Source: an uncultured Chthonomonas sp.
GTDB lineage: Bacteria > Armatimonadota > Chthonomonadetes > Chthonomonadales > CAJBBX01
Direction of reading: 5' to 3'
Assembly (NCBI GenBank): GCA_903951425.1
Contig: CAJBBX010000149.1
Coordinates: 1 to 64,000, forward strand
Length of the DNA: 64,000 nt
The notes under the pieces are model-generated. The model did no database searches and was not told where the DNA came from. It saw only the letters and a list, made by a program, of their open reading frames with translations. This document shows positions 1-64,000 of the stretch, in pieces. The position numbers and the translations under genes are program-made. Each line of letters opens with the position of its first letter. The stretch's first letter is position 1.

Positions 1-3000
1 AGCCTGCGCAGGTAGGCGCGGATGTAGGCCGCGGTTCCCTTCTTCACGGACCGGCTGGCCAACCAAAGGTACGACACGCCCTTGGAGATGACCAGGGATG
101 GCGACGCCGAGGAGGGGTTGTAGCCGGCATCGCCCGCCCAGGCCACGGTGTAGGCGTGGGCGCCGGGTGCGAGCGAGTCGGGGACGGTCCAGGTGATGAG
201 CGCCCGGCCCGAGCTGTTGGTAGTGGCGGAACCGATGGTGGTGCTGTCCACCGAGAAGGTCACGATCTTGCCGACGACCGGAGCAGAGCCCGGCGTGCGG
301 TAGAGGTAGCCCTTCATGACGATGGGCTCGAGGAGCTCGCCGCTTCGGTCCGGGGCGGAGAGGGTGGTGTTGTAGGTGATCACCACCAGTTTGCCGGTTC
401 CGGTGCATGGACCGTAGGTGCCGTCGCCGGCGAAGTCGACCCGAATCACTCGTGTGGCCGGGCCCGCATCGATCACCCAGTTCAGCGTGGCGCCGCCGGC
501 CGTCTCGGTCTTGGTCGTGCCGATAGAGGTCCCATCGATGAAGAAGCTCAGTGTGTAGCCAACAAGCGGGAACGAGTCGCTCTTGCGGTAGAGATAGGCC
601 TTCAGGGGAACAGCGGTGCCGCCAACCCAGGTCCGGTCGACCACGTAGAGCTTCGTGGCCACAGTCACCGTCAGCGTGCCGCTACCGGACGAGGAGTTGT
701 AGTTCGCATCACCCGCGAAGGATGCGCCGATCGTATGCGCCCCCGAGGTCATGGCGGCCGGTATGGCGTAGGGCCTCTTGGCGACGCCGTCCGCACCGGT
801 TGCCGCAGACCCGGCGCTTGTGCCATCGACGGTGAAGGCGATGGACTTCGCGGCCAGTGCCGCGCCGTCGGTGGTCCTCGTAAGCGTGGCGGTCAGGTTC
901 ACCGTCTGCTCGGTGGCCCCCGAAAGAGACGCCACCGCGAGTGCCGTGTCCGACTTGCTGACCGTGAGCGTCCCGCTGCCGGAGCCATCGTTGTAGTTGG
1001 CGTCAGCAGCAAAGGTGACTACGATGGGCTTCGAGCCGACCAGACCTTCCGCGATCTTGTAGTCGATGGAGGCGATCCCGCTTGCGTTCGTCGTCGGGTC
1101 CGGACTCAACGCCGTGCCCGCCACCGTGAAATGGAGAGCCTTGCCCGACAACGGCGTGTTGTCGCTCTTGCGAGTGAGGGTCGCGGTCAGCGCGACCGTC
1201 TGGCCCACTGCGCCGGCTTGGTTCGGAACCACGATCACCACATCCGACTTGCTGACCGTAAGCGTCCCGCTACCGGACCCATTGTTGTAGTTGGCGTCAG
1301 CCGTGAAGGTGACCACGATGGGCTGCGAGCCCACTAGGCCTTCCGCGATCTTGTAGTCGATGGAGGCGACCCCGGAGGCGTTCGTCGTCGGGTCCGGGCT
1401 CAACGCCGTGCCCGTCACCGTGAAGTGAAGCGCCTTGCCCGACAACGGCGTGTTGTCGGTGGTCCGCTTGAGCGTGGCCGTGAGCATGACCGTCTGCCCG
1501 ACCACCCCGGACTGGTTCGGAACCGTGATCGCTGTGTCTGCCTTGATGACCGATAGCGTGCCGCTGCCGGATGATCCGTAATAGCCCGCGTCCTCGGTGA
1601 AGCCGACGGCGACGGACTGCGAGCCGGCCAGACCTTCCGCGATCTTGTAGTCGATCGACGCCACGCCGGCGGCGTTCGTGGTCGGGTCAGGGCTCAGCGG
1701 CGTGCCGGCCACGACGAAGTGAAGCGCCTTGCCCGACAGCGGGGCCCCGTCACTGGACTTGGTGAGCGTGGCAGTTAGTGTGATGGTCTGGCCTACGGCG
1801 CCCGTCCTGTTCGGCACGGTGATCACCGTAGCGGCCTTGCCCGTGCCGCCGGTCACCGTGAACGGTAGCGCGTTGCTCGTCTGCTCCCCCATGATCGGGC
1901 AGACCACCGTGATGGAGTAGGTGCCAGCTGTGGTAAGGTTGCCGGCAGGGATAACAGCGGTCAGTTGCGTCGGTGAGATGTAGGTCGTTGCCAGCGCCGC
2001 GCCATTCCACCGGGCCTCGCAGTCCGAGTTGAACCCCGTCCCGGTCAGCGTTATGGTGGTCGCGGCGCTGCCTGCGGGCGCCGACTCCGGGCTGGCCGAC
2101 ATGAGCGCCGGTGGACCGAACACCACGATATCATCAACGAACCAGCCGGTGCCGCCCTGGGATCCTCCAAGGTGATGCAGGGCCAGGCGGACACGCTTGC
2201 CGGCATACGCAGTCAGGCTTACTACAGGAAACGATGTTCCTATGTATTTCCATCCAGTTGACGTTCCAGAATAATATGAAGTCGATACATTGTTCCACTC
2301 ACTCCACGTCATCGATGTGAAGTTCCATTCAGATACCTCTATGAGACCGTAACCATCTGTACTCCATGTATCAAAATCGAACCACGTCCAGAGGACGACT
2401 CCGATGGATGCGTTGGGATCGGAGATCACAGGCAATGTCACCGGAGCGGAGACCAACCGGCTATCCTGAAAGCCCGGATACGGCGCCGACAACCCGCTGC
2501 CCGCGCACCGGCTTCCCTGGTGAGCCGCGCGGGGCCCCAGGACTGTGCCGCCGATATCCCACACCCCGGAGTCCGCGGACCACCCGCGCCAGTCGGTCGA
2601 GGTGGTATCCTCAAAGCCGATCCACTGGTTGTAGTCCATGTCCGGCACTGCTCTGACGCCTACCTCATCGATGAACCAGCCCACGCCCCCTTGGGAGCCG
2701 CCATAGTGCTTGAACGCAATCTGAATACGCTGTCCAGCATAATCTGTAATGTCAACGCTGCAGTAGCTCCAAATACTAGTGCGTGAAACCTCCCTCGATG
2801 CCCCCACCCAAGCAGACCAGGACGTACCGTTCCAGGAGCGCACCTCGACTGTTCCATAGCCTCTGGTGCTCCACGTGTCGTAGCTGAACCACTGCCAGAA
2901 GCCGAGCTGAAGGCTCTGGCCTGCCGGCACCGACGGCAGCGTGACGGCAGGGCTGATAAGTCGACTCTGCCTCGATGCCGGGTACGCCGCGGTTAGCCCG

Positions 3001-3230
3001 CTACTCGCGCACTGGCTCCCCTGGCGAGCGCCGCCGGGCCCCCTGGTGGTGCTCCCCACGTCCCATACGCCGTTGTCGGCGGTCCAGCCGCGCCAGTTGG
3101 TGGCCGAGAAGTTCTCAAAGTCCCAGTATTGGAGTGTGGTCTGTGCTCGCGCTGGGACCTGGCTCAGGCAGGCCAGAAGCGCCAGTACAGCGAAGTGGAT
3201 CCCTACGGCGTGACGTAAGCTGCGTTGCAT
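1..3230 (-). CDS. Giant secreted surface protein with Ig-like repeats, 3' end outside window
   Basis: The reading frame is open from the ATG at 3230 to the left edge (about 1076 codons), so the C-terminus is missing. GGGGAG lies 6 nt before the ATG. Residues 1-30 form a signal peptide (hydrophobic core, then PARAQ). Two similar domains of about 165 residues follow (about 31-195 and 197-365), each with a W-R-GW start and a GGSQGG-GWF(I/V)D end, like secreted MAM/jelly-roll adhesion domains. An IPT/TIG-like domain is at about 372-455. From about 464 come tandem Ig-like (Big-type) units, three of them exactly 98 residues. The design is that of an adhesin or extracellular filament protein; the ligand is unknown. 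A 28-bp ECF-type promoter element lies 94 nt upstream of the start. Confidence 0.85.
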   Translation of the reverse strand, partial: MQRSLRHAVGIHFAVLALLACLSQVPARAQTTLQYWDFENFSATNWRGWTADNGVWDVGSTTRGPGGARQGSQCASSGLTAAYPASRQSRLISPAVTLPSVPAGQSLQLGFWQWFSYDTWSTRGYGTVEVRSWNGTSWSAWVGASREVSRTSIWSYCSVDITDYAGQRIQIAFKHYGGSQGGVGWFIDEVGVRAVPDMDYNQWIGFEDTTSTDWRGWSADSGVWDIGGTVLGPRAAHQGSRCAGSGLSAPYPGFQDSRLVSAPVTLPVISDPNASIGVVLWTWFDFDTWSTDGYGLIEVSEWNFTSMTWSEWNNVSTSYYSGTSTGWKYIGTSFPVVSLTAYAGKRVRLALHHLGGSQGGTGWFVDDIVVFGPPALMSASPESAPAGSAATTITLTGTGFNSDCEARWNGAALATTYISPTQLTAVIPAGNLTTAGTYSITVVCPIMGEQTSNALPFTVTGGTGKAATVITVPNRTGAVGQTITLTATLTKSSDGAPLSGKALHFVVAGTPLSPDPTTNAAGVASIDYKIAEGLAGSQSVAVGFTEDAGYYGSSGSGTLSVIKADTAITVPNQSGVVGQTVMLTATLKRTTDNTPLSGKALHFTVTGTALSPDPTTNASGVASIDYKIAEGLVGSQPIVVTFTADANYNNGSGSGTLTVSKSDVVIVVPNQAGAVGQTVALTATLTRKSDNTPLSGKALHFTVAGTALSPDPTTNASGIASIDYKIAEGLVGSKPIVVTFAADANYNDGSGSGTLTVSKSDTALAVASLSGATEQTVNLTATLTRTTDGAALAAKSIAFTVDGTSAGSAATGADGVAKRPYAIPAAMTSGAHTIGASFAGDANYNSSSGSGTLTVTVATKLYVVDRTWVGGTAVPLKAYLYRKSDSFPLVGYTLSFFIDGTSIGTTKTETAGGATLNWVIDAGPATRVIRVDFAGDGTYGPCTGTGKLVVITYNTTLSAPDRSGELLEPIVMKGYLYRTPGSAPVVGKIVTFSVDSTTIGSATTNSSGRALITWTVPDSLAPGAHAYTVAWAGDAGYNPSSASPSLVISKGVSYLWLASRSVKKGTAAYIRAYLRR
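958..1839 (-). repeat. Three tandem 294-bp Ig-domain coding repeats
   Basis: Three consecutive 294-bp units (boundaries near 958, 1252, 1546 and 1839) encode 98-residue Ig-like domains of the surface protein. Long stretches are nearly identical at DNA level, for example the parts encoding SGKALHF, LSPDPTTNA and DYKIAEGL. More diverged units of the same fold continue toward position 1. Such DNA identity allows unit number to change by recombination. Confidence 0.85.
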
Positions 3231-3323
3231 GTATCTCCCCCCAAGAGTCCCGACGTACCAGCGTCGCCCGGTCCGTGACACCGCCGGCATCGCTCGGTGT
3301 CGGGGAGCGGGCTCACAGTAGGC

Positions 3324-3351
3324 ATAGATGCCTATTGCGGCCCGACCTAGC
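3324..3351 (-). promoter_or_regulatory. Predicted ECF sigma promoter, copy 1
   Basis: Read on the minus strand, this 28-bp element begins GCTAGGTC and ends TCTAT. Elements of exactly the same length and with the same ends occur at 7477-7504 and 12268-12295, each before a minus-strand gene. The fixed spacing suits a -35/-10 pair recognised by an alternative sigma factor. Here the -10 half ends 94 nt before the ATG of the giant surface protein. The assignment to the sigma factor at 12332-13390 is inferred. Confidence 0.55.
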
Positions 3352-3397
3352 CATCCTGCGGACAAACCGGCTACGATCGTGCACGACCTCGTCCAAC

Positions 3398-3442
3398 GTT
3401 GTGCGGGCCGCCGCCGCGCCACGCAACGGCGGCCCGCACAAC
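3398..3442. terminator. Perfect 16-bp inverted repeat, likely terminator
   Basis: Arms at 3398-3413 and 3427-3442 are perfectly complementary (GTTGTGCGGGCCGCCG) around a 13-nt loop. The hairpin lies 28 bp past the stop of the lipoprotein gene and upstream of the surface-protein promoter element. No T-run follows on either strand, so it may act as a pausing or Rho-assisted terminator or an mRNA-stabilising hairpin. Confidence 0.6.
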
Positions 3443-3469
3443 CCGATGGCCTGCGATGCCCAGCGGCCG

Positions 3470-4330
3470 CTATCGCTTGCCGCCGGCTCCGATTGCCAGA
3501 CCCACCGCGTGTGGCCCGGCGACCGATCCTGTCGCGGTAGCGGCGGCGGCGCGGCTCGGCGCGCCGGACTGAACCCGATCGAGGGTTGCGGTATCGGTGC
3601 CGACCATAGCAAACGGATAGCCGTTATAGGTACCGGCGGCCTCACCGTGCCCGACCGACGTGAAGTGGTTCTGGTCGGTGATGTCGACCACGAACGTGAT
3701 GTTGTTCTTCGTGTAGCGGACGCCGTCCGCGGCCATTCCGAAGGGGCCTGACATCGTCAGAGTGTTGCCGGAGATGGAGCCCGTCCGCGCAACGTTCGTG
3801 CCCGGAACCGTGTACCGTATGTTGGCGCCGTCCTGCTGGAGGGCGATCCTCCCGGCCCCGGAGTTTGTTTGGGTCTGGCTCTGACCATCGATCGTGATCG
3901 TCAGCGTGAGCTCTTCGGCAACGTCATACGTGCCGGCGATGTTGATGTACTGGCTGCGCGACAGGCTGGCCGTGGCGGTCAGAGGGCCATGCGCATCCGT
4001 GCCGGTGAGTGAGAGCGTGGCCGCGTTGGTGGCCAGGGTCAGCGTGCCGTTGTAGCGCTCGCCCGGGGCCGTCACGCTGAGCGACGACCTTGTGCCGCCC
4101 ACCGTAAGGACCACTCCATCGGTCTTGCGGAAGATGGTGCCGCTGACCGGATCCTGCGACGAGGTCAGTACCAAGTCGATGGGCGCCGTCGAGTTCGATC
4201 CGCCCTGGCTAATGCTGAGCCCGCCGGAGTACACGGCGTTCTTCGTCTGTATCTCGCCGCCTCCACCCCCGCCGCATCCGGCAGCAGCGAGGACACCGAG
4301 GACCGCCGATAGAATCAGTACGCGCTTCAT
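3470..4330 (-). CDS. Predicted secreted lipoprotein, unknown function
   Basis: The 286-residue protein starts with a lipoprotein signal peptide: MKRVLILS, a hydrophobic stretch and a lipobox LAAAGC with Cys19, followed by a Gly run. GGAG lies 8-9 nt before the ATG. The mature part is rich in Thr, Ser and Gly with regular short beta-strand patterns (for example NGTLTLATNAATLSLTG), which suggests a beta-sandwich or beta-barrel-like fold. No catalytic motif was recognised. It is downstream of three VAILPV(V/A)N proteins on the same strand, but a 322-bp gap with a strong hairpin separates it from them. Confidence 0.8.
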   Translation of the reverse strand: MKRVLILSAVLGVLAAAGCGGGGGGEIQTKNAVYSGGLSISQGGSNSTAPIDLVLTSSQDPVSGTIFRKTDGVVLTVGGTRSSLSVTAPGERYNGTLTLATNAATLSLTGTDAHGPLTATASLSRSQYINIAGTYDVAEELTLTITIDGQSQTQTNSGAGRIALQQDGANIRYTVPGTNVARTGSISGNTLTMSGPFGMAADGVRYTKNNITFVVDITDQNHFTSVGHGEAAGTYNGYPFAMVGTDTATLDRVQSGAPSRAAAATATGSVAGPHAVGLAIGAGGKR

Positions 4331-4652
4331 GGCTCGTCGCTCCTTTCAAGAGCATGTACCGTGTCGTTACAGCCGGCATCCATCCGCCCAGGGTCGCCAC
4401 GCCCTCGAGCCGCCCGCGTGATGCACCAGGGGCTCCCGCCGTCCTCGGCGTTCGGCCCCGTAGACACGCATTGACCGGGCCGAACCGGTGAATGCCGGCA
4501 CACGCCCGTTGCGCGGGCGGGCAACGAGCGGATGGCTCTGCCGGTTCACCTTTTGGGCCCACCTTACACGTCTCAGCGCCGCACGACCAGCCATGGGCTG
4601 CGGGCGGCGCGCCCGCAGCCCGATCACACGCCGAGCTAGGGCCTCGGCAGAG
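4331..4652. other. 322-bp gene-free stretch
   Basis: No convincing gene is present. The stretch holds the leader of the lipoprotein gene on one side and a perfect GC hairpin at 4595-4621 on the other. Short open frames on both strands have no start signals and low-complexity Arg/Pro-rich translations. Confidence 0.6.
4595..4621 (-). terminator. Perfect 12-bp GC hairpin, likely terminator
   Basis: Arms at 4595-4606 and 4610-4621 (GGGCTGCGGGCG) are perfectly complementary around a 3-nt loop, 31 bp downstream of the stop of the gene at 4653-5240. There is no T-run, so intrinsic termination is uncertain, but position and stability fit an end-of-operon signal. Confidence 0.5.
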
Positions 4653-5240
4653 CTACTTCACGATCTTGTAGGGCTTCATGAAGTCCTTCAGGGCTCTGTC
4701 CACCGCCAGCGGCAGGGCGCGCTTCATTTTGGGCATATTGAATGCCGTTTGAGCCCTAGATAGTCCTTCGAAGACTTTAGCGCTTAAGTACGGCTGATTC
4801 GTCTTGGCATCGAGCAGCCAGACCTTGATGGACGCCACCATGCCCTGGATGTCCTTGCCCTTGTCCATGATCACGACGAAGACCACCAGGTCCGCTCCGG
4901 CTTCGCGGCCAATCTCGATCATCCTGGCGCGTTTCCGCTGCTCCTCATCCGACATGTCGGCTTCGAGCTTGGTCATGGCAGCGGCGACGACCTGCGGCTC
5001 GACGATCTGGAAGCCGCGGTCACGGAACTGGCGCTGCAAGGCATCCGTCACGTACTGGCACTGCTCCAGGGCGGTCTTCTCGCGCTTCTCTCCGCTCTCG
5101 TTCACCACGGGCAGGATCGCGACCCTGGTCGACGACGGCGTGAGAAGACCACCACTCACCTGCGCCGCACCGACTGACGGGCCCTGAAGCGCCGGCCAGA
5201 GCAGTACGGAGAGAAACGACATGAACGCTAACGGTCCCAT
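4653..5240 (-). CDS. Secreted CsgG/TolB-N-like protein, paralogue 1
   Basis: This is one of three neighbouring paralogues. The chosen start (5240) has AGGAG 7 nt upstream and gives 195 residues beginning MGPLAFMSFLSVLLWP, a signal peptide; the frame is open further upstream without a better start. The mature protein has the motif RVAILPVVNESGEK, then a helix and GFQIVEPQVV, and a hydrophobic strand ADLVVFVVIMDKGK. This layout resembles CsgG, LpoB and TolB-N type periplasmic domains, which take part in envelope assembly or lipoprotein interactions. The actual role is unknown. It probably forms an operon with the genes at 5294-5932 and 6071-6694. Confidence 0.75.
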   Translation of the reverse strand: MGPLAFMSFLSVLLWPALQGPSVGAAQVSGGLLTPSSTRVAILPVVNESGEKREKTALEQCQYVTDALQRQFRDRGFQIVEPQVVAAAMTKLEADMSDEEQRKRARMIEIGREAGADLVVFVVIMDKGKDIQGMVASIKVWLLDAKTNQPYLSAKVFEGLSRAQTAFNMPKMKRALPLAVDRALKDFMKPYKIVK

Positions 5241-5293
5241 TGGGCTCTCCTTTCGGCCCGCCATACCGCTCCATCCGGCAGTCCGGCTGCGGG

Positions 5294-5932
5294 TCACTTG
5301 TCGGCGTCCGGTCGGACGATCGGGTACTGCTTGAGTACACGCTCGAACACACGTATGACGGCGGTGCTGCAGTTCTTCTCGGCCTTGGTGGTCTGGCGGT
5401 TGGCCCCAAGGGCGAGATCCGTCGAGTCGGCGGTCTCTACCTTGGCGCTCATGATGGGGCGGCCCGACTTCACATCCAGCAGCCAGGACTTGGTCTTGAC
5501 GGCCGCCCGGGTGGCGGAGACCCAGCCGTTAGAGTCGCTGTCCGTGTTGACGTCCATGATCACGACGAACGCGACAAGGTCGGCGCCGACCTCCTGACCG
5601 ACCTGCAGCATCACAGCCCGCTTCTGCTGCTCGATGTCGGTGAGATCGACGTGGAGCCGTGACAGCGCTTCCTCGATCGGCTTGCCGGTGATCGTCTTGA
5701 AGCCCCTTCCGGCGGTCTGCTTCAGCAGGGCGCTCATCGCCGCCTTCGCGAGATTAGCCTGGTGTCCGTCGGTCCTGGCCCCGGTAGTGTTGGCCACCGG
5801 CAGGATGGCCACCGAGGTCGCCGACGGCACGTACGTTTTGTCCGAGCCCTGACCACGCGCAATGCCATGCGCGGCAAGCGCGCAGCAGACCAGAGCGGCA
5901 ATGCCGCGCACCCCACTCAAGAGTCCACTCAT
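5294..5932 (-). CDS. Secreted CsgG/TolB-N-like protein, paralogue 2
   Basis: The start at 5932 is chosen because GGAGG lies about 10 nt upstream and a signal peptide follows directly (MSGLLSGVRGIAALVCC, cleavage near GIARGQ); 212 residues. It shares with its neighbours the motif SVAILPVANTTG, the helix before GFKTITGK, the acidic DL(T)DIEQQKRA segment and the hydrophobic strand ADLVAFVVIMD. The C-terminal part describes a beta-rich domain with the sequence KTKSWLLDVKSGRPIMSAKVE. The gap to paralogue 1 is 53 bp, which fits one transcript. Function unknown. Confidence 0.75.
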   Translation of the reverse strand: MSGLLSGVRGIAALVCCALAAHGIARGQGSDKTYVPSATSVAILPVANTTGARTDGHQANLAKAAMSALLKQTAGRGFKTITGKPIEEALSRLHVDLTDIEQQKRAVMLQVGQEVGADLVAFVVIMDVNTDSDSNGWVSATRAAVKTKSWLLDVKSGRPIMSAKVETADSTDLALGANRQTTKAEKNCSTAVIRVFERVLKQYPIVRPDADK

Positions 5933-6070
5933 GCCGATCGATCCTCCCGCACACGGGTAGGCGTACCAAACCATGTGGCTCGCCATACCGATGCTCCTAT
6001 GCCGGCCAGACTCCGCGCTGCGGTTCCCGGCCGACGCTCATACGAACGTCTGAACAGGGCGGATCACCCC

Positions 6071-6694
6071 TCAGCGACCGGACTGCTTGGACGCCGGATA
6101 CGGCTTCAGGGGCGCATCGAGGACCTCTCGAACGGCCTTCCCGCATGCAGCAAGGATATTTGCGCTGCCCTTGGTCGTAGCGACGATCTCGCCGGCCCCG
6201 GCCTTGACCTCTTTGACCGTAGTCTTGATGAACGGCGCGCTCTTCTTGACATCGTACGCAGCCAGTGTGATCCGCGCGCGGCCTTCAAATGCCACGGTAA
6301 AGAAACTTCTATTGATCTTCTGAGAGACCTTCTCGATGACTACCATGACGACGAGGTCCGCCTTGGCGTCCGCCCCAATCCGCAGGTAGGAGGCGGACGA
6401 CCTCTGCTCCTCGTCGGTTAGTTGGATGCCGGCGCCCGCGATCGCGTCGCTGACGGCCTTGTCGTCCACCACCGTGAAGCCGCGCGAGGCGAACTGCTTG
6501 TTCAGTTCATCGCTCGCTGCCCTGGCCTGCTTCTCCGCCTGTGCCCCGTCCTTCTCGCCGCTGGCGTTCACCACAGGCAGGATGGCCACCCGGGTCTCAG
6601 CCGGTACATAGTTCTGCGCCCAAGAGGCGCTGCCCAAGACGATCAGCGCCAGGAGCGCCGCCGCCGACACCGTTCTGCGGAAGATGCTCACCAT
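6071..6694 (-). CDS. Secreted CsgG/TolB-N-like protein, paralogue 3
   Basis: An ATG at 6700 lies only 2 nt after GGAGG, while the ATG at 6694 has an 8-nt spacer, so 6694 is preferred (207 residues). The signal peptide is MVSIFRRTVSAAALLALIVLGSASWAQ. The mature protein carries RVAILPVVNASGEK, GFTVVDDKAV, LTDEEQRSSA and ADLVVMVVIEK, the same order of elements as the two downstream paralogues. This is likely the first gene of the three-paralogue group. The family resemblance to CsgG/LpoB-type domains is by motif only. Confidence 0.75.
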   Translation of the reverse strand: MVSIFRRTVSAAALLALIVLGSASWAQNYVPAETRVAILPVVNASGEKDGAQAEKQARAASDELNKQFASRGFTVVDDKAVSDAIAGAGIQLTDEEQRSSASYLRIGADAKADLVVMVVIEKVSQKINRSFFTVAFEGRARITLAAYDVKKSAPFIKTTVKEVKAGAGEIVATTKGSANILAACGKAVREVLDAPLKPYPASKQSGR

Positions 6695-6844
6695 TGTCAT
6701 GCCCTCCGGGCGCCGGTTACTCGCAGGTTGGGTAACCAGAGCCCTGTGTGCGTGCCGTGCCGCTCCACCTGCGACCTACGGCAGAAGATCGGGCCGCCCG
6801 GCCCGACCGACGTGGCCGGGATCCGGGCGGTGTTGTTGCTGCCG

Positions 6845-7300
6845 CTAGAACCGCCAGCCGATCGCCAACTCGGGCAGGAACGGCACCACGCCGTCGCCGC
6901 CGAACGGGAACATTAGCCCGACGCGGCCGACGGTGTTGCCGCTGGGCCGCGACACGTAGAAGACGCCGGGCGCGAAGTAGGTGCCGGCGCCGGTTCCGAT
7001 GCGAAGGTTGGTGGCCAGACCTGCATTGTTGCCCTGCGGGTAGTACATCCCCTCGAGGATGAAGCCGAACTTGGTTTCGTTGGTGCCTGTCTCGTAGTCG
7101 GTCGTGTCCAGCATGACCGGGCCCACGCCGAGGCCTACGGAGTACTTGCCTTCCTGGCTCGGGTGGAAGTGGAGCACAGCGGGACCACCCAGCCACGCGG
7201 TCACCTTCTTGCCGTTGGTGATCTCCGACTCGGCCCTCGCCGTCCCAAGCCCGAAGACACATCCAGCCATCGCGAGCACGACTGCCAGCTTACGGACCAT
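6845..7300 (-). CDS. Small outer-membrane-like beta-barrel protein
   Basis: The start at 7300 has AGGAGGGA 7 nt upstream and opens a signal peptide (MVRKLAVVLAMAGCVFGLGTARAES); an upstream in-frame ATG at 7402 lacks such a site. The 151-residue product has alternating hydrophobic strands with Gly and aromatic residues (YSVGLGVGPVML, FGFILEGMYYP, GRVGLMFPFGG) and ends in WRF. A terminal Phe after a strand is the usual insertion signal of outer-membrane barrels, which supports a diderm host. A predicted ECF promoter lies 177 nt upstream. Confidence 0.75.
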   Translation of the reverse strand: MVRKLAVVLAMAGCVFGLGTARAESEITNGKKVTAWLGGPAVLHFHPSQEGKYSVGLGVGPVMLDTTDYETGTNETKFGFILEGMYYPQGNNAGLATNLRIGTGAGTYFAPGVFYVSRPSGNTVGRVGLMFPFGGDGVVPFLPELAIGWRF

Positions 7301-7476
7301 CTGTAGTTCCCTCCTTAAGTCACTACTGAGTGTCATACACTGTCTCTGATCCGGATACGCACTAGCGCTGCGACCGATCTGATCGGCTATCAAGCCAACC
7401 ATCCGGTATACTCGCCGGATGTGTACAAGCAGCGCGCCTTCGGTTTCATGTCACCAGTGCGGGTCCGTTACCTGGG

Positions 7477-7504
7477 ATAGATGCCGACTGCGGTCGGACC
7501 TAGC
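7477..7504 (-). promoter_or_regulatory. Predicted ECF sigma promoter, copy 2
   Basis: The same 28-bp element as at 3324-3351 (GCTAGGTC ... GGCATCTAT), differing from it at only a few inner positions. It lies in the divergent region between the small outer-membrane-like gene (177 nt downstream on the minus strand) and the TPR-CHAT gene on the plus strand. Orientation matches the minus-strand gene, but a shared control region is possible. Confidence 0.55.
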
Positions 7505-7605
7505 CGTCATCCGTGAAAAAGCCGAGAAACAGCTCGGCGCCGCCGGTGGAAGGCCTCCGCGGGGCTCGCGCCCCGCGCCGCCGAGCCGGGCAGTCGCTGA
7601 GCGCC

Positions 7606-7635
7606 TTGACGACCACGGTGGGCGAAAAGTACGGT
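7606..7635 (+). promoter_or_regulatory. Possible sigma-70-type promoter of TPR-CHAT gene
   Basis: TTGACG at 7606-7611 and TACGGT at 7630-7635 are separated by 18 bp and lie 54 nt before the TPR-CHAT start. The -10 match is weak, so this is only a candidate. Confidence 0.3.
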
Positions 7636-7688
7636 TTAGGTGAACGGAAGCATCTGTCTCTGAAGCTGATATATATGGGAGGCATGGA

Positions 7689-10600
7689 ATGGGTGGGATC
7701 GCCGTATTCCTCGCGTTGATTGCCCTGTCGCTGCAGACCGGGCCGACGCCTGAACCGCCTGCGCCGAAGCCCGGCCCGGCCCATGCCGCGCTCTTGGATC
7801 GGGCCAGATCCGCGTCTGATGGCCGTGCTTTGGCCGAGACGCTGCTCTCGGCAACGACCGCGGCTTCGACTGCGGAGCGTGACGGTGACTGGATCGGGGC
7901 GGCGGCATGCCACAGTGCGTGCGCTCTCATCCTGGTCAAACAGAGCCGACCTCGCGACGCCTCGGCCGCGTGGACCAGGGCGGCGCTGGCATGGGAGCGG
8001 GCCGGCGACGGCCCGGCCCGAATCAGGGCGTTGGGCGAGGCCGCTCAAGTCCTGATCGCCGAAAAGCTCGAGGGGGCGCGCCCGTTGCTGGACCAGGCGC
8101 TGGCGGCGGGCAAGGCCGAAACGGCACGACCGCTGACCGCGGCCGAGGCCCTCTTCGCCGTCGGTGTCGCGCTATCGAACGGCCGCAAACCCGACATGGC
8201 GCCCGACTTCGCTCAAGCAGGGATGGCGGTCCGCGAGCGGCTCGGGTGCGAGCCCCCGGCGATCGCTCAGGCGCTCGAATACCTCGGTGCGTTCGAGATC
8301 CGAGCGCGGCACATGCCGGACGCAGAGAGCTGCTATAGGCGAGCGCTGGAGATATACGAGCGGCGCTCGAGAGAGTCCGCCGATGTGGCTCGAGCCCTCC
8401 ACGGCCTGGCCCAGGCAGTCAGTGGCTGGGGGCGTTACGACTATGCGGCGGCGAAGCAGTACTACGGTCGCGCCTATGCCATCCGTCAGAAGCTGGCCCC
8501 CGACTCCGTTCCGGTTGCGGACAGCGTTCGAGCCCTCGGAGACACGGCGTACAATCAGGGCGAGTACGCCGCGGCTGAGGTCCACTACGTCCGCGCCCTG
8601 GCCATCTACGGGAACCTGGCGCCCGGCTGCGAAACCATGGCCAGGTGCCTCTGCCACCACGCTATGGCAGCCTATCAGCAGAGCAAGATCGCGGAGGCCG
8701 AGTCACGCCATAGGCAGGCGCTCGCCCTGTTCACCCAGCTGGACACGAGGTCCGCTGACATGGCCCTGAACCTCCAGGGGCTTGGAGACGCGCTCTTCAG
8801 TGCCGGTGACCTTACGGAGGCCTATGCCTGCTACCGAAGGGCGCTGGAAATCCGCGAGTACCTCAGTCCCGGCTCGCTTGAGGTGGCCGAATCGCTGAAC
8901 CAGCTCGGAGGCATCTCCTGGGCCCGAGGTGACCTTCCTGCCGCGGCGCGCTCCTTCGAGCGTGCGATCGATATTCCCGGGCGACTGGGCTATCAGGTTG
9001 AGGAGGGCGAGTACCTGAGCCGGCTCGCTGTTGTGGTCAAGGCCCAAGGGCACCCAGGCACGGCTGAGACCTACCTGAAACGTGCGCTCATTCTGGTTGA
9101 GCGTTGGTTGCCTGGCTCGCTGAACGTCGCAGGTGTGTTGACCAGGCTGGGTGACCTGTACCTGAGCCGCGGCGCGCCCGTGGGCGCGGAGGCCTACTAC
9201 AGGCGTGCTCAGGCCATCCAACGCAATCTGGCGCCCGGCTCGCTGGAAGAGGCGCACACGCTGCATGGCCTCGGCGGCGCCGCGCAACGCATGGGGGACC
9301 TTGTCGCCGCCCGGACCCACTACCTGGAAGCTATGGCCATCCGCGAGAAGCTGGCACCGGGCTCGCTGGAGGCGGCGGAGAGCCTCCAGAGCCTTGCCGG
9401 ACTCGACATGGCCCAGAAGCGATGGAGCCAAGCGGCCGCGCAGCTGGAACAGGCCGCGGCCATCGTGGAGGCCCAACGCGGGCAGATTGCCAATCCCGAG
9501 GCGCGGGCCATGCTGATGGAGCGCAATGCGGGCCCATTCGACGACCTCCTGGTGGCCTATGTACGGATGGGAAGGTCGGGTAAGGCGTACGAGACGCTGG
9601 AACGGCGGCAGGCCCGTAGCCTCGTTGACGCCGTATCTGAGCGCGGACACGGTGCGACTACGGACCTTGCGCTCGGCGCGCCCCCGCAACTGGTCCAGAA
9701 GCGGCGGGGCCTCGTCCTCGAGCGCCTGGCATGCATGAAGCGGCAGAGCTCTCCGCCCGCCGCCGGGCTGAGGGCCGTGGCAGATGTCGACGCCGACCTG
9801 CGGCAGGTGGAAGACGACATCCGCCGCGCGGCGCCCGGGTTCTCGGGCCTTCGGTACCCGAAGCCGCCGACGCTGGCGCAGGCGCAGGCGGCGCTGGATC
9901 CGGGCACGCTCCTGCTGGCGTACGCGGTGCAGGAGCGCGAGACCATCCTCTTTGCCGTCACGCGTACCGTGTGTCGCGCATACCGCGTCCCGATGGGCTC
10001 TGCACGGCTGGCGAGCCGGGTTGGCGCGTTGCGAGGGGCGCTCACCACGCCCGACGCCGCCTACACCGCCGCGGCGGAGGCCGTCTTTGGCTCACTGGTG
10101 AGGCCCGCCTGGAAGGAGGCCGCCGCCGCGAGCCGACTGCTGATCAGCCCCGACGGTCCTCTGCATCTGCTGCCCTTCAGCGCGCTGGTCGCATCGCGGC
10201 GAGGGACGCGGCCCGTGCATCTGGCCGAGCTCAAGCCCATCCATACCGTGGCCTCGTTGGGGCTGTACCGCCTCGTCCGCGCCATGCGCCGGGCCCCGGC
10301 GGCGGGCAAGGTGGTGGCGCTGGCCGATCCGGCCTATGCGGCCGGGCCCGGCGTGGCATCGTCGCCGATGCAGGCGCACACCCTTGCGGCGCAGGAGGTG
10401 GGCTCGCGGGGGCTGCGGCTGAATCCGTTGCCGGCGACCCGCAAGCAAGTCGGCTCCCTGCGCGAGCTGTATGGGGACCGGGTGGTCGCCCTCGTCGGCC
10501 GCAACGCCACCATCGCCGCGCTCAAGCGCGAGTGCGTGGACGCCCGGGTGGTCCACCTCGCCTGCCACGGCCTGGCCGACAATGTAGACCCCCTCTCCTC

Positions 10601-10982
10601 GGCGCTGGCGCTCAGCCCGGGGCCGGGCGACGACGGGCTGCTCTTCGCATTCGAGGTGCTCCAGAGCGTCCGCTTGCGACGCACCGACCTGGTCATGTTG
10701 TCAGCCTGCAGCACCGGCCTGGGCAGGAATACCAGGTCCGAGGGCGTCGTCGGCCTGACACGCGCCCTGATCTACGCCGGATCGCGTACTGTCGGCACGA
10801 CCCTCTGGTCGGTCGAACTAGACAGCACCACTGCGCTGATGCAGTCGTTCTACCATGCTTGGAACTCCGGAGCCGCCAAAGACGAGGCCCTCCGCCGGGC
10901 CCAGCTCGCCGTGATGCGGCAGGATCGATGGCGGCACCCGTACTACTGGGCAGGGCTCCAACTCGTTGGTGACTGGAAGTAG
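7689..10982 (+). CDS. Secreted TPR-repeat protein with C-terminal CHAT protease domain
   Basis: GGGAGG lies 6 nt before the ATG. The 1097-residue product starts with a short signal peptide-like segment (MGGIAVFLALIALSLQ) and a Pro-rich linker, then about a dozen TPR units (about residues 70-620) with repeats such as AEAYYRRAQAIQ and LAPGSLE. A coiled segment precedes a CHAT domain (about 700-1097). The caspase-like dyad is visible: His960 in HLACHG and Cys1007 in LSACSTG. CHAT domains are caspase-fold proteases often activated through their TPRs. Here the signal-like N-terminus suggests export or membrane anchoring, unlike the usual cytosolic forms. Neighbours are the sigma/anti-sigma pair, so a signalling protease role is plausible; the substrate is unknown. 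Confidence 0.9.
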   Translation: MGGIAVFLALIALSLQTGPTPEPPAPKPGPAHAALLDRARSASDGRALAETLLSATTAASTAERDGDWIGAAACHSACALILVKQSRPRDASAAWTRAALAWERAGDGPARIRALGEAAQVLIAEKLEGARPLLDQALAAGKAETARPLTAAEALFAVGVALSNGRKPDMAPDFAQAGMAVRERLGCEPPAIAQALEYLGAFEIRARHMPDAESCYRRALEIYERRSRESADVARALHGLAQAVSGWGRYDYAAAKQYYGRAYAIRQKLAPDSVPVADSVRALGDTAYNQGEYAAAEVHYVRALAIYGNLAPGCETMARCLCHHAMAAYQQSKIAEAESRHRQALALFTQLDTRSADMALNLQGLGDALFSAGDLTEAYACYRRALEIREYLSPGSLEVAESLNQLGGISWARGDLPAAARSFERAIDIPGRLGYQVEEGEYLSRLAVVVKAQGHPGTAETYLKRALILVERWLPGSLNVAGVLTRLGDLYLSRGAPVGAEAYYRRAQAIQRNLAPGSLEEAHTLHGLGGAAQRMGDLVAARTHYLEAMAIREKLAPGSLEAAESLQSLAGLDMAQKRWSQAAAQLEQAAAIVEAQRGQIANPEARAMLMERNAGPFDDLLVAYVRMGRSGKAYETLERRQARSLVDAVSERGHGATTDLALGAPPQLVQKRRGLVLERLACMKRQSSPPAAGLRAVADVDADLRQVEDDIRRAAPGFSGLRYPKPPTLAQAQAALDPGTLLLAYAVQERETILFAVTRTVCRAYRVPMGSARLASRVGALRGALTTPDAAYTAAAEAVFGSLVRPAWKEAAAASRLLISPDGPLHLLPFSALVASRRGTRPVHLAELKPIHTVASLGLYRLVRAMRRAPAAGKVVALADPAYAAGPGVASSPMQAHTLAAQEVGSRGLRLNPLPATRKQVGSLRELYGDRVVALVGRNATIAALKRECVDARVVHLACHGLADNVDPLSSALALSPGPGDDGLLFAFEVLQSVRLRRTDLVMLSACSTGLGRNTRSEGVVGLTRALIYAGSRTVGTTLWSVELDSTTALMQSFYHAWNSGAAKDEALRRAQLAVMRQDRWRHPYYWAGLQLVGDWK

Positions 10983-10990
10983 GGGGGAGA

Positions 10991-12238
10991 TCAGGGGCGA
11001 GGGGCTCGGCGCGACCGCGCGACGGCTAGCTCGGATTCCGCCAAGCCGGCCAGCATCTTCCGAGGCAGCCGAGAGGATGGGTTGGCCCGCTTCAGCCGCT
11101 CGAGTCGCTCCCGGGCCTCGTCGAGCAGACCCGCCTCGGCGTATAGCACGGCCATGGCGAGCGTCGAGCCGGCGTTCGCGTCGAGCTTTGCCGCAGTCGG
11201 CGCGTCGAGCACGCGGAACCTGGCAGGCGGGTAGCCCTCAGCCCACGACCTACCGATGACCCTTGAGCCGGCGAAGGCCGTCACCTGCCACGAGTAGACG
11301 TGGCCCCGTACCAGTGGCGATGCGACCCGACGTCGGTCGGACGGACCCACGCTGCAGGCCGGCAACTCGGTTCCAGTGGTCTGGTCGGTCAGCTGAATCT
11401 CATGCCGCGTGGCCCCGGCCGGCCGCCGCCACTGGAGGGTCGGGGTTGCTGACGCCGTGATGCAGGCCACAGGCGCCGTCAGCCGGATCACGGGGGGCGC
11501 CGAGTGTTCGGGCCCCAGCGTCACAGGAGCCGATGAGCCAAGCTGAGCAAGGGCGCTCAGGGCGGCACTGGACGGGGTAAGGTGGCCGGTTCGGACGGCG
11601 CGCGCGACCTCGATCGGCAGGCTCTGAACGCGCACCAAGCTCCCGTCGCCCGTTGCGGCGATCTTGCCGCCGGCGTCCTCCACCAGTACGGCGCCGTCCG
11701 CCAGGCTCCGCTCGGGACCGACGGCAGGCGCGGGGCCGCCGCGAGCCTGTGCGAGATCACGCCTCAACAGCACGGTTGCCATGTCGGCCCGGTCGGCACG
11801 AAGGCGTTCCTGCCGCCATCCAACCGCGGCCGCCAGGATCACGGCGCAACAGACCGCGAAGGTGAGCCGCGGCGGAACGCGCAGCCCCGCAAGCAGCCGG
11901 CCCGCCCGGCTCCAGACCGATCCGCTGGGGTCGGGCGCGGCAGCAGAGGTCAGCGGTTCCATCACGACGACCTCGGCCAGAGCCGCCAGGTCGCTGCGGC
12001 ATGGCTCGCAGGCGCCTGTGTGCAGGATGATCTGGCGGCGCTCGGCGGCATCGGCCTCGCCGTCCACGAACGAGGCCATCCGCTCATAGCTCAGGTGGTC
12101 TGTTCCGACCGGGTCCAAGAAGATCGCCCGCTCGAGCGCGTCCAGCCCGCCGCCTGCCGATAGGCGTTGTTCGCGGTACTGCCTAAGTTCTGTCTCAGTC
12201 GCATGCTCGGGCACATCGCGCTCCAGAGCGGGCTTCAT
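10991..12238 (-). CDS. Transmembrane zinc-finger anti-sigma factor with large outer part
   Basis: The 415-residue product is taken from the ATG at 12238, which has GAGGCGGG just upstream; an in-frame ATG at 12259 is only 8 nt from the predicted -10 box and would need leaderless translation. The N-terminal part has the anti-sigma zinc motif H-x3-C-x2-C (HTGACEPC). One membrane segment follows (LTFAVCCAVILAAAVGW). The outer part has a FecR-like stretch (DGAVLVEDAGGKI), an Fn3-like domain (ATPTLQWRRPAGATRHEIQL) and a C-terminal TPR-like helical pair. It should hold the sigma factor encoded just upstream inactive until an envelope signal is sensed. It converges with the TPR-CHAT gene (8-bp gap). 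Confidence 0.85.
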   Translation of the reverse strand: MKPALERDVPEHATETELRQYREQRLSAGGGLDALERAIFLDPVGTDHLSYERMASFVDGEADAAERRQIILHTGACEPCRSDLAALAEVVVMEPLTSAAAPDPSGSVWSRAGRLLAGLRVPPRLTFAVCCAVILAAAVGWRQERLRADRADMATVLLRRDLAQARGGPAPAVGPERSLADGAVLVEDAGGKIAATGDGSLVRVQSLPIEVARAVRTGHLTPSSAALSALAQLGSSAPVTLGPEHSAPPVIRLTAPVACITASATPTLQWRRPAGATRHEIQLTDQTTGTELPACSVGPSDRRRVASPLVRGHVYSWQVTAFAGSRVIGRSWAEGYPPARFRVLDAPTAAKLDANAGSTLAMAVLYAEAGLLDEARERLERLKRANPSSRLPRKMLAGLAESELAVARSRRAPRP

Positions 12239-12267
12239 GGCCCGCCTCGTACTCCCCAATACTGGCT

Positions 12268-12295
12268 ATAGACGGCGAAACGTGGCCGACCTAGC
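12268..12295 (-). promoter_or_regulatory. Predicted ECF sigma promoter, copy 3
   Basis: The third 28-bp element (GCTAGGTC at one end, TCTAT at the other) lies between the sigma gene stop and the anti-sigma gene. This would let the sigma factor raise expression of its own inhibitor, a common feedback layout for ECF systems. The inner sequence differs from copies 1 and 2, but end motifs and spacing are identical. Confidence 0.55.
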
Positions 12296-12331
12296 GCTCG
12301 GCGCAAACAATCTGCCAGACCTGTGACAAGC

Positions 12332-13390
12332 CTACGGCGCCTCCCCTGGCCAGTTCCTCGTCACGCGGCCCCTCAGGCGTCGGCGGGCCGAGAGGCGCAA
12401 GGTGGCGATACGCGTCTCGGACTCCCCGAGTAGCTCCGCGATTCGGGCGTCCGTCCACGGCAGGCTCGCCCAGGCCGCGGCAAGCCGATCCGACGGCAGT
12501 CCCATCACCTCGGCCAGCCTCGGTTGGTTGGTGTTCCAGACCTCGGTGGCTACCGCGATCTCGGCATCCATACCCAGGAGCAGGGCGGCCGCGTGGCGAT
12601 TCGGCAACTGCTGAATCTCCTGCCAGGCGTGGCGCAGTCTCTCCCGGACCGCGACTTGCGCCGCCAGGTCAGGCGCCGGGTCGCGATGCTCCTCTATTGT
12701 GTCACGCCCGTCATCGCCGTCGACGGAGGAGGCTACGGCGATCTGCACCTCCTGTATCCCGAGCAGGCCGTAGATCGCCCGGGTCAGCGCCTTCAGTGGC
12801 ACGGGCCGCCCGATGTGGTTGAGGTACCCGAGCACTATGCCGCCGTGGTCTGGTTTCTGTGCGTCGGCCAGATGGGTGAGTCCGGCGGCCGCATCGGCGA
12901 AGATGGGCTCGCAACCAGTACAGGACGCATACGACTCGTCAGACGCGACGGCGTCGCGCCAGTCCGCAAGGCCGACCATGAAGTGGGGCGCCTTACCGCA
13001 ACCGAGGCGCCGGTCATGCTCCGCGACATAGCGAATCTGGCCTGCCAGCCTGTGGAACCGCGGGGTCCTGACACGCTGCATGGCATTGATGGAGTTTACG
13101 GCAACCTCTGCCGCGTAGGCGGCCGGGTCCCTGACGACTGTTGTCTCTGGTTTGGCCTGGGCGCGACGGAGACACTCGATCACGTTGCACAGCGCATCCA
13201 GCTCGGCGTCCTGCAGGTCCTCGGCAGTCAGGCCGGTGTGGGCCCGCCCATAGACCACGGTCCTGACGGCGGGTTCAACGATGTCATGTACCAGGGCATC
13301 GAGAGGCGCGTCATCGGGCCGGCCGGTTGGGCCCCGGCCGCCGGCATCCGTGTGGTCATCCTCTGATCGGCGGGGCACGTCGGCATCCAT
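12332..13390 (-). CDS. ECF-like sigma-70 family RNA polymerase sigma factor
   Basis: The 352-residue protein has a region-2-like N-terminal part (DLQDAELDALCNVIECLRR, then AYAAEVAVNSINAMQRVRTPRF) and a C-terminal region-4-like helix-turn-helix (WTDARIAELLGESETRIATLRLSARRRLR). The middle is longer than in ordinary ECF factors and contains a Cys/His pair region (HDRRLGCGKAPHF, then SCTGCEP), which may be a regulatory insert. It is followed by a membrane anti-sigma factor gene, the standard arrangement. The start is preceded only by a G-rich GGGGGCC, so the exact N-terminus is less sure. Confidence 0.8.
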   Translation of the reverse strand: MDADVPRRSEDDHTDAGGRGPTGRPDDAPLDALVHDIVEPAVRTVVYGRAHTGLTAEDLQDAELDALCNVIECLRRAQAKPETTVVRDPAAYAAEVAVNSINAMQRVRTPRFHRLAGQIRYVAEHDRRLGCGKAPHFMVGLADWRDAVASDESYASCTGCEPIFADAAAGLTHLADAQKPDHGGIVLGYLNHIGRPVPLKALTRAIYGLLGIQEVQIAVASSVDGDDGRDTIEEHRDPAPDLAAQVAVRERLRHAWQEIQQLPNRHAAALLLGMDAEIAVATEVWNTNQPRLAEVMGLPSDRLAAAWASLPWTDARIAELLGESETRIATLRLSARRRLRGRVTRNWPGEAP

Positions 13391-13605
13391 ATCAGGCCCC
13401 CAGGTGTGTTAGCGTCCACGGCATATTCGACAGCAGATGCCCAAACACCTGCTGAAGGTAGAGCGACCGTGCGGAGTGCAGCAAAGCAATGGCACGACTG
13501 CCGAACGAGACCAGGGGTTGCACGGCATGCGGGGCCTGCCCACGGTCCGCCTACGGGTCTACCGAGCGCCGAAAGGAAGGGCGTACCATGGGGCCGCCTG
13601 CTGCG

Positions 13606-13611
13606 TATAAT
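13606..13611 (+). promoter_or_regulatory. -10 box candidate for aldo/keto reductase gene
   Basis: A consensus TATAAT lies 54 nt before the start of the aldo/keto reductase gene. No good -35 box is seen 16-18 bp upstream. Confidence 0.35.
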
Positions 13612-13664
13612 GCCATGGCCCGGCGCTTTGGAGCGCCGCAGCCGCCATACGGGAGGAAACCAAT

Positions 13665-14618
13665 ATGCAGTATCGCCATCTGGGCACCAGCGGCCTTCGC
13701 GTCAGCGAGGTCTGCCTCGGGTCGTGGCTCACCTACGGCAACGCCACCGACGACAGCACCGCAGAGGCCATCGTCGACAAGGCCTTCGAGCTCGGCATTA
13801 ACTTCTTTGATTGCGCCAACGTCTACGCCGGCGGCGAGGCGGAGAAGGTCTGGGGACGCGTCTTCAGCAAGTTCGACCGAGACGACTACGTCATCGCCAC
13901 CAAGGTCTACTTCCCCATGGGCTCCGGCCCGAACGACCGCGGCCTGAGCCGCAAGCACATCCGGGAGCAGTGCGAGCGGAGCCTGAAGCGGCTGAACCTG
14001 GACTACGTCGACCTCTACCAGTGCCACCGCTACGACGGCGACACGCCGCTGGAAGAGACGCTGCGGGCCATGGACGACCTGGTGACCGCCGGCAAGGCGC
14101 TCTATGTCGGCTTCAGCGAGTGGCCGGCCAGCCGCATCGCCGAGGCGGTGGGGATGCAACAGCGGCTGAACCTGGATCGCTTCGTCTCCAGCCAGCCCTA
14201 CTACAACATGACGGGCCGCGGCATCGAGCGCGAGGTGATGCCCACCTGCAAGCGCGAGGGCATCGGGCAGATCGTCTTCTCGCCGCTGGCCCAGGGCGTG
14301 CTCACAGGGAAGTACCTGCCCGGACAACCCGTGCCCGCCGACAGCCGCGCCGCCGACCCCAAGCAGAACATGTTCCTGAACCAGGGCCGCCTGGATGACG
14401 CGTTGCTGGAGAAGGTGCAGCTGCTCAAGCCCATCGCCGAGCGCGAGGGCCTGAGCCTGGCGCAGCTGGCATTGGCCTGGATCCTGCGGAACGACAACGT
14501 CAGCTCCGTCATCGTCGGCGCCACCAAGCCGGATCAGCTTGCCGACAACGCCGGCGCATCGGGCAAGGTGCTGAGCCCCGAAACGTTGGCCGAGATCGAC
14601 GCCCTCTTCCCGCTGTAG
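13665..14618 (+). CDS. Aldo/keto reductase, Kv-beta/YghZ-like
   Basis: The 317-residue protein begins MQYRHLGTSGLRVSEVCLG after GGGAGGAAACCAAT, a clear start. It is a full-length NADP-dependent aldo/keto reductase of the potassium-channel beta-subunit type: catalytic DCANVYAGG (Asp and Tyr), the lysine in VIATKVYFPMG, the His in DLYQCHRYDGDTPLEETL, and the cofactor-binding SSVIVGATKPDQL near the C-terminus. It would reduce aldehydes or ketones in the cytoplasm; the natural substrate cannot be read from sequence. Confidence 0.93.
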   Translation: MQYRHLGTSGLRVSEVCLGSWLTYGNATDDSTAEAIVDKAFELGINFFDCANVYAGGEAEKVWGRVFSKFDRDDYVIATKVYFPMGSGPNDRGLSRKHIREQCERSLKRLNLDYVDLYQCHRYDGDTPLEETLRAMDDLVTAGKALYVGFSEWPASRIAEAVGMQQRLNLDRFVSSQPYYNMTGRGIEREVMPTCKREGIGQIVFSPLAQGVLTGKYLPGQPVPADSRAADPKQNMFLNQGRLDDALLEKVQLLKPIAEREGLSLAQLALAWILRNDNVSSVIVGATKPDQLADNAGASGKVLSPETLAEIDALFPL

Positions 14619-14673
14619 GCCGGTCGCCGGTTCCCCGCGCCGTTCGGTGGCTCCGGGCGGCGCTGGGCCTGCG

Positions 14674-15108
14674 TCAGTTGGCGTACAGGCGACGCAGGTC
14701 GGCAGGGGAGGCCGCCGTGGCGATGGCGTCCTTGACACGGCCAAGCGTCTCCAGGCTCTCGATGCGCCCTAGCTCCTCCATGTGCCCGAGTGCAGCCGCC
14801 TGGCCGAACTTGAGCTTCAGGCCCAGCCGAAGCGCCTCCATCAGACCCTTGCGGAGGCCCAGCGCCTCACCCTTGGCGACGCCCATCGCCTCGCCCTCTT
14901 GCCTTCCGAGCAGCCCGCCCCCTTGGCGGCCGCGCTCCATGGCCTTTGCCTCGAACCTGGTTACATACTGCATCGCCGTGTCACCCTCTTCCTCGCGGAC
15001 CTCGCTCCAGAACCGGTCGTCCAGCTCCTCCGGGAGTTCGAGGACCCAATCCATGAACGTCATCAGCGCAAATGCCTTGTCTTGTGATACGCCCAATCGG
15101 TCTTCCAC
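14674..15108 (-). pseudogene. C-terminal fragment of Rpn/PD-(D/E)XK transposase-like protein
   Basis: The 144-codon frame from a GTG at 15108 encodes MDWVLELPEELDDRFWSEV, an Ala/Glu/Gly-rich stretch (ERGRQGGGLLGRQEGEAMG) and a C-terminal helix ending LRRLYAN. This is the usual tail of Rpn-family recombination-promoting nuclease/putative transposase proteins. The N-terminal nuclease domain is absent; upstream codons in frame show no such domain and no good ribosome site. It is therefore judged a decayed remnant, though a small expressed protein cannot be excluded. Confidence 0.6.
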
Positions 15109-15242
15109 GGGCTGTCGAACCTGCGTCGGCCTGCCATCGGCGACCTCCTGGGTCGGGCCGCGCCATGGCCGGGCGGCCCATGCGAACGATGTAGCGTAGG
15201 CACGGCGATGCGGCGGCCGCAGGCGTCTGCCACAATGACCGC

Positions 15243-16040
15243 GTGAACGCCCGCGCCCTGACTGCCGCCTGCCGGCGCACCTCGGCCCTATCGGCCGGCG
15301 CCATGCTGGGCGAGAACCCGCTCTTCCTTCTCACCTACCTGTTGCGCCTGCTCCGCCTGGCGGCGCTGCTGGCAATCTGGCGGGCAGTCTTCGCCGCGCG
15401 GGGCCAGGTGGGCGGCATGGACGTGGAGCAGGTCCTCACCTACACGCTCCTGGCGGGCATCCTGGCCGAGCCGCTGAACTGCCGGACCGGGCTGGATCGC
15501 TCGCTCTGGGAGGGCGCCATCGTCACCCGGATGCTCCAGCCCATGGGCCTCGTGGCCTCGTTCGTCTCGGAGATGGCGGGGCGGTGGGCCGTGGGTTTCG
15601 CGTTCTGCTCGCTGCCCATGCTGCTGCTGGCCCCTTTGCTGGGAGTTGACCCGTGGCCCGCCTCTGCGGCGGCCGCGGCGTGGTTCGGGCTGAGCCTGGC
15701 CCTGGCCATCGTGGTGGGCGTTGCGCTGGACTTCCTCTACGGCGCCGCCATCGCGGTCCTGAAGACCGACATCTGGATGCTGGACGGCATGCGCCATGCC
15801 GTGGCGCTGCTCCTCTCCGGCGCGGTGGTGCCGCTGGCCCTGCTGCCCTGGGGCCTGGGCCGATGGATGCAGTGGCTGCCCTTCGGCGCGCTGGCATCGG
15901 CTCCGCTGCAGATCTACACCGGCGCGGGCGACGCCCCTATGCTGCTGGCGCTTCAGGCATTCTGGGCCCTGGCGCTCTGCCTCTTCGGGCGCTGGGTATG
16001 GCGCCTCACGCGGGAGAGGATGGTCAGCTATGGCGGCTAG
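15243..16040 (+). CDS. ABC-2 type transporter permease, first subunit
   Basis: This 265-residue integral membrane protein starts at a GTG and has about six hydrophobic helices (LFLLTYLLRLLRLAALLAIW, FAFCSLPMLLLAPLLG, LALAIVVGVALDFLYG, VALLLSGAVVPLALLPWGLG and others). Order and length match the first permease of DUF990/ABC-2 exporters, with the characteristic VEQVLTYTLLAG segment. The end overlaps the second permease by 11 bp and the ATPase follows, so the three genes form one exporter. The substrate is unknown. Confidence 0.85.
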   Translation: MNARALTAACRRTSALSAGAMLGENPLFLLTYLLRLLRLAALLAIWRAVFAARGQVGGMDVEQVLTYTLLAGILAEPLNCRTGLDRSLWEGAIVTRMLQPMGLVASFVSEMAGRWAVGFAFCSLPMLLLAPLLGVDPWPASAAAAAWFGLSLALAIVVGVALDFLYGAAIAVLKTDIWMLDGMRHAVALLLSGAVVPLALLPWGLGRWMQWLPFGALASAPLQIYTGAGDAPMLLALQAFWALALCLFGRWVWRLTRERMVSYGG

Positions 16041-16863
16041 AATCCTTCGGCTCTGGGCCCTCTACGCCTACCTCGACGGCATGTGGATCGCGCGCGACTT
16101 CCGCAGCTTCATCTTCTACTACCTGGCCGACGCCGTCACCGCCGTGGCGTCGGTGGCGGGCGTGCTGCTGCTGGCCCAACGGTTCGACGGCATCCCGCCC
16201 TGGACCCGCGACCAGGTCGTCTTCCTGCTGGGCTTCGGCATGGTGGCCCGGTTCGTGCCGGACATGCTGGGCAACTACAACGTGCTGCACATCAGCCGCC
16301 GGATCGGACGCGGGCAGCTCGACCACATCCTGGTGCAGCCGCAGCCGGTCTGGATGGCCCTGCTGACCGAGGGCTTCGCGCCCTTCTGGGGCCTGCTGAG
16401 CCTGGCGCCCGGCGTGGGCCTCATGGTCTGGGCAGGGCAGCGGATGGGTCTGGAGGCGACGCCGCCCTGGCTGCTGGCGTTCGCCCTGAACCTGGCCGGA
16501 GCCTCGGCAGCGCTGACGGCCTACGCGGCGCTCTGGGGCTTCGCCGCCTTCTTCCAGCCGAGGGCAGCCGAGGAGATCAGCGGGAGCGCCGTGGACCTGA
16601 TGACGGACCTGAAGGGCTTCCCGCTGGATGCGCTTGGACCCGGCCTGCGCACTGCCCTGGTCACCGTGATCCCGGCGGGCCTGATGGCCTGGTATCCCTG
16701 CCGCGCCCTGCTGGGGCTTGACCACGGGATCGCCGCCCTCTGGGCCACGCCCGCCGCCGCCGCAGCGCTCTGCTGCGCAGCTTGCCTGACCTTTCGTATG
16801 GGAATGAAGCGCTATGCACAGGTCGGATCGAGCCGGTACACCAGCTTCGGGCACCGTCGTTGA
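16030..16863 (+). CDS. ABC-2 type transporter permease, second subunit
   Basis: The start at 16030 overlaps the first permease gene and gives MAARILRLWALYAYLDGMWIARD, the usual opening of DUF990-family permeases; 277 residues with about six membrane segments. The stretch ISRRIGRGQLDHILVQPQPVW is typical of this family. It overlaps the ATPase gene by 50 bp, so the three genes are translationally linked. It pairs with the preceding permease to form the channel of an exporter. Confidence 0.85.
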   Translation: MAARILRLWALYAYLDGMWIARDFRSFIFYYLADAVTAVASVAGVLLLAQRFDGIPPWTRDQVVFLLGFGMVARFVPDMLGNYNVLHISRRIGRGQLDHILVQPQPVWMALLTEGFAPFWGLLSLAPGVGLMVWAGQRMGLEATPPWLLAFALNLAGASAALTAYAALWGFAAFFQPRAAEEISGSAVDLMTDLKGFPLDALGPGLRTALVTVIPAGLMAWYPCRALLGLDHGIAALWATPAAAAALCCAACLTFRMGMKRYAQVGSSRYTSFGHRR

Positions 16864-17851
16864 GTGCCGCTCCGTCTGCAAGACGTTCCGGCAGAGGCAG
16901 CCCTCAGAGCGGCCCCGCGACGTGCTGCGGAACCTGCTCCACCCCCGGTTCCGCACCATCGAGGCCCTGCGCGGTGTGAGCTTCACGGTGAACCGGGGCG
17001 AGGTGGTGGCCTATGCCGGGCCCAACGGCGCCGGGAAGAGCACTACCATCAAGCTGCTCTCGGGCATGCTGGCGCCTACGTCGGGTAGCGTCCGCGTGCT
17101 GGGCATGGACCCGGTAGCCGATAGGACGCGCTACGTCGGGCGCATCGGGGTGGTCTTCGGCCAGCGCACGGAGCTATGGTGGGACCATCCCGTGGCGGCC
17201 AGCTACGAGTGGAAGCGCGTCGTCTGGGACATCCCCCGGGAGCGCTTCGACCGGATGTGCGGCGTGGCCAGGGATATCCTGGGCGTGGGCGAGAGCTGGA
17301 ACACCCTCGCCCGGGAGCTGAGCCTGGGCCAGCGGATGCGCGCCGACCTGGGCATGGCCATGCTGCATGAGCCCGAAATCCTCTTCCTCGACGAACCGAC
17401 GCTGGGCCTTGACGTTCTGGCCAAGCGGAGCATGACCCGGCTGGTGCAGCAGCTCAGCGCCACAGGTTCCGTGACCGTGATGGTTACCAGCCACGACATG
17501 AACGAACTGGAGCAGCTTGCCGGCCGCGTCATCTTCATCGAGTCCGGCAACCTGGCCTACGACGGCGACTTCGCCAGCCTGCGCCGCGAGTTCGGCGACC
17601 TTCGGCGGCTGGTCCTGGAGACGGATAGCGCCACGCCGCCCAGCCTGCCCGGCGCGGAACTCGTCGGCTCGCAGGGCATGCGCCACGAGTACCGGTTAGG
17701 CGGGGGAGGCGCCGACGTGGCCGCGTTGCTCAGGTTGGCCGGGGAGCAGTGCCCGGTGCTGGACGTGGAGACGCACCGGGCGCCCATCGACGAGGTGATC
17801 GCCGGCATCTACGAGCACTGGGGCAGAAACAGGCCGGCGGGTACCGCTTGA
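16814..17851 (+). CDS. ABC transporter ATP-binding protein of ABC-2 exporter
   Basis: The 345-residue protein is an ABC ATPase: Walker A GPNGAGKST at 69-77, signature LSLGQRMRADL, Walker B ILFLDEPTLGLD and the switch His in VTSHDMNELE. It has an N-terminal extension of about 20 residues and a C-terminal domain of about 90 residues. The Gln-for-Gly change in the signature (LSLGQ) is common in this DUF990-linked group. It powers the two permeases encoded just upstream. A TetR regulator gene follows. Confidence 0.92.
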   Translation: MHRSDRAGTPASGTVVECRSVCKTFRQRQPSERPRDVLRNLLHPRFRTIEALRGVSFTVNRGEVVAYAGPNGAGKSTTIKLLSGMLAPTSGSVRVLGMDPVADRTRYVGRIGVVFGQRTELWWDHPVAASYEWKRVVWDIPRERFDRMCGVARDILGVGESWNTLARELSLGQRMRADLGMAMLHEPEILFLDEPTLGLDVLAKRSMTRLVQQLSATGSVTVMVTSHDMNELEQLAGRVIFIESGNLAYDGDFASLRREFGDLRRLVLETDSATPPSLPGAELVGSQGMRHEYRLGGGGADVAALLRLAGEQCPVLDVETHRAPIDEVIAGIYEHWGRNRPAGTA

Positions 17852-17892
17852 CTACAGACGGGATCAATACCTGAACTCACCAGTACTGCGTG

Positions 17893-17922
17893 TGGACAGA
17901 CCAGCAGACGCATGGGTATAAT
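17893..17922 (+). promoter_or_regulatory. Sigma-70-type promoter before tetR gene
   Basis: TGGACA (17893-17898) and TATAAT (17917-17922) are spaced by 18 bp. They lie about 150 nt before the TetR-family start, so the gene would have its own transcript with a long leader. Confidence 0.55.
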
Positions 17923-18075
17923 CGGGCTGTGCATGGTTGGGCCCACGCGGCCCTACGGGCTCCCGCAAGGTGAGCCCCGGCGCGACTGCCGCTCCGCGCC
18001 CACGGAACACCGATGGCCCTCGGTGAGCCCGGGCGCGGAGGACGGCGGACGCCGCGAGGCATGTTCGGAGCGCTG

Positions 18076-18690
18076 ATGGACTCCTTACCCCTGAAGGAGC
18101 GGCTACGCCAGGTCCGGTTGGACGCGATCCTGGAGGCCGCCCAGGAACTGCTGGCCGAAAAGGGATATTCCGCTGCCACGATGGATGATCTGGCGGCTCG
18201 CGTCGGCGTCTCCAAGGCGACCCTCTACCAGTGCTACCACACCAAGGAGGAGCTGGCCCTCCAGGTCGTCCTCCGACACATCCAGTGCCTCGAGGAGTAT
18301 ATCGACGCGCTGTCCCCAGATTTGCCGCCGCTGACACGCCTTGAGCAGGTGGCCGACACGATGATCTCCAGCCGCCTCAACAGGGCCAAGAGCCTCTGGC
18401 GCCCCGGTACCTACGGGCTTATGCCCGCCATCCTGGCCGACGAAGGCTTCCGGAAGGCGCAATCGAGGATGGTGGCCAAGATCTGCGCCCTGGTCCGCGA
18501 GGCACAGGACGCAGGCGAGGCACACCCGGACCTGGAGCCCGCGGCGGTGGTGCAGATGCTTGTCAGCATCATGCGCGACCCCGGCTATGAGAGCATGGTG
18601 GCCGAGGACCCCGCTGCGGTGGATCGGCTCCGCGCCACGCTGGTCACGGTCTTCATCCACGGCGTCCGGGCTAAGCGCCGCAAGCACTGA
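18076..18690 (+). CDS. TetR/AcrR family transcriptional regulator
   Basis: The start at 18076 is preceded by GGAG 5 nt upstream; earlier in-frame ATGs (18013, 18061) lack a good site. The 204-residue protein has the typical N-terminal helix-turn-helix: AILEAAQELLAEKGYSAATMDDLAARVGVSKATLYQCYHTKEEL (given in parts: helix 1 ILEAAQELLAEKGY, recognition helix VSKATLYQCY). The C-terminal ligand domain is unassigned. It follows an ABC-2 exporter and may repress it in response to the exported compound. Confidence 0.88.
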   Translation: MDSLPLKERLRQVRLDAILEAAQELLAEKGYSAATMDDLAARVGVSKATLYQCYHTKEELALQVVLRHIQCLEEYIDALSPDLPPLTRLEQVADTMISSRLNRAKSLWRPGTYGLMPAILADEGFRKAQSRMVAKICALVREAQDAGEAHPDLEPAAVVQMLVSIMRDPGYESMVAEDPAAVDRLRATLVTVFIHGVRAKRRKH

Positions 18691-18702
18691 GGCCCGCTCC
18701 GC

Positions 18703-19425
18703 TCAAGCCATGGCGGACGTCGCCGCGGCAGTCTCCACCAGCCGGCCGTCGGGCAGGCGCAGCAGCAACAGGCCCTCGTCGCTGATGCCGGCCGCCTTGC
18801 CGCGGACGGTCCCCTCGTCGGTCTGCGCCCGGTAGCGCGTCCCCGCCGTCTGGTCGCGAAGCCGCCACGCCGCCACGAGCCGGTCCCACTGCCCCTGAGC
18901 CAACAGGGCGCGCCAGGCGTCGATCCGTACGCGCAGGGCCTCCTCAAGCCGGTCGCAGACGGCATCGTCGGCTTCGGCGAGTAGCGCATCGGCGCCGGGA
19001 AGGCCCGGTGTGCCGCCTCCGCCCACGTTGATGCCTACGCCCAGCAGCGCCACATCGCCGCCAAGGGCCTCCAGCAGCACTCCGCCCACCTTGCGCCCGG
19101 CCAACAGCAGGTCGTTGGGCCACTTCAGGCCGCATGCGATCCCGCAGGTCACGTCACACGCCTCGGCGGCGGCGACACCCGCAAGGATGGCCAAGCGGTG
19201 GCGCACGTCCGGTGCGCAGTCCGGCCCGCGCAGGGTGTACGTCACCAGCAAGCGCGAACCCGGCCAGTCCATCCACGCCGCCCCTCGGCGGCCCCGTCCC
19301 TGCGTCTGCCGGTCCGCCCGCACACCGACGATGCGCGGATCGTCCATGGCGGCGCGCGCCTCATCCATGGTGGATGCGACGGTAGGCAGACAGCGGACGA
19401 GGCCGGCGGCGAGCGGACGGGTCAT
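18703..19425 (-). CDS. birA: Biotin--[acetyl-CoA-carboxylase] ligase, monofunctional
   Basis: The start at 19425 has GGGAG 7 nt upstream and gives 240 residues. The biotin/ATP-binding motif GRGRRG is at 43-48, KWPNDL at 101-106 and the Lys of RKVGGVLLE at 112. A short C-terminal SH3-like domain (GTVRGKAAGISDEGLLLL) completes it. The N-terminal DNA-binding domain of bifunctional BirA is absent, so it only attaches biotin to the carboxylase carrier protein. Confidence 0.92.
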   Translation of the reverse strand: MTRPLAAGLVRCLPTVASTMDEARAAMDDPRIVGVRADRQTQGRGRRGAAWMDWPGSRLLVTYTLRGPDCAPDVRHRLAILAGVAAAEACDVTCGIACGLKWPNDLLLAGRKVGGVLLEALGGDVALLGVGINVGGGGTPGLPGADALLAEADDAVCDRLEEALRVRIDAWRALLAQGQWDRLVAAWRLRDQTAGTRYRAQTDEGTVRGKAAGISDEGLLLLRLPDGRLVETAAATSAMA

Positions 19426-19526
19426 GGGCGGCTCCCCGGTCGGCGCATGGCTGGCGCCGAATGCACCAGACGAACCATGAAGGAGGTAGCATAGGCCATT
19501 AGGGTGTTTTTCACTCTGCATACTGG

Positions 19527-19730
19527 ATGAGGAGGTCCGCATGGGCCACGCCTATGTCAGTACGCCGAAGAACGACCGCCCGCGATCTGGGGTTCGACGA
19601 CAACGATCTGTGGATCGCTGCCATCGCGCTGGTACAGGGACTCACGGTCGTCACTTCCGATGGCGACTTCCAACGCATGTCTGCTGCGTTTGCACTGCGA
19701 ATCGATAGCTGGCTCGCCCCTCCGGCCTGA
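19527..19730 (+). pseudogene. C-terminal fragment of VapC-like PIN toxin
   Basis: The 67-codon frame contains NDLWIAAIALVQGLTVVTSDGDFQRM, the conserved C-terminal part of PIN-domain toxins with two acidic residues (in short parts: NDLWIAA and TSDGDF). The N-terminal half with the first catalytic Asp is missing and no antitoxin gene is near. It is a remnant without expected activity. Confidence 0.6.
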
Positions 19731-19752
19731 GTTTCGCGCACAGCTCCCGCCC

Positions 19753-22700
19753 TCACCGCCCGCCCGACCGCGCTATCCCCAGCGCTGCGGCGGCCGCTCG
19801 GCCTTGCTCGGACGTGGGCGGACCTTGGGTGGCCAGGATCCAGGCGCGCGCCATGGAGGCGTCCAGGCGGAGGCGGCCGGCAGCGGGACGGACGGTCTCG
19901 TAGGTCTTCCATGCCCGGTTTACGATCTCGCCCACGGAGCAGGTAGCCTTCGCCAGAGCGCCGTGGAGCCAGGCCGACCCCGCCTCGTCGGGTAGCAGAA
20001 CGACTGTGGCGCTTACCGACAGGTCGCGGCCGTCCAGCGCCACGGCGGCCAGGCTGCGCTCCGCGGCCCAGAGCTTCTCGCCCGCCACCGCCACGGTGGT
20101 TCCCTCGGCGGCGGTGACGCGCCCCTCGCCGTCGAAGGCCACGTAGCCGCAGCCGCCGGGGGCGAGCCAGATCTCCACGGGCTTCGGCAGGTCCATGATC
20201 TGCACCTTGAACGGGATGCCGAGCGTGTTCACCAGCACATGCGCCACGGAGCCGCCGAGGCCCTGGACGCGGAACGACTGCACGGTAGCAGCGTCGGGCG
20301 CGAGCCTGTGGCGGGCGAAGCGGGCGCTGGCGCAGGCGCGCACCAACTCAACGCGGAGCGCGTCCGGCTCGGACTTCGGACGGACCTGGACCCACGCGCC
20401 GCCGGCTGCCAGCACCCTGGCGCGCAGGTCGGCGGCCGGGCCGGCGGGCTCATCGCTGCCCGCCCAGACCGCCAGTTTCGGCGCCCCCTGCACCTGGTCG
20501 ATCTGGTCGTCGGGCAACGTGGTGAAGTCGACATTCAGCCCCAGCAGGGCCTCCGTGGCGCGGTCCATGGCCGCCAGGGCTCCCGGACGGCGCGCGCTGA
20601 GGCGCTCGGCAGTGGGCAGCACGAGCCATACGTCTGGCCGGACGTACCGCGGCTGGAAGGTGCGGAACAGCGCCCCGGCGTTGCGGTAGGAGTGCAGCCG
20701 GTCGCGAGGAGCGCCGTCGGAGAGGAGCGCGCCGCAGGGGAAGATGTCCTCCACCGGGTCCTGCCAGTGCCAGCTTGCGCTGAAGAGGGCCCCGGCGCCG
20801 AAGCAGAGGTGCGGCACCGTGCCGTAGCGGAGTTTGCCCGAGGCTTCGCTCTCATAGACGAAGTGGGTCTTGAGGCCAGGGTGGCTGGTGAAGCCGAACT
20901 CGCCAGTGGAGGGCGCCTTGCCCAGCAGGCGCAGGTCGATCTGCTTCAGCTCGCCCGCGAACTGGCTGAACGCGCCATAGTAGTGCCGGTTCGTGAAGTC
21001 CTGGTCCAGCGAAGCGTGGATGGGGTCCCACACCGCGGTCGTGTTGCCGAAGCCCTGCAGGTAGCCGACGCTCACCAGGCGTTTGGGATCCACGGTGCGA
21101 ACGGAGGCGCGGGTCTCGGCGGCCCACTTACGGAGTGCGTCGGTGCCGGTGCGTAGGGGGTCGGGCGTGTCGGCCTGCTGGGCCAGAGTGGGCTCGTTGC
21201 GGATATCAACAAAGAGGCCCGGCGCGTTGCGGTAACGCTCGGCCATGGTGGCGCCGTGGCTGTTCCGCTCGCGGACCACGCCCGGGTCTGCGCTGGGCCA
21301 GGAGAGGCCCTCATAGAAGAGGTTGATCCCGGCCTCCTGCGCGAGTTGCACCATGGCGTCGCGGGAGCGCCAGGCCGCCTCGGTCTCGCCGCCGGGCACG
21401 TTCATGAAGGATCGGGCCACGGAGATGCCGTTGTCCGCCATGGCCGCGAGCTGCGTGTGCCAGCGGAGGGGATCGGTGCCGGTCACGGAGCCGTTGCCCC
21501 AGTAGATCTGGCTGCCGAGCAGGAACTCCGGCCCGCGCCCGCGGTCCATGACATTGTCGCGATAGGCGATGATCGCGCCGTCCTGCTGCCGCCTCGGGCT
21601 CCAGAGCGCCACGCCGCACTCCAGCGCGTTGCCGGGCCCGTCGGGCACGGTGACGATGAAGGCCAGCCGCAGTAGCCCCGCAGGCGCATCGGCAGGGGCG
21701 GCCACGTCGAACCGGACCGGGGCCGCACCGTGCGTCGGGACCGTGACGGCCACCGACCGGGATGCCACCAGGGTCGCTCCGCAAGTCGCCCGTAGGCGCA
21801 CCACGGCCTTGCGCGGCCAAGCCGCCACGTTGCCGACCATGGCTGAGACGCGGACCGTCTCGCCGGGCCTGGCGCAGGCGGGCGCGCCCTTGGCCTCGAA
21901 GAGGAAGACGCCCCGGGTCATCCGGTCCAGCGCGGCCTTGAGCAGCGCCTGCCCCGCGGCGCCGGGGGCCAGCAGGTTGCGGTCGCTGATGCCCGAATAG
22001 GCCCAGACCGAGCCGGGATAGCTGCCGGCGAAGTTCCACATGACGCCGAAGGCCGTGCCGCGCCGCCTGCCGTAGCGGTCCACCGCCCGGGCCAGCGGCT
22101 CCCAGCGGGCCTTCAGCGGCGCGCCGGGGGCGCCTTGCCCCGTCTGGCCGATGGCGGACCAGCCGCGCGCCGCGCCCGCCAAGCGCCAGGCTGCGCCGAG
22201 ATCGGACGCGCCGGGGTCGGGCACAATGGCTGCCACGTCGGAGAGGGGCGCCCCGGCATCGCAGATGGAGACGGCGCCGGGGTCGGTCTCGAGGAAGGTG
22301 GCCGGGTTCACGCCGCCCTCGGCCGAGTTGAGGCGCGCATGGCGCCACGAAACGGGCTGCACGGCGCTGGTCCAGACGTGGCCCACCAGCGCCTCGTAGG
22401 GCTGGGCGGCCTTGACGAACTCGGTGGTGATCCCGAACCGGATGGCGGTGATGTCGGCGGCCTTGGGCCGGTCGCCCGCGCCGCCCCGGCCCTTGGAGGG
22501 GTTGTCCTTCCAGTACTCCAGTTCGGCCAGCGAGACCTGGTAGAGGCGCCATCGGTTCGTCAGCGTCAACGTTGAGCGCCAGCGCGCGCCGTCGCGCTCC
22601 AGCATCTCCACGGCCACATGCAGGTCGGGCTGCGCCGAGCGGGCCTCGAAAGCGACGGCCACGGCATCGGCCGGGAGCCCCTTTAGCTCGGGGCTCCCGA

Positions 22701-23802
22701 GCGTGACCCAGCCGCCGGAGGGCATGGCGGGCGTGCCGAAGGCGGCGCAGGCTCGGCCGGCGTCGGTGCGGATGGGGGCGGGCGCCTCAGGGATGTCGCG
22801 CCCGCCCGCCGACCAACCCGCGCCGGGCGCAGGCGCCAGGAAGGGCCGAAGCGATGCGCGGTCGGGCTCGGCGTCACCGACCGGTACCCAGCCCTTCGCC
22901 GTGCGGACCAGGGGCCTGTCGAACGGATAGCCGCCCACGCTCAGTAGCCCGCCGCCCTGTTCCAGGAATGCTCGGATGTTGTCGGCCGCAGCTGCCGGGT
23001 AGGCGCCGCCGTAGGGCATGGCCAGCGCGGCGAAGCGCGAGGCGTTGAGGCGCCGGGGATCGGCCAGGTCGGCGGCGGTGAGGAAGGCCGGAGCGGCGCC
23101 CGCGGCCGATGCCATGCGGGCCAGCGCGGCGGGATTGGAGGGCGTACCCGACGCGGGCAGGTTGTCGCGGAGGATGGCAAGGCTGGGACGTCCCCTGCCC
23201 TGCGCGGCGGTGGTGACAGGCTCCTGCGGCGCCCAGGGGGTGTCGGAAGAGCCCAGGGTGGCTTGCATTCGGTCGAACCAGGCGTCGCCGTGCCCGTGCA
23301 GCACGAGGTTCAACTCCACGCGAGCCGTTCCCGGCGGCACGGCGAAGGGCATGGTCAGGCGCGTCCAGCCGCCGTCGCCCGTCACGCGCCCAGGCGAGTC
23401 CTGCCAGCTCAGCCGCACGCCGCCGGCGTCGAAGTAGTTGAACCCCAGGTAGGCCCCGCTACCCCCGACCGCGCCGCGGGTGCGGACCTGGCCGCTGAGC
23501 AGGCCGGTGTCGCCGGGCTTCAGGCCCCGGACGATCTGCCGCGCGATGTACCATGTCGCCTCGGCGGAAGCGGGCGCCGAAATGTGGTGGCACGGCCCGC
23601 CGTCCACGCCGCCTGTTGCCTCACGGGTGTTGGCGCCACCCTCGGCGACGCGGGTTGCGGCCCAGCCGTCAGCCGGTCCGCCGGAGGCGAAACGCCGCGT
23701 GAAGTCGGAGTTGCGCACCAGGTTCAGCGGCGCTGCGGCGCACGCGGATGCCAGACCCAGGAACAGCCCGACGGCCGCGGGGATCGAGATCGAGGTTGCC
23801 AT
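19753..23802 (-). CDS. Large secreted clan GH-A type glycoside hydrolase
   Basis: The 1349-residue protein begins with a signal peptide (MATSISIPAAVGLFLGLASACAAAP). Next is a jelly-roll carbohydrate-binding-like domain (LNLVRNSDFTRRF ... GDAWFDRMQATLG). Residues about 220-320 look like a glutamine-amidotransferase-like fold (FLEQGGGLLSVGGYPFDRP). A TIM-barrel part has DIRNEP (acid/base candidate Glu870) and STGEFGF (nucleophile candidate Glu968), the spacing typical of clan GH-A. Beta-sandwich domains follow. The gene lies 21 bp upstream of a sugar ABC permease gene on the same strand, so it may release the sugar that transporter imports. The exact GH family cannot be fixed by eye. Confidence 0.75.
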   Translation of the reverse strand: MATSISIPAAVGLFLGLASACAAAPLNLVRNSDFTRRFASGGPADGWAATRVAEGGANTREATGGVDGGPCHHISAPASAEATWYIARQIVRGLKPGDTGLLSGQVRTRGAVGGSGAYLGFNYFDAGGVRLSWQDSPGRVTGDGGWTRLTMPFAVPPGTARVELNLVLHGHGDAWFDRMQATLGSSDTPWAPQEPVTTAAQGRGRPSLAILRDNLPASGTPSNPAALARMASAAGAAPAFLTAADLADPRRLNASRFAALAMPYGGAYPAAAADNIRAFLEQGGGLLSVGGYPFDRPLVRTAKGWVPVGDAEPDRASLRPFLAPAPGAGWSAGGRDIPEAPAPIRTDAGRACAAFGTPAMPSGGWVTLGSPELKGLPADAVAVAFEARSAQPDLHVAVEMLERDGARWRSTLTLTNRWRLYQVSLAELEYWKDNPSKGRGGAGDRPKAADITAIRFGITTEFVKAAQPYEALVGHVWTSAVQPVSWRHARLNSAEGGVNPATFLETDPGAVSICDAGAPLSDVAAIVPDPGASDLGAAWRLAGAARGWSAIGQTGQGAPGAPLKARWEPLARAVDRYGRRRGTAFGVMWNFAGSYPGSVWAYSGISDRNLLAPGAAGQALLKAALDRMTRGVFLFEAKGAPACARPGETVRVSAMVGNVAAWPRKAVVRLRATCGATLVASRSVAVTVPTHGAAPVRFDVAAPADAPAGLLRLAFIVTVPDGPGNALECGVALWSPRRQQDGAIIAYRDNVMDRGRGPEFLLGSQIYWGNGSVTGTDPLRWHTQLAAMADNGISVARSFMNVPGGETEAAWRSRDAMVQLAQEAGINLFYEGLSWPSADPGVVRERNSHGATMAERYRNAPGLFVDIRNEPTLAQQADTPDPLRTGTDALRKWAAETRASVRTVDPKRLVSVGYLQGFGNTTAVWDPIHASLDQDFTNRHYYGAFSQFAGELKQIDLRLLGKAPSTGEFGFTSHPGLKTHFVYESEASGKLRYGTVPHLCFGAGALFSASWHWQDPVEDIFPCGALLSDGAPRDRLHSYRNAGALFRTFQPRYVRPDVWLVLPTAERLSARRPGALAAMDRATEALLGLNVDFTTLPDDQIDQVQGAPKLAVWAGSDEPAGPAADLRARVLAAGGAWVQVRPKSEPDALRVELVRACASARFARHRLAPDAATVQSFRVQGLGGSVAHVLVNTLGIPFKVQIMDLPKPVEIWLAPGGCGYVAFDGEGRVTAAEGTTVAVAGEKLWAAERSLAAVALDGRDLSVSATVVLLPDEAGSAWLHGALAKATCSVGEIVNRAWKTYETVRPAAGRLRLDASMARAWILATQGPPTSEQGRAAAAALGIARSGGR

Positions 23803-23823
23803 GGTTCCGCCCTTCCGGCGGGA

Positions 23824-25179
23824 TCAGGCCCCCGCCTTGCTCCAGCGTTTGCGCTTCAGCATGTCCAGCAGTACGGCGCCCAGGATCACGAGGCCCAGCA
23901 CCACCTTCTGCAGGTAGGGCTCCACATCCATCAGGTTCATCCCGTTGCGGATGACGCCGATGATGAGCGCCCCTATCAGCGTACCGAAGATGCGCCCCTC
24001 GCCGCCCGAGAGGCTCGCTCCGCCTACGACGACCGCGGCGATGACATAGAGTTCGTACATGGCGCCGTAGGTGGCCGAACCAGCCCGAAGCTGGCTCGTG
24101 GTGATGACGCCGCCCACGCCGGCCATGATGCCCGAGATGGAGTAGACCAGCATGAGCACCTTGCGCGTGCTGATGCCCGACAGCCGGGCGGCCTCGAAGT
24201 TGCCGCCCAGCGCGTAGATGTTCCGCCCGATCCGCGTCTGCGACATCACGATATGGGCCGCCACGTAGATCAGCGCCATGAGCGCCACGGCGTTCGGGAT
24301 GCCGCCCAGGTCGGCCCCGCGGCCTAGCCAGACGAACGACTTGGGGATATCGAAGATGCTGAGCCCGCCGGAGACGATGAAGGCGAGGCCGCTGGTCACC
24401 TGCATCATTGCCAGCGACGAGATGAAGGGCGGCACCTTGAAGAGCGTCACCATGGCCCCGTTGACGCTGCCCACAAGCCCGCAGAGGAGGATCGTGGCCA
24501 CCGAGGCGAGGATGAGCGCGCCCGGCCCGGCCGCGACGCCGCCCATGTGCGCTATCATCCACGCGGCGGTGACCGAACCGAAGGCGAGCAGGCTCCCCAC
24601 GGAGAGGTCGATGCCGCCGGTAATGATGACCAGCGTCATGCCGACCGCCATGATGGCGATCACCGATATCTGGTCCGCGATGTTGCGCAGGTTGCTGGCC
24701 GAGAGGAAGGTGCTGCCCCGGACCGGGCGGGGGGCGATGACCTCCAGACCGGCATAGGCGCCCCCCTCGGCCTTCAGCGCCTCGAAGAGGGTCCAGTCGG
24801 CGCAGGCGCGAGTGGTGGCGACGACGCCCAGCGGCTCGGAGGCGGCCAGCCGCTCCAGCGCGGCGCGGACCGTGGGCGGATCGCCGCTCAGGGTGCCGCG
24901 CGCGGGCGTACCCGCCTTGCTGAGCGCCTCCTCAAGGCTCCGAGCGAAGGTCTCGCCCTCGCTGTCCTGGCTCTGGACGATGATGACGCCCGTTCGGCCC
25001 TTCAGGCCAGCCGCCAGGGCTGTCCCGGCGGCGGCGCCTGTGGGGTTCTCGTCATGGTAGGTCGCCAGCGCGAAGAAGGCGCAGAGCAGGGCCAGCACGG
25101 CCAGCATGCCGTACGCGTTGGCGAGTTGGGCCGCGGCGCTGCGTCGGCCGGCGGCCCGTGTCTCGGGGGTCTGCGTCAC
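23824..25179 (-). CDS. RbsC-like sugar ABC transporter permease with inserted outer domain
   Basis: The 451-residue protein has a permease core of the ribose/xylose type: GMTLVIITGGIDLSVGS, SVNGAMVTLFKVPPFISSLAMM, IGRNIYALGGNFEAARLSGI and GGASLSGGEGR. It is about 120 residues longer than usual. The extra part (about 55-160), between the first membrane segment and the core, is soluble and looks like half of a periplasmic binding fold (GRTGVIIVQSQDSEGE, EPLGVVATTRACAD). It overlaps the binding-protein gene by 4 bp. No ATPase gene is adjacent. Confidence 0.85.
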   Translation of the reverse strand: MTQTPETRAAGRRSAAAQLANAYGMLAVLALLCAFFALATYHDENPTGAAAGTALAAGLKGRTGVIIVQSQDSEGETFARSLEEALSKAGTPARGTLSGDPPTVRAALERLAASEPLGVVATTRACADWTLFEALKAEGGAYAGLEVIAPRPVRGSTFLSASNLRNIADQISVIAIMAVGMTLVIITGGIDLSVGSLLAFGSVTAAWMIAHMGGVAAGPGALILASVATILLCGLVGSVNGAMVTLFKVPPFISSLAMMQVTSGLAFIVSGGLSIFDIPKSFVWLGRGADLGGIPNAVALMALIYVAAHIVMSQTRIGRNIYALGGNFEAARLSGISTRKVLMLVYSISGIMAGVGGVITTSQLRAGSATYGAMYELYVIAAVVVGGASLSGGEGRIFGTLIGALIIGVIRNGMNLMDVEPYLQKVVLGLVILGAVLLDMLKRKRWSKAGA

Positions 25180-26126
25180 GGCTTCTTCAGGCTCGGATCC
25201 TTGTCGGCATCGGCCTTGCGATAGAGCTCCGTGGGGATCAGCTCCTCGCCGTAGACGCGCTTACCGGCGAAGTAGGCCGCGATCGTCTGAATGGTCTTGG
25301 CGCCGATGCGGTCGGGGAACTGCACGGGCTCGGCGTAGATCTTGCCGGAGCGGACGGCTTCCTTGGCCTCGGGCTGGCCATCGAAGGAGATGACCTTGAT
25401 GCGGCCGGTGCGGCCTGCCTTCTCCATGGCCGCCAGGGCGCCGAGCGCGGTCGGGTCATTGATGCAGAAGAGGCCGTCGAGGTCGGGATGCTTCTCAAGC
25501 ACGTCCTGCGTCGCCTTGTACGAGGTATCGCGCAGGGCGCCGCCGGGCACGGAGGAGACGATGCTCATGCCCTTGTGCTTGGCCAGCACCTCGCGGAAGC
25601 CCTTGGTGCGGAGCATGACCGACTCGATCTCGGGATGGTCAATAATGGCCACCTTGCCCTTGCCCTTGAGCGCCTCGACCATGGCCTCGCCGGCCAGCTT
25701 GCCGCCGCTGTAGTTGTCGGTGGCGATGTGCGAGACCACCTTGGCGTTCTTGGCCAGGCACTGGATATCGGCTGTGAACACCGGTATATCGGCCTTGTTG
25801 GCCTCCTGGATCGAGGTGCCGATGGAGGTGGAGTTGCAGGGGCAGAGGACGATGGCGCTCACCTTCTTGACGATGAAGTCGCTCACCTGGTCCTTCTGCC
25901 GGCTCGGGTCAAGCTCGCCGGAGGTGACGATGACCTCGTAGCCGTGCTTCTTGCCCTCGGCCTGCATGGAGTCAGCCATCACCTTGAAGAAGGGGTTGGC
26001 CAGCGTGAGGACGGAGACGCCGATCACCTTCTGGCTCTTCGCCTCTTTCTGCTCGCCCGCGCAGCCCGCCATCATCGCCAATGCCAGAACGGCCGCGGCC
26101 AGGGCGGCCGGCTTCCTGTAGCTCAT
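25176..26126 (-). CDS. Sugar-binding lipoprotein of ribose-type ABC transporter
   Basis: AGGAG lies 7 nt before the ATG at 26126; a longer upstream reading frame has no such site. The 316-residue protein has a lipobox (LAMMAGC, Cys22) and a type-1 periplasmic binding fold: GVSVLTLANPFFKVMADSM, AIVLCPCNSTSIG, VFTADIQC, HIATDNYSGGKLAGE and DGLFCINDPTALGAL. It should deliver a monosaccharide to the permease encoded by the next gene, which overlaps its stop by 4 bp. The sugar cannot be told from sequence. Confidence 0.9.
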   Translation of the reverse strand: MSYRKPAALAAAVLALAMMAGCAGEQKEAKSQKVIGVSVLTLANPFFKVMADSMQAEGKKHGYEVIVTSGELDPSRQKDQVSDFIVKKVSAIVLCPCNSTSIGTSIQEANKADIPVFTADIQCLAKNAKVVSHIATDNYSGGKLAGEAMVEALKGKGKVAIIDHPEIESVMLRTKGFREVLAKHKGMSIVSSVPGGALRDTSYKATQDVLEKHPDLDGLFCINDPTALGALAAMEKAGRTGRIKVISFDGQPEAKEAVRSGKIYAEPVQFPDRIGAKTIQTIAAYFAGKRVYGEELIPTELYRKADADKDPSLKKP

Positions 26127-26363
26127 ATGTTGTCTCCTTGGTTTCGACCCATGGAGATAACATACCGCGCAGCCGCCCCGACTTCCTCCTGCCGGATGGC
26201 GCAGCAGGACCGTTCCGGCCATGCCGGCGGCGGCCAGGACCCGGTCGCGGCCGCCTCGCCGAGCCCTCGCCGACCGGTTTGCACGATTCTGGCGGTGGGA
26301 TTTCCGGTTTGGCGAGGGCTGGAGCAGTAGCACCAGCACACACTACCCGGTACCATTCACACC

Positions 26364-26942
26364 ATGCGCTTATTCCTAGCCGTTACGCTGCCACCGGAAC
26401 TGCTGGACGCCATCGAGGCCGCCCAGAAGGGACTGCAGGCCGCCCTGACCGACCCCGGGGTCCGATGGACCAAGCCGGACCAGTTCCACTATACATTGAA
26501 GTTCCTGGGCGAGCAGAAGCTCGAGCGGGTCTACAAGGCCATCGACGTGGCCCGGGCCGTGGGCGATCGGTACCTGCCGTTCGAACTCGCGCTCGGGGGG
26601 CTCGGTTGCTTCCCGAACCTGGAGCGGCCCTCCATCCTCTGGCTCGGCGCCGAGAGGGGCGGCGAGGAGCTCCTGTCGCTGGCCCAGGGACTGGACGCCG
26701 AACTGGCCCGGTACCGGTTCCTGAAAGAGAACAAACCGCCCAAAGCGCACCTGACACTGGCGCGCCTCAAGAGCTACCAGGCCGAGGAGCAGGTCGCGCG
26801 GGCCTTCCCGGCCCTGCCGCCGCCCTCGGTGGGCGCCTTCACCATCACCGACTTCGCACTCATGCAGAGCATCCTGCATCCCACCGGCCCGGTCTATAAG
26901 GTGATCGAGCGCTTCGACCTCCGCGGTCAGGCGTCCCAGTGA
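26364..26942 (+). CDS. thpR: RNA 2',3'-cyclic phosphodiesterase
   Basis: The 192-residue protein has the two HxTx motifs of the 2H phosphoesterase fold: HYTLKFLG and HLTLARLK, with the family opening [12 protein letters not shown]. ThpR opens 2',3'-cyclic phosphates on RNA and can ligate tRNA halves in vitro. It overlaps by a few bases the region just before recA, a common neighbour pairing, so the two are probably cotranscribed. Confidence 0.92.
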
Positions 26943-26971
26943 ACCGGCCCCAAGTCCCGAGAGGAGATCCA

Positions 26972-27982
26972 ATGGATAAGCATAAAGCCCTGGATATGGC
27001 CCTTAGCAACATTGAGAAGCAGTTCGGCAAAGGGGCCATCATGCGCCTGGGAGAGACCACGAAGCTCAACGTGGACGTCATCCCCACGGGCTCCATCACG
27101 CTTGACCTGGCGCTGGGAGTGGGCGGGCTCCCCAGGGGCCGCATCATCGAGATCTTCGGCACGGAGAGCTCCGGCAAGACCACCCTCTCGTTGCAGGTGG
27201 TTGCCGAGGCCCAGAAGCTGGGCGGCGTCTGCGCCTTCGTCGATGCCGAGCATGCGCTGGACCCCGAGTACGCCAAGCGCCTGGGCGTCAACATCGACGA
27301 GCTCTACGTCTCGCAGCCGAACAGCGGCGAGGAGGCCCTGGAGATCATGGATTACCTGATCCGCTCCAGCGCCATCGACGTGGTCGTGCTCGACTCGGTG
27401 GCCGCCCTGGTGCCCAAGGCCGAGATCGAGGGCGAGATGGGCGACAGCCACATGGGATTGCAGGCCCGCCTCATGTCGCAGGCCATGCGCAAGATCGCCG
27501 GCAACCTGAGCCGGGCCAACTGCGCCTGCATCTTCATCAACCAGATCCGGGAGAAGATCGGCGTCATGTTCGGCAACCCGGAGACCACTCCCGGTGGCCG
27601 GGCCCTGAAGTTCTGGGCCAGCGTGCGGCTGGACGTGCGGCGCACCGAGACCGTGAAGTCCGGGGCTGACGTCATCGGCGCCAAGACCAAGGTGAAGGTG
27701 GTGAAGAATAAGGTGGCTCCGCCCTTCCGCGTGGCCGAGTTCGACATCCTCTTCGGCAAGGGCATCAGCAAGTCCGGCGGCATCCTCGACCTGGGCGTGG
27801 AGATGGGCCTCATCGGCAAGAGCGGCGCCTACTTCAGCTACGGCGAGACCCGCATCGGCCAGGGGCGCGAGAACGCACGCAACTACCTGGATGAGAACCC
27901 CGACGTCATGAAGGAGATCGAGGACAAGATCCGCGCGTCCGCCAGCATCCCGGTCGCCACGCCGAACACGGCGAACGAGTAG
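26972..27982 (+). CDS. recA: Recombinase RecA
   Basis: The start at 26972 follows GAGGAGATCCA and gives [21 protein letters not shown], the standard N-terminus; 336 residues. Walker A is GTESSGKTT (63-71), with Thr where most RecA proteins have Pro. The Walker B region [19 protein letters not shown], loop 2 [21 protein letters not shown] and the C-terminal [19 protein letters not shown] are all present. It drives homologous recombination and the SOS response. No LexA-type operator was identified before thpR or recA. Confidence 0.97.
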
Positions 27983-28008
27983 CGACGGGAGGGCCCACCG
28001 AGGCCGCC

Positions 28009-28983
28009 ATGCTCACCATCACCGCGCTCACGGGACCGGGCGTCGGCGGCCCGGCGCCCTTCGCCACGCCGGAGGAGGCGGCCGCCGGCGCCGCCTCCGC
28101 GCCGGTCTGGATCGACATCCGCGACCCTGATCAGGCGGACCTTGATGCGCTGGACCGCGCCTTCGCCTTCCACCCGCTGGCGCTGGAGGATGTGCTCAAG
28201 CAGCACCAGAGGCCCAAGGTAGACGTCTACGGCGACCACCTCTTCGTCGCCGTGCGCTACTGGGAGGCCGCCGACCGAGCCGACGGCCTCCGCGAATCCA
28301 CCCGCGAGATCGACATCTTCCTGCGGGCCGATGCCATCGTCACCCTCTCCTACGACGGTTGCGCGCCCCTCCGCGAACTCGCGGGCCGCGTCCGCAATCG
28401 TCGCACCGTCGCCAAGCTCACGCCCGGCGTGCTGCTATACGAGCTACTCGACGCCGTCATGGACGGCTACTTCCCGGTGCTGGACGCCCTGGATAGCCGC
28501 ATCGACGCCGTGGAGGACGCCGTCTTCGACGACGCCGTCGCCTTCGATCCGAAGCCCGCGCTGCACCTCAAGAAGGAGCTGCTCGTCCTGCGCCAGGCCG
28601 TAAGCCCCCTGCGCGACGTGCTCAACGAGCTACTCCGCGGACGCGACGACCTGGTGCCCGAGCCGGTCCACGTCTTCCTGCAGGATGTCTACGACCATGC
28701 CCTGCGGCTGACCGAGCAGATCGACCTGCACCGCGATATCCTCTCGGGCGCGCTGGACGCCGCCGTGGCCCAGGCAGGCAACCGCATGAACCAGGTGATG
28801 AAGACCCTCACGGTCGTCTCCACGGTGCTCATGTCGGCATCGCTGATCGCCGGCATCTACGGCATGAACTTCCAGCATATGCCCGAGCTCGCCCAGCCCT
28901 ATGGCTACCCGGCGGCGCTGTCGGCCATGGTGGTCGTCGCCCTCTGCCTGCTGGCCGTCTTCCGCAGGCTCCGTTTCATGTAA
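28009..28983 (+). CDS. corA: CorA-type magnesium/cobalt transporter
   Basis: The 324-residue protein has an acidic cytoplasmic N-terminal domain and two C-terminal membrane helices; the signature YGMNF occurs after the first (STVLMSASLIAGIYGMNF). The second helix ends at RRLRFM. It is a pentameric Mg2+ channel of the inner membrane by family. It begins 26 bp after recA. Confidence 0.93.
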   Translation: MLTITALTGPGVGGPAPFATPEEAAAGAASAPVWIDIRDPDQADLDALDRAFAFHPLALEDVLKQHQRPKVDVYGDHLFVAVRYWEAADRADGLRESTREIDIFLRADAIVTLSYDGCAPLRELAGRVRNRRTVAKLTPGVLLYELLDAVMDGYFPVLDALDSRIDAVEDAVFDDAVAFDPKPALHLKKELLVLRQAVSPLRDVLNELLRGRDDLVPEPVHVFLQDVYDHALRLTEQIDLHRDILSGALDAAVAQAGNRMNQVMKTLTVVSTVLMSASLIAGIYGMNFQHMPELAQPYGYPAALSAMVVVALCLLAVFRRLRFM

Positions 28984-29024
28984 ACCCACCGGGCGGCCGC
29001 GCCGCTCATCGAAAGGAACCCCCC

Positions 29025-29864
29025 ATGCGAATCGCCATCATCCCAACCACCGGCGGGTCCGACCCCTACGAGGGCATGCGCACCGCCGTCGACCTCGGCG
29101 TCGAGGGCGTCCACCCGCCCGCCGGCGGCGGCGGGCTCGATCTGGAGGCCAAGAGCAGCGCCCAGCGGGCCGAGGTCCTGCGCCGCGTGCGGGAGATGGG
29201 CCTGGAGGTCTCCGCGCTCATCGGCTGGGGCGGGAACGTCGACTTCGGCGAGGACCACAACTATTCCGAGAACATCGAGTGGGGCAAGCGGCTCAACGAG
29301 ACCGCGGTGGACGTGGCCGGCGGGCTCTGGATGGCCCACGTGGGCATCATGCCCGACGGCCCGGAGTCGCCCAAGTGGCAGCGCTTCGTCGACGCCCTGG
29401 GCGCCCTGGCCGAGCATGGCGAGAAGGTCGGCGCCGTGCTGGCGCTTGAGACCGGCCCCGAGCCGCCCTGCGTCTTCCGCCGCATGATCGAGCAGATCGG
29501 GAGCACAGCCCTCCGCGTCAACTTCGACCCGGCCAACCTGCTCCTCTGGCCCACGCACATCGCCAAGGCCCACGGCGTGCCCTTCGACTATGACGCCGCC
29601 ATGGCCGACTTCGAGCCGGTGCAGGGCCTCCGCACGCTCATCCCCTACGTGGCGCACGTCCACGCCAAAGACTCCTACCTCCACCGCGACGAGAGCTGCG
29701 AGGAGGTGCCACTGGGGTCCGGCATGACAAACTGGCCGGTCCTCCACAGCATCTTCAAGGAGAACGGCTACACCGGCTTCTACGCCATCGAGCGCGAGTG
29801 CGGCGACGACGCCATGGGCGACGTGGCGCGCGCCGTGAAGTACCTGCGCAGCTTGGACGGGTAG
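29025..29864 (+). CDS. Sugar phosphate isomerase/epimerase family protein
   Basis: AAAGGAACC precedes the ATG. The 279-residue protein has a xylose-isomerase-like TIM barrel: LGVEGVHPPAGGGG, VLALETGPEP (metal Glu candidate), RVNFDPANLLLWP (Asp), VAHVHAKDSYLH (His) and FYAIERECGDD (Glu). These are the metal-ligand positions of the family. It likely isomerises or epimerises a sugar or sugar acid in the cytoplasm. It precedes a secreted glycosidase-like gene by 44 bp and may share its transcript. Confidence 0.88.
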   Translation: MRIAIIPTTGGSDPYEGMRTAVDLGVEGVHPPAGGGGLDLEAKSSAQRAEVLRRVREMGLEVSALIGWGGNVDFGEDHNYSENIEWGKRLNETAVDVAGGLWMAHVGIMPDGPESPKWQRFVDALGALAEHGEKVGAVLALETGPEPPCVFRRMIEQIGSTALRVNFDPANLLLWPTHIAKAHGVPFDYDAAMADFEPVQGLRTLIPYVAHVHAKDSYLHRDESCEEVPLGSGMTNWPVLHSIFKENGYTGFYAIERECGDDAMGDVARAVKYLRSLDG

Positions 29865-29908
29865 GCCGTCGGCGTCCTGCGCCCTATCACAACGTAACGG
29901 AGGGGACC

Positions 29909-32125
29909 ATGCCGCGAGCTGGATCGCTTGTCGCCCAGATGGCGTGCGCCGTCGGACTGGCGGTCGCCCTCGCGCCGGTCGCCTCCGTCGGAGGAGTTCG
30001 CATGCCCGAGGCCGTGCCTGACGACTTCGTCCGCTTCATCGTGCCCGGCCACGAGCGCGAGACGGGCTCGTTGCGCTCGCTCTACTGGCTCCACTACCGG
30101 CCTGCGGGGCCGCTGATCCCGCTCTGGGACGAGTGGATGCCCAACGCCACGCTCTGGCCCGCCCGCACCGCCGACGGCTCGCTGGGCGCCATGCGGAGCC
30201 GGTGGGTCGAGGCCCTGGCCGGCCGGACCATCAACGCCGAAGGCTATGTGAACACCCACCAGCACGACGGCCCCGCCCATGCCGAGGGGTGGCCCTTCCC
30301 GCGCTGGATGGAGGCCGGCGGCGTGGGCTGGCACTTCCGAGGCACCGGCGTGCCGGGCTACGACGCGCCGCTGGTGACGCCCGAGAAGTGGAAGCCGACC
30401 GGCGCCCGCGGCGGCGAGGTGAACGAGCGGGGCTGGGTGGTCGACCTCACCGAGGCCGGCGCTTCGCTCCAGACGCCCCCGTTCGAGATGCCCGCCCGCA
30501 ACGGCCCCTGGCTCCGGCTCAACTGGTGGGCCGAGGGGCTCGGCAGGGCCAACTGCTGCGTGGAGTGGACCACCCGCGAGAAGCCCGAGTTCGGTCCGGA
30601 CCGGCGCTTCTACTTCGCTGCGGCGGGCTCCGACGGCCACGACGTCGCCCACATGCCCATGGGCGGCGCCGGCGGCAAGATGGAGACTGTGCGCGCCGAG
30701 ACGCGTACCATGATCCCCGTCCATCGCGCGCCGGGCTGGACGGGCGTCATCACCGGCCTGCGCATCCGCTTCGACAACCCGGCGGCGGCGCGCGTGGTCA
30801 TCAAGTCATTCCACACCGCCTGCGACACGCGCCACTCCATCAACAACCCCAACTTCGTGCGCGGCGTCTGCGACACCTTCGCCTGGTCGCGGGACCTGAG
30901 CTTCCTGCGCGACCAGATCGGCCGGGTTCGTAGCGCCATGCGCTTCACCATGCGCGAGTTCGACACGCGGAAGCGCAACTGCATGTACACCACCTGGCCC
31001 GGCCACGAAGGCCGCAGCGGCGTGCGGCGGACACCAGAGGGCGGCAAGCGGATCGTGCCGGGCGAGGGGATCGGCAGCAACTACTGGGACCTGCTCCCCT
31101 TCGGCGGCGAGGACGCGCTGGCCACCATCTACTACTACGACGCCGTGCTCGACCTGGCCACCTTGGAGGAGCAGATCACCGCCCATCCCGAGTGGGGCGT
31201 GGCGACCGGCGCCGACGCCTACGATCCCGCCGACCTGCGGGCGCACGCCAAGGCGGTGCGGGCCTATGGGACGAAGCGCTTCTGGAACGAGAAGACCGGG
31301 CGCTTCGGCACCGTGGACCTCGACGGCGCGATGCACGACTATGGGTGGACCTTCCTCAACAACGAGGCCGTCGCCTACGGCTTCGCCACGGATCGGCAGG
31401 CTCGCAGTATCCGCGACTGGATCAGCGGGCGCCGAACGGTGGCAGGAGACACCTCCACCGGAGCCGACATCTACCACTGGCGCTTCGGGCCTCGCGCCTC
31501 CACTCGGCGCAACCTGGACTACTACTTCTGGGCCTGGTCGAGCCCGGAGAGCATTCCCTGGGGCTACCAGGTGCAGGACGGCGGCGCCGTGCTGGGCTGG
31601 TCCTACCACGACCTGATGTGCCGCCTGCGGGTCGACGGCCCCGATGACGCATGGAAGCGGCTGCAGGAGATCCTGGGCTGGTTCGACGAGACGCAGGCCG
31701 ACGGCGGCTACCGGGCCTACTACGCCCGCGACCACGCCCGTGGCACCATGCAGGGCGCCAACGTCGCCGGAGGGCTAGGCATCGACAACGAGTTCTTCGA
31801 GAGCGTGCTCGTGCCGCAGGTGATGCTCTACGGCTTCATGGGCCTGGATCCCACGGCAGAGGGGCTGCGCCTGCGTCCTCGCCTGCCCAGGGCCTGGCCG
31901 GAGCTGCGAATCACCCAGGTCCACCTCCACGACCAAGTGCTCGACCTGACCGCCCGGGCCGACGGCACGATCACGATCACGGCGGACAAGTCGCCCGACC
32001 TGCCGCTGGTGATCGACCTGCCCGAAGGCGCCTGGCGCACCGACGCACCCAGCGCCGTGATCAAGGGCCGGCGCGTGACCCTGAGGACGATGTCGGGCCC
32101 GGTGACCCTGACGCCCGTGAGGTGA
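29909..32125 (+). CDS. Secreted six-hairpin glycosidase-like protein
   Basis: The start at 29909 has GGAGGGG 3 nt upstream, followed by a signal peptide (MPRAGSLVAQMACAVGLAVALAPVAS); 739 residues. A beta-sandwich N-terminal domain (about 150-330) precedes an (alpha/alpha)6 barrel with GEGIGSNYWDLLPFGGEDAL, GWTFLNNEAVAYGFA and QADGGYRAYYAR. The C-terminal beta-domain (GLRLRPRLPRAWPELRI) is typical of GH65/78/94-like proteins. It probably acts on glycans outside the cytoplasmic membrane; the bond cleaved is unknown. Confidence 0.8.
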   Translation: MPRAGSLVAQMACAVGLAVALAPVASVGGVRMPEAVPDDFVRFIVPGHERETGSLRSLYWLHYRPAGPLIPLWDEWMPNATLWPARTADGSLGAMRSRWVEALAGRTINAEGYVNTHQHDGPAHAEGWPFPRWMEAGGVGWHFRGTGVPGYDAPLVTPEKWKPTGARGGEVNERGWVVDLTEAGASLQTPPFEMPARNGPWLRLNWWAEGLGRANCCVEWTTREKPEFGPDRRFYFAAAGSDGHDVAHMPMGGAGGKMETVRAETRTMIPVHRAPGWTGVITGLRIRFDNPAAARVVIKSFHTACDTRHSINNPNFVRGVCDTFAWSRDLSFLRDQIGRVRSAMRFTMREFDTRKRNCMYTTWPGHEGRSGVRRTPEGGKRIVPGEGIGSNYWDLLPFGGEDALATIYYYDAVLDLATLEEQITAHPEWGVATGADAYDPADLRAHAKAVRAYGTKRFWNEKTGRFGTVDLDGAMHDYGWTFLNNEAVAYGFATDRQARSIRDWISGRRTVAGDTSTGADIYHWRFGPRASTRRNLDYYFWAWSSPESIPWGYQVQDGGAVLGWSYHDLMCRLRVDGPDDAWKRLQEILGWFDETQADGGYRAYYARDHARGTMQGANVAGGLGIDNEFFESVLVPQVMLYGFMGLDPTAEGLRLRPRLPRAWPELRITQVHLHDQVLDLTARADGTITITADKSPDLPLVIDLPEGAWRTDAPSAVIKGRRVTLRTMSGPVTLTPVR

Positions 32126-32151
32126 TGGGGTTGCGGCAGGGAGGAGGAGTG

Positions 32152-32760
32152 ATGCGGATCGGAAGGGCGACACGTGGGTGGGCGAAAGCGGTGGCGCTCC
32201 TCGCCATCTCAGCCATGGCCCTGCCCGCCACCGCCGGTCCGCCGGCCGACGGCAACCCGCTGGCGGGCTCCGAGCCGCCGATCATCGCGATCTGGCAGGA
32301 GAGTGCGGGCTTCGGACCGATGGGGTGGGAGCCCTGCCTGCGGGCTGCTGTCTGGGCCGATGGGCGCGCCGTGTTCGGCAAGGACCCGAAGAGCTGGGGG
32401 CGCGGCCTGCTGGTCGGCCGCATCGCCGCGCCGCGCCTAGCGCAGCTCCGCCGGGATCTCCGCGCCACCGGCGTCTTCGCGCTGAAGGGCTCGGCCTACC
32501 TGGTGCCCGATGCCGAGGTAGACTGCATCTCGCTGCGGTTCGACGGCCTGAAGCAGACCCTCTACTGGGACGAGGTCGAGTCGCCGAGCTACGGGGCCAA
32601 CTCGCGGCCGACGCCCAACTATCTCGCCCTGAAGAAGGCCTGGCGCACGGTTAACAAGCTCGTGGTTGACGCGCTACCCCAACAAGCGGCTCCGCTACCC
32701 GGCCGGTTCAAGCAGCCGCCGCGCTCGTGGTATGCGAAGAGGGCGATCCAGTCGAACTGA
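32152..32760 (+). CDS. Secreted protein of unknown function
   Basis: GAGGAGGAGTG precedes the ATG. The 202-residue product has a signal peptide (MRIGRATRGWAKAVALLAISAMALPATAG). The mature part has WQESAGFGPMGWEPCLRAAVWADGRAVF and a pattern of short strands (in parts: IIAIWQESAGF, VDCISLRFDGL, TLYWDEV). No family was recognised. It sits between two secreted helical-toroid proteins and is likely cotranscribed with them. Confidence 0.75.
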   Translation: MRIGRATRGWAKAVALLAISAMALPATAGPPADGNPLAGSEPPIIAIWQESAGFGPMGWEPCLRAAVWADGRAVFGKDPKSWGRGLLVGRIAAPRLAQLRRDLRATGVFALKGSAYLVPDAEVDCISLRFDGLKQTLYWDEVESPSYGANSRPTPNYLALKKAWRTVNKLVVDALPQQAAPLPGRFKQPPRSWYAKRAIQSN

Positions 32761-32796
32761 TGGGTCTGCCGCCTGGACCCTGAGGAAGGAGATTCG

Positions 32797-34497
32797 GTGC
32801 GCATCGCTTCCGCCGTCGCATGCTCGGTCACCTATTGCATGCTCTTGTCGTGCGGCGCCATGCCCGCACAGGCCGGGCCCACGCCGGCGGGGTCCGGCGA
32901 CCGGAACGCCATCCGGCTGGACGGGCGGGCGTTCCGCACCGTCAGCGCACTCTGGTACTGCCCGCCGATGGAGAAGCCGAAGGCCGGCCCCGACCGGGTC
33001 CTCGCGCACTTTCCCGTGGAGGCTCTTCTGGGCGACATGACCGCGAAGCGGCGGCCGCGTGACCTGCGCGTGATCGACGGCCAGGGGCGCCGGCACCCCT
33101 TCTGCGTCCTTCGGCAGGGCATCCCCGTGAAGCAGGGCGACCGGCTCCGCGCAGGCGACAGCCTCTGCGTCGGCTACCTGCACGATACCGACACGCCGCT
33201 TAACCTGGCGCTCTTCCTGCTCAGCGGCGGCGGGAGCCTGCCGGAGGCGGCGGAGTACGGGCCGCCGGCCGGCGCCTACGAGATGCGGTCCCTCTCCTAC
33301 ACCGCGAACGACTGGCAGCGCGGGCTCCTCGACACCACCGGCCCGGTGGACCTGCGGCGGCCCGCGGCGCGCATCCAGCTCGACCTGGTCTACTCGGCGC
33401 GCTGGAACCTCTGGTACGAGTTCGCGCACTGGACGCAGATGCCCGTAGCCCTCACGGCCGTGCCGCCCATGCTGGCTGCGCCGCTCAACATGCTGACCGA
33501 GCGCACCCACTTCAACATGGACGACGTGCCCAGGTTCCCGCTCTACTACCTCCGCACCTACCGAGCGACGCGTGACCCCGATGACCTCCGGCGCGCCCGG
33601 CAGGGCCTGCAGGTAGTCATCGATTACACCCGGCCCGACGGCACGATGCCCTACATGCTGGCCCCGTGGAATGGGAAGCACGCGCCGCCGGGGCAGCAGG
33701 TCGACACGTACCACAGCATGCGGGCCATGGCCGAGGGGATCCCGGCCTTCCGGCACGACAAGGCCTTCGCTGACGAACTGAGGGCTGAGTACGATCTGCT
33801 CCGATCCTTCGTCTACCAGAAGCTATCGAGCGGCCTTTTCTTCGGTCGGGCCAGCGCCAACGGGGCCGTCATCGAGGCGGTGTACAACCGCTGGCTCGAC
33901 ACCAGGGCCGCGCGGGAGATGCAGGACATCCGCACGCTGGCCGACGCCATCCTGACCCCCGAGGGGCGCGCGCAGATGAGCGACTTCGGCGAGAACATGA
34001 CCTGGGCGGCCCTCGGCCTGGCGCACGCCTACCAGGCGACCAAGGACGCGAAGTACCTGCGCGAGGCCGACCTGTGGCTGGACAAAGTCGTGGTCCCGTC
34101 GCTCAAGCTGGACCGGCGCTACTACGCGGCGCTGCCGGACCTGAAGCCCTCGGGCCCGGCCTACGGGGAGAACCCGCTCTCCATCTGGTACCACACCGAC
34201 GCCCTGCTCACGCTCTACCGTTACACGGGCAACAAGCGGTACTACGACCTGGCCGTCTGGGTCTACGGCGACTACTACGACCTGAAGCGCTACGGCGAGA
34301 GATCGGGCGCCCGGATCGTCGATACCGGCGACCCCGAGACCGAGTGCTGGGGCGCGCCCTGCGCCGAGGACGCCCTGCGTGTCATCGCCAAGTACCTCTG
34401 GCAGCGGCAGTACCCGTCGGTCTACGCCGATGCTCGGGCCCGGCGCGACGACAGGACGGGCCCCGCCGGTACAGCGTCGCCGATCCAGCCTGACTGA
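32797..34497 (+). CDS. Secreted (alpha/alpha)-toroid protein, glycosidase-like
   Basis: A GTG start at 32797 has AAGGAG 6 nt upstream. The 566-residue product has a signal peptide (VTYCMLLSCGAMPAQAG). A short beta domain (about 40-150) is followed by a helical repeat region with DVPRFPLYYLRTYRATRDPDDL, MTWAALGLAHAYQATKDAKY and IWYHTDALLTLYRYTGNKRYYDLA, typical of (alpha/alpha)6 glycosidase or lyase toroids. Catalytic residues are not assignable. It continues the row of secreted carbohydrate-related genes from 29909. Confidence 0.75.
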   Translation: MRIASAVACSVTYCMLLSCGAMPAQAGPTPAGSGDRNAIRLDGRAFRTVSALWYCPPMEKPKAGPDRVLAHFPVEALLGDMTAKRRPRDLRVIDGQGRRHPFCVLRQGIPVKQGDRLRAGDSLCVGYLHDTDTPLNLALFLLSGGGSLPEAAEYGPPAGAYEMRSLSYTANDWQRGLLDTTGPVDLRRPAARIQLDLVYSARWNLWYEFAHWTQMPVALTAVPPMLAAPLNMLTERTHFNMDDVPRFPLYYLRTYRATRDPDDLRRARQGLQVVIDYTRPDGTMPYMLAPWNGKHAPPGQQVDTYHSMRAMAEGIPAFRHDKAFADELRAEYDLLRSFVYQKLSSGLFFGRASANGAVIEAVYNRWLDTRAAREMQDIRTLADAILTPEGRAQMSDFGENMTWAALGLAHAYQATKDAKYLREADLWLDKVVVPSLKLDRRYYAALPDLKPSGPAYGENPLSIWYHTDALLTLYRYTGNKRYYDLAVWVYGDYYDLKRYGERSGARIVDTGDPETECWGAPCAEDALRVIAKYLWQRQYPSVYADARARRDDRTGPAGTASPIQPD

Positions 34498-34612
34498 ACT
34501 ACGCGTAACTCCCGGCACTGATTGGGCCGTTCGGCCCATGTTCGCGCCGCGGATCCCGCCCACCATGGTACGAGTAAGTGATGCGACACACATCAGGACA
34601 GGGGGCGCTGCA

Positions 34613-35155
34613 ATGCAATCACGAAGCTTGGGTCTGGTCGCGACGGTGGCGGTACTGATAGGGCTCGGCTCGACGGCGCAGGCCGCCGGTCGCGCCGGGG
34701 AGCCGGCCAAGGTGCGGGTCGGCGTTTACGACAATCGGGCCATTGCCATCGCGTGCGCCATGGCCGGAATGGGGCCCGTCAAGGCCATGAGGGCCAAGAT
34801 GGCTGAGTATGATGCCGCCAAGAAGGCCGGGAACACCGCCAGGGCGAACGAGCTCGAGACCTGGGGCAAGAACCAGCAGCGGCTCATGCACTTCCAGGGC
34901 TTTGGCCACGTGCCGGTCGGCGACCTGCTCGAGCCCATCAAGGCCCAGCTTGCGCAGTTGGCCCGGGCCAAGGGCCTGGCGGTCATCGCCATGGAGTGCG
35001 ACTTCACCGGCACCAACGTCGAGGTGGTGGACGTGACCGACGCCATTGTCGAGCTCTACAAGCCCACCGACCGCACCCGCAAGGTCGTAGCCGAGATGAG
35101 GGCCGTCAAGCCGGCATCGCTGCTCGAACTGGCCGACATGCCGGCCGAGAAGTAG
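34613..35155 (+). CDS. Small secreted protein, distantly OmpH-like
   Basis: The ATG at 34613 opens a signal peptide (MQSRSLGLVATVAVLIGLGSTAQAAG); 180 residues. The mature part begins KVRVGVYDNRAIAIA, has a helical stretch (MRAKMAEYDAAKKAGNTARANELE) and then ends with a strand-helix part (LAVIAMECDFTGTNVEVVDVTDAIVELY). The layout, a strand, long helices and a final strand, recalls periplasmic OmpH/Skp chaperones, but the match is weak and no function is claimed. Confidence 0.65.
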   Translation: MQSRSLGLVATVAVLIGLGSTAQAAGRAGEPAKVRVGVYDNRAIAIACAMAGMGPVKAMRAKMAEYDAAKKAGNTARANELETWGKNQQRLMHFQGFGHVPVGDLLEPIKAQLAQLARAKGLAVIAMECDFTGTNVEVVDVTDAIVELYKPTDRTRKVVAEMRAVKPASLLELADMPAEK

Positions 35156-35159
35156 CATC

Positions 35160-35204
35160 ATGCCCGGAGGTGTTCGGAGCCGGGCCGGCCGGCGCCCCGG
35201 GCAT
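35160..35204. terminator. Bidirectional terminator-like inverted repeat
   Basis: ATGCCCGG (35160-35167) and CCGGGCAT (35197-35204) form a stem around a GC-rich loop that itself contains the palindrome GGCCGGCC. It sits exactly between two convergent genes, starting 5 bp past one stop and touching the other stop. Confidence 0.5.
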
Positions 35205-35797
35205 CATGGCGCTGTGGGTCCGATCGACCGAGTTGAGGATTGGGCGACGGGGCGGGTGTCGCCGGTGTCGGCCAGCCGCTGATAGGCCAGCGCCGCCAGT
35301 ACGATGACGGCAGATAGCAGGAGGGACGGCCAGATGTCCAACACCCTCCTGCCGACCCGTCGGGCAGCGTGCTTCGTCGTCGCGTCCTCGTCCGCCGGCG
35401 GGCCGTCGGTAGCCGGCTCAGGCGCGCGGCCACGCCAGACGCGCACGGCCCAGAGCGACAGCAGCCAGCCGACGATGCCGTACGCCGCGAACTGGCCCGC
35501 GCCGTAGCTTGTGCTGGTCGGCCCGTTCACGGCCGGGTTGCCCGGCAGGTAGCGGATGCGGATGCTGTGGCCGGGCGCATCACGCGTGCCGAGGGACGTG
35601 CCGTGCGCCACGGTCCTGTCCGGCGTTGTGAACCGGTACTTGGCGAATGCCGTGTTGCGCCGGGAGGAGATCGCCGACGCCGCGTACATCTCCGCCGTCG
35701 TCTCCACACCCCAGAGGCGCAGGGCGATCACCTGAGTGCCGGACAGCCATACCACCCAGCTACAGACGCAGATCAGCAGGCAATGGACGATGCGCAT
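35204..35797 (-). CDS. DUF3592-like membrane protein
   Basis: GGAGG lies 4 nt before the ATG at 35797. The 197-residue protein has an N-terminal membrane helix (MRIVHCLLICVCSWVVWLSG), an outer domain with AFAKYRFTTPDRTVAHGTS and IRIRYLPGNPAVNGP, a second helix (YGIVGWLLSLWAVRVWRG) and a third near the C-terminus (LLLSAVIVLAALAYQRLA). The Y-x-F and V-x-Y-x-P-x-NP pattern is that of DUF3592 proteins. Their role is unknown. Confidence 0.7.
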   Translation of the reverse strand: MRIVHCLLICVCSWVVWLSGTQVIALRLWGVETTAEMYAASAISSRRNTAFAKYRFTTPDRTVAHGTSLGTRDAPGHSIRIRYLPGNPAVNGPTSTSYGAGQFAAYGIVGWLLSLWAVRVWRGRAPEPATDGPPADEDATTKHAARRVGRRVLDIWPSLLLSAVIVLAALAYQRLADTGDTRPVAQSSTRSIGPTAP

Positions 35798-35895
35798 GGG
35801 ACCTCCAAGGGTGCAACAGCGACTGTAGTGCGCCGGGCTTGACGACCAGGGCGGTACGGCCGGCCACCGCTCCGCCCTGATCCTCGGCGGTAGGC

Positions 35896-38800
35896 TTACT
35901 TCCCGGCGGCTTTGGTCAGGCTCTCCAGCATCGTGCCCATCTCGTCCACCACCTGCGGGATATCCTTGCCGCCGGTGATCTCGCGGATGCGGCGCGAGGC
36001 CGTGATGGGATCGAGCGTGTTGTTCCCGAACGCCTCCATGACCGTTTCGATGCGCTGCCAGTGGCGCCGGGCCTGCTGGAGCGGCTCGACCGAGGCGGCC
36101 GACTTGGGCTTTACCGCGTTGAGTATCGGCCGTAGCTTGGAGCCCATGTCCTTGGCGGCGCCCCGGCTCATCTCCTGCAGCTTCAGCATTTGGCCGAGCC
36201 CGGGGTCGTTCTGCAGGTGCCACGCCTTGTAGCGCGTCACGTCACCGGCTTGCTGCCCCCAGGCCTTCTGCACGCCGTCCTTCTGGCTGGAGAGCCAGTT
36301 CAGGTCCCGGTAGCTCTCGGCGTGACCGGAGGTCGTCACCGTCTCCCAGGATCGCCCGGCGCTACGGCCGGTCGTCTGCTGGTAGGCCTGGTCCCAGGCT
36401 TTCTGGGCGTCGGACTGCCACTCCGCCACCGTTGCGCGCTTGCGGCCCTTGAGCAGCGCCCGGGCGGCTGCCTCGTCCAGCCCGATATCGTGATCCATAC
36501 CCACGCTGCCGGCGCTGGAAGCATTGCGGAACTCCTTGAGCGGCTGCCGGTTCCATCCTTGCCGGTCCATCTGGCGGTGGAACGCAGCCTCGACGTCGGC
36601 ATGCACGGAGGTCATGTGCGCGTTGTAGGCGCGCTGCGAGTGGAAGTCGCCCTTGTACTTCAGGTAGTTCTTGGCATACGGGTCGGCGTGGATGGTCGTG
36701 ACGACGTCGCGGATGTTCCGCTGCAGCTTCTGGATCGTCTGGGGCGATGCGCCGGACCGGGCGGCGGCCTCCAGGTCGGCCTGAGCCCTGGTGAACTGCC
36801 GTGCGCGCGCCTCTCCCTGCTGCCGGGCCCTGCTGAATGCCGCCAGCTCCTGCTGCTCCCTGACCGTTGGGCCCTTGGGCATGGCGGGTGCACCCATGGC
36901 TCGGCGTACCTTGCCGGTGCCGTACTCGAACAGCTTGGCCATCACGAACGCGGTTCCGGCATCCTTGGCCGCGCCGACGAGGCCGCGCGCATTCCCCTTC
37001 TCGTCCGTTCTGCTGTAGCCCCGGAATGCCTCGGTGGCCACGTAGGCCGGGGTCCCGTACCAGGCAGCGGTCCGAAGGATGCCCTCGGTGAGGCCACCCT
37101 CTATGTAGCCCGTCGCGCCCTGGTACGCCATCATCACGCCCTGGCCGCCCAGGATGGCGCAGGCCATCATGCTCCCGTCCGCCGCGTATTTGATCCTCTC
37201 GGAAGCATCGAGCCCCAGCGTGGCCCATGCCTCCTTCTCCTCCTGCTTGGCGGCGTCGCGGGCGGCATAGCCCTGCACCTTCTGGCTGAGGGCGTCCGCA
37301 ACCTTCCTGACGCCGGCCATATCGAGCTTCGCCACGGTCTCGCCGGATACCTGGCGCGCGATGAACTGCCGAGCCTGCTCCTGTTCGCTGTCAGGCAGCA
37401 TCCCGGCCAAACGCTGCAGCGACGCCGTCGCGCGCTGGAAGGCCTCCATCTGCTGCTGGTTCTCGCGGATGCCCTGCACGAAGCGGTCGTGGGCGTAGGT
37501 GTCGAACGGCGAACGGGTATGGACGATCTGGCCCGTCTCGATGGACGTGATGAGGTCGCGCTCCGCGACGAGGTCGGACTGGCCCTGCAGGATGCGCCAC
37601 TCCAGCGCGGCGCGTCGGGTGGGATCGGTCTCCTTGGCCAGCTCGGACCGGCTTGCATTGAGGTTGCGCTCGATGATGCGGAGGTTGCCCTCGTGGAACT
37701 GCACGGCGTCCTGTTGCGCCTTCTGCTCGGAGGAATCCTCGGCGACGTCCTTGCCGGCATTGGCGATCGCGCCGGCGTTGGTGGTCCACGCATAGGTGTA
37801 GACACGGTACATGTTCGCGCCGGCATACCCGACCGGCGAAACAATGGAGTGGCCGTCGCTTCCGCGAATGGTAAGCCGCAGGAGCTGTCCGGGCGTCCCC
37901 CTGGGCGTCAGGATCCGCACGTTCTCCGTACCGCTCAACGCATGCTTCATGCCCTTAGGGGCGAAGCCTAGAAGCTGACCCTTCTCCATGCCGAAGTCCT
38001 TGTCGTCTGCCGGCGAAACCCAGCGCTCACGCGGGTCGGGGTGCAGGAGGCGATCCGAGAACACCAGCACATTACATTCGTTGTCGCGAATCCGCTCGCC
38101 GCTGATCTGCCCCCATGCGTAGCCGCGCGGCGACTCACCGAACTCGCGGTCGAACTTGATGGTGATGGTGAAGGTCTCGTCCGCCGGCAGTTTCGGCGGA
38201 GGCGCGGTCCACGTGGCCTCGAACCGGGTGCTGACCCGGACCGGAGCGGGGTGGTCCGGCGGCAGCGCCCAGTTCGCGCGGAAGCTGTACGAGGTATCCG
38301 TGTACTTTGCCGCCGCGTTGATGTTGTTGCAGATGATCGGAGCCACCTGCCTGTCGGTTCGGCTGACCCTCTGCAGCACCCATGCTCCCCGAGGACCGGC
38401 GGCCGGCTTGGCGGGCAGAGCCGCCTTGACGGTCGCCACAGCCCGGGTGTGCGCGGTCCGCGCCTTGTTCCGCGCGGCGATGGGGTTCGGCGGGTTGCCG
38501 AGCGCCTTGGCCTTGGCCGCCAGGCCCGCCAGCCGAGCCTGAGACGCCACGAGAGTGGCCCGTTGCGTGTCGGCGATGGCGAGGGCCTCGCGGACGCCGT
38601 TCTCGCTGCCGTAGGAGGCGGCGATGGCGGCTTCGTTCCACGCTGCGTCGAACTCCGCGGCGGCCGTGGCGACGGCGGTGCGCAGGGCGGCGGTCTCCAT
38701 CAGCACAGGAGCCAGCTTGTCGAAGTACTCGCCGGCCTCGGAGGAGGGCATCGTGAGGTAGGGCGCCCACTTGGCGTCCAGTTTCGCTTCCTCTTCAGTT

Positions 38801-39492
38801 GTCAGCGGCCCGGCCAGTTCGCGAATGCCTGCCAGCGCGACGGCGGCCCCTCCGGCGAACTGCCGCCCCGCCAGTTCGCGCGTGTCGAGCGCCGGCTGGA
38901 GTGCAAGCGCCGGACCGGGCAGCGGCTGTCCGATCAGGGCGCCGCCAGCGGGCTGCCACAGCCGGTCGCCGACCGCCAGCCCCCTCGCCTGTTCGGCGCC
39001 GCCGGCGCCAAGTGCGATACCGACCTTGCCCGGCTTGGCCGGCGTCCTGGCCGGGGCAGGCTCAGCGTCGGGCGGGTCCTCACGGCTGGTAACGCTTGCA
39101 CCGGCGGCGCTCAAGTTGCCGACCCAGGGGCCGTCCCACTTGGCGCTGCCGGCGTAGCGGTAGTTGCCGGTGAAGCTGCGTCCATCGGCTGCGAGCGTCA
39201 GCTCAAAGGCGCCCGCGTCCTTCGGCTCCTTGTAGCTCGGGGCTTCCGACCAGGTCCCGGTCAGCCGCCTGCCGCCGGCGCGTCCGGTGATCCGCCCGTT
39301 CTGCCGCGAGTAGGTGCCGTTGACCGCGTCGCCCTGCTGCCGCACCACCATGGTTCCGAACGTGGTCGTCCACGAGCCGGACCAGGGGCCGTCGGACTGC
39401 CCCGGCCTTCCGGTCCGCGAGCCTGCGTGCGCTACTCCCGCACAGGCCAGCAGGACTGCTCCACAACCGGCTATCAACATGCTGGCGCGCAT
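35896..39492 (-). CDS. 1198-residue secreted protein with toxin-like architecture
   Basis: The start at 39492 follows AAAGGTGG and gives a signal peptide (MRASMLIAGCGAVLLACAGVAHAG). Residues about 30-125 form a beta-rich domain (WSGSWTTTFGTMVVRQQGD, NGRITGRAGGRRLTGTW). Long charged helices and an Ig-like or beta domain follow (about 370-600), then coiled coil (about 600-760). Residues about 775-870 form a Gly/Ala-rich hydrophobic stretch (MMACAILGGQGVMMAYQG, AGTAFVMAKLFEYGTGK) like the pre-toxin region of polymorphic toxins. The C-terminal part (about 880-1198) has a charged motif set (HADVEAAFHRQMDRQGW, GSVGMDHDIGLDEAAA). No family could be named. Confidence 0.75.
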   Translation of the reverse strand: MRASMLIAGCGAVLLACAGVAHAGSRTGRPGQSDGPWSGSWTTTFGTMVVRQQGDAVNGTYSRQNGRITGRAGGRRLTGTWSEAPSYKEPKDAGAFELTLAADGRSFTGNYRYAGSAKWDGPWVGNLSAAGASVTSREDPPDAEPAPARTPAKPGKVGIALGAGGAEQARGLAVGDRLWQPAGGALIGQPLPGPALALQPALDTRELAGRQFAGGAAVALAGIRELAGPLTTEEEAKLDAKWAPYLTMPSSEAGEYFDKLAPVLMETAALRTAVATAAAEFDAAWNEAAIAASYGSENGVREALAIADTQRATLVASQARLAGLAAKAKALGNPPNPIAARNKARTAHTRAVATVKAALPAKPAAGPRGAWVLQRVSRTDRQVAPIICNNINAAAKYTDTSYSFRANWALPPDHPAPVRVSTRFEATWTAPPPKLPADETFTITIKFDREFGESPRGYAWGQISGERIRDNECNVLVFSDRLLHPDPRERWVSPADDKDFGMEKGQLLGFAPKGMKHALSGTENVRILTPRGTPGQLLRLTIRGSDGHSIVSPVGYAGANMYRVYTYAWTTNAGAIANAGKDVAEDSSEQKAQQDAVQFHEGNLRIIERNLNASRSELAKETDPTRRAALEWRILQGQSDLVAERDLITSIETGQIVHTRSPFDTYAHDRFVQGIRENQQQMEAFQRATASLQRLAGMLPDSEQEQARQFIARQVSGETVAKLDMAGVRKVADALSQKVQGYAARDAAKQEEKEAWATLGLDASERIKYAADGSMMACAILGGQGVMMAYQGATGYIEGGLTEGILRTAAWYGTPAYVATEAFRGYSRTDEKGNARGLVGAAKDAGTAFVMAKLFEYGTGKVRRAMGAPAMPKGPTVREQQELAAFSRARQQGEARARQFTRAQADLEAAARSGASPQTIQKLQRNIRDVVTTIHADPYAKNYLKYKGDFHSQRAYNAHMTSVHADVEAAFHRQMDRQGWNRQPLKEFRNASSAGSVGMDHDIGLDEAAARALLKGRKRATVAEWQSDAQKAWDQAYQQTTGRSAGRSWETVTTSGHAESYRDLNWLSSQKDGVQKAWGQQAGDVTRYKAWHLQNDPGLGQMLKLQEMSRGAAKDMGSKLRPILNAVKPKSAASVEPLQQARRHWQRIETVMEAFGNNTLDPITASRRIREITGGKDIPQVVDEMGTMLESLTKAAGK

Positions 39493-39837
39493 GGCGTCCA
39501 CCTTTCGTATACCTGCGACTAACGGCTCCGCACCGGGCGGGGTGCATCGGTTCGGCGGACGACAAGAACCGGCGATGGATGGGCGCGCCCAGGCCACGCG
39601 CAACGGGACCGTGACCAACCGGAACACATCGGGGCCCCTCTTGGAAGAGTGCGAACCGGCTCGTTTCAGATACGTAGTGAGCCGGTGTCAACGTTTTGGA
39701 TTGTACAAACGTGCCCACCGAGGCTCCGGGCACTCCGGGTAGCCGCAGGGCGCGATGCAGCGGGCCTGCGCGGAAACCACGGGCCGGATCGCACATGAAC
39801 CTTGCAATTCACGGAGCGAGACTCCATAATTGCAGGC
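39493..39837. other. 345-bp divergent intergenic region
   Basis: This stretch separates the 1198-residue secreted protein gene (minus) from the AAA ATPase gene (plus) and should hold both promoters. A TTGACA is present on the minus strand at 39686-39691 but has no -10 box at proper spacing. No copy of the ECF-type 28-bp element and no small gene was found. Confidence 0.4.
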
Positions 39838-41013
39838 ATGATCCAGCGACGCCTCCTCCCGATCCTCACCGAGCGGCTTTCCGAAGCGCCTGCCGTGGCG
39901 CTCCTCGGCCCGCGTCAGGTGGGCAAGACCACCCTGGCCTTCGAACTCGCCGGAGCCCGGAACGCCCTTTACCTGGACCTGGAGTCGCAGGAGGACCAAG
40001 CCAAGCTGGCCGAGCCCGAGCTCTACCTGAGCCGGCATGAGGGGCGGCTGGTCATCCTGGACGAGATCCATCGCGCACCCGGCTTGCTCCCCGTACTCCG
40101 AGGGATCATCGACCGTGCGCGTCGGGAAGGCCATCGGGACGGGCTCTTCCTGCTGCTCGGTTCGGCCTCCCTCGACTTGCTGCACCAGTCGGGAGAGACG
40201 CTGGCCGGGCGCATCAGCTTCCTGGAGTTGGCGCCCTTTAATGTGATGGAGACCGGCGGCGACCCCGATGCCACCGACCGTCTATGGCTTCGGGGCGGCT
40301 TCCCGGACAGCTACCTGGCGGCCACGGAGCCTGCGAGCCTGCGCTGGCGGCAGGACTTCATCCGCACTTACCTGGAGCGAGATATTCCCCAGTTCGGACC
40401 CCGCATCGCCGCCGAGGCGCTCCGACGCTTCTGGATCATGCTGGCCCACAATCAGGGCGGGCTCCTGAACGTGGCGCATCTGGCCCGCAACCTGGGCATC
40501 GACGCCAAGACCGCAGGGAGCTACATCGACCTGCTGGCGGACCTGCTGCTGGTGCGGCGCCTCCCGGCATGGTGCGCCAACGCAGGCAAGCGCCTGGTGC
40601 GGTCGCCCAAGGTCTATGTGCGCGATAGCGGCGTTGTGCATGCCCTGCTCTCGATCCGCGACCATGACGCCCTGGTGTCGCACCCCGTGGTCGGCGGAAG
40701 CTGGGAGGGCTTCGTCATCGAGCAACTGCTGACGGTCGCGCCGGAGAGGACACAGGCCGCATTCTACCGGACCAGCTCCGGCGCAGAGGTCGATCTGGTC
40801 CTGACCCTGCCGGGCGGCGTGCAGTGGGCTGTGGAGGTGAAGCGCAGCCTATCGCCAAGGCCGGAGAAGGGCTTCCACATTGCGTGCGACGACCTGGCGG
40901 CCGAGCGGCGCTTCGTCGTCTACCCGGGCGCCGAAACCTACGCCATTACGCCGACCACGCAGGCCGTGCCGTTGCCACATATGATGCGTCTTCTGGCAGG
41001 CGAGGCCGTGTAG
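39838..41013 (+). CDS. AAA+ ATPase with DUF4143 domain
   Basis: The ATG at 39838 (MIQRRLLPILTERL) fits the family start; an in-frame TTG at 39802 has no better site. The 391-residue protein has Walker A GPRQVGKTT (24-32), Walker B LVILDEIHRAPG, sensor LLLGSASLDLL and a C-terminal DUF4143 part with a nuclease-like pattern (FYRTSSGAEVDLVLTL, then AVEVKRSLSP). Such ATPases are common, scattered genes of uncertain role. The E-V-D ... E-V-K pattern resembles PD-(D/E)XK nucleases, which is typical of the family. Confidence 0.9.
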   Translation: MIQRRLLPILTERLSEAPAVALLGPRQVGKTTLAFELAGARNALYLDLESQEDQAKLAEPELYLSRHEGRLVILDEIHRAPGLLPVLRGIIDRARREGHRDGLFLLLGSASLDLLHQSGETLAGRISFLELAPFNVMETGGDPDATDRLWLRGGFPDSYLAATEPASLRWRQDFIRTYLERDIPQFGPRIAAEALRRFWIMLAHNQGGLLNVAHLARNLGIDAKTAGSYIDLLADLLLVRRLPAWCANAGKRLVRSPKVYVRDSGVVHALLSIRDHDALVSHPVVGGSWEGFVIEQLLTVAPERTQAAFYRTSSGAEVDLVLTLPGGVQWAVEVKRSLSPRPEKGFHIACDDLAAERRFVVYPGAETYAITPTTQAVPLPHMMRLLAGEAV

Positions 41014-41133
41014 GTTCGCTCGGATCGCAAGCGCCGAACCGGCGCGGAGTTACCCCGTTGGCTCTGATGACGCCGCGCCCCCCCTCAGTCGCTGGCTCGG
41101 GCCTGCGGAACCCGAGCCCTCCAGGCCAGCCGA

Positions 41134-41171
41134 CACGGACGGACACGGACCCGCACGGACGGACACGGACC
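41134..41171. repeat. Short tandem repeat, 20-bp period
   Basis: An 18-bp unit CACGGACGGACACGGACC occurs at 41134-41151, and again at 41154-41171 with a single first-base-context change, in the gap between two convergent genes. Smaller ACGGAC steps run inside it. No function is suggested. Confidence 0.6.
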
Positions 41172-41232
41172 ACAGCCCTTCGGAATCGGGCACGGAGGCC
41201 CGATCCACCGGGTCAGCCGCGACGGCCGGGGC

Positions 41233-44200
41233 TCACCTGCTCACCTCCTCACGCCGCACCCGCACGCACCCCACGCCATACGGGCCGATCTCGCCGATGA
41301 TGACGGCCGTTCCGCCTTGCCTCCGCGTTCGCGCCGGGGCGCCTCGCCAGAGGTCGTCGATGCCGGCGGCGGGGCTTGCGGTTACGGCCAGCAGGTCGCC
41401 GCGGAGGGTGGCGGGCGTGGCGTTGTAGAGCGTGTAGATCGTCTCGCCGCCGAGGCGGAAGCGGTTGGCGTAGAGGCCCGGCCTCAGCGTCGCGACCAGC
41501 GGGTCGGCCTGGCCCAGGCCGAAGGTGCGGCTGTGGCCGTGCAGGATGCCGTAGCAGCGGCGGATGGCCGCACGGGTCTCCGACGCGAACCACTCGGTGG
41601 CCGGGCCCTCCAGCCAGAGCGCCTCGCCGTTGAAGAAGGCCTGCTTCACGCCGGTGGCCCAGGAGGCGGTGGGCTGGTCGCAGTAGAGGATCTCGATGGT
41701 CTTGAAGCCGGGCAGGCAGAAGCGCGCGGCGTTCAGCGGGGCGCGGGTTACGGTGCCGTAGGCCTGATTCATGGCGTAGGTGAAGGAGCCGTCCTGCATC
41801 TCCGAGTTCACATCGACGGGCGTCTCCTCGGAGTAGATGGCGATCTCGGGGCCCACCGCCCGGCGGATGCGCGCCAGCATGCCGCTCTCGGCCGTCACCG
41901 AGTAGCTGGGCACGGCGTGGCCGTGGTTGGGCGCCCAGCAGTCCTTGCCCTCGTCGCCGAAGCCGAACTCGTCGACGTACATTCCGTCAGGGCTCAGGTT
42001 CGCCAGGGCGTCGGCGTAGGTCTTTGCCTGTATGCCGCGCCACGGCTCCACGGCGGGGCAGATGAAGCGCTCGGTGCTTTCGGGATAGAAGGCGGGCGCG
42101 CCCTGCCGGCTCAGGATCTGCCACTGGCTCGCCTCGGGCGTCTTGCCCAGCTTCCCGTTGCTCTCCAGCAGGTAGCCCTCGATGTAAAGCCCCGTGCGGA
42201 TGCCCTGCGCCTTCACGCCGGCCATGGCCCGGGCGAGACCCTCCTTGCCGCCGCTCAGGTAGGGCCACGGTTCGGTATCGCCGGGGCGGGCGTAGCTGCG
42301 GCCCAGCGGACCGGCGTTGCCCCAGTCGAACAGGTGGAGATAGTCGATGCCGCCGAACTCGGCCTTCGCCTCGGTGACGGCCCGCTGCAGGTCGATCTGC
42401 TTGCCGTCGTCCAGCGGGTCGAGCCAATGGAGGAAGCGCTGCCGGAAGTTGAAGACCTGCCGGAACCAGGGCTTGCGCGGGGCAATGGGCCGGTACCAGG
42501 AGGCCACCCAGGAGCGGTAGGCCTCCAGCCCGGCGCCGGCGCGGCCGTCCGTGATCTCCAGCACAACGGGCGCCAGGTCGCAGGTCACGCCGGGCCGCAG
42601 GTCGGCATGGAGCTCGACGGCGGCGGTGAGGGCGCTGCCCGACTTGGTCAGCAGGTATCGCTTCTGCAGGCAGTCCCGGTCCTCGCTGCGCAGGCTGAGG
42701 CCCACGCCGGCTGTCGGAGCGAAGGTATCGACGAACTGCAGCGGGAAGAGGCCGGAGTAGCGCTCGGAGTAGGCGCAGTCGCGATTGTCCAGCGCCGCTC
42801 CGCGCTTGGGGTAGAGGTACCAGCTCCCGGCCGCGCCGCCGGGCAGCGTGTACGGCCCCACGCACAGGCGCACGACGAGCCGATGGGACGCCGTGGCGCC
42901 CCAGACGTCGCCGTAGGCCATGAAGCCATTGGGCACAGCGGCGATGACCAGGCGTAGGCACACGCCGGGGTCGGCCTCGGTGCGGTAGGTCGCCTCGGCA
43001 TGGCCCTTGTGCATGGCGGGCTCGGCGGTCGGCATGAGGCGCGCCGGCTTGCCGTCGAGCTCAACCAGCAGTAGCGGGCGCGGCGCGGCGATGAGTGTGC
43101 GGCCCGAGGGTCTCGCCTTGAGGCCCCGAAGCATGGGCACGCCCGAGAAGTCGATCTCCGCCGAGCAGCGTCCCGCGGTGACACGGACCAGGCGGCCGGC
43201 GAGGGCGACGCGGGAGCCGCCCGGCGCGGTCCCGGGGGCGCGATGCGCGGGCAGCGCGGCCACCGGCAGGTCGGGGTGGGCGAGGCGTGCGCCGGACCTT
43301 CGGACCGAGACCGCCAGCAGCTGCAGCGATGCCTGGGCGCAGACATCGACCACGCCCACGGAGGCCAGCCGCCGCTGCGGGTCCGCCGGCGCCGCCAGCG
43401 CCTGCGCGCCCTGGGCCAGGCCCGGAAGCCCGCCGGGAAGGCCCACGGGCAGATGCTCGTCGATCGTGCCGTCGGCGTAGGCCAGGCGCACGCGAAAGCG
43501 GTCCACTTCGCGTATGGCCCGCAATGCGCCGCCGCCGTGGATGGCGTCGTCCTTGCCCGTGAGGTCGGCCTCCAGCAGCAGGTAGACCTCCGAGGCGCAT
43601 CCGTCGGCGGCCACGGTCACCGTCTGCTTCTCCGCCATGCCGGTCACCAGCGCTCGGGCCGGCTCCAGCCGGAAGGGAACGCCCTCCACCGTGATGCCGC
43701 CGTCGGCCGCCGCGCGGATGGCCGGGTCGAAGGGCGCCTGCGCAGTTTGAGCGCCCAACGCCAGCGGCTGCACCGCCCCGAACGCCGCACCGGGCCGTTG
43801 CGTGTAGGCGTCCCATGGGCCGGCGGCGGGCGGCGCATCCGTCAGCTCGATGGCCTCGATCTCCAGCCACGCGCCGGCGCCTGCCGCCTGCACGTCGGAC
43901 GCCACTCCGGTGATCGTCTTCAGCTTCCGGGCGACCGGCGCCATGTCGGCCCAGGCGGTGTGCCAGCGTGTGTCGGCGATAAGCTCGCCGGGCGCGATGG
44001 CCGGCAGGTAGTCATCGGTGCCTGTCCGTGGCGAACCGAGGACGCAGAGCGCGTAGTGCGCCTGCCGCGAGATGCCCTTGGCGCGGTAGCGGAGGGTCAC
44101 CACCTTGTGCGCGGTCGGGTCGACCTCGGCGGGCAGGCGCCAGTGGAACTTCATGCCGGTGCCCGGCGCGGCCACGCGAAGCCGCACGCCCCGTTTCGTC

Positions 44201-44361
44201 TCCTCGGCGCCGAATCCGCCGGCAGGGGCGGGATTGCCCACCCACGAGGGCTGGCCCACCCACGCGGAGCCGCGCAGGGGCGCGCTCCAGGTTTGGGCCA
44301 CCGAGGGCAGGGCCAGAACGGCGATCGCGGCGGCCAGGGCCAGGCACGGGACACGGGGCAT
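41233..44361 (-). CDS. Secreted DUF6259-type glycosidase-like protein
   Basis: AAGGAG lies 7 nt before the ATG at 44361. The 1042-residue protein has a signal peptide (MPRVPCLALAAAIAVLALPSVAQ), a beta-sandwich N-terminal half (to about 600) and a TIM-barrel half: FGGIDYLHLFDWGNAGPLG, GIRTGLYIEGYLLES, DGMYVDEFGFGDEG (catalytic Asp candidate) and IAIYSEETPVDVNSE. The C-terminal beta-domain follows (YANRFRLGGETIYTLYNATP). The barrel pattern is like alpha-galactosidase-type (GH-D) enzymes and DUF6259 proteins. The RM cassette separates it from the beta-helix gene that was probably its upstream partner. Confidence 0.75.
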   Translation of the reverse strand: MPRVPCLALAAAIAVLALPSVAQTWSAPLRGSAWVGQPSWVGNPAPAGGFGAEETKRGVRLRVAAPGTGMKFHWRLPAEVDPTAHKVVTLRYRAKGISRQAHYALCVLGSPRTGTDDYLPAIAPGELIADTRWHTAWADMAPVARKLKTITGVASDVQAAGAGAWLEIEAIELTDAPPAAGPWDAYTQRPGAAFGAVQPLALGAQTAQAPFDPAIRAAADGGITVEGVPFRLEPARALVTGMAEKQTVTVAADGCASEVYLLLEADLTGKDDAIHGGGALRAIREVDRFRVRLAYADGTIDEHLPVGLPGGLPGLAQGAQALAAPADPQRRLASVGVVDVCAQASLQLLAVSVRRSGARLAHPDLPVAALPAHRAPGTAPGGSRVALAGRLVRVTAGRCSAEIDFSGVPMLRGLKARPSGRTLIAAPRPLLLVELDGKPARLMPTAEPAMHKGHAEATYRTEADPGVCLRLVIAAVPNGFMAYGDVWGATASHRLVVRLCVGPYTLPGGAAGSWYLYPKRGAALDNRDCAYSERYSGLFPLQFVDTFAPTAGVGLSLRSEDRDCLQKRYLLTKSGSALTAAVELHADLRPGVTCDLAPVVLEITDGRAGAGLEAYRSWVASWYRPIAPRKPWFRQVFNFRQRFLHWLDPLDDGKQIDLQRAVTEAKAEFGGIDYLHLFDWGNAGPLGRSYARPGDTEPWPYLSGGKEGLARAMAGVKAQGIRTGLYIEGYLLESNGKLGKTPEASQWQILSRQGAPAFYPESTERFICPAVEPWRGIQAKTYADALANLSPDGMYVDEFGFGDEGKDCWAPNHGHAVPSYSVTAESGMLARIRRAVGPEIAIYSEETPVDVNSEMQDGSFTYAMNQAYGTVTRAPLNAARFCLPGFKTIEILYCDQPTASWATGVKQAFFNGEALWLEGPATEWFASETRAAIRRCYGILHGHSRTFGLGQADPLVATLRPGLYANRFRLGGETIYTLYNATPATLRGDLLAVTASPAAGIDDLWRGAPARTRRQGGTAVIIGEIGPYGVGCVRVRREEVSR

Positions 44362-44390
44362 GTCGCTACTCCTTGCCGGTCGGTTACGGG

Positions 44391-44432
44391 ACCGGCAGCG
44401 TCTTCCGGTGGGCGTCGCGGTATAGGCCGGCC
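44391..44432. repeat. 42-bp direct repeat, copy A (left flank of RM cassette)
   Basis: Identical to 47275-47316 at 41 of 42 positions. Read on the minus strand it encodes AGLYRDAHRKTLPV, then Pro and a TAA stop, matching the C-terminus of the beta-helix protein (AGLYRDAYRKTLPV). The vsr stop codon is 1 nt away on the other side. Confidence 0.9.
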
Positions 44433-44433
44433 C

Positions 44434-44868
44434 TCACCGAGGTTGCCTTGCTGGGCAACGTGGAGGTCCCAGGAACGCAACAAGCCGATCGCGCAGGTTG
44501 TCCTGTTGCGGTGTCTCGCACTCCCACACAATGAGCACGTCCCAGCCGAGGTCATTGAGCGCCGACAAGGCCGACTGGTCGCGCCTGACGTTTCCGTCAA
44601 GCTTCTTGTCCCAGTACTCACGGTTGCTCGACGGCCTGCCCGCGGCGCGGCAGCCTGGGTGCTGATGCCAGAAGCACCCGTGAACCAAGACCGCCTTGCG
44701 CCTTCGTGTGAACGCCAGGTCAGGCTTGGCGGGAAGCCCACCGACATGAACCCGGAACCGGTAACCTGCCGCATGAAGCAACCGCCTCACGCGGAGTTCC
44801 GGGGTGGTATCCTTTGACCTAACTGCCCGCATGACGTGGCTTCTGGTATCGGCGCCGTACGTATCCAC
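44434..44868 (-). CDS. vsr: Very short patch repair endonuclease
   Basis: A GTG at 44868 with GAGG 8 nt upstream gives 144 residues whose N-terminus (VDTYGADTRSHVMRAVRSKDTTPELRVRRL in parts: ADTRSHVMRAV, SKDTTPELRVRR) lines up with known Vsr proteins. Catalytic Asp50 (KPDLAF), His63 and His68 (HGCFWH) and the NVRRDQ and VLIVWECE motifs are present. Vsr nicks next to T:G mismatches that arise when 5-methylcytosine deaminates, so it goes with the methyltransferase next to it. The two genes are divergent with 66 bp between starts. Confidence 0.93.
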   Translation of the reverse strand: MDTYGADTRSHVMRAVRSKDTTPELRVRRLLHAAGYRFRVHVGGLPAKPDLAFTRRRKAVLVHGCFWHQHPGCRAAGRPSSNREYWDKKLDGNVRRDQSALSALNDLGWDVLIVWECETPQQDNLRDRLVAFLGPPRCPARQPR

Positions 44869-44934
44869 GGCGTGCCCCTCCAGTGCTGCTCGCTCGTAAG
44901 CCGTCAGGCATGTCCAGTGGGAGCCCGTAGCCCA

Positions 44935-46152
44935 ATGCACACTACCCCGCATGAGTATGCGCGATCTGTCACGATAGCTGCTGTTCCGACGTGTGATCTC
45001 CGTGGTGGAGTCCACGATGGGAAGTCGGTTGCTGAGTACTTCGCCGGGATGGGCCTGATGCGCATGGGGCTGGAACGCGCAGGCTGGCACACTGTCTTTG
45101 CGAACGATATTGATGCCAAGAAACTGGAACTCTACACGGGCCACTACGGCGATAGTGGCGGACTGTTCGTCCTTGGCGATGTACATGCGTTGGCGCCTGA
45201 TCAGGTGCCGACGACCACCCTCGCGACCGCCTCGTTTCCTTGCACGGACCTCTCGCTTGCGGGTGCGCGCGGAGGGCTGCACAGCGGCGGCTCAGCCGCC
45301 TTCTGGGGCTTTGCGCGGATGCTGGAACTGATGGAGGCCAGGCGGCCGCCGCTCGTGCTGCTTGAGAATGTCGTCGGGTTCCTGACATCAAAGGGAGGCG
45401 CCGATCTGCGTGAGGCGATCCAGTGCCTAAACGCGCTCGGGTATGCCGTTGACGCGCTCGTCGTTGATGCGGCGCACTTCGTACCACAGAGCCGACAACG
45501 GATGTTCATCGTGGGCGCCAACGTGCAACGCCGTTCGGCAGACCGCGTTGCAGACCGAGACCTGTTCGGTGGTTCAGTTGTCCGGCCGCCCGCGCTCATG
45601 GATTTCATATTCCGCAACGGCGATCTCCATTGGGATATCCGGGATATGCCTAACCCGCCAACACGCCGCCTGAACCTGGCTGACATACTTGAGGACCTAC
45701 CTGCGTCGGCTCTCGAGTGGTGGAGCGATGATCGGGCCGCCTACCTGCTTGATCAGATGAGCGAGCGGCACCGGGCTTTGGCTTCCGCGATGATTGGGGC
45801 CCCAACGGTAACGTACGGGACTGTGTTTCGCCGGGTTCGACAAGGCCAGTGTATGGCTGAGCTACGGACTGACGGCGTCGCAGGGTGCTTGCGCACACCT
45901 CGCGGCGGTAGTGGGCGCCAGATCCTGTTTCGGGCAGGACACGGCCAGTACCGTACGCGTCTGCTGACGCCGCGCGAGTGCGCAAGACTGATGGGCGCCG
46001 ACGATTACGTCGTTAACGTGCCACTGAACCAGGCCCTCTTCGGGTTCGGTGATGCCGTGTGTGTGCCGGTGGTGGAATGGGTCGCCACGCACTGCCTTGA
46101 ACCAAGATATCGTGAGCTCATCGACGTGTCGACGTATGCCTATCGCGCCTAA
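44935..46152 (+). CDS. DNA (cytosine-5) methyltransferase of type II RM system
   Basis: The start at 44935 is chosen because an upstream in-frame ATG would lie inside vsr; the site GGGAG is rather far (about 12 nt), so the start is moderately sure. The 405-residue enzyme has motif I YFAGMGLMRMGLERAG, motif IV FPCTDLS with catalytic Cys103, motif VI ENV (144-146), motif VIII QSRQR (185-189) and C-terminal motifs IX/X (LTPRECARLMG, GFGDAVCVPVVEW). The target-recognition region is between about 200 and 330; the site is not predictable. It protects DNA from the partner restriction enzyme. Confidence 0.93.
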   Translation: MHTTPHEYARSVTIAAVPTCDLRGGVHDGKSVAEYFAGMGLMRMGLERAGWHTVFANDIDAKKLELYTGHYGDSGGLFVLGDVHALAPDQVPTTTLATASFPCTDLSLAGARGGLHSGGSAAFWGFARMLELMEARRPPLVLLENVVGFLTSKGGADLREAIQCLNALGYAVDALVVDAAHFVPQSRQRMFIVGANVQRRSADRVADRDLFGGSVVRPPALMDFIFRNGDLHWDIRDMPNPPTRRLNLADILEDLPASALEWWSDDRAAYLLDQMSERHRALASAMIGAPTVTYGTVFRRVRQGQCMAELRTDGVAGCLRTPRGGSGRQILFRAGHGQYRTRLLTPRECARLMGADDYVVNVPLNQALFGFGDAVCVPVVEWVATHCLEPRYRELIDVSTYAYRA

Positions 46153-46247
46153 CGGCGCTGGACCCAAGACCGGTCCCGCGTCGGCTCGGGTGGACCCAAA
46201 CGCATGCGCGCGCATCCGACAGGCGTGTCGCCACTGGCTATGTCACT

Positions 46248-47204
46248 CTACTCCAGCGTGGCCGGGATATCCAGCAGGACCGACGTATCGGTTTCCACAG
46301 CGGCTACCCGCTCGTTGTAGAGGCGGAGCATCTTGCCCAACTGATGGGCCGTGGCCGGGCCCGAGAACTCGGCCAACTCGTCGACGTTGCACCCGATGAA
46401 GGCCTCAAGCGCCACGGCAGCTATGACGCCTGGTATCTCGTTGGCAGCGTTCTGCCGGGTGCCCTCCACCATTCGCTCCGGGACGAGCAGGTAGACCCGG
46501 AGGCCGTCACGCACATTGGCCCGGCACTTGGCGTAGTGCCCGCTGTTGGGAGCTACGGTGACGTGGAACGCAGTAGTCCCCACCTCGAAGTCACCGTGCG
46601 CCTGGGTCTGGACATCCGATGTGCTGTAGCTGGTGTTACGAACGGTCAGACCTGGGAAACGGAGTTGGAGCTTGGCCCCCACGAGGTACTCGGCGACCTG
46701 CCCTTCTTTGCCGTGCTCCCTCGCGGCTGATAGCAGATCACGGATGCACTCGGCCGTCGACTTGCCCCCGTCATAGGTCACTCTTAGGCGTTTCAGCCCG
46801 AAGTACTCACGGACGCGGGCCACCAGGTACTCCTGCATGGCGACCAGCGCCTCATCACGTCCATCTGCGCTCAGGTCGGCGAGCCCGGCCTCCTTTAGCG
46901 TGCCGAGAAGCGCCTGAGCCGTGGCGATAAGGCCCCGATTTGTGCGGCCACCCTCGGCCACGAACGGGCGAGCTTCGCCGTAGTGGGCCAAGATGCGCCG
47001 CACATTGGGGCCGCCGACGCCACGAACCTGCCCCTTGTTGGGTGTCAGGTGGTCGTCCAGCGACAGCGAGGCGCCCTCCCGGATGTTCTGGATCAGCCCG
47101 AGGCACCCCGCGATGTTGCCCTTTGCGACCAAGCCGTCCCCCAGGACCGGCAGCGTCGCGTACCACTGCTCAAACGCCTTGCAGACCGACTGCACATCAG
47201 CCAC
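46248..47204 (-). CDS. DUF4928 family type II restriction enzyme
   Basis: The 318-residue protein fits the DUF4928 family along its length: GLVAKGNIAGCLGLIQNIRE, RRILAHYGEARPFVAEGGRTNRG, KEGQVAEYLVGAKLQLRFP, NTSYSTSDVQ and HGDFEVGTTAFHVTVAP (nuclease-like acidic/His core), then GLRVYLLVPE. Proteins of this family commonly sit beside C5 methyltransferases and are taken as their restriction partner. The cleavage site is unknown. The gene converges with the methyltransferase, 95 bp apart. Confidence 0.82.
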   Translation of the reverse strand: MADVQSVCKAFEQWYATLPVLGDGLVAKGNIAGCLGLIQNIREGASLSLDDHLTPNKGQVRGVGGPNVRRILAHYGEARPFVAEGGRTNRGLIATAQALLGTLKEAGLADLSADGRDEALVAMQEYLVARVREYFGLKRLRVTYDGGKSTAECIRDLLSAAREHGKEGQVAEYLVGAKLQLRFPGLTVRNTSYSTSDVQTQAHGDFEVGTTAFHVTVAPNSGHYAKCRANVRDGLRVYLLVPERMVEGTRQNAANEIPGVIAAVALEAFIGCNVDELAEFSGPATAHQLGKMLRLYNERVAAVETDTSVLLDIPATLE

Positions 47205-47267
47205 TTGCGGCTCCTCCTGATGACGAGTTCGTACCGACGCCTTTATGTTACTCTGGGCGCTGGACCC

Positions 47268-49340
47268 CTATCGCACCGGCAGCGTCTTCCGGTAGGCGTC
47301 GCGGTATAGGCCGGCCTTGTGGAAGAGCGTGGGCTGGAACCCGGCTCTGCGGGCCGGGGAGCCGGGCTTCAGGCCGTAGTCGCCTGTGGCGGCGTTGATG
47401 AAGCCGGGGTCGCCCTCCGTCACGTTACCGGTCGCCTCCACCACCTTCTCGTTGAGGCCGTCGAGCCAGTCGATCCACTTCCCCTTGCCCACGTGGATGT
47501 TGCGGACAATGCGGTTGTACTTGGCAGCCGGCGGATCGTCCTCGAGGATCGCCGCCAGGTGCGGGTACTTGTCGTAGGGCGGGCGGTTGTAGGGCACGGC
47601 CTTCAGGTTCTCGAAGATGGACCAGCCGCCGTTGGGCTTCATGTACTCCGCGGCCCAGCCCTTCGCGCGCTGGTCGATGTGGACCGAGGGGTTGCAGTCG
47701 ATGAAGACGTTGTTCTCCACCGTGTTGTCGCGCCCGCCGCCCAGCATGATGGCGCGCCCGGCCCGCAGGAAGAGGTTGCCCGCGATGGTACCGCCGCTGA
47801 AGCAGTCGTCGAGGTAGACGGCCATCACCTCGGTGTAGCGCCCCTCCTGGCCGGCCGAGATGGTGGGGCCGATGTCGTGGAAGCGGTTGTGGCGCACCAC
47901 GACGCCCCGCATGGCCCAGTCGCGGCCCATGTAGACGGCGCCGGCGTCGCCGGTCTGGGTGCAGACCCGCGAGATATCGTTGAACTCGATGACGTGGTCG
48001 TTGCCGCCCAGCAGGATGGCGTTGTGCGGCCCGTCTTCGATCAGGTTGTGCGAAGCGCGCGCGCCCACGCCCTGCATGCCGATGGCCGGGCGGTAGGTGC
48101 GGCACCAGCGGCTATGGTGATGGATGTGGCAGTTCTCGGCGAAGTGGCCGGAGGGCGTCAGCGTCATGCGGTCGCCGCCAGAGAGCTGTATGCCGGTCTC
48201 GCCCAAGCCGTAGAGGTCGCAGGAGCGTGCGCCGCAGCGGCTGCCGCCCTCGACGCTCATGCCGGAGCCGCCCATGTTGCGAAGCGTGCAGCCGGCCACG
48301 ACGCAGTCGGTGCAGTCCTTCATCTGCAGGCCGTCGCCCCGGCCGTTCCCCAGGATGAGCCCCGCCAGCGTGACGTTGCGCGCACCCCTGAGGGTGATGA
48401 GCGGTTCGGCGGCCATGGTGACCACAGCGGGGCCGGACTTGCCAGCGGGCGGGATGCAGTAGAGGAGGCCGGCCTTGCGGTCGAGCCAGTACTCGCCCGG
48501 CGCGTCCAGTTCCTCGATGAGGTTCAGGACGTACCAGCGGCGACCGGGACCGTAGCCGTAGACGCCGTGGGGCGGCACGGTGGCGATCTCGCGTTTGGCC
48601 GGGTCGATGGAGGCCACCTTCTCGTAGGTGTCGGCCCAGTCATACATCCAATAGCCGTGGACCCAGGCCTCCTCGGCAGCGGTCCAACGGCTGGGCCGGT
48701 CGCCGGTGTAGGTGAACCTGCCGCCGTTGGGCCCAGCCGGCGCCGCCGCGATGGTGGCCCAGCCCTCGTTGGGCCAGCGGGCGGGGGTCATGGGCGTGTC
48801 GGCGTAGACCAGCTCCAGGCAGGCCGCGCCGCCGGTTGAGAAGCCGCGCCGGGCCATGGCGCCGTAGTCGGTGATGCCCTGGGCCCGCAGGTCGGCCACG
48901 CGCACGAGCGAGCGGGCCTCCATGGAGATGCGGGCCAGCACGGTAGCGTCGGTCACGGGCTTCCAGCCGCCCACGGTCCGCCCGCCGGAGATGCGTACGG
49001 CCTCGCCGCGAGCGGCGCGATAGGCCACGGGCGCGCCGGGCGTGCCGCCGTCCTCCGCCTCCAGCGCGAAGCTCGAGGCACGCTCATAGACGCCGCCCCG
49101 AAGCCAGACAGTGGCCGGTCCCCTGACCTTGCCGGCGGCGCGGAGGGCGCGGAGGGCATCGCGGGCGCGTTCGAGCGTAGCGAAGGGGCCGTCGGAACCG
49201 CCCTTGGTCGGCGCGGGCTTGCGTCCGCTCCAGGCATCGTTGCCGTTGGGCGCCACATGGAGCTCCACCGCGGCCTCTGAAGCCGCCGGGAGCCAGATGA
49301 GGCAGAAGAGGGTGAGCAACAGGGTCGCGATTTCGCGCAT
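47268..49340 (-). CDS. Secreted right-handed parallel beta-helix protein
   Basis: GGAGG lies 5 nt before the ATG at 49340. The 690-residue protein has a signal peptide (MREIATLLLTLFCLIWLPAASEA), the opening ELHVAPNGNDAWSG with GPFATLERARDALRAL (common to polysaccharide lyase-like beta-helices), and parallel beta-helix repeats (NVTLAGLILGNGRGDGLQMKDC, CVVAGCTLRNMGGSGMSVEGG in parts; VVVRHNRFHDIG). It likely cuts or binds an acidic or plant polysaccharide. Its last 14 codons lie in repeat copy B, and the final Arg and stop may come from the inserted cassette. Confidence 0.85.
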   Translation of the reverse strand: MREIATLLLTLFCLIWLPAASEAAVELHVAPNGNDAWSGRKPAPTKGGSDGPFATLERARDALRALRAAGKVRGPATVWLRGGVYERASSFALEAEDGGTPGAPVAYRAARGEAVRISGGRTVGGWKPVTDATVLARISMEARSLVRVADLRAQGITDYGAMARRGFSTGGAACLELVYADTPMTPARWPNEGWATIAAAPAGPNGGRFTYTGDRPSRWTAAEEAWVHGYWMYDWADTYEKVASIDPAKREIATVPPHGVYGYGPGRRWYVLNLIEELDAPGEYWLDRKAGLLYCIPPAGKSGPAVVTMAAEPLITLRGARNVTLAGLILGNGRGDGLQMKDCTDCVVAGCTLRNMGGSGMSVEGGSRCGARSCDLYGLGETGIQLSGGDRMTLTPSGHFAENCHIHHHSRWCRTYRPAIGMQGVGARASHNLIEDGPHNAILLGGNDHVIEFNDISRVCTQTGDAGAVYMGRDWAMRGVVVRHNRFHDIGPTISAGQEGRYTEVMAVYLDDCFSGGTIAGNLFLRAGRAIMLGGGRDNTVENNVFIDCNPSVHIDQRAKGWAAEYMKPNGGWSIFENLKAVPYNRPPYDKYPHLAAILEDDPPAAKYNRIVRNIHVGKGKWIDWLDGLNEKVVEATGNVTEGDPGFINAATGDYGLKPGSPARRAGFQPTLFHKAGLYRDAYRKTLPVR
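47275..47316. repeat. 42-bp direct repeat, copy B (right flank of RM cassette)
   Basis: Identical to 44391-44432 at 41 of 42 positions. It forms the end of the beta-helix gene. The codons differ in one place (Tyr here, His in copy A), and after the repeat this copy continues to an Arg codon and TAG, whereas copy A continues to Pro and TAA. Confidence 0.9.
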
Positions 49341-49473
49341 GGAGGCCTCCGCGTCGTGGGTTCAGGTCGTGCGTAGGTTACCCGCTGCGGATGCCGCTTG
49401 GCCGGGCGCGGCGCTGGGGTCGGGGCTCTTCGCTGCGCAAGGGGAAGGAGCACGGCGTGCGAGTGCGGCGCCG

Positions 49474-49626
49474 ATGGTCGATTTCTGCCCATGGCCCGGC
49501 CCGCTCTATGTCGGCGACTACCACCTCCGCGAGGGCATGTACCAGTTCAAGGGCCTGCTGCGCAACCTGCGCCTCTACGCCTTCGCCCTGACGCCGGATG
49601 AGGTCGCCAGGGAAGCGGGGAGGTAG
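49474..49626 (+). pseudogene. C-terminal remnant of LamG-like protein
   Basis: The 51-codon segment encodes GDYHLREGMYQFKGLLRNLRLY, then AFALTPDEVAREAGR and stop. This is the usual end of LamG/concanavalin-like domains (F-x-G-x-x-x-x-x-R-x-Y ... L-x-x-x-E). No upstream part of such a gene is seen; only the divergent start of the beta-helix gene lies before it. Confidence 0.5.
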
Positions 49627-49671
49627 GCCGCGCCGCGGGTGATCGGTCAATGGCCTATGGAGGAGATGCCC

Positions 49672-49917
49672 ATGACCACGATGGTGGGCGAGGTTCGTAA
49701 CGGACGCATCGTGCTCGCCCGGTTGCTTCGCGAACTCAACGGGCAACGAGTGACCGTTACCATCGAACCGATGCCGACCCCCGAACAGCGGCGAACCGTC
49801 TCGGACGCGCTCGAAGCGGCGATGCAGCGCGGCCTGCCCATGCCAGTCGGCGCCTATTCGACGCGACAGGCCATCTACTCGGCGCGCGAGGAGCGCTATG
49901 CCCCAGGCGTTCGTTGA
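49672..49917 (+). CDS. Putative antitoxin of VapBC-like pair
   Basis: GGAGGAG lies 7 nt before the ATG at 49672. The 81-residue protein opens with a short beta-rich segment (MVGEVRNGRIVLARLLREL, GQRVTVTIEP), like AbrB or DUF104-type antitoxins, and has a charged helical C-terminus that could bind the toxin. It overlaps the following PIN-domain gene by 20 bp, the usual antitoxin-toxin order. Confidence 0.7.
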   Translation: MTTMVGEVRNGRIVLARLLRELNGQRVTVTIEPMPTPEQRRTVSDALEAAMQRGLPMPVGAYSTRQAIYSAREERYAPGVR

Positions 49918-50350
49918 TACCAACATCCTCCTGTACAGCGTTGACGCCCGGTACCCGCGCGAGCGAGCGCTGGCCCAAGCACTGATCCGCGAGCTGTCGC
50001 CCTCGGGTGAGCTCGTCATCAGTTCGCGGGTCCTCAGCAGGGTCTGCGCTGTGATCCGCCGAGGCAAGCTACCCGACGCCTCCGTTGCTATGGACCTGAC
50101 ATCGTACATTGGCACGCTCTGCGCCACGGCCAAGGTTGTCGATGTCACGGCTCGTGTCGTCGCAGATGCCGTCCGTATCGGCGTCAACCACGGGATGTCG
50201 CACTACGACGCCCTGATCCTTGCGGCTGCGGTAAGCGCCGGCTGCGGCGGTATCTACACCGACGACCTGCAGAGCGCCCCGGCCATCGGCGGCATCAGGT
50301 ACACAGACCCTGTGACGCAGGCGTCGGATGATTGGGAGCGACCTGCCTGA
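49898..50350 (+). CDS. PIN-domain toxin, VapC-like ribonuclease
   Basis: The 150-residue protein has FVDTNILLYSVD (first catalytic Asp), SHYDALILAAA (central Asp) and GIYTDDLQSA (C-terminal Asp pair), the acidic set of PIN nucleases. VapC-type toxins cut tRNA or rRNA and are held inactive by the antitoxin encoded just before. The gene ends 17 bp from the convergent HepT-like gene. Confidence 0.85.
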   Translation: MPQAFVDTNILLYSVDARYPRERALAQALIRELSPSGELVISSRVLSRVCAVIRRGKLPDASVAMDLTSYIGTLCATAKVVDVTARVVADAVRIGVNHGMSHYDALILAAAVSAGCGGIYTDDLQSAPAIGGIRYTDPVTQASDDWERPA

Positions 50351-50367
50351 TGGTCCGCTGCAGGGGC

Positions 50368-50712
50368 TCAGTCCGGGGGAGCCTTCGGCAGCAGGGGCTC
50401 CACAGCCTTGAGGAACTCAGGGACCGAGCGGCACGCGGTCGCCCATACCTGGTTCGCGTCGACCATCTCGTAGGCATGGATGTAGAAGTGGCGAAGGCGG
50501 ACCAGCCGCTGCCATGGAACCTCGGGATGGGCCGCGCGGAGATCATCCGAGAGGTCGTTCGCCGCCTCGCCGAGAATCGTTATCTCGCGCTCGACGGCGG
50601 CTTGCGTCTTGCGGTCCGTCAGGAAGGCGTCGTGCGATAGGCCGGCAATATGCTCACCGATCCGCCTGGCGGCAAGCACGATATCGCCGAGCAGGGCCTC
50701 ATCACGCCGCAT
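50368..50712 (-). CDS. HepT-like (DUF86) toxin
   Basis: The start at 50712 overlaps the MNT gene by 11 bp; an earlier in-frame ATG lies further inside MNT. The 114-residue helical protein has the HepT motif R-x4-H-x-Y: Arg74, His79 and Tyr81 in RHFYIHAY. HepT proteins act as RNases or are silenced by AMP transfer from their MNT partner, here encoded immediately upstream. Confidence 0.85.
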   Translation of the reverse strand: MRRDEALLGDIVLAARRIGEHIAGLSHDAFLTDRKTQAAVEREITILGEAANDLSDDLRAAHPEVPWQRLVRLRHFYIHAYEMVDANQVWATACRSVPEFLKAVEPLLPKAPPD

Positions 50713-51016
50713 AGACACGCTCTTCGGTGGAGAGGATATGCTGTTTCCGGTAGGGGTTCTGGCTTCGCTCGACGGCATACCTGCTGAGCAGGTCGACCTT
50801 GCGGCCCACGATCCCGGCGAGCTCGTCCTTCATCTCCTCCAGGTCGATCAGGTCCCATGGAGCGTCCACGCCGAAGTCCGCCACAAAGTCTATGTCGCTG
50901 TCGGACCGGAAATCGGCCCGTAGGACAGACCCGAACACAGACAGACTGCAAATGCGCCACCGTGCGCAGAAGCGGCTGATCGCGTCCGAGTCGAGTTGTA
51001 TGCCGTACCGCACCAT
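50702..51016 (-). CDS. MNT-type minimal nucleotidyltransferase antitoxin
   Basis: GGAGG lies 9 nt before the ATG at 51016. The 104-residue protein has the exact nucleotidyltransferase motif GS-x10-D-x-D (Gly29-Ser30, Asp41, Asp43 in SDSDIDF). MNT proteins AMPylate the Tyr of HepT and so neutralise it. The two genes overlap by 11 bp and are cotranscribed. Confidence 0.87.
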   Translation of the reverse strand: MVRYGIQLDSDAISRFCARWRICSLSVFGSVLRADFRSDSDIDFVADFGVDAPWDLIDLEEMKDELAGIVGRKVDLLSRYAVERSQNPYRKQHILSTEERVYAA

Positions 51017-51059
51017 TCGGTCTGCCTCCAAGCGCATTGTATCACGCCCCGCCGCCCCA

Positions 51060-52043
51060 TCACCCCCGCGCGTCCCGGCTGCCCTTCCGGAGCCGCGCCG
51101 CCCGTGCCATCCAGGCGTCGTACAGCACGCTGGCGCCCAGCACGAGCCCGCTGGCCAGCATCTGCGCCTCGGGCCTGGCGCCCATGCAGCTGAGGCCGCT
51201 GCTGAGCGAGACCAGCGCGAGGACCGCCGCCGCCGAGGCCACCACGCTTCCCCGGCCGCCCTGCATGGATGTGCCGCCGATGATGACCGCGGCGATCACG
51301 ACCATGAGCGAGCTCTCGCCCATGAGCGGGTTGGCCGAGCTGACGCTCACCGCGAAGAGCGCGCCGCCGCAGGCCGCCAGGAGGCCCGAGAGCGTGAAGG
51401 CCGCCTGCAGGGCGCCCGGCGCGTTCAGGCCCGCGTACCTGGCCGTGGTGGCATTGGCGCCCACGAGCAGCAGGTTGCGCCCCCAGCGGGTCCGCTGAAG
51501 CAGCAACTCGAAGCCGACCACCAGCAGCGCGGCCAGCGCGGCGCGTGGGCAGAGGGCCGACAGCCACGGTCCCTCCAGCCAGTCGCCGGCTGCGAACTCC
51601 TCTACGGCCAGAGTGCCGCCCCTGGAGAGGATGTTCACCATGCCCTGCACGATCGTCATGGTGCCCAGCGTGGCGATGAAGGAGTTGACCCTGGCCCGAG
51701 CCACAAGCAGGCCGTTCACCGCGCCCAGCAGCGCGCCGCAGGCCAGCGCCACGCCCATGGCTCCCGCCCAGCCCAGCTTCGGCTGGAGCGCCACGGTCAC
51801 CATGCCTGCCAGGCTCATGCCGGAGCCGAACGAGAGGTCCAGTTGTCCGGCCACCATCACCAACGTCAGGCCGATGGCGGCGGGCAGGTGCGTGGCGGCC
51901 GCCTTCAGGATGGAGGCGGTGTTGGGCCCTGTGGCGAAGTGGGGCGCGGTGGCCGCCATGACGCCCCAGACCGCCAGCAGGAGCAGCCAGATCCGCCTCC
52001 GCGCCGCGATGCCGGCTACGGTGCGCCATGCCGCGCTATGCAT
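51060..52043 (-). CDS. Ribose-type ABC transporter permease
   Basis: The ATG at 52043 overlaps the end of the ATPase-permease fusion gene by 8 bp. The 327-residue protein has the RbsC core (GLTLVMVAGQLDLSFGSGMSL, NGLLVARARVNSFIATLGTMT, WGRNLLLVGANATTARYAGLN, GGTSMQGGRGS) and about 8-10 membrane helices. It would form the channel together with the permease half of the upstream fusion protein. It is the last gene of the UroD-like/ABC operon. Confidence 0.88.
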   Translation of the reverse strand: MHSAAWRTVAGIAARRRIWLLLLAVWGVMAATAPHFATGPNTASILKAAATHLPAAIGLTLVMVAGQLDLSFGSGMSLAGMVTVALQPKLGWAGAMGVALACGALLGAVNGLLVARARVNSFIATLGTMTIVQGMVNILSRGGTLAVEEFAAGDWLEGPWLSALCPRAALAALLVVGFELLLQRTRWGRNLLLVGANATTARYAGLNAPGALQAAFTLSGLLAACGGALFAVSVSSANPLMGESSLMVVIAAVIIGGTSMQGGRGSVVASAAAVLALVSLSSGLSCMGARPEAQMLASGLVLGASVLYDAWMARAARLRKGSRDARG

Positions 52044-54597
52044 CGTCGAGGCCCTGCCGCCGGAGGAGCAGCGCGTGGGCTCCCACCACCGCGATGAAGA
52101 CCATGCCCTGTGCGATCTCCTGCAGGAAGCTGTTCAGACCGATGAGGTTCATGGCGCTCCGCAGCAGGCCGATGACGAGCACGCCGCCCAGCACGCCGCC
52201 CGCGCCTCCGCGCCCGCCCGCAAGGCTCATGCCGCCCAGCACGATGGCTGTGACCGCCAGGAAGTCGTACCCCTTGCCGATGTAGGGCGCGCCCACCTTG
52301 TTCAGCGAGGCGAGAAGGATGCCGCCCACGGCCGCCGCCAGCCCGGAGAGCGCAAAGGCCGCGGCCACCACGCCGCCCACGGGCGCGCCGCTGAGCCGGG
52401 CGGCCTCGTAGCTCGCCCCCGTGAGCCGGGCCTGGAAGCCGAAGAGCGTCCCGCGCAGCAACGCCGCAGCCGCCAGCGCCGCTGCTACCATGGCTGCCAC
52501 TGCCAGCGTCACGGGGCCCCACACCTTGCCGCCGTATAGCTCCAGGAAAGTGCGCCCAGCCGCCAGCGCCTCGTCGGGGTAGACCTGCTCGCCGCTGAAG
52601 ACCCACCGGATGAGACCGCCCACGGCGGCGCCGGTGGCCAGGGTCCAGATGATGGGGTTCACCCGGAGCCAGCCGATGGCGGCGCCGTTCACCACCCCCA
52701 CGGCCAGGCCCACGCCCAGCCCCGCCGCCAGCGCGGGCCCCAGCCCATGCGGTAGCGCCCAGATGGTGACGATGCCCGAAAAGGCCATGGCCGAAGGGAC
52801 CGACAGGTCGGCGTAGTGCCCTGTATAGGTGGTGAAGCAGACCCCGCAGGCCACCACGCCCAGGATCGCCACGGCCTGCACCACCGAGAGCAGGTTTGCC
52901 GGGCTGAACAGGGCGCGCGGCGCCAGCATGGCCACCACCGCCAGCGCCAGCGCGGCCGCCGCGAGCGCCGGCCAGCGTCGACCGGCCGTCCCATGCCTGG
53001 ATGCGTGGGCGTCGGGCTCGGGCGGCGCAGGTGGCGGGATCGTCTCAGTGGTTGCCGGTGGCGCCACAGTCGTTGGTGGCACGGCTGCGGTTGCTGGCGC
53101 CGGTCTGCCGTTGGCCGCCAGCAGCACGGCCTCCTCGCTGCACTGCTCCCGGGCCAGCTCGGCCTCCACGCGCCCCTGGCGCATCACCAGCACTCGGTCC
53201 GAGAGGGCCACTAACTCGGGCAAGTCGCTGGAAATGAGCACGACGCACTTGCCCGCCTCGGCCAGCCGGACGATGGCCTCGTGGATGGCCGCCTTGGCCG
53301 CCACGTCCACGCCGCGCGTCGGCTCGTCGAGGAAGAGGACCTCGGGGTTCACGGCCAGCCAGCGGGCCAGAAGCGCCTTCTGCTGGTTGCCTCCGCTGAG
53401 CCCTGCGGCCTGGCGGCGCGGGTCTCGGGGCTGCACCGCCAGCTGGTCCAGCAGGGCGGCGACACCTCCGGCTCGAGGCGCCAGCCACCCCTTCTGCGTT
53501 CGGCCCGGCATGGCGGCCGCCAGCACGTTGTCGGAGACGGTCAGGCGCAGGGCCAGGCCGTCGCCCTTGCGGTCCTCGGTCAGGTACGCCAGGCCCCGCC
53601 GAATGGCCGTGGAGGGACCGCCACGGGCCACGGGCGCGCCGTCCAGCGTCACCGTGCCGCTGTGGAGCGGGTCGATGCGGCAGAGGCTTCGGGCCAGCTC
53701 GGTGCGGCCGGAGCCGCTGAGGCCGCCGATGCCCAGCACTTCGCCGGCTCGCACATTGAACGAGACGTCGGTGAAGAAGCCCTTGCGCCCGGCTCCGGCC
53801 ACCTCCAGCCGCACGCCGCCGGGCTCGGAGGAGCGGTGCGGGCGCAGGCCGGCCGCGGCGCCGCCCACCATGAGGCCCACCAGCCGCTCGGGGCTCACGT
53901 CGCGCAGGCTCTCCTCGGCCACCTTGCGGCCGTCGCGCATGACCGTCACGCGGTCGGCGATGGCGAAGATCTCGGGCAGGTGGTGCGAGATGTAGACGAT
54001 GGCCAGCCCCTTGGACCGCAGGCGGCGCAGCAGCTCGAAGAGCCGGTCGGTCTCCTCGCGGCTCAGCGACGAGGTGGGCTCATCCAGCACCAGGATGCAG
54101 GGCATGTTGGCCAGCGCCCGGGCGATCTCCACCAACTGGGCCTCGTGGCGGCTCAGCTCCTCCACAGGGGTGGCGGGGTCCAGATCCAGCCCCACGGCCT
54201 CGAGCCAGATGCGGGCGTCCGCCTCCAGGCGCCGGTCGTCCACCCAGAAGCCGGCCCGCACGGGGAGGCGGCCGGACAGCACGTTCTCGGCTACGCTGCG
54301 CGGCAGGGCGAGGCTCAGCTCCTGGTGGATCAGCTCGATGCCCTGCGCCTTGGCGGCGGCGGGCGACCGGAGCGCCACCTCCTTGCCGTTGATGAGCGCC
54401 TGGCCGGTGTAGTCGCTGAACGCGCCGGCGATGATCTTCACCAGCGTCGACTTGCCCGCACCGTTCTCGCCCACCAGCGCGTGGATCTCGCCGGAGCGGA
54501 GGCTGAAGTCGACGTGGTCGACGGCCAGCGTGCCGGGATAGCGCTTGCTGACGCCCCGCAGGCTCAGGGCCAGGCCGATCTCGGAGGCGTCAGGCAT
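52036..54597 (-). CDS. Fused ABC transporter: double ATPase (RbsA-like) plus permease (RbsC-like)
   Basis: The start at 54597 overlaps the preceding stop by 8 bp and gives 853 residues. The first ATPase half has GENGAGKST, LSRHEAQLVEIARAL and CILVLDEPTSSLS; the second has GGLSGSGRTELAR, LSGGNQQKALLARWL and EVLFLDEPTRGVD, the normal RbsA/MglA plan. A Pro/Thr-rich linker (about 505-545) joins it to an RbsC-like permease (GVCFTTYTGHYADLSVPSAM, LTGASYEAARLSGAPVGG). No binding-protein gene is adjacent; the nearest is at 25176. Fusion of these subunits in one chain is uncommon. Confidence 0.88.
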   Translation of the reverse strand: MPDASEIGLALSLRGVSKRYPGTLAVDHVDFSLRSGEIHALVGENGAGKSTLVKIIAGAFSDYTGQALINGKEVALRSPAAAKAQGIELIHQELSLALPRSVAENVLSGRLPVRAGFWVDDRRLEADARIWLEAVGLDLDPATPVEELSRHEAQLVEIARALANMPCILVLDEPTSSLSREETDRLFELLRRLRSKGLAIVYISHHLPEIFAIADRVTVMRDGRKVAEESLRDVSPERLVGLMVGGAAAGLRPHRSSEPGGVRLEVAGAGRKGFFTDVSFNVRAGEVLGIGGLSGSGRTELARSLCRIDPLHSGTVTLDGAPVARGGPSTAIRRGLAYLTEDRKGDGLALRLTVSDNVLAAAMPGRTQKGWLAPRAGGVAALLDQLAVQPRDPRRQAAGLSGGNQQKALLARWLAVNPEVLFLDEPTRGVDVAAKAAIHEAIVRLAEAGKCVVLISSDLPELVALSDRVLVMRQGRVEAELAREQCSEEAVLLAANGRPAPATAAVPPTTVAPPATTETIPPPAPPEPDAHASRHGTAGRRWPALAAAALALAVVAMLAPRALFSPANLLSVVQAVAILGVVACGVCFTTYTGHYADLSVPSAMAFSGIVTIWALPHGLGPALAAGLGVGLAVGVVNGAAIGWLRVNPIIWTLATGAAVGGLIRWVFSGEQVYPDEALAAGRTFLELYGGKVWGPVTLAVAAMVAAALAAAALLRGTLFGFQARLTGASYEAARLSGAPVGGVVAAAFALSGLAAAVGGILLASLNKVGAPYIGKGYDFLAVTAIVLGGMSLAGGRGGAGGVLGGVLVIGLLRSAMNLIGLNSFLQEIAQGMVFIAVVGAHALLLRRQGLDDA

Positions 54598-55636
54598 ACG
54601 CGCCGAACTCGTGGACCGCGTCGAACATGGCCACGACATTCACCACCGGGGTCTCCTCCAGGATGCTGTCGTGGCTGGCGCCGGCGATGTAGCCGCCTCC
54701 GGGCATCATGGCGCGCAGGGCCTCGCGGGTCCCCTCGCGCACCGTCTCGGGCGTGCCCTTGATGAGCACGTGGTGCGAGTCGATGGCGCCGTTGAAGACG
54801 ATGCGGTCGCCGAACTCGGCCTTCAGGCCCGCCAGGTCCATGCCCAGGCAGCTGGGCTGCACCGCATGGAGGGCGTCGAGGCCGGCGTCGATCATGTCCG
54901 GGATCAGCGGCCGGATCCCGCCGCAGCAGTGGAGCATCACCTTGAGGCCGTAGCTGTGCCCCAGGTCGATGAGCCGCGCCAGGTGGGGCAGCACGAAGGT
55001 ACGGAAGTGGCGGGCCGAGAGGAGGGGGCCACGCTGGCTGCCGAAGTCGTTGCCGACGAAGAAGATGTCGATCGCCCCGGCCGCGGCCTCGAAGACGCGC
55101 CTGCTCGACTCGTAGTAGTAGTCCACCATGTGCCGCATGAGGCTCTGCACCAGCTCCGGCTCGTCGGCCATGGCGAAGTAGAGCCGCTCCATGCCCAGCA
55201 GGTCGATGGCGTCGTGGAAGAAGGGCGACCAGTCGCCGCCCAGCATGGCATATCGGCCTTCCCGACGCAGCGCCTGTTCGCGGATGCGCGAGACATCCAC
55301 CCAGGCGGGATCGGGCCAGGCATAGGCATCCACCTCGGCCAGGCCGGCGTCCGCCAGCGGGTGGCTCAGCGGCTGGCCGTACCCCAGTCCATGGCGCTCC
55401 ACGCCGAAGACGGTGCGGCAGGTGGCGCCGGGCGAGAGGGCAAACTCCGGCCCGCAGTCGCCAGCGCGGACCCGGCGAAAGTCGTCGCGGATGCGGAGGA
55501 GCCAGGCCTCTTCGTCCAGGCCCAGCTCGTCCCGCACCTTCTGTTGGAACTCGGCCGAAGCGCCGCACCAGACCGGCACGCGGTCCGGCTCGCGGTGGTC
55601 GAACGTGGTGAGGACGCGCTCTCTGGGTGTCATCAT
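54590..55636 (-). CDS. UroD-like family protein (corrinoid methyltransferase-type fold)
   Basis: The 348-residue protein opens MMTPRERVLTTFDHREPDRVPVW, the family hallmark, and has the TIM-barrel pattern with KVMLHCCGGIRPLIPDMIDAGLDAL (His-x-Cys metal ligands) and YIAGASHDSILEETPVVN. Heme-pathway UroD has a different active-site Arg/Asp set; proteins like this are closer to MtaA/MtbA-type methyltransferases. The start overlaps the upstream gene by 4 bp (ATGA). Linked to a sugar ABC transporter, it may act on a methylated substrate; this is inference. Confidence 0.8.
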   Translation of the reverse strand: MMTPRERVLTTFDHREPDRVPVWCGASAEFQQKVRDELGLDEEAWLLRIRDDFRRVRAGDCGPEFALSPGATCRTVFGVERHGLGYGQPLSHPLADAGLAEVDAYAWPDPAWVDVSRIREQALRREGRYAMLGGDWSPFFHDAIDLLGMERLYFAMADEPELVQSLMRHMVDYYYESSRRVFEAAAGAIDIFFVGNDFGSQRGPLLSARHFRTFVLPHLARLIDLGHSYGLKVMLHCCGGIRPLIPDMIDAGLDALHAVQPSCLGMDLAGLKAEFGDRIVFNGAIDSHHVLIKGTPETVREGTREALRAMMPGGGYIAGASHDSILEETPVVNVVAMFDAVHEFGAYA

Positions 55637-56763
55637 GGGAGCCTCAAGGGGTAATCGCCGGTCTCGCGGAGCGTGCGGATGGCCAGCTCATAGCTCTCGG
55701 GCGCCACGCCGCTGCTCACCGAGTGGTCGGACTGGAAGATGTAGCCGCCGCCCCGCGCCGCCTGCAGCTTGTAGAGGACCTCGGCTCGGATGGCAACCGG
55801 GTCGCCCGACTCCAGCACGCGGACATCGATGTTGCCGCAGAAGGCCAGGCGTCCGCCGTAGCTCTCCTTCAGCTTCACCACGTCCAGGTCGGCCTTGGCC
55901 TCCAGTGGATTGTAGGCGTCCAGGCCGATCTCGACCATGTCCTCCAGGATATCCGATGCGTTGCCGCAGCCGTGGTAGATCACCATGAGGCCGCGCTCGT
56001 GGCAGAGGTCGATGAGGGCCTGCACGTGGGGGCGGAAGAGGCTCCGCCAGCGCCGGGCGCCGAAGAGCATCCCCCTGCGGTAGGCCACGTCGCCCCAGAT
56101 GACCATGCCGGCCAGCTTGCCCTCGGCGGCGTCGATCTGCGCCCGGCACATGGCGACCATGTGCGCTCCGATCCGCTGCACGAAGGCGCCCAGCTCGTCC
56201 GGCGCGGTGGCCATCCACTCCAGCGCGTTCTCGGTGCCGATGATGCGCCAGAGGTACTCGAAGGGCTCGCAGATGCCGCCGAAGACCGCCATGTCCGCGG
56301 TGTAGGGCGCCATCCGATCGAGGAAGCTGGGGATGTCGCGGGCCAGCGCGTCGCCCACGCAGTTGAGCTGGTCGTCGCCGCCATGCCGGAAGCGGCGCGG
56401 GTCGTCCGGCGCATCGAAGGCGAAGTCGGCCATCTCTTCCGGCCGCGTGACGGAGAAGGCCTCGAAGCTGGGCATGGGCAGGTCGCCGGAGCGCCGGATC
56501 GTCGCGCCGAAGCCGGTCCGCACCGTGATGTCGTCGCCCGACTGCGCGACCACCTCGAAGGGCCGGATCACCGGGTCCATGTTCGGGCCGATGACGATGT
56601 AGTCCAGGTCGAACCGGCGGTACGGGTCGAACTCCTCGCCCCAGACCGCCTTGCAGCGCCTGAGGAAGCCGGTCCAGAAGAACTCGCCCACAGGCACGCG
56701 ATCGGGCTCTTGATGATGAAGTGCTAGCCGAAGCCTGGTGATCTTCTGTTGGCATTGGGACAT
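55633..56763 (-). CDS. UroD-like family protein, second copy
   Basis: The start at 56763 has GGAG about 8 nt upstream and opens MSQCQQKITRLRLALHHQEPDRVPVGEFF; 376 residues. The metal-ligand motif is YHGCGNASDIL and the third ligand candidate is the Cys of AFCGNID. The end YIFQSDHSVSSGVAPESY is shared with the gene at 58937. It overlaps the next UroD-like gene by 4 bp. A Septu pair lies between it and the UroD-like gene at 58937, which likely split an older operon. Confidence 0.82.
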   Translation of the reverse strand: MSQCQQKITRLRLALHHQEPDRVPVGEFFWTGFLRRCKAVWGEEFDPYRRFDLDYIVIGPNMDPVIRPFEVVAQSGDDITVRTGFGATIRRSGDLPMPSFEAFSVTRPEEMADFAFDAPDDPRRFRHGGDDQLNCVGDALARDIPSFLDRMAPYTADMAVFGGICEPFEYLWRIIGTENALEWMATAPDELGAFVQRIGAHMVAMCRAQIDAAEGKLAGMVIWGDVAYRRGMLFGARRWRSLFRPHVQALIDLCHERGLMVIYHGCGNASDILEDMVEIGLDAYNPLEAKADLDVVKLKESYGGRLAFCGNIDVRVLESGDPVAIRAEVLYKLQAARGGGYIFQSDHSVSSGVAPESYELAIRTLRETGDYPLRLP

Positions 56764-56982
56764 GACCACTCTCCGCGACGTACAAGGCTGGCTCAGGGCA
56801 AGTGAAACCATCGGTGCCCCTGAGCCAGACGACGATGCCGATGGTATCTTAGTACCTCACTAGAGGTCGCAACAATACTGCCAAGGGCAGAGACAGAGTG
56901 CACGATTAGCCAGGCCGGCTGGAGGACGTGCGCGAGCCGACCTCAGAGGTGCTCGCAGTTCAGGAAGGATAGTGAAACCAAC

Positions 56983-58293
56983 ATGAAGGCAAGGACGCCC
57001 GACGCGCACCCGTTCATGCTGTCCCGCCTGAGCGTCACTAACTACAGGGCGCTGGACTTCGATCCGGTTGCTCTGAGCCCCCTGACGGTACTGTACGGGG
57101 TGAACGGCTCAGGAAAGACCAGCGCATTGCGGGCCGCATCGTTTGCACTTGGAGACATTGTGCGCCGGATCGGTCCAAGGACTCAGCCATTCCAAGCTCG
57201 CTTAACACCTGAGGACTTCTGTAACCGGCGCGAGCAGGTTCACATAGTGGGCACGGTCCGCGATGGGAGCCAAGAGGTCGGAATCGGGCTCGCCTGGTTA
57301 CTGAAGGATCGGCAGGTATGGCCGATGCGCCTTCTCGGGTCAAGCCGCGACGGCGTAGGATTACTGCCCGGCGTGACAGTCGGCTCAGAGGCCCCACAGG
57401 CAGCGCTGGCCCGCCAGTACTGGAACGGAATAGACACGCAGACGGACCTGCCAGTGATCTGTATGTACCCGGTGAACCGAGCTGCCGACCAAGTTCCACT
57501 GCGCATAAGAGGCTCGTCGGAGTTCGGCCGGACGGCCGGGTACAAGGGCGCGTTCAGTGCGGACCGCCAGTTCAGGACCTTCTTCGAGTGGTTCCGCGCT
57601 ATGGAGGACCACGAGAACGAAAGGAAGGTGGCGGACAGGTCGTATTGCGATCCACAACTGGATGCGGTCCGCACCGCGGTAGCCCGGATGCTTCCCGGTT
57701 GCACCAACCTGAGGGTCCAGAGAAAGCCAGCCCTGCGCATGGTTCTTACTAAGCTGGGGAGGGACCTATCGATACAGCAGTTGTCGGACGGCGAAAAGGT
57801 GCTTCTGTCCCTCGCTGGCGACATTGCCATGCGTGCAAGCATAGTCAACCCCCATCTGGCTGATCCACTCAGCAGCCCGGGATGTATCCTGATTGATGAG
57901 CTGGATCTTCACCTGCACCCACAGTGGCAGGGCCACGTGATAACAGCGCTTCCGGCGGCATTCCCATGTATGCAGTTCCTAGTGGCCACCCACTCGCCGA
58001 TCGTGGTGAGCCACGCCTCGAGCGCCAGTGTCTTCGAGATAACCGACGGGCGCCTGCATCGGTCTCAGGTCTACGGCCTTCAGTCAGCAGTGGTGCTTAG
58101 GGACTATTTCGGCAAGGAAGAGCGACCAAGGGAGATCAGCGACAAACTATCCGAGCTCGGCCTCCAGCTAGCCCGGAAGCAGTGGGACGCTGCCTCCACG
58201 CTGCTTGCTCAGTTGAAACGGGAACTCGGCGAACTGGACGCTGACGTCATCAGGGCTCGACGTATCCTATCGGTACGGAAGCAACCGCAGTAG
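56983..58293 (+). CDS. ptuA: Septu defence system ATPase PtuA
   Basis: The 436-residue protein is an ABC/SMC-like AAA ATPase: Walker A GVNGSGKT at 39-46, signature-like LSDGEKVLLSLAGDI, Walker B GCILIDELDLHLHPQW (Asp305, Glu306) and switch FLVATHSPIV. This is the PtuA plan. The ribosome site is weak (GGAAGGA 13 nt from the ATG), but the frame start with LSRLSVTNYRALDF is typical. It abuts ptuB with no gap. Septu restricts phage: the ATPase complex controls the nuclease PtuB. Confidence 0.85.
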   Translation: MKARTPDAHPFMLSRLSVTNYRALDFDPVALSPLTVLYGVNGSGKTSALRAASFALGDIVRRIGPRTQPFQARLTPEDFCNRREQVHIVGTVRDGSQEVGIGLAWLLKDRQVWPMRLLGSSRDGVGLLPGVTVGSEAPQAALARQYWNGIDTQTDLPVICMYPVNRAADQVPLRIRGSSEFGRTAGYKGAFSADRQFRTFFEWFRAMEDHENERKVADRSYCDPQLDAVRTAVARMLPGCTNLRVQRKPALRMVLTKLGRDLSIQQLSDGEKVLLSLAGDIAMRASIVNPHLADPLSSPGCILIDELDLHLHPQWQGHVITALPAAFPCMQFLVATHSPIVVSHASSASVFEITDGRLHRSQVYGLQSAVVLRDYFGKEERPREISDKLSELGLQLARKQWDAASTLLAQLKRELGELDADVIRARRILSVRKQPQ

Positions 58294-58899
58294 ATGCGAT
58301 ACATCTTCCCGCGATCAGCCGAACCTGCACTCCTGGCCGAGGATCGGCGCGACGGCCGGCGATACAAGCACCTCCGAACCGAGACCAAGGTGGAGATCCG
58401 GCGGCTCCGGCGCGCGGACCAGTACGGTTTGTGTGGCTTCTGTTGTAGGAACCTTCCTGATGACGAACGGTTTCAGCGCATCGCTCATGTCGTACCTCGG
58501 CAGGCAGGGGTCCAGCACGAAGTGGACTTCGGCAATATGGTCCTCTCTTGCTCAGGCATACCAGAAGAGCCGAAGGAGCCTACGTGCGACATTACGCAAG
58601 GAGCGAGGCGGCTTGCCGTTCATCCTATGAACCCAGATTGTGAGACACGGCTGCACTTCGACTTCAAAGGTGCAGTCCAGCCGATGGCTCCCCAAGACCG
58701 CGGCGCGCGTGACACAATAGCAGCTCTCCACCTTGACGCGGAGAGGCTTCGACAAGCCCGCAAGACTGCGATCGACATCGCACTCACCGACCTAGAGGTC
58801 AATCAGGCCAGCTACAGTGCCAGCTTGGTTGGCGGGTCCGGCAGAGTGTATGAGTTCGCTCCCGTGATCGAGCGGGTGCTTGGCCGTCGAACCGGCTAA
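58294..58899 (+). CDS. ptuB: Septu HNH nuclease PtuB
   Basis: The 201-residue protein starts at the base after the ptuA stop. It has the TIGR02646-like HNH layout: CGFC (Cys47, Cys50), RIAHVVPRQ with His65, DFGNMVLSCSG (Asn81, Cys86) and CDITQGARRLAVHP (Cys98), followed by a helical C-terminus (IAALHLDAERLRQARK). HNH nucleases of this family partner PtuA ATPases and also occur with some retrons; no reverse transcriptase is nearby. It would cut DNA or RNA upon phage sensing. Confidence 0.87.
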   Translation: MRYIFPRSAEPALLAEDRRDGRRYKHLRTETKVEIRRLRRADQYGLCGFCCRNLPDDERFQRIAHVVPRQAGVQHEVDFGNMVLSCSGIPEEPKEPTCDITQGARRLAVHPMNPDCETRLHFDFKGAVQPMAPQDRGARDTIAALHLDAERLRQARKTAIDIALTDLEVNQASYSASLVGGSGRVYEFAPVIERVLGRRTG

Positions 58900-58936
58900 C
58901 AGACCGCCGCCACATGGGTCCGAGTGAGCCGGCGCC

Positions 58937-59995
58937 CTACTCGTAGCTGCCCAACTCCTTGGCCAGGTTCACGATGCGGCGGAAGTCCTCAAGGCTGACG
59001 CTGCTGGGCACCGAATGATCGGAGGAGAAGATGTAGCCGCCGCCTTGCTTCAGGGCCGGCACGACCTTGCGCATCTCGGCCTCGATCTCATCCGGCTTGT
59101 CCCAGAGCACGGCGTTGATGCCGCCATGGAGAAGCAGCCGGTCGCCGCACTCCTTCTTGATGGCCAGCGAGTCCATGCCGGCCTTGACCTCCAGCGGGTT
59201 GAGGCCGTCCATGCCGATGTCCACAAGCTCCGGCACGAATCGCATGATGTTGCCGCACGAATGGAGGTGCGCCACGATGCCCTTCTTGTGGGCCCATTCA
59301 ACGGCCCGCTTCTGTGCCGGCTTGAGAAGCTCGCGGTATGCCTTCACGGAGAAGAACTGGGTGCCCCGATAGCCCATGTCGTCGCACCAGAAGAGCGAGT
59401 CAAACGTGTAGCCCTCGTCCCAGACCATGTCGAGGAGAGTCAGGCTCACATCGAGGCAGTGGTTGAACATCTCGATGCACCAGTCCGGCTGCTCGACCAT
59501 GGCCTCCAGCAGGACCTTCATGTCCACGAAGGCGTGGGTGGCATCGAAGCCAAACCAGGGATGCCCCTGGATCCAGCAGCCCTGCTCGCGCCAAGAGGCA
59601 TAGTTCTGCCTCAGGTGCGCCCAGTCGACCCGGTCGCGCGTCGGCGTCATGCGGTCACGTGCCTCACGCCACGAGTCGGGATCCTTGATGCGGAAGTCGA
59701 GGTACTGCGGGACCGACGTGGTCTTCAGGTTCTTCAGCGTGACGCCCCAGGAGGTGAGGTCCACGACGTACTCGTCGGTCTCCTCCAGCCTCTTGCCCTC
59801 CCATCGCGGGCCGTTGTCAGCGCCGATGCCGGCCACCTTGTCGAGGCCGAAGTATTCCACGTAGCTCACGTCGGCCGGCATGCCCTCGCGCTGCCACCGT
59901 GCGATGGTGTCACCCCACGGCCCATCGATGATGGGGATGCGGTCGGCTTCCTTGTGAGCGAACATGCGCGAGAAGCGCTCGTGTGACGTCATCAT
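58937..59995 (-). CDS. UroD-like family protein, third copy (intact)
   Basis: GGAGG precedes the ATG. The 352-residue protein opens MMTSHERFSRMFAHKEADRIPIIDG and has the metal motif HLHSCGNIMRFVPELVDIGMDGLNPLE; the position of the third ligand is His in LLLHGGIN. The end reads IFSSDHSVPSSVSLEDF. Its first 102 codons recur at 62119-62425 with about 88% DNA identity, so it has a truncated close paralogue. The gene probably headed the operon now interrupted by Septu. Confidence 0.85.
   Translation of the reverse strand: MMTSHERFSRMFAHKEADRIPIIDGPWGDTIARWQREGMPADVSYVEYFGLDKVAGIGADNGPRWEGKRLEETDEYVVDLTSWGVTLKNLKTTSVPQYLDFRIKDPDSWREARDRMTPTRDRVDWAHLRQNYASWREQGCWIQGHPWFGFDATHAFVDMKVLLEAMVEQPDWCIEMFNHCLDVSLTLLDMVWDEGYTFDSLFWCDDMGYRGTQFFSVKAYRELLKPAQKRAVEWAHKKGIVAHLHSCGNIMRFVPELVDIGMDGLNPLEVKAGMDSLAIKKECGDRLLLHGGINAVLWDKPDEIEAEMRKVVPALKQGGGYIFSSDHSVPSSVSLEDFRRIVNLAKELGSYE
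59689..59995 (-). repeat. 307-bp repeat, copy in intact UroD-like gene
   Basis: This 5' part of the intact UroD-like gene matches 62119-62425 without gaps. By eye about 36 of 307 bases differ, mostly at third codon positions, with only about six amino-acid changes. The repeats flank the DUF4062-GUN4 island in the same orientation. Confidence 0.85.
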
Positions 59996-60157
59996 GGGCG
60001 TGGCCTCCTTGTGGTGTTAGGCTTAGGTTCGGGGTTGGGTGGGCGGGGTCCTCCTGTTCGCTCGGACTGGACGGCAAGGACGCCGGCTCCGTCGTGGAGC
60101 GAAGCAGCACGATCAAGTTGCCTGGCTGCTCGCACGGTCTCGCACGCAGTGGGCGCC

Positions 60158-60220
60158 CACGTCCATAGAATCGGCGCGTCGCAGCGGTACTGGCACGGAC
60201 CGTACGGTACCATGGACGTG
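60158..60220 (+). promoter_or_regulatory. Inverted-repeat operator candidate before DUF4062 gene
   Basis: CACGTCCAT (60158-60166) and ATGGACGTG (60212-60220) are a perfect 9-bp inverted repeat, and the palindrome ACCGTACGGT (60199-60208) lies between them. They lie 50 nt before the DUF4062 start codon. The arrangement suits a repressor site or a structured leader. Confidence 0.4.
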
Positions 60221-60269
60221 TGATAACAGCGATCCGGGGTCGTCCACCCCGGCGGAACCGGAGGCACCG

Positions 60270-61238
60270 ATGGCCCGTCCACGCGTGTTCATCAGCAGCA
60301 CGTTCTATGATCTACGGCAGGTCAGGTCTGACCTCGAATCCTTCATGCGCGATATAGGCTATGAACCGGTGCTGTTCGAGCGCGGCCAGGTCACTTACAC
60401 CAAGCAGAATGCGCCGGAGGAAGACTGCTACCGGTCGGTTGCTGATGCCGACATGCTGATTGCCCTGATCGGCGGCAAGTATGGTACCGGCGGATCACAT
60501 CACCCGTACTCCATCTCGCAGCAGGAACTAAAGACCGCACACCGGCACAACAAGCAGGTGTACGTATTCATCGAGCACGCAGTTCACGTCGAATACAGTA
60601 CTTATACGAAGAATAAACACAATGCAGATGTTGAGTATTTCTATGCTGACGACGCAAGGATATATTCGTTCATAGAAGAGCTGTATGCACTGCCATCAAA
60701 TAATCCTATTTTTACGTTTACGGTTGCCAGAGATATTATTGCCACCCTTCGAGAGCAATGGGCTGGCCTGTTCCAGCGGCTCCTTCAAGGTGAAGCCCGT
60801 TCCGCTGAGGTATCGCTGATCCAAAAGCTGACCAACACCGCGAGCACACTTGGCGACCTTGTCGGGTTTCTGACCGAGGAGCGACGGGCTACAGATCACT
60901 CTATTCATATGATACTGCTTAATAATCATCCGGCATTTAGCCAGTTGCAGTCTATGATGGGCGTCGCATACAGGGTATATTTCACTACATCGCAGGAACT
61001 TGACGCGTGGCTGACGGCGAGAAGCATGCGGTCTGACCCGCCTGAGCCCTTCGATGACGACGACGCTCTGCGATGGCGGTCAGTGAAGAACCCGAGCAAG
61101 ATGCTGCGCGTCGATGGTAGCGTCTTCGACGATCAGGGCCGGCTGAGAGTGTACACAGTCGACGAATGGAATCCGGCTTGGTTGCAGATGGTGGACCAGG
61201 ACGTGGCATCGCAGCCGGACCCGTTTGGTGATGGGTAG
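60270..61238 (+). CDS. DUF4062-domain protein, putative defence effector
   Basis: GGAGG lies 5 nt before the ATG at 60270; 322 residues. The N-terminal half is a DUF4062 domain: RVFISSTFYDLRQVRSDLESF, YEPVLFERGQVTY, DMLIALIGGKYG, YSISQQELKTAHRHNKQVYVFIE and ALPSNNPIFTFTVARDII. This TIR-like fold often occurs in bacterial immune and STAND-type proteins. The C-terminal part (LQKLTNTASTLGDLV onward, to about 322) is unassigned and acidic. The stretch 60590-60760 is much richer in A+T than its surroundings, a sign of transfer. A membrane GUN4 protein gene follows. Confidence 0.82.
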   Translation: MARPRVFISSTFYDLRQVRSDLESFMRDIGYEPVLFERGQVTYTKQNAPEEDCYRSVADADMLIALIGGKYGTGGSHHPYSISQQELKTAHRHNKQVYVFIEHAVHVEYSTYTKNKHNADVEYFYADDARIYSFIEELYALPSNNPIFTFTVARDIIATLREQWAGLFQRLLQGEARSAEVSLIQKLTNTASTLGDLVGFLTEERRATDHSIHMILLNNHPAFSQLQSMMGVAYRVYFTTSQELDAWLTARSMRSDPPEPFDDDDALRWRSVKNPSKMLRVDGSVFDDQGRLRVYTVDEWNPAWLQMVDQDVASQPDPFGDG

Positions 61239-61435
61239 ATTCAAACCGGCTGGTACGGATGCAGGCCGACGAGCATGATGCCTCCGTTGTGGGAGGGCGA
61301 TTCTACACGGGAAGGCCTGGGTTTGCGGGCCCGGCCCTTAACACTGGTCCTTCGGTACGTGTTGGACGCACGAGGCACCGAAGCGAACGCCAACCGCACC
61401 TCAGAGCGATGGTGCAGGGAGGGAGTAAGGACACC

Positions 61436-62455
61436 ATGGTGTCGGGAAAGACTGAACATCGGCCCAAATGGTCACGGGACCAGCGTCTAGCCCTGACAGC
61501 CATAGTGATCGGGATTGTAGCCATCACCGCCACCTTAGCCGTCCCCGAGTTTCGGCGCGCGTTGGGTCTGGAAGGCGATGCCGCCACGACCGAGACCATA
61601 CACGTGGACCGTGCAAGACTAGCATCCAGCATGGGAATCGACTACACGCATCTCGTCGAATGCGTGGAAGCCGGCGAGCTGCGCCAGGCCGATGAAGAGA
61701 CCAGCCGTATTATGCGGCACCTGTTTGGCGCAGAGACGGTGGCCAAAATCCCAGCGAGGAGCTTCCTCGGCACGCGACTGCCATGCCAGGATCTGCGCAC
61801 CATCGATTGGATCTGGGGCCACGTTGGGTCAAATCACCACTTTGGCTTTGCGCCACAAATCGAGATATGGAACGAGCTAGCGCCTACTACGCCAGATGCC
61901 AAACGCAGGTATGAGGTGCTCGCATCACGAGTTGGCTGGCGGAAGGCCGGGCTCGACAACGCGTGGATCCTCGACCCCGACGAGATGACATACAGGACCA
62001 GCGCCCCAAGGGGCCACCTTCCAACGCTGCTTAGCCTTGGGCTTAGAGGGTTCTACGGCCAGTTCCTGACACGGCTGTCACAGGACTGCTCGCTTGGCGA
62101 CAGTCACAGGTACCCCGGTGCGGAAGTCGAGGTACTGCGGCACGGAGGTGGTCTTCAGGTTCTTGAGCGTGACGCCCCAGGAGGTGAGGTCGATGACGTA
62201 CTCGTCGGTCTCCTCCAGCCGCTTGCCTTCCCAGCGCGGACCGTTGTCGGCGCCGATCCCGACGACCTTGTCCAGCCCGAAGTAGTCCACGTAGCTGACA
62301 TCGGTCGGCATGCCCTCGCGCTGCCACCGGGCCACGGTATCGCCCCAAGGCCCGTCGATGATGGGCACGCGATCCGCCTCCTTGTGGGCGAACATGCGCG
62401 AGAAGCGTTCGTGCGAGGTCATCATGGCCGTTCCCTCCAAAGCGTGTTGCCGTAG
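61436..62455 (+). CDS. Membrane-anchored GUN4-domain protein with abnormal C-terminal extension
   Basis: TAAGGA lies 5 nt before the ATG at 61436; 339 residues. One membrane helix (about 18-37, LALTAIVIGIVAITATLAVP) leads to a GUN4-like domain (about 62-220): DYTHLVECVEAGELRQADEETSRIM in parts, PCQDLRTIDWIWGH, FGFAPQIEIWNEL, LASRVGWRKAG and TYRTSAPRGHLP. GUN4 binds tetrapyrroles in phototrophs; in other bacteria the domain occurs in signalling proteins. After about residue 227 the frame enters the antisense of a truncated UroD-like gene, so the last 112 residues are junction-derived, not part of the domain. Confidence 0.78.
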   Translation: MVSGKTEHRPKWSRDQRLALTAIVIGIVAITATLAVPEFRRALGLEGDAATTETIHVDRARLASSMGIDYTHLVECVEAGELRQADEETSRIMRHLFGAETVAKIPARSFLGTRLPCQDLRTIDWIWGHVGSNHHFGFAPQIEIWNELAPTTPDAKRRYEVLASRVGWRKAGLDNAWILDPDEMTYRTSAPRGHLPTLLSLGLRGFYGQFLTRLSQDCSLGDSHRYPGAEVEVLRHGGGLQVLERDAPGGEVDDVLVGLLQPLAFPARTVVGADPDDLVQPEVVHVADIGRHALALPPGHGIAPRPVDDGHAIRLLVGEHAREAFVRGHHGRSLQSVLP

Positions 62456-63254
62456 GTTCGAGGCGAAGGCCCCGCACTCCTTCCGGCCGGACATGCCGCA
62501 TGGCTGAGAAGTGGCGGCCTTGGACGGGACCGCCGTTGACCTCGCCGCGCTCCTCCCGCCGCCGGCACTCGCGGAGCGCCGCCTCCGCCTCCGGCAGGCC
62601 GTAGCCCTGTGCGAGGGCGTGGCGAAGCGCCCTGGCCTGCCGCCCCGAGGCGCACCAGTCCTGCGCCGCCCCGGGCCGTGCCTTCGGATCGAACTTCAGC
62701 CGTGCAGCGGCAGCAGGCGCTTGCCATGGTGAGCCCTGTGCCACGGCCGGAGCGGTCCGAGCGTCGCCGCTGCTGCCTTCGTCTTCTTCAAGAACGTCTT
62801 CTTGACTGTTAACGTCTTCTTCCTCCGCCATGGGTGGCGTAACAGGAGCGGACACCGGTGGCATGACAGTGGGCGCCATGGGTGGCATAACAGCAACCCG
62901 CTGAGCGGACTCCGACGACATGACAGGGAAGCCTCCCGGCGGCATGGGCAGGATCCGGTACGCGAAGCGGCGGGGGTAGCAGGCCCGAGCCTCGACGGCC
63001 ACCAGGCCCGCCTCCCGCAACCGGGCGACGCCGCGTGCCACGTTCCGTTCGGAGATGCCCGTACGAGCCGCGATGCCTCGCTGGGAGCAGTAGGCCCTGC
63101 CCTCGGCGTTCTCATGGCGCCGGATGGTCTCGTAGACGATCCAGTCCACGGGCAGTAGCCGGCCGGCGCTCAGGAGCGCGTCGCGATAGTCGATCAGGTC
63201 GTGAGGCACGTGCACGAACCGGCCGCAGTGGCGTGTCTCGTGGTGCTCGGGCAT
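62043..63254 (-). CDS. Winged-helix DNA-binding protein, 3' end uncertain
   Basis: The start at 63254 is chosen over an upstream in-frame ATG at 63329 because the conserved part begins there (MPEHHETRHCGRFVHVPHDL). Residues about 36-103 form a winged helix (LLPVDWIVYETIRRHE, SQRGIAARTGISERNVARGVARLREAGLVAVEA), like replication-initiation or MarR-type folds of mobile elements. A Met/Pro-rich and then acidic linker follows. From residue about 277 on (position 62425 down) the frame reads the truncated UroD-like gene out of frame, so the real C-terminus is probably near 62430 or was lost. Confidence 0.6.
   Translation of the reverse strand: MPEHHETRHCGRFVHVPHDLIDYRDALLSAGRLLPVDWIVYETIRRHENAEGRAYCSQRGIAARTGISERNVARGVARLREAGLVAVEARACYPRRFAYRILPMPPGGFPVMSSESAQRVAVMPPMAPTVMPPVSAPVTPPMAEEEDVNSQEDVLEEDEGSSGDARTAPAVAQGSPWQAPAAAARLKFDPKARPGAAQDWCASGRQARALRHALAQGYGLPEAEAALRECRRREERGEVNGGPVQGRHFSAMRHVRPEGVRGLRLEPTATRFGGNGHDDLARTLLAHVRPQGGGSRAHHRRALGRYRGPVAARGHADRCQLRGLLRAGQGRRDRRRQRSALGRQAAGGDRRVRHRPHLLGRHAQEPEDHLRAAVPRLPHRGTCDCRQASSPVTAVSGTGRRTL
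62078..62425 (-). pseudogene. Truncated UroD-like gene (5' third only)
   Basis: From the ATG at 62425 (GGAGG 8 nt upstream) the frame encodes MMTSHERFSRMFAHKEADRVP and follows the intact gene at 58937-59995 for about 102 codons to QYLDFR, then diverges (TGVPVTVAKRAVL) and stops. The rest of the enzyme, including the metal-binding motif, is gone. It keeps its own ribosome site. The break at 62119 is also where the GUN4 gene loses its natural end. Confidence 0.85.
62119..62425 (-). repeat. 307-bp repeat, copy in truncated UroD-like gene
   Basis: Partner of 59689-59995, same orientation. Similarity starts abruptly at 62119, where GUN4-island sequence ends, and stops at the start codon; the upstream sequences of the two genes are unrelated. 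Confidence 0.85.
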
Positions 63255-63783
63255 CTCTCCTACCCTCCCGCGCGCCCGGCGCCACAGACGTGTGCACGGA
63301 CGTAAGACATGTGGACAAGTGTACCGCATAGACGGCGCGTGCCCGTGCGTGGTTCCCTGGCATCGGCCAGAACACGCCGTAATATGTCTGGTATTCCGAG
63401 GCGCAGCGGCGGCTTGCTTGCGGGCTTGCCCGGGGGCCTGCCTGGTAGCTCGGGCCTCCGTGCCGGAGTCCGCCGGTGCGGCGGCTCACGCCGGGGGGTC
63501 CTTCCGCTTCGCGTCAGGATGACGTCAAAGGCTTGACCGTGTTGACCGTATTGACGGCGCCTTGGCCCAAGGGCAAAGGGCGCGCGGGGCAAGGCCGCCG
63601 CTGCGCCGTCGCCGTCTCGGCCAGCGGCAGAAGCTGACGATCCCAACGTCAACGGAACACGCACCCACAGCGCCCCCGGCGGCTTCGGCTTCCGGGAGCT
63701 TTGCCTTGCGCCTTCGGCCGCCTCGCCGAAGAGGTATCATCCACCGCACGCCGGCGTAACCGGCTCCCAGGGAGGGACGAGAC
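63255..63783. other. 529-bp intergenic region
   Basis: No gene is supported; open frames here are Arg/Pro-rich with no ribosome sites. The stretch holds the leader of the winged-helix gene, the TTGACCGT repeats at 63532-63558 and, near 63760-63783, the leader of the acetyltransferase gene (GGGAGGGACGAG). Confidence 0.5.
63532..63558 (+). repeat. Three 9-bp direct repeats TTGACCGTR
   Basis: TTGACCGTG, TTGACCGTA and a degenerate TTGACGGCG follow each other with 9-bp period. Such an iteron-like array could be a binding site for the winged-helix protein encoded 280 bp away, but this is a guess. Confidence 0.5.
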
Positions 63784-64000
63784 ATGACCATTCGACCGCT
63801 GGATATGGAGCGCGACCGCATCGCGGCTCGGCGCATCTGGCAGGAGGTGGGATGGATCTCAGCCGCCCAGGCCGACAAGATCGATCCCTACATCACCGCG
63901 GGCAACGCCTGGGTGGCCGAGGTGGGAGGCGAGGCCGAGTGCCTGGTCTGCACCGCGCCCGGAACGATGCGCTACCAGCGGACGGACCTGCAGGCTTCGT
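63784..64000 (+). CDS. GNAT family (Eis-like) acetyltransferase, 3' end outside window
   Basis: GGGAGGGACGAG precedes the ATG. The 72 codons inside the window encode MTIRPLDMERDRIAARRIWQE, GNAWVAEVGGEAECLV and TMRYQRTDLQAS, the N-terminal part of an Eis-like GNAT acetyltransferase. The acetyl-CoA site lies beyond the edge, so the family call is tentative. Confidence 0.65.
   Translation, partial: MTIRPLDMERDRIAARRIWQEVGWISAAQADKIDPYITAGNAWVAEVGGEAECLVCTAPGTMRYQRTDLQAS

Follow-up and report, generated by a model that had tools for sequence, protein, structure and literature searches.

Which factor reads the three short, evenly built elements that punctuate a cluster of surface-protein genes in an uncultured Chthonomonas sp. 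of the Armatimonadota, and how might that factor be controlled? The elements lie in the window, i.e. the whole stretch of 64,000 nucleotides of contig CAJBBX010000149.1 analysed here. The original prediction described them as 28-bp elements in minus orientation marking a candidate regulon of an ECF sigma factor. All three are present at the predicted positions as exact matches to GCTAGGTC-N15-TCTAT, and they read GCTAGGTCGGGCCGCAATAGGCATCTAT, GCTAGGTCCGACCGCAGTCGGCATCTAT and GCTAGGTCGGCCACGTTTCGCCGTCTAT. Element 3 sits between the sigma and anti-sigma genes, which agrees with the predicted location of the sigma gene right upstream of it. The features of the cluster are as follows.

1-3230, minus strand: giant surface protein, its Big_3_5 Ig-like domains arranged in tandem (PF16640, 1.9e-40, six stretches), truncated by the contig end
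3324-3351, minus strand: element 1 (GGCTAGGT ... GGCATCTA), probable promoter for the gene of the giant surface protein (exact match; rank 1 of 127,938)
3470-4330, minus strand: putative lipoprotein with an LAAAGC lipobox, end of the operon (from its sequence)
4653-5240, minus strand: exported paralogue C, DUF4136/LpoB-like (PF13590, 2.8e-4)
5294-5986, minus strand: exported paralogue B (phmmer match to its paralogues)
6071-6700, minus strand: exported LpoB/DUF3280-like protein A (PF11684, 6e-7)
6845-7300, minus strand: small outer-membrane-like exported protein, whose gene is the first to follow element 2 (open reading frame, signal peptide, RBS)
7477-7504, minus strand: element 2, probably the promoter of the operon for exported proteins and divergent from CHAT (exact match; rank 10 of 127,938)
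7689-10982, plus strand: TPR-CHAT caspase-like protein with an N-terminal hydrophobic export signal (PF12770, 1.2e-62; dyad; N-termini)
10991-12238, minus strand: anti-sigma factor with a zf-HC2 HxxxCxxC motif, one TM helix, an outer FN3 domain and TPR-like helices (sequence, fold and topology)
12268-12295, minus strand: element 3, probable promoter in the sigma/anti-sigma gap (exact match; top site of the gap; 28/28 identical in the same-genus relative G001)
12332-13390, minus strand: ECF-type sigma factor (family profile, AlphaFold model, PDB comparison)

As predicted, an exact search of the window finds no fourth copy. The genome scan proposed with the prediction returned the same three sites, each before genes of the cluster and not scattered, and no further exact copy in the whole genome (188 contigs, 6.08 Mb). 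Allowing two mismatches yielded 26 other genomic matches versus 72 for a reversed-pattern control, i.e. no excess. In both genomes that carry the cluster, a sequence profile search gave three matches each with E-values between 1e-9 and 1e-10, the next one being at about 0.1. Judging from the sequences, the regulon appears confined to a single cluster. The giant surface protein, whose ATG (3230) lies about 93 nt downstream of element 1, the small outer-membrane-like protein and the anti-sigma factor stand as its predicted targets, but the operon that starts about 176 nt downstream of element 2 is longer than proposed, as it also encodes a lipoprotein and three exported proteins of the LpoB/DUF3280 type. 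Both sequence blocks stood as well, except that CRTCTA is the better reading of the -10 and that the -35 starts one base before the predicted frame. Elements 1 and 2 are alike beyond the two blocks, and element 1 contains a short palindrome, TAGGCA-TCTA-TGCCTA, not found in elements 2 and 3. No known RNA family matched in the window.

How much weight can three copies bear? The exact dyad never occurs in shuffled windows. With words and spacing left free, however, 49 of 100 shuffled windows contained at least one three-copy set (mean 0.9), defined as three copies on the same strand within less than 10 kb with 8+5 fixed bases. As such sets are common in shuffles, three copies alone are weak and not decisive, and it is the comparative evidence that decides. 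In G001, both blocks are retained in elements 1 and 3, and element 2 keeps its -35 block and has TCAGT in place of TCTAT; the -35 is thus unchanged in all three elements, while the flanks have diverged.

The neighbouring gene is, as judged by its sequence and structure model, that of a genuine, very divergent sigma factor. The protein comprises a sigma2 domain (about residues 28-125), an insert of about 120 residues and a sigma4 domain (246-348), and it thus has the sigma2 and sigma4 domains, without sigma3, of ECF factors. No sigma domain was found in a Pfam search of the window protein; the sigma70-ECF model TIGR02937 matches 13 of 16 relatives, the window protein itself only at E 0.0065. 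The modelled sigma4 domain superposes on 2h27_D, sigmaE region 4 bound to -35 DNA (Z 9.0, 1.7 Å, 69 residues). Against 1or7_B, the model gave Z 9.2 with an rmsd of 17.6 Å across both domains, which reflects their relative placement. As this placement is uncertain, Foldseek found nothing at E≤0.001 for the whole model, while the sigma4 domain alone was clear. The family motif described below does not have a GGAAC-type -35. Nevertheless, ECF groups vary in their -35 motifs, so that GGAAC is not a strict criterion and the ECF assignment stands.

Homologues of the sigma gene were identified in 34 of 291 Armatimonadota genomes and in 27 of 119 genomes from the order to which a Pyrinomonadaceae bacterium belongs. 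A first de novo motif from their loci was discarded, as it corresponded to the zinc-finger codons of the anti-sigma gene and not to a promoter. Motif finding was repeated on sigma/anti-sigma regions cut before the anti-sigma gene, and this unguided procedure yielded GGTAATAT-N14-CGTCT with fixed spacing (60 loci, two phyla), at a log-likelihood of 297 versus 111-129 in shuffles. After retraining without the window genome and without G001, the motif placed elements 1, 2 and 3 at ranks 1, 10 and 65, respectively, among 127,938 window positions; the fit of element 3 to the family motif is only moderate, but no site within its own sigma/anti-sigma gap scores better. Across 925 kb of homologous loci, 48 matches were found, as against 3-14 with column-permuted motifs. 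The -35 block reads GGTAATAT, GGCAACAT, GGAATTT or GCTAGGT depending on the lineage, which explains why the window motif, searched with one mismatch in the homologous loci, gave scattered matches only. Differences in the sigma4 recognition helix go along with differences in the -35 block (Mantel r 0.52, partial 0.33; 0 of 2000 permutations as high), whereas the -10 block shows no such co-variation (r 0.00).

Could the elements be something other than sigma promoters? The palindrome of element 1 might suggest operators for a repressor or activator, but its absence from elements 2 and 3, the two-block spacing of the family motif, which is typical of ECF promoters, its CGTCT -10, and a -35 that tracks the sigma4 recognition helix make operators improbable. 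Chance repeats, or functionless copies spread by duplication, would fit the frequency of three-copy dyads of this size in shuffles and the resemblance of elements 1 and 2 outside both blocks. We nevertheless consider this explanation very improbable, since a motif learned from other genomes picks the same sites and the -35 has stayed constant in G001 amid diverged flanks. The independent ranking and the co-variation of the -35 with the recognition helix argue that the three elements are very probably promoters of the neighbouring sigma factor. The ECF regulon of the original prediction is thereby supported, as homologous loci carry the motif in the corresponding position.

The motif has the two-block form of ECF promoters, but it precedes the anti-sigma and not the sigma gene. 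Sites were found in the gap before the anti-sigma gene in 26 of 43 loci, a count that is partly by construction because the motif was found and counted in the same gaps; the other 17 gaps had no site at 13 bits. Counts upstream of sigma and CHAT genes are free of this circularity: none of 58 sigma genes and none of 27 CHAT genes is preceded by a site, and sites divergent from CHAT occur in 6 of 27 modules. As neither the sigma nor the CHAT gene carries the promoter, feedback would act on the anti-sigma factor. In other genomes, further sites lie before genes for large exported proteins (beta-propeller/PKD, beta-helix, SdrD-like), and some before ordinary genes (a Rieske protein, an NMT1-like protein, a peptidase).

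The anti-sigma factor adjoins the sigma gene in 43 loci, the window included, although some sigma homologues have no zf-HC2 anti-sigma alongside. With its helical HxxxCxxC domain, adjoining sigma gene and TM helix, it belongs to the ZAS (zf-HC2) class I anti-sigma factors. PF13490 was detected in 9 of 10 anti-sigmas tested, in agreement with the structure model, and the TM helix is C-terminal of the zinc motif in the intact proteins. Its ATG is ATA in G001, so that GTG at 12214 may be the true start. The CHAT protein is a third conserved partner, absent from the original prediction. It combines PF12770 with a conserved His/Cys dyad (His of LACHG, Cys of LSAC), and proteolysis is predicted. Intact CHAT proteins of the family have hydrophobic N-termini; the signal peptide of the window protein is without the usual positive charge. 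A sequence comparison of this protein with the PDB returned TPR structures only; Csx29 was not among the matches listed, and kinship with it is possible. The trio of sigma factor, membrane inhibitor and predicted exported caspase-like protease is recurrent across two phyla, and it appears to control surface proteins; sequence comparison supports the conserved wiring, the trio and the protein architectures.

It is tempting to combine these observations into a single switch for surface proteins, to which we assign a probability of roughly 0.7, and in which we infer transcription, protein location, the signal and cleavage of the anti-sigma by CHAT. RNA polymerase with the sigma factor (12332-13390) would read the three elements through the -35 GGCTAGGT and the -10 CRTCTA at fixed spacing. 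The sigma factor would be held by the membrane anti-sigma, whose zinc-binding domain would be cytoplasmic and joined through a single TM helix to an outer part with the FN3 domain and the TPR-like helices. A signal from beyond the cytoplasm might be sensed by the anti-sigma, by the TPR region of the exported CHAT protein, or by both. The CHAT domain would then cut the outer part of the anti-sigma as the site-1 step; with an inhibitor in the membrane and an export signal on the CHAT protein, this cleavage would be outside the cytoplasm. Further proteolysis would free the sigma factor, which would turn on the exported-protein operon, the giant Ig-like protein and the anti-sigma gene, making the response self-limiting, while sigma and CHAT would retain separate promoters of their own. 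The sigmaE/RseA/DegS and sigmaW/RsiW systems likewise have an ECF sigma factor, a single-pass anti-sigma and an extracytoplasmic site-1 protease. However, the candidate protease here is a caspase-like CHAT protein, whereas DegS is trypsin-like, and, unlike in either system, the promoter precedes the anti-sigma gene only, the -35 is unusual and the sigma factor has a large insert.

Alternatively, the promoter assignment holds, but the CHAT protein would be an output or a parallel effector acting on surface or foreign proteins, and other proteases or ligand binding would release the anti-sigma. CHAT genes are convergent to the anti-sigma gene in many loci, some sigma loci have no CHAT, and no same-direction promoter was found before the 27 CHAT genes; this last point cuts both ways, as one would expect such a promoter before an output gene. 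In many modules of the two phyla, though, CHAT lies at most about 3 kb from sigma even though genomes have only 1-5 CHAT genes, and a TPR-CHAT protease cutting a sigma inhibitor is already known (PMC10028731). We therefore regard an effector role as the less likely of the two, and prefer CHAT as the putative site-1 protease.

That precedent is Craspase, the type III-E CRISPR system CASP-sigma/Csx30/Csx29. As in its locus, a TPR-CHAT protease, a sigma inhibitor and an ECF-like sigma factor are encoded together in the window, with predicted sigma-dependent promoters, three strong matches in both cases (PMC10028731). In contrast, a membrane anti-sigma of the zf-HC2 type is the inhibitor here, and the CHAT protein has a predicted export signal. 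A CRISPR setting was rejected: none of ten tested proteins matched a PADLOC Cas model, positions 1-20000 of the window have no CRISPR-like array, and within this scope the locus does not combine a Cas7-11 effector with an array, as Craspase does. Defence-system models gave a generic TPR match only. ECF54 sigma factors also have CHAT-domain proteins in their genetic context, for which proteolytic control was proposed, but they are described without an anti-sigma (PMC8999054), whereas the zf-HC2 anti-sigma is conserved here; membership in ECF54 was rejected on that account. In Myxococcus, metacaspase operons similarly unite a caspase-like gene with a sigma-70 gene, but the caspase family is another one, and the part of that account considered here describes neither an anti-sigma nor a promoter (PMC3501461).

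We tentatively propose that the locus represents an undescribed non-CRISPR signalling system of Armatimonadota and Acidobacteriota, in which an exported TPR-CHAT protein would act as the site-1 protease freeing an insert-bearing ECF sigma factor, which in turn would activate the genes for surface proteins and for its own inhibitor through a promoter tuned to the lineage; cytosolic Craspase would be related or convergent. An unusual sigma family thus gains a promoter that can be read from sequence, which allows lists of its putative targets to be drawn up for many uncultured bacteria. To our knowledge, the non-CRISPR substrates of CHAT proteases are mostly unknown. Our analysis puts forward a concrete candidate substrate for these caspase-like proteases, namely their partner anti-sigma factor, and suggests that the Craspase pathway, which joins a TPR-CHAT protease to a sigma factor and its inhibitor, may have non-CRISPR counterparts.

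The three 28-bp elements of the original prediction are present in the window exactly as it described them, and its finding of no fourth copy in the window holds for the whole genome too, where these are the sole exact copies. Two-mismatch matches elsewhere in the genome were at background level (26 versus 72 for a reversed control). A profile built from six copies, those of this genome and of a same-genus sister genome (G001), gave three strong matches per genome, followed by a gap of ~24 bits. When an 8-base word, a spacing of 10-20 and a 5-base word were chosen freely, shuffled windows yielded 0.9 three-copy sets each within 10 kb on one strand, and independent evidence for the elements was therefore needed. 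Gene content, from calls made with a simple codon-usage script, confirmed their placement before the giant surface protein, small outer-membrane-like protein and anti-sigma genes:

934-1815, tandem array of three 294-nt repeat units in the giant gene (identity to the first unit, 84% and 72%)
3324-3351, minus, element 1, upstream of the giant exported protein gene with tandem Ig-like domains
4653-6700, three tandem exported paralogues, LpoB/DUF3280/DUF4136-like
7477-7504, minus, element 2, upstream of an operon for a small outer-membrane-like protein, three LpoB/DUF3280-like paralogues and a lipoprotein
7689-10982, plus, TPR-CHAT gene
10991-12238, minus, anti-sigma gene
12268-12295, minus, element 3, between the sigma and anti-sigma genes
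12332-13390, minus, sigma gene

The 294-nt repeats encode Big_3_5 Ig-like domains, and the giant gene runs past the contig end. The TPR-CHAT gene (PF12770, 1.2e-62), which is transcribed away from the operon and towards the anti-sigma gene, was absent from the original prediction. A strong GC-rich, terminator-like inverted repeat (GTTGTGCGGGCCGCC...GGCGGCCCGCACAAC) lies at 3400-3440, 3' of the operon and 5' of element 1; its left arm is changed in G001. A weak relative of the tandem paralogues adjoins the module at another homologous locus (L058, 6707-7900).

Independent evidence that the elements are promoters came from an unguided search of sigma/anti-sigma gaps, which returned one element, gGtAATAT-N14-CGTCT (log-likelihood 297 versus 111-129 in shuffles). 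With the motif retrained without the window, G001 having already been left out, elements 1, 2 and 3 ranked first, tenth and 65th among 127,938 window positions, and element 3 was the best site in the window's own gap. The -35 block varies by lineage and tracks the sigma4 recognition helix:

RQQVINLRK, -35 GGTAATAT
RAVPSVRFK, -35 GGCAACAT
xWRFxALRR type, -35 GGAATTT
ETRIATLRL, -35 GCTAGGT

The correlation is 0.52, or 0.33 once overall sigma divergence is removed, with 0 of 2000 permutations as high; the helix shows no correlation with the -10. Such co-variation is far more direct evidence of a link between sigma factor and element than their proximity.

A Pfam search of the 352-residue sigma protein found no sigma domain. 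The sigma70-ECF model was matched by 13 of 16 relatives (best 5.5e-11), and by the window protein at 0.0065 over residues 38-341. The predicted structure, of moderate confidence (mean pLDDT 73.8) and unreliable domain arrangement, has two helical domains with ~120 residues between them; its C-terminal domain fits region 4 of E. coli sigmaE in complex with -35 DNA (1.7 A, 69 residues). The insert between sigma2 and sigma4 (residues ~126-245), with helices and a beta-hairpin (FALWxxxxGxxLCG in relatives), is kept family-wide. One homologue (L062, 8570-10000) carries a fused N-terminal FHA domain, which suggests phospho-dependent control in that lineage.

Among Armatimonadota, 34 of 291 genomes carry the family, as do 27 of 119 genomes from an order with a Pyrinomonadaceae member; we take the phylum of that order, from record titles and general knowledge, to be Acidobacteriota. 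One Pyrinomonadaceae genome, G292 (loci L077, L177 and L200), holds four members, so multiple modules can coexist. The anti-sigma gene follows sigma in most loci having enough sequence. CHAT adjoins the pair: many loci share the window's arrangement, with CHAT and anti-sigma convergent, and in others CHAT is directly upstream of sigma. Each genome has only one to five CHAT genes (18 genomes counted). Loci at contig ends depress the counts.

Another genome of the genus, G002, has no such cluster and carries other genes in place of sigma, anti-sigma and CHAT; its match to the window spans positions 13544-19443. Position ~13544 is the edge of an accessory block, with G002 syntenic rightward and unrelated genes leftward. 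The G001 cluster is 94% identical to the window's, with protein identities of 80% for sigma, 98.5% for CHAT and 96% for anti-sigma; G001 keeps the same recognition helix and the same -35 block in each of the three elements, and sigma region 2 (residues 50-100) is the most diverged part. Between these sister species, the sigma gene (12332-13390 versus L053 11316-12374) has dN 0.12 and dS 0.19, CHAT dN 0.0075 and dS 0.024, and anti-sigma dN 0.017. Recombination or fast sigma evolution may account for the excess.

The anti-sigma factor combines a zf-HC2 motif, which binds zinc, with a single TM helix and an outer part comprising a fibronectin-III domain (Z ~10, 2.2 A), then TPR-like helices. Its apparent ATG at 12238 is ATA in G001, making the GTG at 12214, present in both, the likelier start. 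The His and Cys of the CHAT dyad are kept in 9/9 aligned proteins, and intact ones have a hydrophobic export-type segment at the N-terminus. In the simplest model, the membrane anti-sigma factor would be freed through proteolysis from outside; we infer that the exported TPR-CHAT protein is the candidate first protease, given the gene association, the topology, the conservation of the catalytic residues and the Csx29 precedent. Csx29 cleaves the sigma inhibitor Csx30 (PMC10028731). Unlike in that system, window 1-20000 has no CRISPR-like repeats, none of ten proteins tested matched a Cas model, and the proposed cleavage would occur in a different cell compartment. CHAT has been noted for ECF54 without an anti-sigma factor (PMC8999054), whereas one is present here. 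The open-access papers that we searched gave no description of the sigma/anti-sigma/CHAT trio.

As for the wiring, promoter sites of >=13 bits lie in 26/43 sigma/anti-sigma gaps, a count partly given by construction because the motif was learned from gaps. The sigma-upstream and CHAT counts are free of this bias: none in 58 regions upstream of sigma, none in 27 upstream of CHAT in the same direction, and 6/27 divergent from CHAT, where element 2 lies in the window. Other genomes have additional sites before some ordinary genes, and also before genes for several large exported proteins that contain beta-propeller/PKD, beta-helix or SdrD-like parts; these exported targets, predicted from sequence, are in line with a surface regulon.
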